From Verrucomicrobiota bacterium (GTDB lineage: Bacteria; Verrucomicrobiota; Verrucomicrobiia; Verrucomicrobiales; Akkermansiaceae), in the NCBI GenBank assembly GCA_004294095.1, contig RDZR01000049.1, positions 1 through 41,589 of the forward strand: 41,589 nucleotides of DNA. Reading direction: 5' to 3'. The translations under genes and the position numbers were made by a program. Positions 1 through 41,589 of the stretch are shown in pieces. Numbering within the stretch: the stretch's first letter is position 1; each line of letters starts with the position of its first letter. The notes under the pieces are model-generated. The model worked only from the letters and a program-made list of their open reading frames with translations. It made no database searches and was not told the origin of the DNA.

Positions 1-1
1 C

Positions 2-118
2 GTAACCGCTGCAACGGAGCGAGGGAATCCGATGACAGCGCTCGCAGATGAAATTGAGGCCAAGCGTTGGATCACATCCTATGCGAAAAATGTGACTGAT
101 GACTCCGCTGGGAATTGA
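2..118 (+). CDS. C-terminal fragment of an unrecognised protein, possibly a remnant
   Basis: An open frame enters from the left edge and ends at TGA 116-118. An internal ATG at 32 would give a 28-residue peptide beginning MTALADEIEAKRW. Amino-acid composition looks protein-like, but I do not recognise a family. A second short frame (TTG at 115 to TAG at 234) begins on this stop codon. A third frame is open to 356. Each successive plausible stretch is in a different frame, which would fit a decayed gene with frameshifts. It could equally be chance. No function can be assigned. Confidence 0.3.
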   Translation, partial: VTAATERGNPMTALADEIEAKRWITSYAKNVTDDSAGN

Positions 119-496
119 TAGACGACGCTGGCGATGCACGTTTGGAGAACCTTGCCACCCTCAGGCGCAACACGATTGCGAGGCGGCAGGAGCAGGCGGT
201 TGGTCTCAAGACGCCGTGCCCACGCCACTCCTAGCGAAAATCCTCGAACTGCTTACCAACCACCCAAGCCGTAGCCAGTCGCGGGAAGTCACTTCTCGCG
301 TGAAAGTCTTCTGCTGTAAGGAATTACGCGCTGCACGGAATCAAAGTTCAGTTTAGGGGCACCGATTTGTTGGCCGATTCACCAATGAAAACGCAAAATA
401 AACTGACTCGCCTTTATCCGAAATTTTAAAAGTTATAGGATAATAGGATTAATCCCAAAAGCGAACGGTTACTGTAGGTCCGATGAAAGACTGCAA
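119..496. other. Gene-poor stretch between edge fragment and sigma factor gene
   Basis: No convincing gene, tRNA or tmRNA is visible. A short frame at 115-234 and another to 356 may be decay products of the edge fragment. At 281-299 there is a hairpin with an 8-bp stem (one G-T pair) and a 3-base loop. It has no following T-run, so it is not a classical terminator. From about 370 the sequence becomes AT-rich, with a perfect 10-bp palindrome GGATTAATCC at 446-455. The convergent sigma factor gene ends at 497, so its terminator should lie here, but none is obvious. Confidence 0.4.
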
Positions 497-1360
497 TTAG
501 GTCAGCTTGCGCTTGAGCGGCTGGAGCGTTGGGCGATCCATTTTGAGCAATGCTTTGCGCATTTTCGCCAGAGCGGAGTTTTGGAGTTGGCGGATGCGCT
601 CACGGGAGACGCCGAAATCACGGCCCACATCCTCAAGCAACATCGGCTTGAGACCACTGAGGCCGAAACGGTCGTCGATGATTTTCCTCTCGCGCTCATT
701 CAAGAGTGAAAGCAGACTGGTGAGTTCTTTCTGAAGATTGCGATCTGCGAGTGCATCGAGCGGATCTTCCGCGCGCTCATCGGCGATGATGTCACTGAAT
801 TCCGTGGAATCGGACTCGCTGATAGGAGCATCGAGCGATGTTGGGCGCTGGGCGGCTTGCTTGAGCATCGCGATTTTTTGTCTTGGTAAACCAAGCTCTG
901 CGGCCAACTCATCATCCGTTGGCTCGCGTCCTAATGCCTCGGCGAGGCTGGTGGAAATTCTGCGCATGCGGGCAATTTTATCAACCATGTGGATCGGCAA
1001 ACGAATCGTTTTTGATTGATTGGCCAAAGCACGCTTGATCGATTGTTTGATCCACCATGCGCCATAGGTCGAAAGTTTCCCGCCTTTTTCTGGATCGAAG
1101 CGCTCGACGGCTTGCATGAGGCCAATGTTGCCTTCTGAGATCAAATCGCTGAGTGAAAGTCCATATCCGGAATAATCTTGGGCAATTTTGACGACGAGCC
1201 GTAAATTCGCCTTAATCATCCGATTGCGGGCCTTCTCGTCACCTGCTTTGATGCGCTCTGCGAGATCGATTTCTTCTTCAACCGTAAGCAATGGAGTCTT
1301 CGCGATGTCACGCAGATAAAATTTCAGGCTGCTGTCTGATTCGTAACTCATGTTGGACAT
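497..1360 (-). CDS. RNA polymerase sigma-70 family factor, RpoD-like, without region 1.1
   Basis: This is a 287-residue sigma factor that would direct core RNA polymerase to promoters. Region 1.2 lies near residues 11-40 (SLKFYLRDI), region 2 at about 51-121 (ANLRLVVKIA, ISEGNIGLM, STYGAWWIKQSI), region 3 at about 122-200 (GREPTDDEL, RPTSLDAPI) and region 4 at about 212-272, with the helix-turn-helix ending in VSRERIRQLQN. All core-binding and promoter-recognition blocks are present. The acidic region 1.1 and the non-conserved region of long RpoD proteins are absent, so the length fits the short primary-like or group 2 sigmas seen in Verrucomicrobia. I start at ATG 1358-1360; ATG 1349-1351 is also possible, and the longer frame to 1393 looks non-coding at its N-terminus. 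Neither start has a clear ribosome binding site. Whether this is the housekeeping or an alternative sigma cannot be told here. Confidence 0.9.
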   Translation of the reverse strand: MSNMSYESDSSLKFYLRDIAKTPLLTVEEEIDLAERIKAGDEKARNRMIKANLRLVVKIAQDYSGYGLSLSDLISEGNIGLMQAVERFDPEKGGKLSTYGAWWIKQSIKRALANQSKTIRLPIHMVDKIARMRRISTSLAEALGREPTDDELAAELGLPRQKIAMLKQAAQRPTSLDAPISESDSTEFSDIIADERAEDPLDALADRNLQKELTSLLSLLNERERKIIDDRFGLSGLKPMLLEDVGRDFGVSRERIRQLQNSALAKMRKALLKMDRPTLQPLKRKLT

Positions 1361-1482
1361 GTATGTTCTAATAACGAAAAAACAAGCCCCCAATGTTTAT
1401 TTTTTTGAGAATCTTAAGTTATTTTTTCCAAATCTTGCCTAAATGAACTCGACCAATGCATGTTTAGGCCGTGACCACAAAG

Positions 1483-2145
1483 ATGATTGAGACGCGCAAC
1501 CTGCATCGGAGTTATCAAATCGGGCGGCAATCCATCGAGGTGCTGCACGGCATTGATTTGGCTGTCGAGCGCGGGGAGCGCGTTTTTCTCTGCGGTCCGA
1601 GCGGAGCTGGGAAATCGACTTTGCTCTATACCCTGGCCGGCTTGGAACGCCCGCAACAAGGCGAAGTCATCATTGATGGAAAAAACATTTACACCATGGG
1701 GCGGCGCGCGCAGTCGCAATTTCGGCATCACACGATCGGTTACATTTTCCAAAATTACCATTTATTACCCGAGCTGACAGCTCTCGAAAATGTGGCCATC
1801 CCGGGAGCCATCGCTGGCCGGGATGCCACAGATGAAGCGCGGGCGGCTTTGGCCAGCGTGGGATTGGAAAATCGAGGCGAGCACTTGCCTGCGGAATTGT
1901 CTGGCGGCGAGCAACAACGCGTGGCCATTGCGCGTGCAATGGTCAATCGCCCGCAAGTTTTATTTGCCGATGAGCCGACTGGAAATCTCGACTCGGCCAA
2001 CAGCGCAGAAGTGATGCGTTTGTTGATCGATCTGGCGCAAAAAAATGGCACGACTTTGGTCATCGTCACCCACGATACTCAATTGGCGAAATTAGGAGAT
2101 CGCACGATGATCATCCGGGACGGCACGATGCATACCGCGGATTGA
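1483..2145 (+). CDS. ABC transporter ATP-binding protein, LolD/MacB type
   Basis: This is a complete nucleotide-binding subunit of the LolD/FtsE/MacB class, which powers lipoprotein release or tripartite efflux from the inner membrane. With ATG 1483 as start the protein has 220 residues: Walker A GPSGAGKST at 38-46, Q-loop glutamine near 90, signature LSGGEQQ at 139-145, Walker B VLFADEP at 159-165 and the switch histidine near 197. A GTG at 1471 would add four residues. No permease gene is adjacent, so the partner must be elsewhere and substrate is unknown. The gene ends exactly where the convergent solenoid-protein gene ends: the two stops sit back to back in the palindrome TGATCA (2143-2148). 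It is divergent from the sigma factor gene. Confidence 0.88.
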   Translation: MIETRNLHRSYQIGRQSIEVLHGIDLAVERGERVFLCGPSGAGKSTLLYTLAGLERPQQGEVIIDGKNIYTMGRRAQSQFRHHTIGYIFQNYHLLPELTALENVAIPGAIAGRDATDEARAALASVGLENRGEHLPAELSGGEQQRVAIARAMVNRPQVLFADEPTGNLDSANSAEVMRLLIDLAQKNGTTLVIVTHDTQLAKLGDRTMIIRDGTMHTAD

Positions 2146-3390
2146 TCAATTCTGATTAGAAAAGCGGCGTAGCACACGCTCAGGCAGCGGAGTGGTCCTC
2201 ATGAATTCCTGAGCTTCGGCAGGGCTTTGTTCCATCCAGCGGCGCAAAACTCGCCCATACATGCGGTTGCGCTGGCCTTCATCGCGCATGAATTGGATGT
2301 TCCCTGCGGCGACCCTGATGTCTTGGCGCATGGTATTCCAAACGACCTGCTGCACCGTGTAATCGTTAAGATCGCTGGCGTATCGTTGCATAGTTTGCTG
2401 GGCCAATTCGGGAGATTGCCGAGTTTGAGTGGTGAGAATACCACGCAATGCATGTTGCCGGGCTTCACCCGTAGGTAATTTTTCAAAACTTGCGATCGCT
2501 TCCGTCGGCTGACCATCCGCGAATTGGCTGTAAACATTATCGATCGTTCGGTTCGTTGCCTCACTTGGATTGGCGACGAGAAATTGGATGGTGTTTTCTC
2601 GATCTTTGGCAGCGAGAAGCGGTGCTGCGCGTTCGATGGCACCATTTTTCAACGCTGGATCGGTGAGGAGATCAATCCACTGTTTGGTCGCAGCCGGTCC
2701 TTGGCGCAACAAATGGGGCAAAAGTGCATCCAACGCATTGCCACGAGCCACGCTCTTCGACATGCTCGAAAGCAAATTGCTGGCAGCATTAAAATCAGCC
2801 GCCGCAAGCGAGCGAATGATTCCGGCGTAGTATGGATTTTCCGAACCATCCGTCGGCGCATTCGCATTTGCCCATTGCAGGGCAGCGGCGGAATCGTAAC
2901 TCGCCCAAGCACCTAACAGAGTGTCAAAACTTGCTTCATCGAGACTCTTCGTTTTGGCGTAAGCCAGAGCACCCTGCGGATCGATATTTGCCCATGCGGA
3001 AAGCATCAATTCATACTCCGTGCGGCGCTCATCGGTGAGTTCCAATTCGCGGAATTGATCAAGCAAGGCCGCGAATTCCTCGGGGCCAAGTTTTTCTAAC
3101 ATGGCAATCAAAGCAGTGTATCGCTCGACCGCGTTTTCATTGCTCATGATCGCTTCGAGTCTCGCTTTGCTGGCTTTGGGCGATGAGGCGACTGACTCAT
3201 CGCGCGAGGCGCGGCGTTGAGAATCATCCATTGCGCCATCGCCGCGGCCGCTACTTGCCTTGGTGTTCTGAGCGAGCGAAGCGTTTGGAAAATCTTCAGA
3301 AGGTGCGTTGCGCATTCCGCTTCCCAGCATGTAGCCGATGCCGCCTACGACCATAATGGCCGCGGCCATCGGGATGGGTGATACTTTCAT
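2146..3390 (-). CDS. Membrane-anchored alpha-solenoid repeat protein of unknown function
   Basis: A 414-residue protein starts MKVSPIPMAAAIMVVGG, a single N-terminal membrane segment or uncleaved signal, followed by a polar linker rich in Ser, Arg and Asp (about 30-70). The rest is helical with degenerate repeats of about 35 residues built on a W-x-x-x-D-P/S-x-x-A-L pattern, for example AWANIDPQGALAYA and AWASYDSAAALQWA. This TPR/HEAT-like arrangement is common in secreted or periplasmic verrucomicrobial proteins that have no assigned role. I chose ATG 3388-3390 because the hydrophobic segment follows at once; the frame open upstream to 3591 overlaps the next gene and has odd composition. It lies 38 bp after the gluconolactonase-like gene on the same strand and may be co-transcribed. 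It probably acts as a protein-interaction scaffold facing the periplasm, but this is inference. Confidence 0.7.
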   Translation of the reverse strand: MKVSPIPMAAAIMVVGGIGYMLGSGMRNAPSEDFPNASLAQNTKASSGRGDGAMDDSQRRASRDESVASSPKASKARLEAIMSNENAVERYTALIAMLEKLGPEEFAALLDQFRELELTDERRTEYELMLSAWANIDPQGALAYAKTKSLDEASFDTLLGAWASYDSAAALQWANANAPTDGSENPYYAGIIRSLAAADFNAASNLLSSMSKSVARGNALDALLPHLLRQGPAATKQWIDLLTDPALKNGAIERAAPLLAAKDRENTIQFLVANPSEATNRTIDNVYSQFADGQPTEAIASFEKLPTGEARQHALRGILTTQTRQSPELAQQTMQRYASDLNDYTVQQVVWNTMRQDIRVAAGNIQFMRDEGQRNRMYGRVLRRWMEQSPAEAQEFMRTTPLPERVLRRFSNQN

Positions 3391-3428
3391 AGTTGGATAG
3401 GTAATTCCGAATCTTCGCCGAGCAAGGG

Positions 3429-4286
3429 CTAACCTGCAAATGCATGCGCTGGGAAACCACGAGTGCCCAGCCCGCGCACTAGCCAAAGCCGCCCCGCGTG
3501 CTCCTCCACCACCGATTTGTGAATGCCGGTGGTGATGTAAAGGTCCGTCAAATCCGCGCCGCCGAATGCGCATGCCGTGGTCTCCAGACATGGCAGCTCG
3601 ATGCGATGCAATTCTTTACCCAATTTCGGGTCGAAGCATGCCACACAGCCGCCATGGCAAAAGGCGATCCACAAGTTGCCCTCGACATCGATCGTCATTC
3701 CGTCTGGCGAAGCATCAATGTGCTCAGTGGAAATCACCACCTGCGGATCTAACAGCATGCCATTTTCGTAACGAAATGCCAGCACGTCTTTGCGCGGAGT
3801 ATCGATGTAATACACAACCGTCCCATCCGCAGACCACGCAATGCCGTTAGAATTTGTGACCGGACCAAACGCCTCATGAATCGTCAAATTTGGATCGAGA
3901 CGGTATAACTTCGCAGTGCCAGATTTTTTTGTTAGACTGATAGAACCTGCAAAAAATCGCCCATCGGGTGAGCATTTCCCGTCATTGAAACGATTTTCTG
4001 GCAAATGGCTTTCGGGATCCACGATGGGAGAAATTTCGCATGCATCGATGTCCAAAAAGGAAATTCCATGATCGCCGGCAATGAGCAGTCCGCCACTCGC
4101 TCGTGGCACCACCGTGCCAACTCTCGCACCAACATCCCAACTGCTTTCCCGCGAATATGCCGGATCGTAGCGGTGAACCAAGTGGCCCTCGATATCCACA
4201 TAATACAAACTACCTTTCCACCAAATCGGCCCCTCACCCCACTGGCTACGAATCGCCCCAACCGGCTCCATGTGAATCATGTGCAT
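3429..4286 (-). CDS. SMP-30/gluconolactonase/LRE family protein
   Basis: A 285-residue six-bladed beta-propeller of the senescence-marker-30 family, typically Ca or Zn dependent lactonases that open sugar lactones such as gluconolactone. The family metal ligands can be placed: Glu18 in QWGEGP, Asn147 in TNSNG and Asp195 in SPDG. The substrate-loop motif ENRFNDGK lies at 97-104. Length is normal for the family and there is no signal peptide, so it should be cytoplasmic. ATG 4284-4286 is used; internal Met3 or Met6 are alternatives because the N-terminus reads MHMIHM. It is divergent from the CPBP gene across a 37-bp gap. The exact lactone is unknown; a sugar-oxidation role would fit the glycosidases elsewhere in the window, but they are not neighbours. 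Confidence 0.85.
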   Translation of the reverse strand: MHMIHMEPVGAIRSQWGEGPIWWKGSLYYVDIEGHLVHRYDPAYSRESSWDVGARVGTVVPRASGGLLIAGDHGISFLDIDACEISPIVDPESHLPENRFNDGKCSPDGRFFAGSISLTKKSGTAKLYRLDPNLTIHEAFGPVTNSNGIAWSADGTVVYYIDTPRKDVLAFRYENGMLLDPQVVISTEHIDASPDGMTIDVEGNLWIAFCHGGCVACFDPKLGKELHRIELPCLETTACAFGGADLTDLYITTGIHKSVVEEHAGRLWLVRGLGTRGFPAHAFAG

Positions 4287-4335
4287 ATGAGATATTTAAA
4301 CTTCATCCATTTTCCAGCGCAAATTGAGTAAGCTC

Positions 4336-5307
4336 ATGCTTTTCATCGGCGGCAAAAATGAGTTAGTAAAAGCCATGCGCGATGAGGCGAGCTATGATGT
4401 GATCAAAATATGGCTGTTTGCGGGCAGCTGCATTTTGTTAGCCGCAGTGCTCTCTCCGTTTGTCTGGCAAGGTGGACTTGCGTTGGCAGAAGTTTCTTCA
4501 AACAAAGAAACCAATGGCATTCTTTCATGGCTTGGTGAGTTATTTCAAAAAGCAACGTTCACCCAAGTATTTCAAGCCACTTTAGGCGTTCTAGTTTTGT
4601 TAGGTTTGCTGCCATTGATCGATGTTCTGCGCGGCTATCCGCGCGTGGGACACGGCCAGTTCATTGTGAAAAATCAAGCAGCCACGTCGCATCTTCTGTT
4701 AGGTTTCATGGGCTCATGCGGATTGTTAGGTGCATTGAGCATTGGCATGATGACGCTCGGGCACTGGCATTGGAATGCGAGCCTCAAGCTCACGGTGGAC
4801 TTTTGGTTTTGGGCGCTTTCCGCGGCGGCATTGAGCGCAGTCATTCAAGAAGGATTTTTCCGTGGAATGGCGATGGGTGTTTTTTTACGAGCGATGAGTC
4901 CAGCCGCAGCATGGGGCATGACGGCTGCATTTTTTGCACTGTGTCATTTTTTAGTCACGCGCCCTGCTGTTTGTCTGTTAGAGCCTGATGGGTTCAGCAT
5001 GGGATTTACTTGGTTAGGAAGCCGCATTGCCGATTTTGCCGATTGGAAAATTTTTCTCAAAGAATTTATGCCGACCTTGTTATTGGGTGGACTGCTCGGT
5101 TATGCTCGCTGGCGCACCGCCTCATTGATGCTGCCGATAGGAATTCACGCCGGTTGGCTATTTGCCTCTTCAGTGCACGCTCGCGGAGTGATCGAGCAGC
5201 CCTCGAATTTCCCATGGCTCGGCTACGCCGCACTGGTGCTCACCTTGGCAATGGCATTGGATTTTTTACCTGTTAGAAAACCAGCCCATGCCGCACCCAA
5301 AGTTTAG
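4336..5307 (+). CDS. CPBP (Rce1/Abi-like) intramembrane protease family protein, atypical active site
   Basis: A 323-residue polytopic membrane protein of the CAAX/bacteriocin-processing family. The three family motifs are visible: motif 1 IQEGFFRG near residues 170-177, motif 2 FALCH with His near 204, and motif 3 GIHAGW with His near 271. Canonical motif 1 is EExxxR, and its first Glu is the catalytic residue in archaeal Rce1; here it is Gln (codon CAA near 4858), so protease activity is doubtful. The paralog at 6060 keeps EEFLFRG. An N-terminal pair of membrane segments (about residues 25-50 and 82-105) is shared with that paralog. Alignment with the paralog favours ATG 4336 over the TTG at 4324. 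The 3' end overlaps the comF-like gene by 20 bp, suggesting coupled expression. Confidence 0.82.
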   Translation: MLFIGGKNELVKAMRDEASYDVIKIWLFAGSCILLAAVLSPFVWQGGLALAEVSSNKETNGILSWLGELFQKATFTQVFQATLGVLVLLGLLPLIDVLRGYPRVGHGQFIVKNQAATSHLLLGFMGSCGLLGALSIGMMTLGHWHWNASLKLTVDFWFWALSAAALSAVIQEGFFRGMAMGVFLRAMSPAAAWGMTAAFFALCHFLVTRPAVCLLEPDGFSMGFTWLGSRIADFADWKIFLKEFMPTLLLGGLLGYARWRTASLMLPIGIHAGWLFASSVHARGVIEQPSNFPWLGYAALVLTLAMALDFLPVRKPAHAAPKV

Positions 5308-6049
5308 TCTCGATGGATTTTGCGATCTGGGGGCGAAAGTGTTAGACCAGCTCTATCCCTCGTGGTGCGTTTTGTGCGAGAATGAACTTTCCGGTGGCCG
5401 CAGCATTTGCGACTCATGCCATGATTTGTTGCCGCCGATTAGCGCGCCATTTTGCCAAGTTTGCTCGGAGCCATTTCAGGGGAAAATCGATGGTGAATTT
5501 AAGTGCCCAAATTGCGCAGATCTGAAGTTTGCATTTGATTTTGCAAGGTCTGGCATGATGCGCGATCCGCAGACGTTAGAGATCATTCATCGTTTGAAAT
5601 ATGGCAGAGAAATTCACCTCGCCAGCGAGCTTGCTAGGCTCGCGGCTCAGGCCTTTCTCGATCCGCGTTTTGAACTATCTTTAGCCGAAAAATGGCCACT
5701 CATTCCGGTGCCACTGCACTACCGCAGGATGCAACATCGGCACTTCAATCAAGCCGCAGAAATTGGCCGATCCCTGGCGAAATTGGCCGACTTGCCATTG
5801 CTTTTTGCGCTCAAACGAGTGCGCAACACCACCACTCAAACGTTACTCTCACGCAAGCAACGTCTCGATAATTTACGCGGCGCTTTTGCCCTCACCAAAA
5901 GCGGCAGCAAGTGGCTTTCCAAACAACGCAGCGGTGCCATCCTCATCGACGATATTCTGACCACCGGCTCAACGGTCGATGCCTGCTCCAAGCAATTGCG
6001 CCGAGCGGGCTTCAGCCATGTGCACGTGGTGACCGTCATGCGCGGTTAG
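5288..6049 (+). CDS. comF: ComF family protein (phosphoribosyltransferase-like)
   Basis: A 253-residue ComF/GntX-type protein. The N-terminus carries two zinc-ribbon cysteine sets: C27-x2-C30 with C41-x2-C44, and C56-x2-C59 with C73-x2-C76. The C-terminal half is a type I phosphoribosyltransferase fold with RHFNQA (151-156) and the PRPP loop AILIDDILTTGST (217-229). In naturally competent bacteria ComF assists uptake or recombination of single-stranded DNA. The enzymatic role is unsettled. The start overlaps the upstream CPBP gene by 20 bp, and the stop is 10 bp from the end of the convergent second CPBP gene. No other competence genes are in the window. Confidence 0.9.
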   Translation: MPHPKFSLDGFCDLGAKVLDQLYPSWCVLCENELSGGRSICDSCHDLLPPISAPFCQVCSEPFQGKIDGEFKCPNCADLKFAFDFARSGMMRDPQTLEIIHRLKYGREIHLASELARLAAQAFLDPRFELSLAEKWPLIPVPLHYRRMQHRHFNQAAEIGRSLAKLADLPLLFALKRVRNTTTQTLLSRKQRLDNLRGAFALTKSGSKWLSKQRSGAILIDDILTTGSTVDACSKQLRRAGFSHVHVVTVMRG

Positions 6050-6059
6050 GCCACTTCAA

Positions 6060-7091
6060 TCAATCAAGCTTGGTGATTAAAACTCGCTTAAAAAAGAAGT
6101 GGCAGCAAACGGCTGTTAGAATCAAAGCGAGCAGCGGAAGAAGGCCAGAGCGCACATTATCTCCAACGCCCCAAGGTTGTAAAAAATGCGGAGTCTCGCC
6201 AGTTTGGTAGAGTTGGTTGAAACTCTTAAAGGCCATCACCCAGCCGGCATGTAAACCAATCGCAACCCACAGCAATCCGGTCTTCACTCGCGTCCATGCC
6301 AAAATCAATCCCACGGCAAACAACGTCATCAAATCTGTCACAAAAAACACCGGATCCATGAAGTGATAGAAAATTTTTCCTAACAATTCAAAGCCAGCGA
6401 AAATGTTGCTCGGATCTGCGATGATTTGCCCTTTGGGTGGTTGTAAAAAATGCAAAAATGAAAACACGGCGGAGGAGCCGATGCAGGCCCAAAATGGCTT
6501 TGCCGAGCGCAGCCAAAAGCCTAACAGAATGCCACGAAAAAGGAACTCCTCGATGAAGGCTAAAATCGGCGCGGTGATGAGCATGTTAGATAAAAGTTCA
6601 TTCCAATCCACCGGCGGCCAATCTGCATGGAAAACGCCCGCAGCCGCCAAGCTGATTCCTAACAGCCACAAGATGCCCGCCGCGAGCAAACAACCAACAA
6701 ATGATTGCCACATCGGATTGACTTTGATGAAGGCTGATTCCACCGCCAAAAAATCTAACCATTTTCCAGAATTTTTCCCAAGGCGCTTAATCCGCCAGAT
6801 CAGAAATGGCAGCAGGGCGAGAATGGAAAACGCCAAACATCGGCTAAAGTAGCGGCCCGGCTTGGCATTCTCGCATGACTTTGCCAGCGATTCGATCACC
6901 CTCGGATAGTCGTTGATTGCGGCCTGCGCCACCAGCCATTGTCCACCACGAAAGGCAAAAGGCATCAGCAGGGCAGCTAGGAAAAGCGCAGCAAACACCC
7001 AAATGACGACTGCTGCGGCTTCCGTTTTGATCCATCTCATGCTCCCCCGCTTATGCAGGACCGTCTCGATTTTGTCCACATTCCAAAACAT
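6060..7091 (-). CDS. CPBP family intramembrane metalloprotease
   Basis: This is a paralog of the CPBP protein at 4336, convergent with comF. It keeps a canonical active site: motif 1 FIEEFLFRG, motif 2 FSFLHFL and motif 3 GLHAGW. Both proteins also share two N-terminal membrane segments and a long extramembrane loop before motif 3, so they form one subfamily and probably arose by local duplication. The frame opens at ATG 7136; I prefer ATG 7091 because the residues after it (MFWNVDKIETVL) align with the start of the paralog, giving 343 residues. ATG 7040 (MRWIK) is a third option and has a GGGGGAG just upstream, though too close to be a good ribosome binding site. Substrate is unknown. Confidence 0.85.
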   Translation of the reverse strand: MFWNVDKIETVLHKRGSMRWIKTEAAAVVIWVFAALFLAALLMPFAFRGGQWLVAQAAINDYPRVIESLAKSCENAKPGRYFSRCLAFSILALLPFLIWRIKRLGKNSGKWLDFLAVESAFIKVNPMWQSFVGCLLAAGILWLLGISLAAAGVFHADWPPVDWNELLSNMLITAPILAFIEEFLFRGILLGFWLRSAKPFWACIGSSAVFSFLHFLQPPKGQIIADPSNIFAGFELLGKIFYHFMDPVFFVTDLMTLFAVGLILAWTRVKTGLLWVAIGLHAGWVMAFKSFNQLYQTGETPHFLQPWGVGDNVRSGLLPLLALILTAVCCHFFFKRVLITKLD

Positions 7092-7144
7092 CGGAGCGAT
7101 AAAATTTCTTTGATTTATCGAAGCTGATGCGTGCATGGTGAGAC

Positions 7145-7594
7145 ATGGCAGAGAGCGTCCAAGTCGAACCGATCGCGCTACTTCCGACGGAAGCAGGCTG
7201 TGCCGTCTTTTTAGGCGATGGGAAAAAAGTCATTGTGATTTACATCGATCCCGGCGTGGCCTCATCGATCAACGCTGCTCTCACTGGAGAGACGCCGCCG
7301 CGCCCACTGACCCATGATTTATTTCTGATGACGCTCAATGCCTTCGGTGCCAAAGTGACTCGAGCGATGATCGTAAGTTGTGAAAATCAAATTTTTCATG
7401 GTCGCCTTTTCCTAGAAGCTGAAAATGAAATCATGGAGCGTAAAATCATCGAAATTGATGCCCGTCCATCGGATTGCTTGGCGTTAGTCGTGCGCTGTGG
7501 GGCGCCTTGCTACGTTCTAAAATCTCTGTGGGATACCCTCGATGACATGTCGCAAAATTTGTTAGACTTACGCAATCAAACAGGAGATTCCTAA
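7145..7594 (+). CDS. Bifunctional nuclease family (BFN/DUF151) protein
   Basis: A 149-residue protein with the BFN domain nearly full length. Diagnostic segments are RPLTHDLF at about 57-64, the IDARPSD block near 106-112 and the following LALVVRCGAPCYV strand. Relatives include plant BBD proteins with DNase/RNase activity and small bacterial proteins of unknown role. The domain-to-protein ratio here is typical of the short bacterial forms, without a UVR tail. ATG 7145 is divergent from the CPBP gene. The next gene on the same strand begins 75 bp downstream, so they may or may not share a transcript. Confidence 0.88.
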   Translation: MAESVQVEPIALLPTEAGCAVFLGDGKKVIVIYIDPGVASSINAALTGETPPRPLTHDLFLMTLNAFGAKVTRAMIVSCENQIFHGRLFLEAENEIMERKIIEIDARPSDCLALVVRCGAPCYVLKSLWDTLDDMSQNLLDLRNQTGDS

Positions 7595-7632
7595 GCAAAA
7601 TACCCCGCAGATAGGCGACGAAATTTCACTAC

Positions 7633-7658
7633 TTGCGCGATTGGAGTGTGGATATAAT
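7633..7658 (+). promoter_or_regulatory. Possible -10 element (TATAAT) just upstream of the M29-like gene
   Basis: TATAAT at 7653-7658 is a perfect -10 hexamer. The best -35 candidates (TTGCGC at 7633, or TACTTG at 7630) have poor spacing or sequence. The start codon at 7669 is only 10 bases downstream, which would give a leaderless or nearly leaderless mRNA. Confidence 0.3.
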
Positions 7659-7668
7659 TTGGAAAGTT

Positions 7669-8883
7669 ATGACTCCACTCACACTTTCTGAACTCCCCAA
7701 CTACTACTCAGAGGAGATTCTTCTTAACCCGCATTTAAGGGAATTCCCCGCCTTCGATCTTGTGCGTTTGTTGGGCACGGTGTTTGAACCCACCCGCGGC
7801 TGCAATGTCTGCGTCTTGATTGATTTTGATGAGCCGTGCGATTTAATCCGTGATTTCAATTTCTTGGCACTGCCTGGCTTTGAAGTGCAAAAAAATGCAC
7901 ACCGGTATTTCTATCAGGCATTGCGCGATGGCGCGATGAAAAAACTCGGCATGACCGGCGGCGAGATGTTTGCCTACCGCTGCACTCACGGCTCGAATCT
8001 CGATCTCAGTGATGAAGTATGGAATGACCAAGGCCAGCAACTTTCGTTAGATCGCGATATCTATTCAAATTACGATCTCATTCTTTGTATTTCCACCTAT
8101 TCAGCAACCGCCCCACTCACTGCCAAGTGCAAGGAATTCAACTTCCGTGGTGCCACGCTGCATGGATTGAATGATATTATTTTGAACTCAGGCTTAGCCG
8201 TCGATTACCACGAAGTCTCGCGCGATGCAGAGCGGCTCAGACTGGCGATGACTGGCAGCGATACGATCGAAATCGATTTTGCGTTAGAAGACGGTCGCAT
8301 TCTAACAGCCTCGCTCGACCTCAATGGCCAAGAGGCGCAAAAATCTCATGGTCTTTGCCTCGGAAAATCTCCCGATATTGCCAACTTACCGGCCGGCGAA
8401 GTCTATTTCGTGCCTTGCGATGCGCACGGCCAATTTCCAATGAAATATGCAGATGGCACACTCGGTGTGTTAGATGTCGAGAATCGCTGCATTGTGCGTT
8501 CTACCCTGATTTCCGGAAATCCAGAAACCATTGCGGAACACAACCAGCGCCTTGCCGATGATCCGATGACGGGCACGCTCGGCGAGCTAGGATTCGGCAC
8601 GCAAGTTCTCCCCGTTTCAGGCGCGGATATTCAGGATGAAAAAGTGTTAGGAACCTGTCATTTAGCCACTGGGCGCGATGACCATCTCGGTGGTGATATT
8701 TTGCCATCCATGTTCAAAAAACATGAGAACTCAACTCACGACGATATTCTCTTCGCCCCGCACAAAACGCCGAATTTTAATCTCCGACAAGTCCGCATGA
8801 TTCGTGGAGCGCAGAGAGAAATTCTGATAGAGAATTTTAGTCCATCCGCCTATTTGATGGACGCGTTGCGCACGGGTCGTTGA
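7669..8883 (+). CDS. Aminopeptidase M29-like metalloprotein
   Basis: A 404-residue soluble protein related to thermophilic aminopeptidases of family M29 (AmpS/AmpT), which are dinuclear metal peptidases. The metal-ligand blocks of M29 are recognisable in order: Glu in PAGEVYFVP (about 243-251), Glu in GELGFG (about 306), His in GTCHLATG (about 331), and the His and Asp of HDDILFAP near 361. The N-terminal substrate domain is divergent from characterised AmpS, so the physiological substrate may differ. I start at ATG 7669 because a purine-rich GGAAAG precedes it and the residues before it look non-coding. No signal peptide is seen. It could also belong to the related dihydroxypyridine dioxygenase-like branch of the fold, but the ligand pattern favours a peptidase. 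Confidence 0.75.
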   Translation: MTPLTLSELPNYYSEEILLNPHLREFPAFDLVRLLGTVFEPTRGCNVCVLIDFDEPCDLIRDFNFLALPGFEVQKNAHRYFYQALRDGAMKKLGMTGGEMFAYRCTHGSNLDLSDEVWNDQGQQLSLDRDIYSNYDLILCISTYSATAPLTAKCKEFNFRGATLHGLNDIILNSGLAVDYHEVSRDAERLRLAMTGSDTIEIDFALEDGRILTASLDLNGQEAQKSHGLCLGKSPDIANLPAGEVYFVPCDAHGQFPMKYADGTLGVLDVENRCIVRSTLISGNPETIAEHNQRLADDPMTGTLGELGFGTQVLPVSGADIQDEKVLGTCHLATGRDDHLGGDILPSMFKKHENSTHDDILFAPHKTPNFNLRQVRMIRGAQREILIENFSPSAYLMDALRTGR

Positions 8884-8949
8884 TTTCTAGCAAGTCGCGC
8901 AAACAACTCGTATGCGCATCTTTGTTGAGTCAACCTCAGAGCACTAATT

Positions 8950-8977
8950 TTGTGTTGTTCGCAGCATGCATTATGCT
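8950..8977 (+). promoter_or_regulatory. Possible sigma-70-type promoter before the SHD1-like gene
   Basis: TTGTGT (8950-8955) and TATGCT (8972-8977) are separated by 16 bp. The start codon at 8989 is 11 bases after the -10 hexamer, so the leader would be very short. Confidence 0.3.
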
Positions 8978-8988
8978 ACGAATGGGCC

Positions 8989-9765
8989 ATGGATTTTTTC
9001 CGATGCTCGTTCTTGAATGTGGCTATTTTTGCGCCGCTTTTCTTGGCTGCCGCAATTCTAACAGCAAGTGCAGGGCCGTTGCTGACGATCCAAGATTTGA
9101 ATGAGCGCTCGTTAGAGATCGAGTTGATCGCGGTGGAGCGTGATCAGTTTCATTTTTACCGAGTTGGAGAGAAGCAGCGCTTCACCCTGCCATTTACCAA
9201 AATCAACGAAGCATCGCGCCAACGCATCCGAGAGGAAGCGAAGCATCTGGCTGCCGAAATGCCGGATTTTGAAACCAATGTGGTCATCGGAAAAAGGCGC
9301 AACGATCGCGGCAGCTACTACATGGAAAATCAGACGATCAGTTGCACGGTCACACTCACCAGCAATGATCGCCACCGTGAATTGCCAGCCACCAAGGCCC
9401 GTGTCCTTTTTTTTGGCCAAAACCAGATGGAGCCTGAAATTTACATCGTTCTATCCGTCCAAGATTTCAACGTCAGCCTCAAGCCCACGGAGAGCAACAG
9501 CTATGAGTTGAAAACCTTCGTCACGCGCTATGACAATTGGAAAAAAGGTGATGGAAACGTCGGTGGTTACATGTTTTCAGGATACCTCTTGGTTTTTCTA
9601 AACGAACGCGACGAGGTCATCTATCATTTCACCAACACCGGCTCAGTGCGCACCGCGGTGGAAAATAAGCACGAGCATTTGCAAGCGGTCTCACGCTATG
9701 CCGTGAATACCGGATTGGATGCGGCATTGCACATTAGCGAGAAAAATATTCCACCCATCAAATGA
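8989..9765 (+). CDS. Secreted protein with an N-terminal SHD1-like domain
   Basis: A 258-residue exported protein. Residues 1-29 form a signal peptide with a hydrophobic core (FLNVAIFAPLFLAAAIL) and a small-residue cleavage area near ASAGP. Residues of about 32-75 (LTIQDLNERSLEIELIAV, then the FTLPFTKINEASRQRI block) resemble the SLA1 homology domain 1 common in secreted proteins of Planctomycetes and Verrucomicrobia. The remainder is predicted beta-rich and unrecognised. ATG 8989 is chosen because the signal peptide follows directly; an ATG at 8950 would add residues before it. It stands alone between the M29-like gene and gyrA. Confidence 0.6.
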   Translation: MDFFRCSFLNVAIFAPLFLAAAILTASAGPLLTIQDLNERSLEIELIAVERDQFHFYRVGEKQRFTLPFTKINEASRQRIREEAKHLAAEMPDFETNVVIGKRRNDRGSYYMENQTISCTVTLTSNDRHRELPATKARVLFFGQNQMEPEIYIVLSVQDFNVSLKPTESNSYELKTFVTRYDNWKKGDGNVGGYMFSGYLLVFLNERDEVIYHFTNTGSVRTAVENKHEHLQAVSRYAVNTGLDAALHISEKNIPPIK

Positions 9766-9904
9766 GCGACCGTCAGCCTTTTTTCGCAAAAATTTCTTTG
9801 CCTAGAAGGCGATAAATCATCGCATCTTTGCTTGCTGTTTTTCCTGTAAAAAAACAGAATGAGCCTCTTGCGAGACCGCTGTGGCTCGCGGCCTAATTTC
9901 TTTC

Positions 9905-12493
9905 ATGTCTAACGATTCCATCAAACCCATCAACGTCGCCGAAGAACTTTCCCAATCGTTCTTAGAATACTCGATGTCTGTGATCATTTCGCGCGCGTTG
10001 CCAGACGTGCGGGATGGACTCAAGCCATCGCAACGACGCATCCTCTACGCGATGAGGCAGTTGGGAGTCAGCCCGGGAAAGGCCCACGTCAAGTGCGCAA
10101 AAATCGTCGGTGAAACGATGGGTAATTTCCATCCGCATGGCGATATGGCGATTTACACGACTTTGGTCAATATGGGCCAGCCGTGGACAATGCGCGAGAC
10201 GCTCGTCGATGGCCAAGGGAACTTCGGGTCCGTGGAAGGAGACGCCGCGGCATCCATGCGTTATACCGAGGCGCGCTTGCATCCACTCGGCTTGGCGATG
10301 ATGGATGATTTGGACAAGGACACCGTCGATTTCGTGCCAAACTACGATGGCTCCCAAGAAGAGCCGTCGGTTCTCCCATCCGCATTTCCCAACTTTCTCG
10401 TCAATGGCGGCACTGGCATCGCGGTGGGCATGGCGACGAATCTCGCGCCGCACAATTTGGGCGAAGTGATCGATGGGATTTGTGCGCAAATTGATCGCCC
10501 GGAAATTGAATTGCACGAGTTGATGCAGTGGATCAAAGGTCCAGACTTTCCCGTGCCGTGTGAAATCCGAGGCATCCGCGGCATTGAAGATTATTTCCGC
10601 ACCGGGCGTGGCTCAATGCGCCTTCGCGGGAAAATGGAAATCAGCGAGAATGATAGCGGGCGCGCGATCATTTTGATTACAGAAGTCCCCTACGGAGTGA
10701 ACCGCGCCACCTTGCAAGAGCGCATCGCAGATTTGGTCAATGAGAAAACTCTAACAGGCATTTCCGGAATGCGCGATCTATCCGCCGAGGATACGCGCAT
10801 TGAAATTGAGTTAAAACGCGACGCACGCCCGCAAGTGGTGATGGCACAACTCTACAAGCTGACGGCGATGGAGACATCCTTCAGCGTGAATATGCTGGCG
10901 ATCCATAAGAACCGCCCAAAACAACTTTCGCTCAAAGAATCCATCGATGCCTACATCGAGCACCGCCGCGAAGTGGTGCTGCGCCGCACCAGGTATCTCC
11001 TTGCGAAAGCAGAAGAACGTGCGGAGCTGTTAGAAGCGTTTTTGATCGCTCTCGGTCACATGGACGACTTCATCAAAATCATCCGCGATTCCAGAAACCG
11101 CGATGAAGCCCGCGAGCGATTGGGCGCACTTTCCTTCCCCGTCGCCACCGCGCAATCACTCGGCGTCTTGATCCGCTCACAGCCGTCCATCCATGGAGAA
11201 AGCTACTCTTTCAGCGAGCGGCAAGTGAACGCCATTCTCGAACTCAGGCTCTATCAGCTCACCGGCATGGAGCAGGATAAGGTGAAAAAAGAGTATGACG
11301 AAATTCTGTTAGAGATCACCGATTTTCTCGACATTTTAGCCAAAGAGCAACGAGTGCTCAGCATCATCAAAAATGAATTAGCGATGATTCGTGAGAAGTA
11401 TTCCACGCCGCGCCGCTGCCCTATCGTTGCTGAAGTGGGCGAAGTCGCGATGGAATCGTTGATCGCCAATGATGCGATGATCGTCACACTTTCGCATCGC
11501 GGTTACATCAAGCGCACGCCATCGAGCGAATATCGCTTGCAAGGCCGCGGCGGCAAAGGCCTCAAGGGCATGGAAACGAAATCGAAGAACCGCGATGAAG
11601 AGCAAGACTTCGTCGAACACCTCTTCAGCGTGCAAGCCCACGACTATCTGTTATTTTTCACCAACACCGGCCGCATGTATGTCGAGCGCGTGTATGAATT
11701 GCCAGAAGGCTCACGGACATCGATGGGGCGCAGCATTCAAAATGTGCTCAATTTAAAGCCAGAGGAAAAAATTGCTGCCTTGCTGCGCTTGGAACGAGCC
11801 GTCGATGAATCCGGAAATGATGTGACCTTCCGCGAAGATGCTGGCTACATTTTCTTCGCAACACTCACCGGTAAGGTCAAAAAAACCTCGGTGCACGAAT
11901 TCCGGAATTACCGCAAAGATGGCCTCAATGCCATCGTGCTCGAAGAGAATAACGAGCTTATCGGCGTGCGTCTAACAACAGGCTCAGATAACATTCTACT
12001 CGTCACCCGCTTGGGCATGAGTGTGCACTTTGATGAAAAAGATGCTCGCCCGCAAGGACGCGTCTCGATGGGCGTGCGCGGCATTCGTCTAGCAGAAAAT
12101 GATTTCTTAGTCGGCCTCGCCGTCGCAACTGCCGGTGCAACGATCCTGATTGCCGCAGAGAATGGGCTCGGCAAGCGCTCTGCATTTGAAGATTACCGCA
12201 AGACGTTCCGTGGCGGAAAAGGCGTGAAAGCGATGAATCTAACAGATAAATCAGGCCCGCTGATTGGCGCGGTCACCGTCACGGAGCAAGATGAATTGAT
12301 GCTGATGACTTCGAGCGGGCAGAGCATACGCATTCGCGTGAGTGACATCCGCGCGACTGGACGCGTCACCCAAGGCGTCAAGCTACTTTCGCTCAAAGAA
12401 GGGGAAAAACTTCAGGATATTTCCATCGTCATTCCGGATGGCGAAGATGATGGACCCGCCGAATCGGCGGGTGAGGCTGAAGTCTCCGAATAG
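9905..12493 (+). CDS. gyrA: DNA gyrase subunit A
   Basis: An 862-residue type IIA topoisomerase A subunit, which with GyrB introduces negative supercoils in an ATP-dependent strand-passage reaction. The catalytic tyrosine is Tyr120 in AASMRYTEARL. The GyrA box QGRGGKG at 546-552 lies in the beta-pinwheel C-terminal domain and separates gyrase from Topo IV ParC. The tail is acidic, as in many GyrA. ATG 9905 (MSNDSIKPINV) is preferred; the frame extends to 9881 only through residues unlike GyrA. In the quinolone-resistance region the sequence is HPHGDMAIYTT, so the positions equivalent to E. coli Ser83 and Asp87 are Met81 and Thr85. No gyrB is adjacent. Confidence 0.97.
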   Translation: MSNDSIKPINVAEELSQSFLEYSMSVIISRALPDVRDGLKPSQRRILYAMRQLGVSPGKAHVKCAKIVGETMGNFHPHGDMAIYTTLVNMGQPWTMRETLVDGQGNFGSVEGDAAASMRYTEARLHPLGLAMMDDLDKDTVDFVPNYDGSQEEPSVLPSAFPNFLVNGGTGIAVGMATNLAPHNLGEVIDGICAQIDRPEIELHELMQWIKGPDFPVPCEIRGIRGIEDYFRTGRGSMRLRGKMEISENDSGRAIILITEVPYGVNRATLQERIADLVNEKTLTGISGMRDLSAEDTRIEIELKRDARPQVVMAQLYKLTAMETSFSVNMLAIHKNRPKQLSLKESIDAYIEHRREVVLRRTRYLLAKAEERAELLEAFLIALGHMDDFIKIIRDSRNRDEARERLGALSFPVATAQSLGVLIRSQPSIHGESYSFSERQVNAILELRLYQLTGMEQDKVKKEYDEILLEITDFLDILAKEQRVLSIIKNELAMIREKYSTPRRCPIVAEVGEVAMESLIANDAMIVTLSHRGYIKRTPSSEYRLQGRGGKGLKGMETKSKNRDEEQDFVEHLFSVQAHDYLLFFTNTGRMYVERVYELPEGSRTSMGRSIQNVLNLKPEEKIAALLRLERAVDESGNDVTFREDAGYIFFATLTGKVKKTSVHEFRNYRKDGLNAIVLEENNELIGVRLTTGSDNILLVTRLGMSVHFDEKDARPQGRVSMGVRGIRLAENDFLVGLAVATAGATILIAAENGLGKRSAFEDYRKTFRGGKGVKAMNLTDKSGPLIGAVTVTEQDELMLMTSSGQSIRIRVSDIRATGRVTQGVKLLSLKEGEKLQDISIVIPDGEDDGPAESAGEAEVSE

Positions 12494-12568
12494 GGAATTT
12501 TTACATCCAAAAGATAAATGGCCTGAGTTTCATTCCTCGCCCTAGTTTGCCATGTCATGATTGTTTCT

Positions 12569-15500
12569 ATGAAGCGGGTGCTCCACCTCATCTTGATTTT
12601 TCTGTTAGGAAACTATTCCGTCAGTTCTGCTCAAGATGTTTTGGAGCAAGGATTCTATCAGCCGCCGCATGAAACCAAGCCGTGGTGCTATTATTATTGG
12701 CTGAGCGACCATGTTTCCAAAGAAGGCATCACTGCGGACATGGAGGCGATGGCCAAGGTGGGGATTGGTGAGGCACTGATTGGCAATATCTTCGTCGAGG
12801 AAATTCCGTTAGGCCCAGTGCCGATTTTGAGCGAGCAATGGTGGGAGCTGATGGAGCATGCCATCCGCGAAGGCACGCGCTTGGGCGTGGATGTCGGGAT
12901 TTTCAACAGCCCAGGATGGAGTCAATCGGGCGGTCCATGGGTGAGCAAAGAGCAATCCATGCGATACCTCGCCTCTCATGAAATCGGCGTGACCGGGCCG
13001 AGCGATTTTCGTGGTAAAATCGCCCAGCCTCATCGCGATTTTCAGGATGTGGCGCTCATCGCCTATCCCGCGCCGGCAGATGAGGCCAAAGATGAAGAAA
13101 CACCGCGCATCATTTTAGAACAAAAAGAGATCGGCGATTTATTGTTAGATGGAGATCTCGCAACTAAAGTGAAATTTCCGGATCTCACCACTCTGGCAGG
13201 CAAGCCAGTAGTGATCGATGTGGTTTACGACCAGCCGAAGACAGTTAGATCACTGCAACTAAGGCCCGCAGATGATCCATTTTTCGCAGCATGCAGAGTA
13301 TTTGCAGAAGTGAATGGAGAATACCAATTGATCGATCAATTTGAATGCGATTGGCGCAATCAATCGCTCTCAGTCGGGTTCATCCGCCAAGCTCCGTTGG
13401 TGATTTCTTTGAAGGAAACAACCAGCAAGAAATTTCGGTTAGAGTTTGATGGGATTTTGTATGGTCACAAAAATTTCGTGCCCGCAGTGGGGGCTTCTTT
13501 GGCCGAGCTACATTTTTCATCAGCCGCGCGGGTGGATCGTTACATCGAAAAACAGTTAGGAAAAATGTTGGCCACGCCAGACCAACATTGGGATGGCTAT
13601 CACTGGCGAAAAAGTGCAGAACCATCCTCTAACAGTTCCGTCATTGATCCCAAACAAGTGATCCATTTGCCCAAGATCACGACAGCGGATGGCTCATTTT
13701 CATGGCGAGTCCCAGCGGGCAATTGGATCGTGCAACGCAGCGGCATGGTGCCGACGGGCATGACCAATAGTCCCGCGGTTCCGCGTGGCCGTGGGTTGGA
13801 AATTGACAAGATGAATCGTGCGGCTACGGCTGGGCATTTTGCGGCGTTCGTCGGTAAAATCATCGAGCGCATGCCAGCAGCCGAGCGTCGATCATTGAAG
13901 CGCTTGGTCATCGATAGTTATGAGGCTGGAGCACAAAACTGGACGGACGACATGGCTTTGAAATTTCAAAAGAAATACGATTACGATCCGCTGCCGTGGT
14001 TGCCAGTCATGAGTGGGCACATCGTTGGCTCAGCGGATCAGAGCGATCGTTTTTTATGGGACGTAAGAAGGATGGTGGCAGATCTCATTTCAGAAGAATA
14101 CGTGCCGGGCCTGCGTGATGCTGGGCACAAGCATGGTCTCGAATTATGGATGCAAAATTACGGGCATTGGGGATATCCCGCTGAATTTCTATCATATGGG
14201 CGCGAGACAGATCGGGTGAGTGGTGAATTTTGGGTCACCGGCGCGCTTGGCAATACTGAGTGCCGCGCGGCATCTTCACTCGCAAATATTTATGGGAAAA
14301 AATGGGTTTCCGCGGAGTCATACACGGGCGGACCATCATTTTTGAGCACGCCACAATCGCTGAAAGCACGTGGTGATTGGTCGTTTACTCAAGGCATTAA
14401 TCATGTGGTGTTGCATGTGTATATTCAGCAGCCTAACAGCACCGTTCCCGGGCTGAACGCGCCTTGGGGCACGGAGTTCAATCGCCACAACACGTGGTTC
14501 TCCTCTGCGAGAGAATGGATGCTCTATCAGCAGCGCGTTTGTTGGATGTTGCAGCAAGGGCAGCGCGTGGCGGATGTCGCCTACTTCATCGGCGAAAATA
14601 CTCCTGCGCTGAGTGGCCCACTCAAGCCGGAACTCCCGGAAGGGCATGATTTTGATTGGATCAATGCCGATGTTTTGCTGCGCATGGCGGATGTCGAAAA
14701 TGGCGATTTGGTGCTGCCGCATGGCACGCGCTATCGTGTTTTGGTTTTGCCAGACACCATCAAGATGACGCCAGAGCTGTTAGCTAAAATTGAGACGCTG
14801 GTGAAAAAGGGCGCGACGATTTTAGGCCGCCCGCCGATACAATCGCCAAGTTTGAAAAATTTCCCTGAAGCGGACGCGGTCATTCAATCACTCGCGCAGA
14901 CGATGTGGGGAAGTGAACTTAAGCCTCTCACGAAATACGGCATGGGGCGAATTTTTCACGACGTTTCTCTGGAGCATGTTTTCAAAGTGTTAGATTTAGA
15001 AGCGGACTTCAGTAGTGATGCTGAGCTGCGCTATACTCATCGCCGCTTGGGAGAGGATGAGATTTATTTCGTGAGCAATCCGACGATTGATTCTGTTAGA
15101 AGCGAGGTTCACTTCCGAGTGAATGGCAAAACGCCCGAATTGTGGTGGCCTCATAGCGGAAAAATCGAGCGCCCGGCAGAATTCACAAGCAGTGCTGGGC
15201 GCGTTACGATGCCACTGCAACTTGCCGCGAAGCAATCCGTGGTGGTCACGTTCCGTAAAGCCTCCAAGCAGCCATCGATCGTGAGTATTTCATCTAACAA
15301 AAAACATGATCTTCACGCAGTGATGGATGAGGGGGCGTGGCGTTTTTCATCGACTCGCGGTGGATCATATTCTCTCACAGATTCTGCGGGCCTAACTCAC
15401 CAACTCACAATGCCGGATGCTTTGCCTCCTGTGACTTTGGATGGGCCATGGGATGTCACATTCTCAAGCACGGCGCACAGCCCGGAGAAAATGAGCTTCA

Positions 15501-15919
15501 ATCAACTAAGCGATCTCTCAACGCATGATGATCCTGACGTGAAACATTTTTCGGGATCTATCATCTATCAGAAATCTTTTGATGTGAAAGAAATTCGCCA
15601 AACACTATTAGATTTGGGAAAAGTTTACAGTCTAGCAGAAATCAAAATCAACGGACGATCATTTCCTGTGGTATGGACGGCGCCGTGGCAAGTGGACATC
15701 AGCGATGCGCTCGTGTTAGGGAAAAATGATTTATCCATCACTGTGACCAATGCGTGGAATAACCGCTTAGTCGGAGATGCATTTTTGGAGAACGAAAAAC
15801 GCAGCACTTCGATTGCTCTGCCCAGTGTCACGCAGGCGACTCCATTGGTTCCGGCAGGTCTGTTAGGTCCAGTGCAGCTCGTTTTTCCGGTAGAGAAAAT
15901 TTTACCATTCTCACCATGA
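12569..15919 (+). CDS. Secreted glycoside hydrolase family 106 (alpha-L-rhamnosidase-like)
   Basis: A 1116-residue exported enzyme. A signal peptide spans about 1-21 (MKRVLHLILIFLLG). GH106 hallmarks follow: FYQPPHETKPWCYYYWLSD, the EGITADMEAMAKVGIGEALI block, and the conserved stretches DSYEAGAQNWTDD (Glu near 452) and SAESYTGGPSF (Glu near 583), which are the likely catalytic carboxylates by family resemblance. The central part is an (alpha/beta)8 barrel; C-terminal beta-sandwich domains (about 920-1105, with PPVTLDGPWDVTF) resemble galactose-binding modules. GH106 enzymes remove L-rhamnose from pectin-like or algal polysaccharides. An ATG at 12557 would add four residues. Its stop overlaps the next start (ATGA, 15916-15919), so the two glycosidases are translationally coupled and probably act on one substrate. 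Confidence 0.85.
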   Translation: MKRVLHLILIFLLGNYSVSSAQDVLEQGFYQPPHETKPWCYYYWLSDHVSKEGITADMEAMAKVGIGEALIGNIFVEEIPLGPVPILSEQWWELMEHAIREGTRLGVDVGIFNSPGWSQSGGPWVSKEQSMRYLASHEIGVTGPSDFRGKIAQPHRDFQDVALIAYPAPADEAKDEETPRIILEQKEIGDLLLDGDLATKVKFPDLTTLAGKPVVIDVVYDQPKTVRSLQLRPADDPFFAACRVFAEVNGEYQLIDQFECDWRNQSLSVGFIRQAPLVISLKETTSKKFRLEFDGILYGHKNFVPAVGASLAELHFSSAARVDRYIEKQLGKMLATPDQHWDGYHWRKSAEPSSNSSVIDPKQVIHLPKITTADGSFSWRVPAGNWIVQRSGMVPTGMTNSPAVPRGRGLEIDKMNRAATAGHFAAFVGKIIERMPAAERRSLKRLVIDSYEAGAQNWTDDMALKFQKKYDYDPLPWLPVMSGHIVGSADQSDRFLWDVRRMVADLISEEYVPGLRDAGHKHGLELWMQNYGHWGYPAEFLSYGRETDRVSGEFWVTGALGNTECRAASSLANIYGKKWVSAESYTGGPSFLSTPQSLKARGDWSFTQGINHVVLHVYIQQPNSTVPGLNAPWGTEFNRHNTWFSSAREWMLYQQRVCWMLQQGQRVADVAYFIGENTPALSGPLKPELPEGHDFDWINADVLLRMADVENGDLVLPHGTRYRVLVLPDTIKMTPELLAKIETLVKKGATILGRPPIQSPSLKNFPEADAVIQSLAQTMWGSELKPLTKYGMGRIFHDVSLEHVFKVLDLEADFSSDAELRYTHRRLGEDEIYFVSNPTIDSVRSEVHFRVNGKTPELWWPHSGKIERPAEFTSSAGRVTMPLQLAAKQSVVVTFRKASKQPSIVSISSNKKHDLHAVMDEGAWRFSSTRGGSYSLTDSAGLTHQLTMPDALPPVTLDGPWDVTFSSTAHSPEKMSFNQLSDLSTHDDPDVKHFSGSIIYQKSFDVKEIRQTLLDLGKVYSLAEIKINGRSFPVVWTAPWQVDISDALVLGKNDLSITVTNAWNNRLVGDAFLENEKRSTSIALPSVTQATPLVPAGLLGPVQLVFPVEKILPFSP

Positions 15920-18900
15920 ACCATGCGTGCTTGATTATTGGTTTTGGCTTGAGCACCATCTATCTGTTAGGTGAAGAGTCATCAATTCATGATCATGGCT
16001 GGGTTCACTTTTACGAAGGAAGTGAGCAATCTGGCGACCTCCCAGAAATGAAGAGGAAGAGCGTGCAAGCCGGCGAGATGATTACGTGGTGGGAAGAATT
16101 AGAGCCGCAAGAGGGTGTTTATAATTGGTCTAAAATCGAGAATGCACTTGAGAGCTGGCATCAAGCGGGAAAAAAGTTAGATGTCCGACTCGCAACGGCG
16201 CATCATCATCCTTTCATCACTCCGCAGTGGCTCTTTGATGATTATCACGTGAGACGAATAGGGCGCGGGCTTTGGGATGATTTTGAGGGGAAATCGAGCA
16301 ACTACGAATGTGGCCCAAGTGCTGCTGTGACATCAGATCCCGCCTGGGTCATTTCTGGAAATTTCTCGCTCAAGACCACCCAAGAATCTAACAGGCCGTC
16401 ATTGATTTTGGCCTTGGCCAAAGACAAGCCGTTGCTCGCAAATGCTGAATATGCTTTTGAATTTGATTACCGCACGGACAGTGAGCATAGCGCAATCATC
16501 GAGCTGTCTTCGTCTGCCACACGTTATTCAGAGAAATTTGAAATCGAGCTCTTGCCGGGCCAAAAAATGAGCCATGGACGGCGCATTAAGACTGCAAATC
16601 ACAAAGATATCACCATGCGCATCTATGCAAAAGGTGAAGGCAAACTCTCCATCGATAACATTAATTTGATCCATCTATCAAAACAGATGACGAATCAAAA
16701 GTGCACTTTTGATTCCAAAGACGATCTTGATTGGCTGTTAGAAAAGGGTGCGAAATGGACCAAGCAATCGGTAATCATTGATGGCGGCACGCAGGACTCA
16801 ATGCCGCAACTCGTCAATCATCCGGAAAATTTTCCACTCATTTCAGGCCATGGGTATGGGTTTTCTTTTCGCTATCAGGCAAATGCCGCGCTCGCCCTTC
16901 GTTGTCAGCTCGTGTTAGAAAATGGCTCGCGCGTGGTGCTGAGCGAGAAGACGTATCACTTCCATGAAGGTGATTCAGGGCAAGAGAATTTCTATTATGG
17001 TTCTTTTCTTGGCGAAGGAACACATCGTTTCGAGTTCACGGTGATAGGCGATGGAAAATTACTGTTAGATGATGTGCAATGGATCCGCTGGAGTGACCGC
17101 GTCACTTGCTTTCCAGATTATTTTCATCCGATTTTTATCGAAAAATGGAGCCGAATGGTTGCCGCATTTGCAGAGCGATTTCGCGATCATCCGGCGTTGG
17201 GTATCGTCAGCGTTGGCGGCTTTGGGCGATGGGAAGAGGTCATCTTGGACGATGATGGATATGGTGGGCTAGATGAGCAATGGCTGGCCCGCGGATATTC
17301 GCAAGAAGCCTATCTAGCGCACATTAGTCGCTGCATGGATTTATACCGCAAGCAGCTTGGCAATCATGCGCTGCGAATTTGCCTCGCGTATGGTCTCTAT
17401 CATCAGACCAATGCAGACTGGATTTACCGCCGAGTTGCGCAAGCGGCGGTGGCTCGCGGCATTCACTTGAAGCAAAATGGCTGGAGTGAAAAATGGGATA
17501 TGTGGAATAAAAATACCAATGCCAGCTATCTTTGGAATCGTTATCGAAATCATCCTCACATTTCTCTCACGCTAGAAACGGGAGGCCATATTTCTAAGGG
17601 TGGCCCAGGTAGCGGGCACCCGATTTCATTTTTAAATCGTGGCCTCATCGACGGCACGGACTTCATGTTTTTTTACGCGAGTGACTTGATTCAGCCGCAG
17701 GTAGATGAGCTAGCACCATGGGCTCAGGCTCAGTTAGGCCAGCCATTGATCACCAATTTTTACTGCCGCCTAACCGATTTGAGTGATCGTTATCTTGGAT
17801 CATCCAAACTCGTGCCACATCGCAATGCTTGGTTAGGTCTTCGCCTCGTTCATCCGGAAAATGAACCGCTCAACTATGGCAGCGACGGCCGCTACACTTA
17901 CCTTGCGACGACCCATGCCATGCGCGCGCTGGTTTTTGATTTGGATGATCGCCAACAATACAATGGCCTGAGTGGAGAGACGCTGAGCGTCGAGTATTTT
18001 GATAGCGGCGATGATGCCTTCACCGTGAGCGTTTGGGATCCGCGAAAGAGCGCTCTTCAGAAAATTGGGACTGTGGAAAAACGCAATACCCAAACATGGC
18101 AGCTGGCCGAATTCTATCTGCCAGCTGCATTCGAGAGTGCGCGCAATGGCGGCGCGAATATCGAAAATGATGTCGTGTTAGACGCAGGAATCGATGGCGA
18201 TGAAAAGTTTAGCAACGTCGAGATCCAAGCGGTGCCCATGCGTGAGTGGCAAAAGGAAAGAATGCATGCCGCCTCTGCGACTCAAAATTTTCTAACACTT
18301 GAAAACAAACTAAGTCATGAAATCCTGCTCAGCGCAGGCGAACAGATCGATTTTCTGGAAATCCCGATTCAAGTGAATGACCTAGCGCACAATGGCTTGA
18401 CTGCTCGCGTCTTTGCGATGACTGCGAATGGAGAGATCCAAATCTGCCAAAAGGAATATTTACTTCCTGCGGATCAAGATTTGTTAGAATTACCACTGCA
18501 AATGATCAACGGCACCACTCGCATGCGGATTGAGCTTAGTGAGCCGCACGGTTCCGTTGGCTGGTATCTAGCAGAAAATAATCAGCCAGCGTGGTCTGCA
18601 TATCGCTTGCGAAAATCCTCAATCCCAGCCACGAAAACTAGCCGCGCATGGGAGATCGACCGGCCATTTTCTGGAGTCGATCTCCAATTCACTAACAAGC
18701 AATCTCAAGTGCTCGCCAACGTGCGCATTCTCAAACTGATAGATGGTCAGAAGACAAGCGCAGTGGTCGCCGAGCTAACAGCTCCAATGTTGGACGGAGT
18801 GCTATCGTTGCAATTTCCGCCGCAGGGGGCTGGTCACTATCAATTTGAAGTCAACAATCTTGGCCCAGCTCAGATTGAACAAGTGAACGCTCACGCGCTG

Positions 18901-19353
18901 ATCCCAATCAAGTCACCTCGCCTAACAAATGAAGGCGGAGGCGGAACGCCCATCCCAGCGAGCACGCAGAAGTTAAATTCATTGCAAGAAATTTCTAAAA
19001 ATCGAGCGACAACGAGCTACAAGCTCACAGGAAACAACACCGCGATTGAGATCATGTTAGATAATCCTCATTCGGCGAGCAAAGAAGACACGCTCATCAT
19101 TCCTTGGCGAAACTCCACATGTTCCGGGCTGGCACGTGTTTTATGGGCAGATCAGAACCAATCATTTCACGAGCAGCGCTCACATTGGATTGCTTTAGTG
19201 CAAAACGACACGCAAGTGCGAGATTACACCGCAGCCATTGGTCTCAGCGCAATGTGGCAAGGATCTGTTAGGAAAATACGGATTGAGCCGGCCACTGGCA
19301 ATACCCGCATCGGCTCAATTGAAATGGGACCGCTCAAAATCTATGCGCCGTAA
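15916..19353 (+). CDS. Large secreted TIM-barrel glycosidase-like protein with inserted binding modules
   Basis: A 1145-residue protein with a short N-terminal signal (about 1-18). Residues 25-115 resemble the first part of a GH42/GH5-like barrel: WVHFYEG, GEMITWWEELEPQEGVYNWSKI. Then two tandem beta-sandwich stretches interrupt it, about 120-255 (from DDFEG) and about 262-392 (from CTFDSKDD), each ending in a short segment with KLSIDNI or KLLLDDV, typical of carbohydrate-binding modules. The barrel resumes at about 400 (PDYFHPIFIEKWSRMVAAF), with GGFGRWEE (Glu440/441) and LTLETGGH as candidate acid/base and nucleophile. Residues beyond about 640 are further beta-rich accessory domains. No exact GH family is claimed. 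It is coupled to the GH106 gene by a 4-bp overlap, and its stop overlaps the convergent phosphorylase-like gene by 13 bp. Confidence 0.7.
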   Translation: MNHACLIIGFGLSTIYLLGEESSIHDHGWVHFYEGSEQSGDLPEMKRKSVQAGEMITWWEELEPQEGVYNWSKIENALESWHQAGKKLDVRLATAHHHPFITPQWLFDDYHVRRIGRGLWDDFEGKSSNYECGPSAAVTSDPAWVISGNFSLKTTQESNRPSLILALAKDKPLLANAEYAFEFDYRTDSEHSAIIELSSSATRYSEKFEIELLPGQKMSHGRRIKTANHKDITMRIYAKGEGKLSIDNINLIHLSKQMTNQKCTFDSKDDLDWLLEKGAKWTKQSVIIDGGTQDSMPQLVNHPENFPLISGHGYGFSFRYQANAALALRCQLVLENGSRVVLSEKTYHFHEGDSGQENFYYGSFLGEGTHRFEFTVIGDGKLLLDDVQWIRWSDRVTCFPDYFHPIFIEKWSRMVAAFAERFRDHPALGIVSVGGFGRWEEVILDDDGYGGLDEQWLARGYSQEAYLAHISRCMDLYRKQLGNHALRICLAYGLYHQTNADWIYRRVAQAAVARGIHLKQNGWSEKWDMWNKNTNASYLWNRYRNHPHISLTLETGGHISKGGPGSGHPISFLNRGLIDGTDFMFFYASDLIQPQVDELAPWAQAQLGQPLITNFYCRLTDLSDRYLGSSKLVPHRNAWLGLRLVHPENEPLNYGSDGRYTYLATTHAMRALVFDLDDRQQYNGLSGETLSVEYFDSGDDAFTVSVWDPRKSALQKIGTVEKRNTQTWQLAEFYLPAAFESARNGGANIENDVVLDAGIDGDEKFSNVEIQAVPMREWQKERMHAASATQNFLTLENKLSHEILLSAGEQIDFLEIPIQVNDLAHNGLTARVFAMTANGEIQICQKEYLLPADQDLLELPLQMINGTTRMRIELSEPHGSVGWYLAENNQPAWSAYRLRKSSIPATKTSRAWEIDRPFSGVDLQFTNKQSQVLANVRILKLIDGQKTSAVVAELTAPMLDGVLSLQFPPQGAGHYQFEVNNLGPAQIEQVNAHALIPIKSPRLTNEGGGGTPIPASTQKLNSLQEISKNRATTSYKLTGNNTAIEIMLDNPHSASKEDTLIIPWRNSTCSGLARVLWADQNQSFHEQRSHWIALVQNDTQVRDYTAAIGLSAMWQGSVRKIRIEPATGNTRIGSIEMGPLKIYAP

Positions 19354-21005
19354 ATTTTGGTGTAATACTCGGCAGCCAAGCGATCTGCATCGAAGAATGG
19401 CACGACGTCATTCATGGAATTGAGCATGATTTTCGTCCATGCATCTTTATCGCCATAAAACGTTGGCAAAACTTTTTCTTGGAGAATCTGATAGATCCCG
19501 TTCATGTCATGCATGTCTCGCTCTTCAGCGCTCAGCTTTGGATCCGCTGGAGGCACAATGAATGAATTGGCCCCATCGCGAGCGAACTCACAGACCCAGC
19601 CATCATAAGTTGATAGATTCACGGAGCCATTCATCGCCGCAGTCATTCCTGAGGTGCCGGATGCTTCACGAGTAACAACAGGATTATTGAGCCAAACGTC
19701 CGAGCCGTATTTCAGCAGTCTGGAAAGATCCAGCTCGTAGCCGACGAGCACGGCAGCATTTGGAAAATCACGGGTGACGTTGATCAAGTGATTAAAAGTA
19801 TCAATCGCCGTGTAATCGAAAGGATATGGCTTGCCGGCCCAGATCATTTGAACCGGCCGATTGATGTCGTGAATCAATGAGCTGAACATGCGCACATCGC
19901 GCGCAATCAAGTCAGGCCGTTTGTAGCCGGCGAAACGTCTTGCCCAAACAATGGTAAGAACGTCTGGATTGAATAACTTGCCCGTCTGATCGGCTACGGT
20001 GCGAAATAAGCGTTCTTTGAGCTCGCGCTTGCGCTGGCGGAGTTCCGTTAGATAGCCGTTTTGCCTCGCATGCTCGAGGCCGTGATCCGCCCAATATTTT
20101 TTGTTTTGTGCATTGGTCACATGGCTAATTTCACAAATGTTTGGATAACTTTCCCACATATGTCGTGAAACTTCACCGTGAAGTTTAGAAACTCCATTGG
20201 CTTTTCGCGCCAAGCGAAGTGCGGCAAGTGAATGATTAAACTCATCACCTTCAATTCCTGTTAGACTGCGAACTTCCGGCTGTGAAAGAGCGCCGAAGAA
20301 AGAAAAATCATAGAGCAATTGGAACGAATGTTTTTCATTTCCGGCTTCTTCTGGGGTGTGCGTGGTGAAGATCAGACGTTTGCGCACTTCTTCTTTGTTA
20401 CGAAATTTCTGATAGATTTGAAATGCAGCTGATAGGCCGTGCGCTTCATTGAGGTGCCAAATTTCAGGATCGACTCCGAGCTCATCGAGTAATTTCGCAG
20501 CGCCTGCACCAAGGATGATGTATTGAGCTATCCGGCGGAGGTGATCTTGATCGTAAAGACGATGCGTGATCGCACGGGACAGAGGATCATTTTCTTCAAG
20601 CTCAGTGCTCAGGAAAAACATGGGCACGGTATTAAAAACATCGCCCGGCAGGTAAAGTGCCTTCACCCAAACTGGATGACCATGGACCATCACCGTGAAG
20701 CGAATACCGGTGTCCTGAAGGAACGCGTATTCCATTTTACGGAATTGCACGGCAAGCTCGCCATTATCGCCACGCGCTTGGTTATAGTAGCCATACGTCC
20801 ATAAAATGCCAATGCCGCAGAGGTTTTGCTTAATCGCGGCAGCCGATTTCATGTGCGAACCAGCAAGGAATCCAAGGCCGCCGGAGTAGATTTTGAAACT
20901 TTGATCGATCGCAAATTCCGAAGAAATGTAAACGGCGCTTTTTGAAAATTTCGGATCAATTTCGTAAGAATGCGCAAAGGGCGCAGGTAAAAATGAAGAT
21001 GCCAT
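19341..21005 (-). CDS. glgP: GT35-like alpha-glucan phosphorylase family protein lacking the PLP lysine
   Basis: A 554-residue homolog of the short alpha-glucan phosphorylases. Family blocks are clear: YISSEFAIDQSFKIYSGGLG, WHLNEAHGLSA, FTTHTPEEAGNE, KLHGEVSRHMW, WARRFAGYKRPDLI and EASGTSGM. In phosphorylases the last block continues with the lysine that binds pyridoxal phosphate (GMK). Here the codon at 19641-19643 gives Thr455 instead. The phosphate-side block AGKPYPFD also deviates downstream from the usual AGKAHPxDxxGK. Classical phosphorolysis of glycogen is therefore uncertain; a diverged glucan-binding or transferase role is possible. ATG 21003-21005 (MASSFLPAPF) is chosen; the frame opens at 21143. 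It is the last gene of the minus-strand run, 137 bp after the GH39 gene, which may mean its own promoter. Confidence 0.82.
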   Translation of the reverse strand: MASSFLPAPFAHSYEIDPKFSKSAVYISSEFAIDQSFKIYSGGLGFLAGSHMKSAAAIKQNLCGIGILWTYGYYNQARGDNGELAVQFRKMEYAFLQDTGIRFTVMVHGHPVWVKALYLPGDVFNTVPMFFLSTELEENDPLSRAITHRLYDQDHLRRIAQYIILGAGAAKLLDELGVDPEIWHLNEAHGLSAAFQIYQKFRNKEEVRKRLIFTTHTPEEAGNEKHSFQLLYDFSFFGALSQPEVRSLTGIEGDEFNHSLAALRLARKANGVSKLHGEVSRHMWESYPNICEISHVTNAQNKKYWADHGLEHARQNGYLTELRQRKRELKERLFRTVADQTGKLFNPDVLTIVWARRFAGYKRPDLIARDVRMFSSLIHDINRPVQMIWAGKPYPFDYTAIDTFNHLINVTRDFPNAAVLVGYELDLSRLLKYGSDVWLNNPVVTREASGTSGMTAAMNGSVNLSTYDGWVCEFARDGANSFIVPPADPKLSAEERDMHDMNGIYQILQEKVLPTFYGDKDAWTKIMLNSMNDVVPFFDADRLAAEYYTKIYGA

Positions 21006-21142
21006 CAGTGGGATGATTGGTGGTTCAGAGAGTGCAAGGTGGTAATGTCGCTCTTGCGTCGTTGGTTGTGTGGATATTGAATAAATTGTTGCGGATTGCA
21101 TGCCAATTTTTGGCTTTATCGCAATCGCATGACGAATTCCCA

Positions 21143-22705
21143 CTATGCGCGGGAAATTTCTCCGAGTTGGGCCTCGAGCTTCGCTGTTTCTTCAGCAGAT
21201 TGGAGCACGTTTGATTGGTCTGCCGAGTCTGCACACGCACGCAATTCCAAGTGGAGCACTTCATTCGGGCCGAGCGTGACATTCATTTCGATCCCACTTT
21301 CAGCCAGCTCAAGCAGCTCAAAACTCACCGCCGGCTCAGATTGCACGCGAAATGCATCGAGTTGCGATGGGCTGAGCTCAATCGGCTTGCCGATGGCTTC
21401 CCACGATTCGAAGGCACTGCCCGCGCCGGCACGAATGCAGCTTCGCGTCAAAAGCCATTTTTCTGGAGAAAACTGAGGTAATTTCAGGCAAATTTTTTCG
21501 TTCCATGTCACTGGTGAGATCACTTCTGGCGGCACATCGTTCCACAAGAGAACATGAATCGAATCTCCCTCTTGGGTGGCGACAGCTCCGCAAAATGGTA
21601 GGAAATTCTCGGATTTTATCCCAAGTCGCGGCCCGCGGAGGCGTTCAAGGAAACGGAAGGCGTTGCCACTCGCTTTCGGCAAGCCGTGGATCGTCAGCAG
21701 ACCATACGTGCTGCTGAATGGAGTCGATGGAATCGGCCCTTCTTCAAAAATATCGCTGGCTACCCAATAGGTGAAAGTTTCCGCCGCGTCGTCCAACTCG
21801 ACCATTTGGCGTGCCACAAATGAGCCCGCATGCAAGCTGTCCACATATCGATTATTGCCCCATGTCACGTCCTTGGCCGAAGTGGCAAGCTGGGTGTTCC
21901 ACTCCGTCCAATGAATCGGTAAATGCGGCATCGAGGAAGCCTCGACTGTGGCCTTCGCCGCACGCACGGTGTCTTGGAAAAATTGCCCAGCTGCGTGCGG
22001 GCTGCTCTCACGATCCGCATGCTCCACAAATTCATCTTGCGGATACAAATGAGTGCTCACGAAATCAATCGGCACATTTTCTCGCTGACAATACTCGATC
22101 AAATCCGCCAACCAATATGCCTTGGACGATGCGGGGCCGCCAATTTTCAATGCACCATCGACAGATTTCACTCCGCGAGCTGCGTGCGCATAAAGTTGGA
22201 AGTAGTCCTCTTTGTTTCCCGACCAAAAACCTGATAGATTCGGCTCGTTCCAGACTTCAAAATTCCACGAGCGGACTTCTGTTAGGCCATAACGCGCGAC
22301 GCAATGTTCGGCAAATGCCGCGACCAAATCCTGCCACTCACTCCACACACGAGGTGGGGTGATATTCATCTGATAGAAAAACATCGTATCCGGCCCAGAG
22401 GCCAACGCCGCAGGCATCGGATTGAGTTCCACGAATGGCTTGAGTCCGATCGACAAAAGGAAATCGTAGATCTTATCCACATGATGCCACTGATAAACCA
22501 GCTTATCGCCGCAGCGCTGGACGACATTCATGTCATCGTGAAACAGCGCGTGAAAGCGGCAACTGCGAAAACCAACTTCCCGCTGCAACCACCTGAGATG
22601 GTCTTGTAAATCTGAGCGCATCAGATCATAAGCGCGCCCGACTGCGATGCCATTTTTCCACGGCCTTTTGAGCGGCGTGTGTCTTGTTAGAGAATCGATT
22701 TCCAT
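21143..22705 (-). CDS. Intracellular glycoside hydrolase family 39-like enzyme
   Basis: A 520-residue TIM-barrel glycosidase of the GH39 type (beta-xylosidase / alpha-L-iduronidase clan GH-A). The acid/base glutamate is in SWNFEVWNEPNLSGFW (Glu154) and the nucleophile in PIHWTEWN (Glu268); both motifs are textbook GH39. N-terminal KNGIAVGRAYDLMRSDLQDHL and QREVGFRSCRFHALFHDDM also match. A beta-sandwich domain follows the barrel (about 370-500). There is no signal peptide, so it should act in the cytoplasm on imported oligosaccharides. ATG 22703-22705 is used; a TTG two codons earlier is possible. It is 10 bp downstream of the DUF3820 gene and so may be read through from the oxidase operon. 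Confidence 0.85.
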   Translation of the reverse strand: MEIDSLTRHTPLKRPWKNGIAVGRAYDLMRSDLQDHLRWLQREVGFRSCRFHALFHDDMNVVQRCGDKLVYQWHHVDKIYDFLLSIGLKPFVELNPMPAALASGPDTMFFYQMNITPPRVWSEWQDLVAAFAEHCVARYGLTEVRSWNFEVWNEPNLSGFWSGNKEDYFQLYAHAARGVKSVDGALKIGGPASSKAYWLADLIEYCQRENVPIDFVSTHLYPQDEFVEHADRESSPHAAGQFFQDTVRAAKATVEASSMPHLPIHWTEWNTQLATSAKDVTWGNNRYVDSLHAGSFVARQMVELDDAAETFTYWVASDIFEEGPIPSTPFSSTYGLLTIHGLPKASGNAFRFLERLRGPRLGIKSENFLPFCGAVATQEGDSIHVLLWNDVPPEVISPVTWNEKICLKLPQFSPEKWLLTRSCIRAGAGSAFESWEAIGKPIELSPSQLDAFRVQSEPAVSFELLELAESGIEMNVTLGPNEVLHLELRACADSADQSNVLQSAEETAKLEAQLGEISRA

Positions 22706-22715
22706 GGTCAAATTG

Positions 22716-22982
22716 TTAGATAGATTTGCGAAATGGCAGAAAAATTTCTTCTCCGCCTACTTCTTTGATGGCTTCCACCTCGGCCATGAGCTCGCCCAAG
22801 CGGCCTTTGGGGTAGCCGCCATTTGATTTGAACCATGCAAAATACTCCCATGGCAAATCGATCATTAGCAGGCCATTGGGAGGAAAATGGTTAGGCCCGT
22901 ATTTACCAAACGGCATGCGCGTCCTTGCGATTTCTAACAAAAGCTCACGAGCAAATTCGGCATCATGCGCTTGCTCGTCCAT
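22716..22982 (-). CDS. DUF3820 family protein
   Basis: An 88-residue protein with the DUF3820 signature: RMPFGKYGPNHFPPNG, LPWEYFAWFKSNGGYPKGRLGELM. These small proteins are widespread, and some are annotated as putative quorum-sensing-regulated virulence factors; their biochemical role is unknown to me. Compared with the compact family core MPFGKYKG-x-DLP, there is an extra segment (GPNHFPPNGLLM) before DLPWEYF. It begins 7 bp after the subunit II stop and ends 10 bp before the GH39 start, all on the same strand, so it is very likely co-transcribed with the oxidase genes. Confidence 0.8.
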   Translation of the reverse strand: MDEQAHDAEFARELLLEIARTRMPFGKYGPNHFPPNGLLMIDLPWEYFAWFKSNGGYPKGRLGELMAEVEAIKEVGGEEIFLPFRKSI

Positions 22983-22989
22983 CTAGGTG

Positions 22990-23796
22990 TCAATTGACAG
23001 CGGCCGAGGCGACACCCTCTGCTTTTTTGATTTTGTCTTGATTCAATTTCAGAGCGGCTTCGCTCTGAGATTGGAACCAAGTTTGGTATTGCTCACCGGG
23101 CACCACTTCCATCGAGCCGATCATATTCGCGTGACCGTCACCGCAGAGCTGGCCGCACACGACGTATGTTTCAATCGTCTTGATCGGGGTGAACCACATC
23201 GGGATTTCTTTGCCGGGAATTGCATCTTGCTGGATACGCATCGGCACGATCGAGAAATTATGAATCACATCTTTGCTGCCAATGTTCAGCACGGCAGGCT
23301 CCGATACCGGAAGCCGAAGAATAGGACTGGTGAAATCATCGAGTGCGTTGGGATCCGTGTAATCGATGCCCAGATCATTGGTGCTAGAAATTAAATACGG
23401 ATCGTGACGCCCAAATTTGTTATCGAGGCCAGGGTAGTGATAGGTCCAACCGAATTGCCAACCGACCACGCGCACGCGATTTGGATCGAGCTTTTGCACA
23501 GCATCCCACTCATCCACGCGTTGCTTCCACAATGGAAAGGCGAAGCCTAACAGAAGCACAGCTTCAATGATGATGACTCCGACTTCGACGTGGCTTGATA
23601 GATGGCTTTTGACTCCATGGTAAGATGCCTTGGGATGATTGCGATGCCAGAAGCGCACCACGCAATACAGGAAAAACAAAGTCCAGCCCACGAACAATGC
23701 GATCATGAACCAGTGCACCACGTCGATGATGTGATCCACATCGCCGCCATGGGCGGAATAATTTTCAGGAATACCGAGGAGTTTGGATGGGCTCAT
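22990..23796 (-). CDS. coxB: Cytochrome c oxidase subunit II (CuA)
   Basis: A 268-residue subunit II that takes electrons from cytochrome c. Two membrane helices lie at about 27-48 and 70-90. The periplasmic cupredoxin domain has the tryptophan-rich entry strand VVGWQFGWTYHYPG and the CuA ligands His179 (DVIHNF), Cys214, Cys218, His222 and Met225 in CGQLCGDGHANM. The usual Glu between the two Cys, which binds through its backbone carbonyl, is Gln216 here. No cytochrome c domain is fused, unlike caa3 enzymes, so separate cytochromes must deliver electrons. There is no N-terminal lipobox. Subunit II is placed after I, III and IV rather than before I, as is seen in several ACIII-linked clusters only in part. 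Confidence 0.95.
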   Translation of the reverse strand: MSPSKLLGIPENYSAHGGDVDHIIDVVHWFMIALFVGWTLFFLYCVVRFWHRNHPKASYHGVKSHLSSHVEVGVIIIEAVLLLGFAFPLWKQRVDEWDAVQKLDPNRVRVVGWQFGWTYHYPGLDNKFGRHDPYLISSTNDLGIDYTDPNALDDFTSPILRLPVSEPAVLNIGSKDVIHNFSIVPMRIQQDAIPGKEIPMWFTPIKTIETYVVCGQLCGDGHANMIGSMEVVPGEQYQTWFQSQSEAALKLNQDKIKKAEGVASAAVN

Positions 23797-23813
23797 AAAT
23801 AAAAAGAAAAAGT

Positions 23814-24032
23814 CTAAGCTTGGCTGCTAGGTGGCACGTAGTCATCAGACAGAGTGGGATCAAAGTGCTCACGCTCGCGTTTGATGATGCGGATCATGAA
23901 GTAGGCCACCCCTGCCAAAATTCCGAGAATGACGACTAACAGAAAAAAGATCGACCAACCCGCAGCATCACCGCCGCCTTCGATCATATTGATCCGGCAC
24001 GTCGAACAAGCGATGGGAAAAAATGAGACCAT
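23814..24032 (-). CDS. Small single-span membrane protein in the oxidase cluster
   Basis: A 72-residue protein beginning MVSFFPIACSTCRINMIEGGG, followed by one strong membrane helix (about 25-49, WSIFFLLVVILGILAGVAYFMI), a basic stretch IIKREREH and an acidic tail. I chose ATG 24030-24032 because the open frame upstream overlaps the neighbouring small gene and looks non-coding. The CSTC pair near the N-terminus could face the periplasm or bind metal; this is speculation. Its place between subunits IV and II, with 17-bp gaps, suggests an accessory or assembly subunit comparable in size to CcoQ or subunit IV. I do not recognise the family. Confidence 0.7.
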   Translation of the reverse strand: MVSFFPIACSTCRINMIEGGGDAAGWSIFFLLVVILGILAGVAYFMIRIIKREREHFDPTLSDDYVPPSSQA

Positions 24033-24049
24033 GTTAGAATATGTTAGAG

Positions 24050-24250
24050 TTAGAGATGAAGCTTTGCAGCCTTGCGGTAAAAATAGACCCCGTAAATCGG
24101 CATGATTAAAAGACCGAGCACGCCAGTCACACGCATGCCAAGTGCCATGCCCGAACTCTCCCCCGCCAAGAAAAATCCCCACACCGCCAAGAATGCGAAG
24201 AGCAAGCTAGCGACTGATACGAAGATGATGTGGAAGGTCTTGAGTGTCAT
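24050..24250 (-). CDS. Small two-span membrane protein in the oxidase cluster
   Basis: A 66-residue protein with two membrane helices (about 7-29 and 36-57) joined by a short loop GESSGMALG, and a basic C-terminus YRKAAKLHL. The family is not recognised. It lies 30 bp after the subunit IV gene and 17 bp before the other small membrane protein. Composition and position suggest an oxidase accessory subunit; nothing in it shows catalytic residues. Confidence 0.72.
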   Translation of the reverse strand: MTLKTFHIIFVSVASLLFAFLAVWGFFLAGESSGMALGMRVTGVLGLLIMPIYGVYFYRKAAKLHL

Positions 24251-24280
24251 GGTTGAAATTTAACGTGCATCTCGCGCCAA

Positions 24281-24622
24281 TCAACGGCCTGAATAAAATA
24301 ATGGATCAAAAATCGGGTTATAAATCGCTAAAGCAGTCAACCCCGCCAGAGCAATTGCCATGATAATGCCAGAGGCGAACATCCAATAAATTGCTTTTTT
24401 CTCGTGATTAAAATGCATGAAGATCAACAACACAAAACCTGCTTTGGTGGCAGCAATCGCTAGGCCTAAAATGCAGTCATACACGTCGAAGCCGTGGCGA
24501 CCGATATCCAGCGCAGGCACAGTTGCCACCAAATAGGTGATCACGGTGCCGAGGAACAAAATGAAGCCAACGATGCAATAAAGCCGGATGGACTTTTTGA
24601 TCGCCTCTGGAGAATCAGCCAT
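24281..24622 (-). CDS. coxD: Cytochrome c oxidase subunit IV family protein
   Basis: A 113-residue three-helix protein of the CyoD/CoxD type (prokaryotic subunit IV), a structural subunit of heme-copper oxidases. Helices lie at about 14-36, 47-70 and 77-100. The family signature is visible in LGLAIAATKAGFVLLIFMHFNHEKKAIYW, where the K-A-x-x-V-x-x-x-F-M-H pattern is conserved. Length is normal. It follows subunit III by 40 bp. Confidence 0.88.
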   Translation of the reverse strand: MADSPEAIKKSIRLYCIVGFILFLGTVITYLVATVPALDIGRHGFDVYDCILGLAIAATKAGFVLLIFMHFNHEKKAIYWMFASGIIMAIALAGLTALAIYNPIFDPLFYSGR

Positions 24623-24662
24623 AACAGTTAGATTAAGTGGTTAGAAATTTTTTGAATGCGAT

Positions 24663-26264
24663 TTACATCAAGTAAAAGATTGGGAAAACGAAAATCCAGA
24701 CGAGGTCCACAAAGTGCCAAAACAATCCGCCGATTTCGACGCGGTTGGCAAGCCATTCAGGATTTTCATCAAACATTTTGCGCCCAAAAAACAAGTAATA
24801 AGCCAGCACGAGAGCGCCACCAATGACGTGCAATCCATGCAAGCCAGTGATGGTGAAATAAAGCGCGTAGTAAGTATTCCAAGTGGGAGTGAACTTGGAT
24901 GCGAAGGCCACCTTTTCCCGTGGCAGAGAAAATTCTGGGAATGTTTCATCGCCGCGCTTGGCATAATCAGGGCCGAGAAATTCTTCGCGCATTTTGATGT
25001 CTGCATCGCCGCGGTCTTTACCTTCTGCGATCGCAGCAAATTCTTTCCAGCCTAGACGATAGCGTTCTTTCGCGATGGGTTCACGCTTCGGCTTGCCTTG
25101 CTCATCTCTGCCGTAACCATCGATGAGTTCTTTCTCAATCTTTGCAACTTGCAGCTTATTCCACTCCCACGCCTTTTTCACGAATGGGTTATTTTGCACC
25201 AGCCAGGAATCATCAATCGCCTTGATTGGATCTTGCCCTTTGGCCTTGGCTCGCATCGCCAAATGACGGAAGTCCACAGCATCCATGTGGTGAAAAACCA
25301 TCGGGCTCGGCAATAGCGGGCCGGTGATCACGGTATCATCCCGCAGGCGCGATGAAGTGGCATCCTCTTTGATGTCTCTTGGCTTGAACTCAAACTTTGC
25401 TGGTGGATCGACATTGAAAGTGACGGTAGATACTTCTTCTAACAGCTCGAGCTTCGAGGCGTCCACATTCACGTCGCGGGTCAGTTCCCAGTCTTTTTTG
25501 TCAGGAAATTCTGCCTTCTTTTCACGCCATGCGAGGCGCAATGCGTCAGTGCGAAGCTCCGCATTATGAGCCCGCGCGGCGAGGTAGGCTTTTTTGATTT
25601 TGGCTAAAAGTTCAACCGAGAGTGGCTCATTGGCTTTCCCTATCGTCACTGCTGGTTTGCCAAATTCCGTCACCAAGTTGAGGTCGCTTGCTAACAAAAT
25701 TTTCGCATTGCGGTGCTCGGCCTGAGAAATGAATTCCTCGACCCATGGTTTGTGAAAACGCACCGTGCTAAAGTTGAGTTGCTTGGCCTCGACGAAGATC
25801 ATGTTCTCTTCGATTTTTTTCCCATGATGATTGAGCACGTAGCCTTTCTCATCTTTTTCATAGGCAAGGTGGCCTTCCACCACGGTGAAATCAGGCAGCC
25901 TGACCGCTTGGTGATGAAACTTGACGTTGTATTCAATGCCCTTGAGCACCATGAAAATGCCGGCGCATGCCACGGTGATGCCCATGAAAAGTTGGAACAT
26001 CCTCCAATTTCCCAACTTCAAAGATGCCCACGCGAAGACGACCGTCACCGATGAGCCAATGAGCACGAACGTGTTGATCAAACCAGGCATCACCGGCAAG
26101 GTGCGCTCCGGCCATGGGAAATCCGCACCCAAACGCAGAAACACATATGCCGAAAAGAAGCCGCCAAAGAGCATCACTTCCGAGGCCAAAAACAACCAAA
26201 TCGCTATTTTAGAATTAAAAAGACCAGTGTCTTTCCGAGGAGTGACGATGTAGGGAATTTCCAT
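24663..26264 (-). CDS. coxC: Cytochrome c oxidase subunit III with a very large soluble insertion
   Basis: A 533-residue subunit III; the bacterial five-helix form is usually about 200-240. Residues 1-112 hold the first three helices with typical motifs KIAIWLFLASEVMLFGGFFSAYV and VLKGIEY. Residues 458-533 hold the last two helices with YYALYFTITGLHGLHVIGG and EIGGLFWHFVDLVWIFVFP. Between them, at about 113-457, is a hydrophilic, Lys/Glu/Asp-rich segment with no membrane helix and no motif known to me, replacing a normal short loop. The frame is open throughout and codon use looks uniform, so this is a real in-frame insertion rather than a fusion error. By topology it should be on one side of the membrane next to subunits I and II. 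ATG 26262-26264. Confidence 0.9.
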   Translation of the reverse strand: MEIPYIVTPRKDTGLFNSKIAIWLFLASEVMLFGGFFSAYVFLRLGADFPWPERTLPVMPGLINTFVLIGSSVTVVFAWASLKLGNWRMFQLFMGITVACAGIFMVLKGIEYNVKFHHQAVRLPDFTVVEGHLAYEKDEKGYVLNHHGKKIEENMIFVEAKQLNFSTVRFHKPWVEEFISQAEHRNAKILLASDLNLVTEFGKPAVTIGKANEPLSVELLAKIKKAYLAARAHNAELRTDALRLAWREKKAEFPDKKDWELTRDVNVDASKLELLEEVSTVTFNVDPPAKFEFKPRDIKEDATSSRLRDDTVITGPLLPSPMVFHHMDAVDFRHLAMRAKAKGQDPIKAIDDSWLVQNNPFVKKAWEWNKLQVAKIEKELIDGYGRDEQGKPKREPIAKERYRLGWKEFAAIAEGKDRGDADIKMREEFLGPDYAKRGDETFPEFSLPREKVAFASKFTPTWNTYYALYFTITGLHGLHVIGGALVLAYYLFFGRKMFDENPEWLANRVEIGGLFWHFVDLVWIFVFPIFYLM

Positions 26265-26319
26265 TGGGAATGATTTAGAGGAAAGAAATCTGTTAGAAAA
26301 TCGATTAGTCTGTGAAAAA

Positions 26320-28206
26320 TTACGCTGGATCTTTAGGATCGGTTACCGGCGCTGTCACCGCGACTGGCTTATGCCACTGAGGGATGAAATCTTCAGCGTG
26401 ATCAGGACGGCTATATTCATAAGGTCCGCGGTAAACAACGGGTTCATCAATGAAATTTCCGTGGCCAGGAGGTGTCGGCGTGGCCCACTCCAGAGTCGTT
26501 GCGTTCCATGGATTATCACTCGTGACCTTGCGACCGAATTTCCATGAGGTGAACAAATTAATGATGAAGAAAATTTGGAAAAACGCCATCGCCCACGCGC
26601 CGTAGGACATGATCAAATTCATATCGATGTGTTGCGCGACGGTATTTGCGAAAACGTTAGCACTGTCTTGCGTTTTTGCCATGTAGGCATCGCCGCCATT
26701 ATACCACCGGCGATGGAATCCGGCCATGCCTTGCATCAACATCGGGAAGAAAATCAAATTCATGCAAATCAAGCTCGGCCAAAAATGCAGGTGATTGAGG
26801 GAGGAATTCATATAGCGGCCGGTAATTTTCGGATACCAATGCAAAACACCTGCGAAGAAGCCAAATAGAATCCCGGGTGCGACAACGTAGTGGAAATGGC
26901 CAATCACGTAATACGTGTCATGCAAATGCAAACCCACCAAATTGAAGGCGAGCGGCAATCCAGTGAGACCACCAATGCCGAACATGGGAATAAACGCACA
27001 AGCCCACAACATCGGCGGCGTAAAGCGAATCGATCCACCCCAAAGCGAGATCAACAGCGCCGTAATAATCACCACCGATGGGATCGAAATCAGCACCGTC
27101 GTCGTTTGGAAAAACGTCGAAACCGCCGCGCCCATGCCCGTCATATACATGTGGTGAGCCCACACAATGAAGGACAGGAATCCCAAGACCAAGACCGAGT
27201 AAACCATCGATTTATATCCCCAAAGCGGCTTGCGCGTATTGGCGGGAATGATTTCTGCGACGCAGGCGAAGGCTGGCAGCAGCAACACGTAAACTTCCGG
27301 ATGGCCCAAGAACCAGAACAAATGCTGGAACAGAAGCGGCGAGCCACCACCGGAAAGATCCGCCAAGCCTTGCGCACCGGTATAAAGCCCAGACGGCATG
27401 AAAAATGATGAATGCAAAACCCGATCCATCAATTGCATGATACCGGCCGCCTCAAGTGGAGGAAATGCTAACAGAAGCAAAAACGCGGTGACCAACATGG
27501 ACCACACAAAAAACGGCAGGCGCATCCACGTCATTCCGCGAGCTCGCAGATTGATAATCGTCGTGATAAAATTCACCGAGCCTAACAGCGAGGATGTGAT
27601 CAACAAAACCAGCCCAATGAGCCACTGAGTTTGTCCCGCCAGCCATTGGTTGACGATTTGCCCATCGGCAAAGCCGGCGAGGGGCGAATAATTCGTCCAT
27701 CCCGATTTCGCAGCACCGGATTCCATGAAAAATGAAGCACACATGACCAATCCGCCTGCGAGGTAAATCCAGTAGCTCATCATGTTGAGCTTGGGAAATG
27801 CCATGTCCACCGCACCAATTTGCAGTGGAGTCACGTAGTTTCCGAACGCGCCAAAGCCAAGCGGCACAATGCCAAGGAACACCATGATCGTGCCGTGCAT
27901 CGCACCGAACATGTTATAAGTCTCACCCGTGACTTTCCCATCTAACAGCCACCGCGCTTTCCAGCCATCGTTGAAAATAAAGCTCATCCACTCCGGCAGC
28001 GGCTGGTGCGGGTAGGCAATGCTCCAACGCATCACCATCATCAGATAAAAACCAAAGGCCAAAAACAACATGGCCGTGATGGCATACTGGATGCCGATCA
28101 TTTTGTGATCCGTCGAAAAAACATACTTCCAGAGAAATCCTGGATTGTGATGATGATCATCGTGATGGGCATCTGGCCCATGTGCAGTTGAAGGGTGAGA
28201 ACTCAT
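26320..28206 (-). CDS. coxA: Cytochrome c oxidase subunit I (heme-copper catalytic subunit)
   Basis: A 628-residue catalytic subunit reducing O2 to water. The heme ligands are His103 (GAMHGTIMVF) for the low-spin heme, and His437 and His439 in GHFHYVVAPG. CuB ligands are His302 with the cross-linked Tyr306 (GHPEVY) and His351-His352 (WAHHMY). D-channel residues of A-type oxidases are present: Asp134 and Asn141 in GAVDMAFPKLN, and Glu304. The K-channel lysine expected in PTGIKxF is replaced: the aligned stretch reads IPSVVIITALL, with Ile380 at that place. The N-terminus is His/Asp rich, and the C-terminal tail extends beyond the twelve helices. It heads the CoxA-C-D-small-small-B order. Confidence 0.96.
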   Translation of the reverse strand: MSSHPSTAHGPDAHHDDHHHNPGFLWKYVFSTDHKMIGIQYAITAMLFLAFGFYLMMVMRWSIAYPHQPLPEWMSFIFNDGWKARWLLDGKVTGETYNMFGAMHGTIMVFLGIVPLGFGAFGNYVTPLQIGAVDMAFPKLNMMSYWIYLAGGLVMCASFFMESGAAKSGWTNYSPLAGFADGQIVNQWLAGQTQWLIGLVLLITSSLLGSVNFITTIINLRARGMTWMRLPFFVWSMLVTAFLLLLAFPPLEAAGIMQLMDRVLHSSFFMPSGLYTGAQGLADLSGGGSPLLFQHLFWFLGHPEVYVLLLPAFACVAEIIPANTRKPLWGYKSMVYSVLVLGFLSFIVWAHHMYMTGMGAAVSTFFQTTTVLISIPSVVIITALLISLWGGSIRFTPPMLWACAFIPMFGIGGLTGLPLAFNLVGLHLHDTYYVIGHFHYVVAPGILFGFFAGVLHWYPKITGRYMNSSLNHLHFWPSLICMNLIFFPMLMQGMAGFHRRWYNGGDAYMAKTQDSANVFANTVAQHIDMNLIMSYGAWAMAFFQIFFIINLFTSWKFGRKVTSDNPWNATTLEWATPTPPGHGNFIDEPVVYRGPYEYSRPDHAEDFIPQWHKPVAVTAPVTDPKDPA

Positions 28207-28249
28207 GAATCCGTTAAAAATCTTTGGTAAAAACTAAATGAAATTGATG

Positions 28250-29011
28250 TTAGGGCGCTGTCGCTGGAGCCAACGAAATGGGATCCACCATGGTTTTAGG
28301 ATCGAGTGCATCACCCGGCAGCATTTTGGTATGCTCCGCAGCGAGCTCCTCGCCCGTCACCATATTGCCAGCACCGGCACGCGCAGCGGAGGCTTCGATG
28401 GCGGCTTTGGCCATATCGAGAGTGATCACATCGCCCACGGAATTGCCGAAGTTGTTGCGGACGTAGGTCATCACCGTGGCGAGATCTTCTGGAGACATAC
28501 CGATTCCTTGCGGCGGCATCACACCGTAAGTTTTGCCATTATCCACTGGGCCTGTTAGACCGTTGAGAATGATCATCGCAAAGCGCTGTGTTTCGCCAAT
28601 CACCCACGGCGTGCCGACAAGAGATGGGTAAGTCGAGCCGTTGCCTTTGGCCTCAGATCCGTGGCAACCATTGCATTTGGCAGAGTAAATTTTCGCGCCT
28701 TTCGCCATATAAGCGACAAGTGCCTCCTTCGGCACTGGACCGGTGTCTTCTGCGCCCGGAGCTGGGCTACGTTCATAGCCTTCGCGGAAAGTGGCTGAAT
28801 ACGATCCGAAATTCGCGCCACCCAAGATGCCGCCGGCAATCAAAAACACCGCTCCGCCGACCACCAACGCCCATAAGGAAATTCCTTCTTTACCATTCGT
28901 GGCGATGCGTTTTTCGCGAGCACATGCAGCAACATCGCGGACGAGTCGATCGTGGACCTCGGTGACGTTGATCGAATCCTCAAGATCCGGTTTTTTATTC
29001 GGCGTTGACAT
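28250..29011 (-). CDS. Membrane-anchored monoheme cytochrome c
   Basis: A 253-residue protein with a cytoplasmic N-terminus, one membrane helix at about 46-66 and a periplasmic cytochrome c domain. Heme attachment is CNGCH at 113-117; the methionine ligand is probably in the GVMPPQG stretch. The C-terminal end of the domain, MTYVRNNFGN, closely resembles LTYVRNSFGN in the other anchored cytochrome of the cluster (31314-32066), so the two are likely paralogs. An Ala-rich tail follows. Position between the CcoO-like gene and subunit I suggests it shuttles electrons to CuA, in place of the cytochrome domain fused to subunit II in caa3 oxidases. It occupies the place of CcoP but has one heme, not two. 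Confidence 0.88.
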   Translation of the reverse strand: MSTPNKKPDLEDSINVTEVHDRLVRDVAACAREKRIATNGKEGISLWALVVGGAVFLIAGGILGGANFGSYSATFREGYERSPAPGAEDTGPVPKEALVAYMAKGAKIYSAKCNGCHGSEAKGNGSTYPSLVGTPWVIGETQRFAMIILNGLTGPVDNGKTYGVMPPQGIGMSPEDLATVMTYVRNNFGNSVGDVITLDMAKAAIEASAARAGAGNMVTGEELAAEHTKMLPGDALDPKTMVDPISLAPATAP

Positions 29012-29047
29012 GGTAGAAAGTAGAAAGTCGCGTTAATTTTTCAATGC

Positions 29048-29752
29048 CTACTTCGCCTCTTTTTTAGGCGGGCCAAAGTTGAGTGCTGCTGGCACAGGTT
29101 GATCCTTTTTCAAAGACATCAGGTAGGAAACTAATGCCTTCGCCTCCGGGCTTGGGGAAACCTGCTTACTTGGATCGTCGCCAAATGGCAGCGCATCCGT
29201 GGAGCGATTTCCTTTCACCGGTTTCTCAACAAATAAAAACTGATATGACGGGCAGCCAGACATGAAGCGCTCTGGCAATCGGCGCGGATCGTAGAGGTGC
29301 TTATACAACCACAGCTCAGGGCTCGTTCCCACCGCGTAAATTGATTCCACCCGGCGGCCTATATTGGATAGATCTGGCCCGAGGCGCATCACTCCGATTT
29401 GTGCGAAACGCTCACCAGAAAAATCATAGGCGTTCGTTTCGCGGCGTGTATCGCCACGGTCTGGATCTGCCTTCAAGCCGGCCCAATCCGCGCGATACAT
29501 GTCATTGCCGGCATAGGTTGGGCGGATAATTTGGGTGTGGCATTGGTAGCAACCATTAGCCGCATAAACCTTTGCGCCGTCTTGAATACGGCCCGTGCGC
29601 TTCGGATAAAAAACGCCCGTTTTGCCGTCCACCGCTTCCGAGAACTCAAGCGGCGCAAGGCGGCTCATCGCCACCGATGGCGCGATCAAGATGGCCAACC
29701 ATGCGACGCCAAAGCTGGCAAACAAACCTAAGATGAAAATGCGAAGACTCAT
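29048..29752 (-). CDS. CcoO-like monoheme cytochrome c (cbb3 subunit II homolog)
   Basis: A 234-residue protein anchored by an N-terminal helix (about 5-27). It is related to CcoO of cbb3 oxidases: heme site in AANGCYQCHTQIIRP (C68-x2-C71-H72), then RLGPDLSNIGRR and YKHLYDPRRLP. In CcoO the axial methionine is in an S-x-M-P-x-Y/F context. Here the aligned stretch is ERFMSGCPSY, with Cys167 at the Met position and Met164 three residues before. Heme ligation could therefore be His/Cys or could use Met164. It sits 24 bp after the CcoN-like gene, the normal ccoNO order, but that CcoN-like partner lacks the oxygen-reducing site. Confidence 0.85.
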   Translation of the reverse strand: MSLRIFILGLFASFGVAWLAILIAPSVAMSRLAPLEFSEAVDGKTGVFYPKRTGRIQDGAKVYAANGCYQCHTQIIRPTYAGNDMYRADWAGLKADPDRGDTRRETNAYDFSGERFAQIGVMRLGPDLSNIGRRVESIYAVGTSPELWLYKHLYDPRRLPERFMSGCPSYQFLFVEKPVKGNRSTDALPFGDDPSKQVSPSPEAKALVSYLMSLKKDQPVPAALNFGPPKKEAK

Positions 29753-29776
29753 GAGGAAATTGGCTGGTTTTTCATG

Positions 29777-31279
29777 TTAATGGGCGGCCGCGTGTCCAGG
29801 GCCGGCGTTATCAATATCCCCTTCTTCTCCATGCACACTGCCGGAATGATGCGGCTTAAGCAGCAATGTGGGATGCGAACTGCGGCGGCCAAGGCCCACC
29901 CACATCAGCGTGAGATGGATGAAATAAAAGATGTTAGAAAATAACAAAAAGCACCAAGTAATCGTCGTCGCCACTGCGTAGGGATACGCACGCGATGCAG
30001 CCGCCTGCCACGGCAACTGCCATGATTCTTCACCGATGCCTTGCTGCAAACCACCAAACAGAGCAACCAACGCCACCGTCACGATGCCATAGGCAGAAAA
30101 CAGAAAATGAATTTTAATCAATCGGCTCGAAATCCACTCGCGGCGCGTCACCCGAGGCACAATGAAATAAATCGCACCAAACGTCACCAAGCCGAAAAAT
30201 CCGTATAGCGCCAAAATTTCAAACCCATAATTGGAAAGTGAAAATTGTGTGAGTTGCAGCGTGCTTCCGGGTAAATTCAAAAAGACGGCGGCAAAGCCTA
30301 ACAACAACATCGCCACCACACCCGCCGTCATGAATCGCAAGGCCGGGCTGCTTGATAAGGTCTGAGTATCACTCATGACCGTTTTCAAAAGATTCAGACC
30401 CGAGGCAAACAATGGCACGGCCAACAACACCGTAGCGGCTGCGCCCATCATTGGAATCCAATACGTGATCGGTGCTCCAGCCAATTTTTGCATGCCAGCC
30501 CATGGTGCAATCACCGCCAGCGACCAAAAGCCAAGCTGGGCCAACGAATAACTAAACACCGGACGGCCAGTGACTTTCGGTGCCAGATAAAAGGCCGCCG
30601 CTAGCGCAACTGGCGTGAAAAACAAAAAGATCAATGCCGATTTATACCACGCCGCCACTCCAGCCGCCATCACCGGGTGGCTCGGAAAGACATGCAAAAG
30701 CAGATTGGCCGAAGCAAAAATCCACGGGAACCAAATGATCGCAGCTAGCAGATACCATTGGGAAATATACGTATGCCCCTCCGGTCTGACACGAAACTGG
30801 ATGAAGGCACCCATCGTGATGACGATAAACGTCGCTAACAAAACCGGCCATGCAAACACCGGAAACTCCAACCAAGGAATTCCAGTGCCGTAGCCAGCGA
30901 GAATGCCAATCACGCCCAACATCACTACCAAATTCCAGACATGCCCGGCAGCCAACAATGTGCCCGCATTGGTGCACGTTTTACGCGAGAGCCGCGCCAT
31001 CAACCAAATGATCACCGCAAATGCTGCCTGAAATCCCCAACCGTAAATCAACGCGTTGATGTGCGCCGGTGCCACACGGCCATAGGTCAGCCAGCCGTAA
31101 TCATTCAAAAAAGACGGCCAATGCACCTTGGTTGATCCGATGATGGCCAGCACCATCGATACCGCCAACCACGCCGCACCGCTGGTTAAAAAAAACATCA
31201 CCGGGTGACGCAACGAACGGTCGATCCCCACGCGAAGCAAGGCATCTTGATCTGGGCCGGTGGCTGACGAAGTAGTCAT
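29777..31279 (-). CDS. CcoN-like membrane protein without heme-copper ligands
   Basis: A 500-residue, twelve-helix-type protein that aligns along its length with CcoN, the catalytic subunit of cbb3 oxidases (APAHINALIYGWGF, APKVTGRPVFSY, GLVTFGAIYFIVPRVTRREW). Only one ligand histidine remains, His73. Against P. stutzeri CcoN recalled from memory, the CuB histidine of WYGHNAV becomes Ser214 (WYKSALI), the GPHHLHY pair becomes Gln264-Lys265 (GMQKLAG), and the GHVH ligands of heme b3 and low-spin heme become Phe353 and Ile355 (GFEI). O2 reduction by this subunit is therefore not expected. It probably serves as a structural docking subunit. ATG 31277-31279 (MTTSSATGPD) is chosen; the longer frame to 31363 would overlap the preceding gene. 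Confidence 0.85.
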   Translation of the reverse strand: MTTSSATGPDQDALLRVGIDRSLRHPVMFFLTSGAAWLAVSMVLAIIGSTKVHWPSFLNDYGWLTYGRVAPAHINALIYGWGFQAAFAVIIWLMARLSRKTCTNAGTLLAAGHVWNLVVMLGVIGILAGYGTGIPWLEFPVFAWPVLLATFIVITMGAFIQFRVRPEGHTYISQWYLLAAIIWFPWIFASANLLLHVFPSHPVMAAGVAAWYKSALIFLFFTPVALAAAFYLAPKVTGRPVFSYSLAQLGFWSLAVIAPWAGMQKLAGAPITYWIPMMGAAATVLLAVPLFASGLNLLKTVMSDTQTLSSSPALRFMTAGVVAMLLLGFAAVFLNLPGSTLQLTQFSLSNYGFEILALYGFFGLVTFGAIYFIVPRVTRREWISSRLIKIHFLFSAYGIVTVALVALFGGLQQGIGEESWQLPWQAAASRAYPYAVATTITWCFLLFSNIFYFIHLTLMWVGLGRRSSHPTLLLKPHHSGSVHGEEGDIDNAGPGHAAAH

Positions 31280-31313
31280 GGAATTTCTAAAAAATGGATG
31301 ATGGGGAAAAATT

Positions 31314-32066
31314 TTACGGCTTAACGAGTTCCTCGCGCTTGACTTGTGGCTTGCCCACTTCACTGCGCAACGCGGCTACTTGATCCGGCTTCACCGCCGA
31401 TGCCTTATTGCCAAAACTATTGCGGACGTAGGTGAGCACCGCGGCGACTTGATCGTCCGTCTGGTAGGCAAGCGCAGCCATCCCGCCCGGAATGTTGTAT
31501 TCCACGCCCTTGACCGTGATGCCACCGACCAATCCGCGCAATTGGATTTTAATCAAATTAGAAATCGGCCCGGCAACCCACTCGGACCCAGCCAACGGCG
31601 GACCAATGCCGCCTTGACCTTCCATGCCGTGGCACGCACTGCAAATCATATAGCTCGCTTTGCCCAACTCCATCACCGCTGGATCGATCGGCTCGTCAGC
31701 CGCAGGCGCGGCATCCATCGCTGTGGTATCGACGGCTGGTGCCTCGGCAATTTTCTTCGCAGTCGCCGAGCCCGGGACGATTTGCTCCGGCTTTTCGATT
31801 GCCACCGGCTTGCTCGCTAGCAAGGCGGCCGCCGCAGCTGGGATTGCCTTTTGAATTTCCTCTTGGCTGAGTGATGCCACTTGAGCGGCCTCGATTTTTT
31901 TGCGCGTTTCGTAGCGAGGCACCGCCGCAGCGTCTTCGAGGCTCGTCGGCTCAGAGCGATTGAAAAGCCAGACCACCGCAACCAACACGGCAAAGATCAA
32001 AAGTGTGCCTAGTCCCCACCAATAAGTGGCGAAGCGGAGGAATGGATTGTCGCGGGATGGATCCAT
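31314..32066 (-). CDS. Membrane-anchored monoheme cytochrome c with Ala/Pro-rich linker
   Basis: A 250-residue protein: N-terminal helix at about 15-36 (WWGLGTLLIFAVLVAVVWLF), then a flexible linker rich in Ala, Pro and Glu (about 40-128), then a cytochrome c domain with heme site CSACH at 142-146 and a likely methionine ligand in IPGGMAALAY. Its C-terminal LTYVRNSFGN matches the paralogous cytochrome at 28250. The long linker would let the heme reach from ACIII towards the oxidase. It lies 17 bp after actF and 34 bp before the CcoN-like gene, at the junction of the two complexes. Confidence 0.87.
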   Translation of the reverse strand: MDPSRDNPFLRFATYWWGLGTLLIFAVLVAVVWLFNRSEPTSLEDAAAVPRYETRKKIEAAQVASLSQEEIQKAIPAAAAALLASKPVAIEKPEQIVPGSATAKKIAEAPAVDTTAMDAAPAADEPIDPAVMELGKASYMICSACHGMEGQGGIGPPLAGSEWVAGPISNLIKIQLRGLVGGITVKGVEYNIPGGMAALAYQTDDQVAAVLTYVRNSFGNKASAVKPDQVAALRSEVGKPQVKREELVKP

Positions 32067-32083
32067 GGGAAAATTGCGGAAAA

Positions 32084-33394
32084 TCAGTTAGAAAGGTTAG
32101 CGGATTCGAGAATGCGAGGATCGCGGTTTGCATACACCGAGTGTTGGCCAATCGCGCGGATTAAGAAAAAGATGAACGCAGCACCAATGGTGACGAAGGC
32201 AAGAATATCACCCCAAAACGCGCCGGAAATGCTCACTTGGATGTCTCCAAAAACCTCGGGCTTGATATTCCCAAGCGAGACACCGCGCTCTGGAATGCTG
32301 ATCAAATAATGGTCGAGCGCGTGCATGCACAACGTGTAAACCGCCACAATCGAGAGCAATTTCGGGTTTTTCTTCAGCCATGCTTGCAGCAAAATTACGA
32401 ATGGCACCACAAAGTGGCCAAAGACCAAGGCAATCTGCGCGACGTTCCAATTTCCAGTATTCCGAATCAAGAAATACGATGTCTCTTCGGTAATGTGTGC
32501 ATACCAGATCAGGAAAAATTGCGAAAACGTGATGTAGGCCCAGAATGTGGTGAACGCGAATAGCAATTTCCCCATGATGTGAAAATGCTCACCCGAGGTC
32601 ACATGCTTGAGGTGGCCCATGCTTTTTAACCAGGTGCAGACAATGATGATCACCGCCATCGAGTTGAGCGCCGTGCCTGCAAAGAGATACACGCCCCACA
32701 TCGTCGAGAACCATTTGAAATCGAGCCCTTTAAGAAAATCAAAGCCCGTGAACGTGATCGTCAGCGCGAAAATAATCAACGAATAGGTCGAATGAAAGCG
32801 CGCCCGGAACAAACGCTTAGTGCCCGGATTTGGATCTTTATCCTGATCCGTCGAAAGTTTACGCAAGCCGATGATCACAAATCCTAAGAAAAAGAAATAA
32901 AAGCCCATGCGCAGATACCAAAATGGCAAATTGAGGAACCAATACTTGTTGTAAAGCAAGTGATCCACATGGTGCAAATGCTCCTTGATATCGCCTTGAG
33001 CCGCACGCTGCGTATTCATCCACTCATACAAATATTGCTGCACATGCGGGAAAAATAACGGAATCGCAAACAAGAACATCCATGGAAAAGTCGATCCCAA
33101 ATTTTCAAACGTGCGCCGCACCGATGTGCCCCAACCGGAGTTGGAAACATTGTGCAGCAGGGTCCAAAACACGCCGCCAATCGATAGCGTGAGGAAAAAG
33201 TAAAAAGCAAAAACCCATGAATACGCATAGCAGCCTTGGATTTTCTCCGATGCGAAGAATAAGGCATAAATACTCAGCAACGAGCCGAGCACCGCAATGG
33301 CCAAGGCCAGCGTTTTTACTTTGGCAACCTTCGAGGAATCCAAGTGATCGCCCTCGATGGCGATGTCTGCCGATGTGACGTGGTGATGAGCCAT
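32084..33394 (-). CDS. actF: Alternative Complex III subunit ActF
   Basis: A 436-residue polytopic membrane protein, the second quinol-side NrfD-like-fold subunit of ACIII. About ten helices are visible. Characteristic ActF stretches include AYSWVFAFYFFLTLSIGGVF, the internal FRARFHSTYSLIIFALTITF region, and FAFTTFWAYITFSQFFLIWYA near 285-305. ActF pairs with ActC in the membrane; it is thought to be structural or to contribute to proton translocation rather than to quinol oxidation. It starts 27 bp after actE, in the usual A-B-C-D-E-F order. Confidence 0.93.
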   Translation of the reverse strand: MAHHHVTSADIAIEGDHLDSSKVAKVKTLALAIAVLGSLLSIYALFFASEKIQGCYAYSWVFAFYFFLTLSIGGVFWTLLHNVSNSGWGTSVRRTFENLGSTFPWMFLFAIPLFFPHVQQYLYEWMNTQRAAQGDIKEHLHHVDHLLYNKYWFLNLPFWYLRMGFYFFFLGFVIIGLRKLSTDQDKDPNPGTKRLFRARFHSTYSLIIFALTITFTGFDFLKGLDFKWFSTMWGVYLFAGTALNSMAVIIIVCTWLKSMGHLKHVTSGEHFHIMGKLLFAFTTFWAYITFSQFFLIWYAHITEETSYFLIRNTGNWNVAQIALVFGHFVVPFVILLQAWLKKNPKLLSIVAVYTLCMHALDHYLISIPERGVSLGNIKPEVFGDIQVSISGAFWGDILAFVTIGAAFIFFLIRAIGQHSVYANRDPRILESANLSN

Positions 33395-33421
33395 TTCGTT
33401 ATGAATTTTCAGTAAAATTGA

Positions 33422-34072
33422 TTATTTAGCGGGAGTTTGTGCGGCCTTCGCAGCTTGCAACGTGCGCACGTAGGCAACGATCGCCCAGCGGTCGCGCACG
33501 GGAATGTTCGCGCCGTAAGCACCCATTTGGCCCTTGCCGTGAGTAATGACCTCAAAGACGCGGCCATCCGGATACGTTGCGGATTGAAAATTGCTCAAAT
33601 GGAAATTCGCGATGCCCGGCACGCCGTATTGGCTAGTGATGCCTTGTCCATCGCCCGAAGCCCCGTGGCAAATCGCGCAATAAATCCCGAAGCGTTCTTT
33701 GCCGCGCGCAATGAAGGACTCCGCATTTTCCGCCGTGAGCGCCAGTTCCTCCGGCATGCCAGCACCGTAATAATCACCCACATGGCCGCTGTAATAGTAG
33801 CCAGTTTGTCCGCCAAATTCGTATTCCGGAATGCCGCCCATTTCGCGCTTGCCGTCCTCATTGAAGCCACGCGGCTGAGTTTGCGCCACCGGCAATCGAC
33901 CGCCTTGGCCATTGGCAAAAAAATCGCTCGGCTTTTGCGCCTTGAGCTTATCTTGCTGATCCATATCCGAGAAAATCTGCACCGGCGGCTTGCTGAAGTG
34001 CTGACCACGCAGCCCAAAAATGCCGACGACGGTTAGGGCAATCAGAGCGTAGATGATAAAAAAGTAGCGCAT
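33422..34072 (-). CDS. actE: Alternative Complex III subunit ActE (monoheme cytochrome c)
   Basis: A 216-residue cytochrome c subunit anchored by an N-terminal helix (about 3-21). After a typical ActE stretch, KPPVQIFSDMDQQDKLKAQ, comes the heme site YCAICHG (C132-x2-C135-H136) and the likely methionine ligand in GKGQMGAYG. ActE is the heme carrier that passes electrons from the ActA/ActB wire to the oxidase side in ACIII supercomplexes. A Tyr/Gly-rich segment (GQTGYYYSGHVGDYYGAG) lies before the heme domain. An Ala-rich tail ends the protein. Confidence 0.93.
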   Translation of the reverse strand: MRYFFIIYALIALTVVGIFGLRGQHFSKPPVQIFSDMDQQDKLKAQKPSDFFANGQGGRLPVAQTQPRGFNEDGKREMGGIPEYEFGGQTGYYYSGHVGDYYGAGMPEELALTAENAESFIARGKERFGIYCAICHGASGDGQGITSQYGVPGIANFHLSNFQSATYPDGRVFEVITHGKGQMGAYGANIPVRDRWAIVAYVRTLQAAKAAQTPAK

Positions 34073-34107
34073 GGAAAGTGGGAAATTGTTCTGAGTGGCA
34101 ACAAGGA

Positions 34108-34662
34108 TTAATCTTCTTCTTCGACTAGCTCAATCTGCTTGCCGCCGATGTTTTCTAACAAATCACGCGTGCCTTGCGGGCTGAACTTTGGATCCCGCGC
34201 CTCAATCGCGATGAAAAATCCATCATCCGTCGCACGGTGAAATTGCTTGCTCGCAAAAAGCGGGTGATTCAAGCGCGGCAGTTGAATCAGGCCGAGTAGG
34301 CCAAACAACGTCGCAAAGCCGGAAAACAAAATCGTCAGCTCAAACATGATCGGGAAAAACGCCGGCACCGTGAAAATGTTCGCTGGCTTCGCCTGGACGA
34401 TGGTCGGGTAAATTTCCACCTGCGTCACATAGGCCAACGCAAATGCCGTCGCCAAACCTGCACAACCGCCGCAGAAAACGAACCATGGCAGAATCGAGCG
34501 CTTCAGCCCCATCGCACCATCCAAGCCGTGAATCGGATACGGCGAGTAGCAATCCCATTTTTGGAACCCCGCATCACGGATTTGCTCCGCCGCCTTATAC
34601 AAGGTGGATGCGCTCGAAAACTCAGCAAGATAGCCGTAAACTCGTTTGCGGGTGGTGCTCAC
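34108..34662 (-). CDS. actD: Alternative Complex III subunit ActD (DUF3341)
   Basis: A 184-residue DUF3341 protein. It has an N-terminal cytoplasmic ferredoxin-like part (VYGYLAEFSSASTLYKAAEQIRDAGF, then the YSPYPIHGLDGAMGL motif typical of ActD), two membrane helices (about 57-80 and 95-125) and a C-terminal beta part ending in acidic residues. In ACIII structures ActD is a small membrane subunit with no cofactor. Gaps of 38 bp to actC and 35 bp to actE support an operon. Confidence 0.94.
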   Translation of the reverse strand: MSTTRKRVYGYLAEFSSASTLYKAAEQIRDAGFQKWDCYSPYPIHGLDGAMGLKRSILPWFVFCGGCAGLATAFALAYVTQVEIYPTIVQAKPANIFTVPAFFPIMFELTILFSGFATLFGLLGLIQLPRLNHPLFASKQFHRATDDGFFIAIEARDPKFSPQGTRDLLENIGGKQIELVEEED

Positions 34663-34700
34663 AGGATAGAAAAAATGAAGATTGATTGGTTAAACATGAA

Positions 34701-36182
34701 TTAGGACTTGGTTTCCACCAACTCGTGTTGATAGGCCGGAATTTTCACCACGCCTGGATCTGGATGCTCCTCGATGTCATCAAAATGTGGATCGGACTCA
34801 AGTTTGGTCCACTTGACTTCGGCGATGTTGATGCAGGGTAAAAATCTCAAGAACATCATGAACAATGCGAGGAATAAGCCGATCGTGCCCACAAACGTCA
34901 TCAACTCAACCGCACTCGGGCTATAGGTTTTCCAATCTCCCGGCAGGAACATGCGCGCCAAGGTGGTGACGATGATCACAAATCGCTCAAACCACATGCC
35001 CACGTTCACACACATCGCCACAATCATGATGACCCATAAATTTTCGCGGCACGCCTTGAACCAGAACACCTGCGGAGACAGGACGTTGCAGCTCATCATC
35101 GCCGCATAAGCCCACCAATACGGGCCGGCGATCCGATATTTGAAGGCATCCATTTCATAAATCGCACCCGAGTAGAACGCGACGAATAACTCCATCAAAT
35201 ACGCATAACCAACGATTGTGCCCGTCAATAAAATGATCTTCGCCATATTATCGATGTGCTTCATCGTGATCAAATCCTGCAATCCGTAGATAAACCGCGC
35301 AGGAATCATGATCGTCAGCACCATCGCAAAACCACCGAAGATCGCACCCGCCACGAAATACGGTGGGAAAATCGTCGTATGCCAGCCCGGCACCACCGAC
35401 GTTGCAAAGTCGAACGAAACGACCGAGTGCACCGAGAGCACCAGCGGCGTCGAAAGCGCGGCCAATAGCAAATACGCCATTTCATAGTGGCTCCACTGCC
35501 GGTTGCCACCGCGCCAGCCGAGGGCGAAAATGCCGTAGGCCCATTTACGCAGGCCCGGCTTGCAGCGATCGCGAATCGTCGCCAAATCCGGCACCATGCC
35601 TAAATACCAAAAAATCAATGAAATCGTAAAATAGGTGGAAACCGCAAAAACGTCCCACAGCAGCGGCGATTTGAAGTTTTGCCAAATCGCATTCGCATTC
35701 GGAATCGGCGCTAAAAACCACGCAAACCAAACGCGCCCAACGTGGAATGCCGGGAAAATCCCCGCGCAGATCACCGCAAAAATCGTCATCGCTTCCGCCG
35801 CTCGGTTGATCGAAGTCCGCCAGTTCTGTCGCGTTAGGAATAGCACCGCAGAAATCAGCGTGCCCGCGTGGCCGATGCCGATCCAAAACACGAAGTTCGT
35901 GATATCAAAGCCCCAGAAAACCCGATTCGACATGCCCCAAACGCCCACACCCGTCGAAACGAGATAGGTCAAGCCACCGCCCACGCCAATCATGGCAATC
36001 AGCGCCGACGGCAAAAATAACAACCACCACAAAAACGGTTGCCGGTTTTCCACCACCCCGCAAATGCGCTCGGTGATCCAATGATATGAGCGTCCGCTCA
36101 AAATCAATTTTTCACGCTCCAAAACAGGCAGCTTAACGCTTGATTGGAGCTTAGGGTGTGCGGAATCGGTCGTGGATGCCAT
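34701..36182 (-). CDS. actC: Alternative Complex III subunit ActC (NrfD/PsrC-like quinol-binding)
   Basis: A 493-residue polytopic NrfD-type protein, the quinol-oxidising membrane subunit of ACIII. Typical stretches are [23 protein letters not shown] near the N-terminus, [26 protein letters not shown], the [29 protein letters not shown] segment (conserved His in GWHTT) and [13 protein letters not shown]. About ten helices are predicted. The C-terminal tail is soluble and acidic. It lies 43 bp after actB. Confidence 0.95.
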
Positions 36183-36225
36183 GAGAATGAAAAAAGGAGA
36201 GAAAAAGTGGGATCAATCGGTGAAT

Positions 36226-39200
36226 TTAGACCATGTGCACGGTGGCTTTGCCGACAAATGCCGCGTCCGGCATCTTCGGATTCGGATTTTTCACCCGCGC
36301 AAGATAGCTGGTGCGCGGCCGAGTGCCGATGTAGTGGAGCAAATCGTAATTGCGGGCAATTTCCTTGCTGCGCGCCATCGCAGATTTTTCTTTATCGAGT
36401 AAATTGCCGAAGGTGATCGCACCGGCGACGCAGGCATCCTGACAGGCGACTTTCACGGAATCCACCGGAATGCGCAGGGTGGTTTCGGTGACTTGGAAGG
36501 CAGGCGATGGCTTGCCGGATTCCAGCACTCCTTGCTTTTGGCCGCGCTTCTGGCGGATCACCGCATCTTTGAGGCGCTGCACGCAGTAGGTGCACTTTTC
36601 CATCACCCCACGCATCCGCACGCTGACGTTTGGATTGCGCTGCAAGTGCGGAGCCTCGCCCACTTGCTTGACCCCAAATGGGCCTTTGTAAAGATTTTTG
36701 GCGATGAGCGGGTTGCGCTTGTTGTAATCGAAATAATTGAAACGGCGGGCTTTGTAAGGGCAGTTATTCGCGCAGTAACGGGTGCCGATGCAGCGATTGT
36801 AAGCCATCACGTTCAGGCCATCCTCGCTGTGAATCGTCGCATTCACTGGGCAAACTGTTTCGCAAGGCGCGCTCTCGCAGTGCACACAAGCCACTGGCTG
36901 CGGCACCAATTCGGGATTCCCAGCATCGAAGGTATTGTCCGCTTGAGTCGCGTAGTAGCGGTCCATCCGGATCCAGTGCATTTCACGGCCGGCCGCCACT
37001 TGCTTTTTGCCAACGATCGGGATGTTATTTTCCGCTTGGCAAGCGACGAGGCAGGCGTTGCAGCCAGTGCACGAAGAAAGATCGATCGACATCGCCCACT
37101 GGTGCAATTTGTCATTGATCAGCGGCTCGCCTTTCGTGTCTTCCGGCTTGTAAAGATAAATGTTCGGCGGCGCGTGAGAATCATTTCCCTGCTTGGGAAC
37201 ATCCGCGAGTTGCTCTTCAAAGCTGCCTTTATTCTTATCGACCATCGTCGAAATTTCACGCGCAAGTGCACGGCCATACATCGCGTGGTGCTCTTGCGTG
37301 AGTGCCATCGAGTAACGTTGATCTAGCACTTTGACTGTGGCACCCGTGGCGATGTAGGCGCTGGCCGATGTTCTCAACGGATACGCATCAAAGCCGGTAT
37401 TCACCCCAACGAGGCCAACGTGGCCGGACTTGGATGTGTCGCGCTTGAGCTCGTCATCCGCATCGAATCCCTGGCCGTAGCCTAACGGAATGACGATCAC
37501 ATTTTCCGCTTGGCCAAAGGAAACCAGCACCGGAATTTTCAATGATTTTCCATTGACTGAAATCTCAATCATGCGCTGCGTGCGATGCTCGCCCTCACCA
37601 TCCGGGCCGACTTTCGCATATTTCCCCTCGACGCCGACGAATTTCGTCTTCGGCTCCGGCACGCGTAATTCTTGGGTGATGCCGAGCGCCTCAGCCGTAG
37701 CAGGCGCGATCAATGCCGCATTGTCCCAAGTCGCCTTGGTGATCGGATCGGGAGCCTCTTGCAACCATCCATTGTCGATCCAACGTCCGTCATAAACCGA
37801 TGAGTCAGTCGCAAAAACCACTTCCAAGGCGCTCGTGGTCGGCGCTGCTGGCACGACGATTGCTCCCAGCGCAGGAGTCAGCGAGGCGGCGGCATACGTC
37901 GATCCTGCAAAAAATCCATCGCGTAAAAGTTGTTTCCACACCTCATCGCCCGCACCACCGATGGCGCTGAAGGTCGCGCGCACCGCGTCATATGCAGGCG
38001 ATGCCGCGCCGTCCTTGCCCTCGCCAAAAAGCAATTTGCCATCCGTCGCGAGCAAGGCGAGCAACAGCTCAAATTCCGAAATGCAATCTGGATAGAGCGG
38101 TAAAATCATCGGTTGCACCACGGTGTAAACGCCCGATGACGTGCGAGCATCCGACCATGATTCGAGGTAATGCGCTGCTGGCACATGCCACGTCGCCGCA
38201 TGGGCCGTGGCATCCGTGCGCATGCCGTGATGGATCACCAGCTTGAGCTTGGAAAATAGTTCGCTGAGTTGAAAATCAGCCGGCGCGTCGTAAATCGGGT
38301 TGGCCGGAGTCAGCAGGAGTAAGGAATCGATCGCGCCACTTTGCACATCATCGCGGAGTTGCGCCAAGGAGCCGAGCCCGATCGCTTCACTCTGCAACGC
38401 AGCGAGCGGCTTGCCCTCGCCGATGTTGCCTAGCGCTTGATTGATGGCCACCGCGATTTGTTGCACGGCGGCGGGTTGCCGCGAGCCGGCGAGCACCAAT
38501 GATTTTCCGGCATTTTCCTTGAGATCTTCGACGAGTGCGGCGACCCATGCGAGGTGCTTCTCATCGCTGAGAGCTGGCGCGGAAATGGCAATGCCAAGCC
38601 CCTGCGCCACCGCAGCGGCGATACCGGCCACTTGGCTCGGCGCGATCCGCAAGCGATGGTCCGCCATGCCGCCAGTTACTGTAAATGCGCCTTCCACGAC
38701 ATACAATCGGTTCATCGACGCCGCATCCGGCGCGGTGGTGTAATCGCGGCCTTCCGGTTTCCTACGATCAAAAAACGCCGCGGTCGGTCCTTGGCAATCG
38801 TCGCCCACAAAATCACAATCCAACGCTAAAATGCGGTCTGCATGACTGAAATTGGCCGCTAATTTCACACCGTCTGGCAGCGCGCTGGCCACGTCACCCG
38901 TGAGCGCTTCGTATTGGTAAAACTTGGCCGCGGAGAATTTTTTCTTCAGCTCTTCTGTTAGGCGAACACGCGTCGGGCTCACATCCGTGCCGTAAACGAT
39001 GCCCAACTTGGCACTCGAATCTGCCGCCAATGCCGCAATCGCTTTTTCAAGCTCCGCCACCGAGGTCACTTTTTTCTGGTGAATCACTCGGCGCGAACGC
39101 GAGGGCGAGTAAAGATCGAGAACCGATGCTTGCGCAAAAGCATCCGTGCCGCCAGCATCCGGGTGCAAATGGTTAGGAGCCACCTTCGTCGGGCGCCCTT

Positions 39201-39564
39201 CAAAAGTCGTCACTACAAGTGGCGTCGCTCCGTGCGGGCGCGGCATCGAGGAGGCATAATACGTCGCTTTCCCCGGAATCACCCACTCCGGCGCTTTCGT
39301 GTAGGGAACAAGATAAGCTTCCGGGCGGCGGCAAGATGCCATGCCAAATCCAGCAAGCGCGGTGGAAGCACCCATCAATTTGAGAAACGAACGGCGCGAT
39401 GTTTCCACATCTTCCCCATCTGCCATCTCAGCCGCACCTTGCGGGAACTCGCGCTCCAGCCATTGGCGGAAGCTCGCGGAGTCCTCAAGCTGGCCCTGGC
39501 TGCGCCATGAAACGGTCGTCTCATCAGCAGGAATGCTTGGGTGATTCAAAATGCGCTTACTCAT
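36226..39564 (-). CDS. actB: Alternative Complex III subunit ActB (molybdopterin-like domain fused to Fe-S domain)
   Basis: A 1112-residue fusion. A twin-arginine motif SRRSFLKLMG (Arg57-Arg58) is followed by a hydrophobic stretch and Cys78, a lipobox-like end (GMASC), so the protein is likely exported by Tat and possibly lipidated. Residues of about 85-800 form the molybdopterin-oxidoreductase-like B1 domain, which in ACIII binds no molybdenum cofactor. Residues of about 820-1060 form the B2 domain with four cysteine groups: CTGCNACLVAC, CVHCESAPCETVC, CIGTRYCANNC, and CTYC with CQDAC further on. These hold the Fe-S clusters that carry electrons from quinol to the hemes of ActA. The length is normal for ActB. 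It begins 33 bp after actA. Confidence 0.96.
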   Translation of the reverse strand: MSKRILNHPSIPADETTVSWRSQGQLEDSASFRQWLEREFPQGAAEMADGEDVETSRRSFLKLMGASTALAGFGMASCRRPEAYLVPYTKAPEWVIPGKATYYASSMPRPHGATPLVVTTFEGRPTKVAPNHLHPDAGGTDAFAQASVLDLYSPSRSRRVIHQKKVTSVAELEKAIAALAADSSAKLGIVYGTDVSPTRVRLTEELKKKFSAAKFYQYEALTGDVASALPDGVKLAANFSHADRILALDCDFVGDDCQGPTAAFFDRRKPEGRDYTTAPDAASMNRLYVVEGAFTVTGGMADHRLRIAPSQVAGIAAAVAQGLGIAISAPALSDEKHLAWVAALVEDLKENAGKSLVLAGSRQPAAVQQIAVAINQALGNIGEGKPLAALQSEAIGLGSLAQLRDDVQSGAIDSLLLLTPANPIYDAPADFQLSELFSKLKLVIHHGMRTDATAHAATWHVPAAHYLESWSDARTSSGVYTVVQPMILPLYPDCISEFELLLALLATDGKLLFGEGKDGAASPAYDAVRATFSAIGGAGDEVWKQLLRDGFFAGSTYAAASLTPALGAIVVPAAPTTSALEVVFATDSSVYDGRWIDNGWLQEAPDPITKATWDNAALIAPATAEALGITQELRVPEPKTKFVGVEGKYAKVGPDGEGEHRTQRMIEISVNGKSLKIPVLVSFGQAENVIVIPLGYGQGFDADDELKRDTSKSGHVGLVGVNTGFDAYPLRTSASAYIATGATVKVLDQRYSMALTQEHHAMYGRALAREISTMVDKNKGSFEEQLADVPKQGNDSHAPPNIYLYKPEDTKGEPLINDKLHQWAMSIDLSSCTGCNACLVACQAENNIPIVGKKQVAAGREMHWIRMDRYYATQADNTFDAGNPELVPQPVACVHCESAPCETVCPVNATIHSEDGLNVMAYNRCIGTRYCANNCPYKARRFNYFDYNKRNPLIAKNLYKGPFGVKQVGEAPHLQRNPNVSVRMRGVMEKCTYCVQRLKDAVIRQKRGQKQGVLESGKPSPAFQVTETTLRIPVDSVKVACQDACVAGAITFGNLLDKEKSAMARSKEIARNYDLLHYIGTRPRTSYLARVKNPNPKMPDAAFVGKATVHMV

Positions 39565-39597
39565 GTTAGACTGCGAAAATGGGTGATGTGAAAAATG

Positions 39598-40296
39598 TTA
39601 ATGGTGGCAAGTGGCACACGTTTCCTTGGGCTTGACGAGGTATTGCTCCTTGAGTTTGAGCCCTAAATCCTTGGCGGAGCTGATCCCGTCTTGCGGATTT
39701 GCCTTCAAATAATCTTCCGCGTTGTAGCTGAAATTATAAACCTCCTCTAACGGCCGCAGGTGCTTCTCTGGTGCGCGGTGGCATTCAAGACACCAGCCCA
39801 TCGAGTGGCTTTCTGCCTGATAGACCACTTCCATCTGGTGCACATCCCCGTGGCAGCTCTGACACGAAATCCCGCGGTTCACGTGCGCGGAGTGATTGAA
39901 ATAAACGTAATCCGGAGATTTGTGAATGCGCACCCACTCGATCGGCTTGCCATCGTATCCGGCAAACGTCGGATTCATCGAGCGATGCAGCGGTGCCAAT
40001 TTCGGACTATCCCGCTGGACGTGCTGGTGGCAATTCCAACAGGTATTTCCCGATGGCACATTCGAGTGGCCAGAGACATCCACAAACGAATGACAATACC
40101 GGCAATCCAACCCTAATTGATCAACGTGGATCTTGTGTGAAAATGGAATCGGCTGCGCCGGCTGATAACCCACCACCTGCGCCTTCGGCGTCGCATAATA
40201 CGTGATGGCTAATGCAACTCCCGCCGCGACAGATCCCGCGCAAACGGCAATTTTCAAAGGCAGAAAGTTAGACCAACGAGGAAAGATATTTGCCAT
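39598..40296 (-). CDS. actA: Alternative Complex III subunit ActA (pentaheme cytochrome c)
   Basis: A 232-residue multiheme cytochrome c, first gene of the operon. One N-terminal helix (about 13-34) anchors it. Five CxxCH motifs are present: CRYCH (65-69), CWNCH (86-90), CQSCH (145-149), CLECH (169-173) and CATCH (227-231), with extra histidines (FSHKIH, NHSAH, HSMGW) suited to bis-His ligation. ActA accepts electrons from the Fe-S clusters of ActB. The start ATG 40294-40296 lies 30 bp downstream of a CRP-like palindrome. Confidence 0.96.
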   Translation of the reverse strand: MANIFPRWSNFLPLKIAVCAGSVAAGVALAITYYATPKAQVVGYQPAQPIPFSHKIHVDQLGLDCRYCHSFVDVSGHSNVPSGNTCWNCHQHVQRDSPKLAPLHRSMNPTFAGYDGKPIEWVRIHKSPDYVYFNHSAHVNRGISCQSCHGDVHQMEVVYQAESHSMGWCLECHRAPEKHLRPLEEVYNFSYNAEDYLKANPQDGISSAKDLGLKLKEQYLVKPKETCATCHH

Positions 40297-40599
40297 AATC
40301 GGGCGATAAAATGCAGCTCATACTAGCTTGTGAAAAATTTCACAAGCGCACCGCAGCGCGTATTCATGATTCGTTGCGGCGGACCAAGAATGCCGATCAC
40401 GGACCGTCTTGCAACACGAAAAATAGAAAAAAGGTGATTTTTTGGAATGGCTGAGAACAAATCTCAAAAAGATGAGTAAAGTTGAAATTCCCTCCCCTCA
40501 CGCATGAAATGATTCGAAATCTAGCAAGCTGGAAGTTCGTCGCATAGGCCGCTTGCCGAGTGGCGGCTTAACCATCCAGCGATGAGGAACTCAAGCGGC
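40297..40599. other. Intergenic region between actA and the halogenase-like gene
   Basis: About 300 bp upstream of actA and downstream of the halogenase-like gene. It contains the CRP-like palindrome at 40327-40346, an AT-rich stretch at about 40418-40475, and the left arm and loop of a 14-bp inverted repeat described separately. I see no additional gene. Confidence 0.5.
40327..40346. promoter_or_regulatory. CRP/FNR-type palindrome upstream of the ACIII-oxidase operon
   Basis: The sequence CTTGTGAAAAATTTCACAAG is a perfect 9-bp inverted repeat around a 2-bp centre, and contains TGTGA-N6-TCACA, the core recognised by CRP-type regulators. It ends 30 bp before the actA start codon. On the minus strand a TTGTGA within it is followed after 17 bp by TATGAG, a possible weak promoter, in which case a bound regulator would cover the -35 region. 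No regulator gene of this type is in the window. Confidence 0.5.
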
Positions 40600-40605
40600 C
40601 TATGC
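40542..40605. repeat. Perfect 14-bp inverted repeat with 36-base loop at the end of the halogenase-like gene
   Basis: GCATAGGCCGCTTG at 40542-40555 is exactly complementary to CAAGCGGCCTATGC at 40592-40605. The right arm includes the stop codon (40600-40602) of the minus-strand gene. The hairpin would be strong, but no T-run follows on the minus strand, so it is not a standard intrinsic terminator. It may be an mRNA-protecting or Rho-type 3' structure, or a small mobile repeat. Confidence 0.6.
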
Positions 40606-41589
40606 ACCCCATTTCCAGCGAGGACTACGCACAATTTCCAACGCCTGCTCGGCTGTGTAGGCTTTGGCAGCATGTCCTTTCAATGTCTGCTGATGCCTGC
40701 TCCACAGCTTTTTCTCCTGTTCAGGCATGTCATACGGCTTTTGGTGGGCTACGTTTTGCCCAACGAGCATGGCCAAGTAGCCATTGATGCCGAACTGGCT
40801 CGATTCGTCCGTGTAGTATCCCATCGTCATCGAGGTCGGGCCGTTCTCTTCAAAAAATTCCACGATGCGGCCTGCCCCACCCACATCAGTGTGCTCGCGA
40901 CAATGCCGCCAAAATGGCGTATCTAACAAAGTATTATACTTATAGTGGATCGCCAAAAAATCTCGAATATCGTCCCATGAGCGGTCGTTCAATTCATTAA
41001 ATACTTGAACCATCGTAGGTGTCGGCTGATAGTCGCTTTCTAACAAAGTTTGCGCAAGTCGCCGGCTTTGCACGCAGATGATGTGCAATGCAGTGGCTTC
41101 TAACGGTTCCACAAATCCATTGGCATTGCCTACGCCAACGACGTTTCCAATCCACGAGCGCTCGGTGTGCCCTGAGCGGAATTTCACAATGCGCGGCTGA
41201 TTGGAAATCGCCGGATTTTTTTCTAACAGCTCTGCTTGAGCATCTTCATCACTGATGAATTTCGAACTGTAAACATATCCTCGATTGATCCACTTTTCAT
41301 GATCAATTTGCCAGCACCATCCAGCGTTCATCGTCTCCGCAGTCGTATAAGTCTTGATCGGCTCGTTCTCACGCCGAGGCCAGCCACCGATCACCGCCCG
41401 ATCGCAAAATAAAGATTCATCAAAGGAAACAAATGGCTCCTCAAGCACCCTCGATAACAATTCAGAACGGAAGCCAGAAGCGTCCACAAACAGATCCGCC
41501 TCGACGCGCTCACCACTTTCTAACAGAAGACTTTTGATCTCCATTCCATCTCGCTCTGCTTCTGTCATCCTACCCTCGGTGACGTCCAC
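40600..41589 (-). CDS. Flavin-dependent tryptophan halogenase family protein, C-terminal part (runs off the window)
   Basis: The 329 visible residues are the C-terminal part of a tryptophan-7-halogenase-family protein (PrnA/RebH-like), FADH2-dependent enzymes that chlorinate or brominate tryptophan or other aromatic substrates. Family stretches seen are VDASGFRS, the GWCWQIDHEKWINRGYVYSSKFISDEDA region and VGNANGFVEPLEATALHI. The N-terminal FAD-binding GxGxxG motif, the catalytic lysine and the WxWxIP motif would lie to the right of the window, so activity cannot be judged. In-frame ATG codons near 41589 are internal, not the start. The neighbours to the right are unknown; to the left is actA. 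Confidence 0.85.
   Translation of the reverse strand: MDVTEGRMTEAERDGMEIKSLLLESGERVEADLFVDASGFRSELLSRVLEEPFVSFDESLFCDRAVIGGWPRRENEPIKTYTTAETMNAGWCWQIDHEKWINRGYVYSSKFISDEDAQAELLEKNPAISNQPRIVKFRSGHTERSWIGNVVGVGNANGFVEPLEATALHIICVQSRRLAQTLLESDYQPTPTMVQVFNELNDRSWDDIRDFLAIHYKYNTLLDTPFWRHCREHTDVGGAGRIVEFFEENGPTSMTMGYYTDESSQFGINGYLAMLVGQNVAHQKPYDMPEQEKKLWSRHQQTLKGHAAKAYTAEQALEIVRSPRWKWGA

Follow-up and report, generated by a model that had tools for sequence, protein, structure and literature searches.

In Acidobacteria, alternative complex III (ACIII) is described together with a caa3 oxidase (PMC8407424), and in F. johnsoniae it feeds an aa3 oxidase, for which the cytochrome subunit ActE is not needed (PMC8552683). 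For the Verrucomicrobiota, the available text of a review on verrucomicrobial methanotrophs reports that the ACIII genes adjoin a cbb3-type oxidase, counts this cbb3 among the oxidases and, citing Refojo 2010, states that a C-type oxidase beside ACIII occurs only there and in Opitutaceae (PMC8498564), while the accessible part of the Kam1 genome paper ties the ACIII-adjacent ‘cbb3’ of the methanotroph to a very high oxygen affinity (PMC6688271). In another Verrucomicrobiota isolate, ActABCDEF is followed directly by Cox I-IV, there is a separate cbb3 cluster, and the available gene list names no CcoN-CcoO at ACIII (PMC13274419), which argues against the universality of an ACIII-linked CcoN-CcoO pair. 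In bd-like oxidases of Nitrospinae, CuB His is replaced by Gln and the His of the high-spin heme by Phe (PMC8026999). No ACIII-linked CcoN that has lost its ligands was described in the literature searched on ACIII and CcoN, which left most subscription papers out of reach and included, as far as their text was available, PMC8361435, PMC8407424, PMC8498564, PMC6688271, PMC13274419, PMC5615132, PMC8026999 and PMC8552683.

The window analysed here, i.e. the whole stretch of 41,589 nucleotides, belongs to a genome assembly that comprises 113 contigs, totals 3.0 Mb and is 97% complete. It contains an ACIII cluster with actA to actF in order, upstream of a CcoN-like gene and in the same direction, all on the minus strand: ActA, a multiheme cytochrome c (39598-40296; Pfam Cytochrome_C7, 1.1e-12), ActB with a C-terminal 4Fe-4S domain and a weak Tat signal match (36226-39564; Pfam Fer4_7 and others), ActC of the NrfD family (34701-36182; Pfam NrfD, 1.9e-20), ActD (34108-34662; Pfam ActD, 4.7e-60), the mono-heme cytochrome c that we name ActE by its position (33422-34072; Pfam Cytochrome_CBB3, 6.6e-12) and ActF (32084-33394; PDB 6f0k_F, E 1.7e-51, and 6btm_F). 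A cytochrome c with one CxxCH, seen in the translation, lies between ActF and the CcoN-like gene (31314-32066; Pfam Cytochrom_C, 2.5e-09). Downstream of the CcoN-like gene, on the same strand, come a CcoO/FixO-like monoheme cytochrome c (29048-29752; Pfam FixO, 3.4e-11; PDB CcoO chains 9g6b_B and 3mk7_B), another cytochrome c with one CxxCH (28250-29011; Pfam Cytochrome_CBB3, 4.7e-11), and then the subunits of an A-type (aa3) oxidase in the order I (26320-28206; Pfam COX1, 1.5e-128; CtaD, 546 bits), III (24663-26264; Pfam COX3 in two stretches), IV (24281-24622; Pfam COX4_pro, 1e-08) and II (22990-23796; Pfam COX2, 9.7e-12), the last with a CuA-like motif in its translation. Subunit I carries what we take to be the metal-ligand motifs of this family, so that the ligand loss in this cluster, which has two genes of the COX1 family, is confined to the CcoN-like gene.

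Several further features of the window can be recorded here. The aa3 oxidase has a subunit III of 533 aa, in which a hydrophilic insertion of ~330 residues splits the two COX3 stretches; the corresponding frame measures 537-624 aa in the other loci of the window's family (f1) versus 270-295 aa in loci of family f4. Between oxidase subunits IV and II lies a small frame with a membrane stretch and an uncertain start (23814-24182, minus strand), which is matched in 9 of the 10 other f1 loci and gave no family match above cut-off. Polysaccharide genes adjoin the respiratory cluster (12557-22711; GH106 rhamnosidase-like, GH42-like, carbohydrate phosphorylase-like and GH39), and a tryptophan halogenase-like frame (40600-41589, minus strand) runs off the contig end.

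The CcoN-like frame runs on the minus strand from an ATG at 31279 to 29777 and encodes 500 residues. Its homology to COX1 is clear (Pfam COX1, E 1.4e-41, 143 bits against a cut-off of 34.8), and a phmmer search of the PDB (E up to 1) returned five hits, exclusively CcoN-type chains of cbb3 oxidases, with 9g6b_A (E 7e-29) and 3mk7_A (E 1.6e-27) at the top. With NCBIfam ccoN it scores 105.6 bits and falls below the curated cut-off of 583. An intact ACIII-linked CcoN in another genome (G366) also remains under this cut-off, at 242 bits, and the cut-off alone is therefore no marker of ligand loss. The genome of the window encodes a second CcoN that does pass it (612 bits); at 851 residues, its frame would be long enough for a CcoN-CcoO fusion.

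We compared the protein with PDB 3mk7, which we take to be the P. stutzeri cbb3 oxidase and whose residue roles we assign on the same presumption. The CuB ligands H207, H257 and H258 are replaced by S214, Q264 and K265, the heme b3 ligand H345 by F353 and the low-spin heme ligand H347 by I355, so that codons 353-355 (Phe, Glu, Ile; 30215-30223, minus strand) cover the sites of H345 and H347. The cross-linking Tyr251 has been lost too (A258). Only one of the seven active-site residues is retained, His73 (codon at 31061-31063, minus strand), which stands at the position of H60, the other member of the low-spin heme pair. The first-pass annotation, relying on an alignment to a remembered CcoN, had named the same five replaced histidines and His73 as the sole remaining ligand; both statements hold in the phmmer alignment with the structurally known CcoN chains 9g6b and 3mk7 and in a MAFFT alignment with relatives. 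The idea that a misalignment hides other histidines acting as ligands was rejected on these two alignments and a scan of His columns: no histidine obviously takes over among 77 ligand-lost copies from related loci, in which the only column with His in more than 60% is H391 (91%), a non-ligand position at which the 43 intact copies without exception have His too, followed by H53 (56%) and H455 (47%). An AlphaFold2 model of the window protein made with only two sequences reached a pLDDT of 39. Judged by its residues, the window protein is a pseudo-oxidase, i.e. a CcoN that is without the ligands of heme b3, of CuB and of one side of the low-spin heme, while its sequence remains recognisable as CcoN throughout.

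The availability of related genomes allowed us to survey other ACIII clusters, as the annotation had proposed. CcoN matches, some of them to ordinary CcoN, were present in 90 of 288 genomes of a phylum sample (E <=1e-20) and in 304 of 384 genomes of a class sample (E <=1e-30). From the class sample, 40 genomes were chosen by family among the 304 with matches; a further 20 came from another set of 59 genomes, and six class-level genomes with matches in the phylum sample were left out (G054, G091, G155, G160, G169 and G283). We analysed 134 loci, namely 132 stretches, the window and a contig of a Haloferula MAG (L003). In 14 of them, which served as outgroup, the stretch has CcoN but neither ActA-D nor ActF, leaving a family of 120 loci, a hand-picked and non-random spread of related Verrucomicrobiota. 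The ccoN-ccoO gene order that the annotation had described as kept is indeed retained in the window and throughout the family, with the two genes adjacent in 120/120 loci, contiguous with actF in 118/120 and part of a full actA-actF-ccoN-ccoO run in 105/120; among the 15 loci without the full run, some lie at a contig end and others have a gene that is unrecognised or elsewhere. In one locus (L123) the pair is present and no Act gene was recognised within 19.7 kb. All 120 loci have a CcoN-like stop-to-stop frame (467-681 aa). In the class sample, ActD was found in 329 of 384 genomes and, by hand count, together with a CcoN-like match in 299; ActD without a listed CcoN match occurred in 30 genomes (14 of them of genus g2, with weak ActD scores), and the reverse in five. 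Elsewhere in the phylum, family f24 (L092, L094-L098) has intact CcoN-CcoO pairs with frames of 457-517 aa, an ActE-like cytochrome c nearby and no other Act genes in the stretch.

We scored seven residues in each copy (H60, H207, Y251, H257, H258, H345 and H347), counting a gap at a ligand column as not kept. All seven were kept in 43 loci, none in 23, one in 41, two in 10, three in three and four to six in no locus. The ligand loss of the window is thus shared by 77 of 120 loci with zero to three of the seven residues, although, given the hand-picked sampling, 43:77 is no frequency of intact and lost copies. The all-or-none pattern is not due to chance. Both states occur inside families f3, f5, f11 and f79 and within genus g30 (L126 intact, L074 lost), and the window is one instance of a recurrent ligand-lost state in ACIII-attached CcoN-CcoO pairs. 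Four copies, all from family f6 (L049, L051, L112 and L113), keep the low-spin pair H60/H347 while the b3/CuB set is gone, as if one heme had stayed, and four others (L125, L128, L145 and L150) keep H347 with Tyr or Cys at position 60, where an unusual heme ligation is conceivable. In one genome with a lost-type copy (G511), a second CcoN-like match (C78:1860-3281, 309.7 bits, one stop flagged) possibly represents a second ACIII-linked copy.

A search for COX1-family genes in 68 genomes, nine of which were outgroup or had a locus that was not fetched, detected at least two such genes in 39 of 39 genomes with a lost copy. In two small genomes with a stated completeness of 98-99% (G001 and G146), the intact ACIII-linked CcoN is the sole COX1-family gene detected (E <=1e-4), which is why the intact ACIII-linked copies are probably working oxidases. 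The other 18 of 20 intact-copy genomes do have other oxidase genes, indicating that a spare oxidase permits the loss and does not explain it.

The CxxCH of the partner subunit CcoO is present in all 77 lost and all 43 intact loci, including the window (residue 68). The Met of the M-P-x-Y motif, presumably the axial heme ligand, is found in 43/43 intact and 57/77 lost loci; in the remaining 20 it has changed to Cys in 13, among them 11 of 11 loci of family f1, and to another residue in seven. In the window, Cys167 (TGC codon at 29252-29254, minus strand) aligns with this Met in the CcoO chains from the PDB. If this equivalence is correct, the CcoO heme of the window could be His/Cys-ligated, and decay would have begun to extend to the partner. 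Other His/Cys-ligated hemes have an unusually low potential. The loss of the presumed axial Met in 20/77 loci makes a role in electron relay less likely there, the window's family included.

The two kinds of copy also differ in their rate of change. At an Act distance below 0.3, the median CcoN identity was 85% for intact-intact (15 pairs), 72% for lost-lost (13 pairs) and 62% for mixed comparisons (6 pairs). Within genus g30, the lost L074 and the intact L126 share 85% of their Act and 51% of their CcoN residues, while the two intact copies L122 and L126 share 81% and 85%, respectively. Columns conserved in at least 85% of sequences number 42 of 386 in lost copies and 168 in intact ones. The close lost pair L036-L037 has a dN of 0.072 and a dS of 0.706, i.e. 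a dN/dS of about 0.1, and the low dN relative to dS points to purifying selection on lost copies in this one pair; for comparisons with the window's own copy, dS is saturated. The lost copies evolve faster yet stay open, and to all appearances they are maintained and not rotting.

We consider it probable, at roughly 60%, that an oxidase core has here been turned into an ACIII-bound scaffold or structural part that carries CcoO, with both the mechanism and the physical association inferred. The ancestor of these Verrucomicrobiota would already have encoded a C-type oxidase core beside ACIII. Once a further terminal oxidase was at hand, the CcoN site would no longer have been needed to reduce oxygen, and the CcoN-CcoO pair would have been retained as a component that the ACIII assembly had meanwhile acquired. 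A lost CcoN might then act as a membrane platform holding the cytochrome c domain of CcoO against ACIII, with electrons leaving to another oxidase, and where the axial Met of CcoO has also been lost, CcoN would be mainly a structural subunit.

How often this happened depends on the tree. The Act tree was built by a quick search under LG+G4 from concatenated ActA, B, C, D and F, without CcoN (110 rows with ActB and ActC, 2299 columns). It requires at least 18 state changes or, if only losses are allowed, 22 losses, with 20 remaining after branches below 95 SH-aLRT were collapsed and polytomies merged, and 12 when only branches of 100 were kept; FastTree on the same data gave 23 losses, 20 at 0.95 and 16 at 0.99. 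The CcoN tree, from which the ligand columns were removed, requires four changes, or three with weak branches collapsed, and it places 58 lost copies out of 77 in one group (SH-aLRT 99); long branches abound in this tree. We regard the estimate of about twenty losses from the Act tree as more likely than the three to four of the CcoN tree. The main rival to repeated loss is the transfer of dead copies: a single ancient dead CcoN may have spread by gene replacement or lateral transfer, in which case the scatter on the Act tree would not reflect repeated decay. The grouping in the CcoN tree and its few changes speak for this, as do some lost copies that are slightly closer to another lost copy than to any intact one (e.g. 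L077, L087 and L143), and a single clade of all lost copies withstood the test on the complete set (p-AU 0.197). It was rejected, however, in a hand-chosen subset of 23 rows (p-AU 0.004), so that by formal test there was more than one loss in this subset. In a second hand-chosen subset of 33 rows with fewer long branches, the lost copies of f1 and f2 regrouped with other intact relatives and those of f5 joined the intact f5 copies (support 78/86), although a clade of the f5 and f1/f2 lost copies was not rejected there either (p 0.335). Furthermore, L062 shares 63% identity with an intact relative and 46% with the lost copy nearest to it. On balance we think the spread of one dead CcoN unlikely, at perhaps one chance in five.

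The first-pass annotation had pictured the former subunit as a scaffold or docking unit between ACIII and an aa3 oxidase, i.e. a dead CcoN-CcoO pair bridging the two in a supercomplex. A COX1 gene does lie downstream on the same strand in 36 of 72 lost loci, including the window, and in 4 of 39 intact ones (Fisher p 2.4e-5; 111 loci scored, with nine left out in which no COX1 was seen within less than 6 kb of downstream DNA), at a distance of 1.4-6 kb in all 40 loci that have one, and in F. johnsoniae a supercomplex of ACIII and aa3 has been described (PMC8361435). In the available text of the same paper, however, the contact is described as running via oxidase subunit III, and the other 36 of the 72 scorable lost loci retain CcoN and CcoO although the downstream DNA fetched for them contains no COX1. 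Fourteen independent pairs on the Act tree gave 2.0 for an association, 0.8 against and 11.2 without difference, which is not significant, and on this basis we rejected a neighbouring aa3 oxidase as the driver of ligand loss, which the raw Fisher signal had suggested. As the pair is present with or without an aa3 gene next door, its retention goes with ACIII, and a bridge to the neighbouring oxidase appears doubtful. What survives of the annotation's proposal is the retention of a one-time oxidase subunit as a membrane scaffold, consistent with purifying selection in a close pair, the invariable ccoN-ccoO adjacency and the CcoO heme motif in every lost locus; a place between ACIII and aa3 as a rule does not. 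Five loci (L048, L114, L116, L135 and L140) have both an intact ACIII-linked CcoN and, in the same stretch, a COX1 gene, possibly two oxidases per cluster and a possible starting state for loss. It is less probable still that the lost CcoN is a redox protein in which His73 and a further ligand hold one heme, as a sensor or electron carrier. His73 is invariant in the 11 f1 loci, 28 of the 77 lost copies still have H60 and four loci retain both low-spin ligands, but H60 is gone in the other 49, and f1 has no invariant His, Met or Cys at the partner position. A decaying pseudogene on its way out, finally, would fit the faster evolution, the ligand loss and the few matches flagged with an internal stop in the genome search (e.g. 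G409, G559 and G526, outside the locus set); with open frames in all 120 loci, a dN/dS of about 0.1 in the close pair and the lost state spread over many families, we consider this very improbable.

The ligand loss has a bearing on how respiratory genes are read in the methanotrophs. In family f4, pmoA-type genes were found in six of six genomes tested, and we therefore take this family to be verrucomicrobial methanotrophs. At the seven scored positions, the ACIII-linked CcoN of the four loci read in this family (L087, L088, L089 and L091) has ADAAHQT or SESSHFV, which leaves one residue of the seven in place, and in 11 f4 genomes there was no ccoN match over the cut-off, the best reaching 44.6 bits; since intact ACIII-linked copies are also under the cut-off, it is the low f4 scores that weigh more than the cut-off itself. 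The published methanotroph ‘cbb3’ gene and the f4 gene are equated here by position only. Taking all this together, we tentatively propose, at somewhat less than even odds, that an oxidase core became locked into the ACIII cluster of one class, lost its oxygen site about twenty times and was each time kept in a non-catalytic form. ACIII would there have two extra structural or relay subunits, the CcoO heme of f1 would be His/Cys-ligated and of low potential, and many ACIII-linked ‘cbb3’ genes, including the ‘high-affinity’ one of methanotrophs, would not encode oxidases. Genomes are credited with terminal oxidases on the strength of a ccoN or COX1 gene, and oxygen affinities are inferred from these; given the ligand loss seen here, genes so annotated probably include some that do not reduce oxygen. 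Should the losses be as numerous as in the Act tree, they would also amount to a natural set of conversions from enzyme to subunit, and one genus offers both an intact and a lost copy.

With the cbb3 oxidases of known structure (3mk7, 9g6b), the window shares CcoN similarity over residues 30-415, the CcoN-CcoO order and a mono-heme CcoO with CxxCH; it differs in a CcoN devoid of the CuB and b3 ligands, one low-spin ligand and the cross-linking Tyr, and in the weak ccoP match of the cytochrome c that follows CcoO (42.8 bits versus a cut-off of 180). The F. johnsoniae ACIII-aa3 supercomplex has the ACIII genes in common with the window, where an A-type oxidase lies beside them, but no CcoN or CcoO is described for it in the available text (PMC8361435, PMC8552683). 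The Nitrospinae bd-like oxidases also are oxidase-like proteins that have lost part of a heme-copper ligand set, in another protein and context and, by the available account, with a partial loss only (PMC8026999). A further counterpart is the ACIII with C-type oxidase of methanotrophs and Opitutaceae, in which an ACIII cluster is likewise followed by ccoN-ccoO; the papers, in their accessible parts, assume a working cbb3 (PMC8498564, PMC6688271), whereas the CcoN of four pmoA-bearing genomes is without the ligands.
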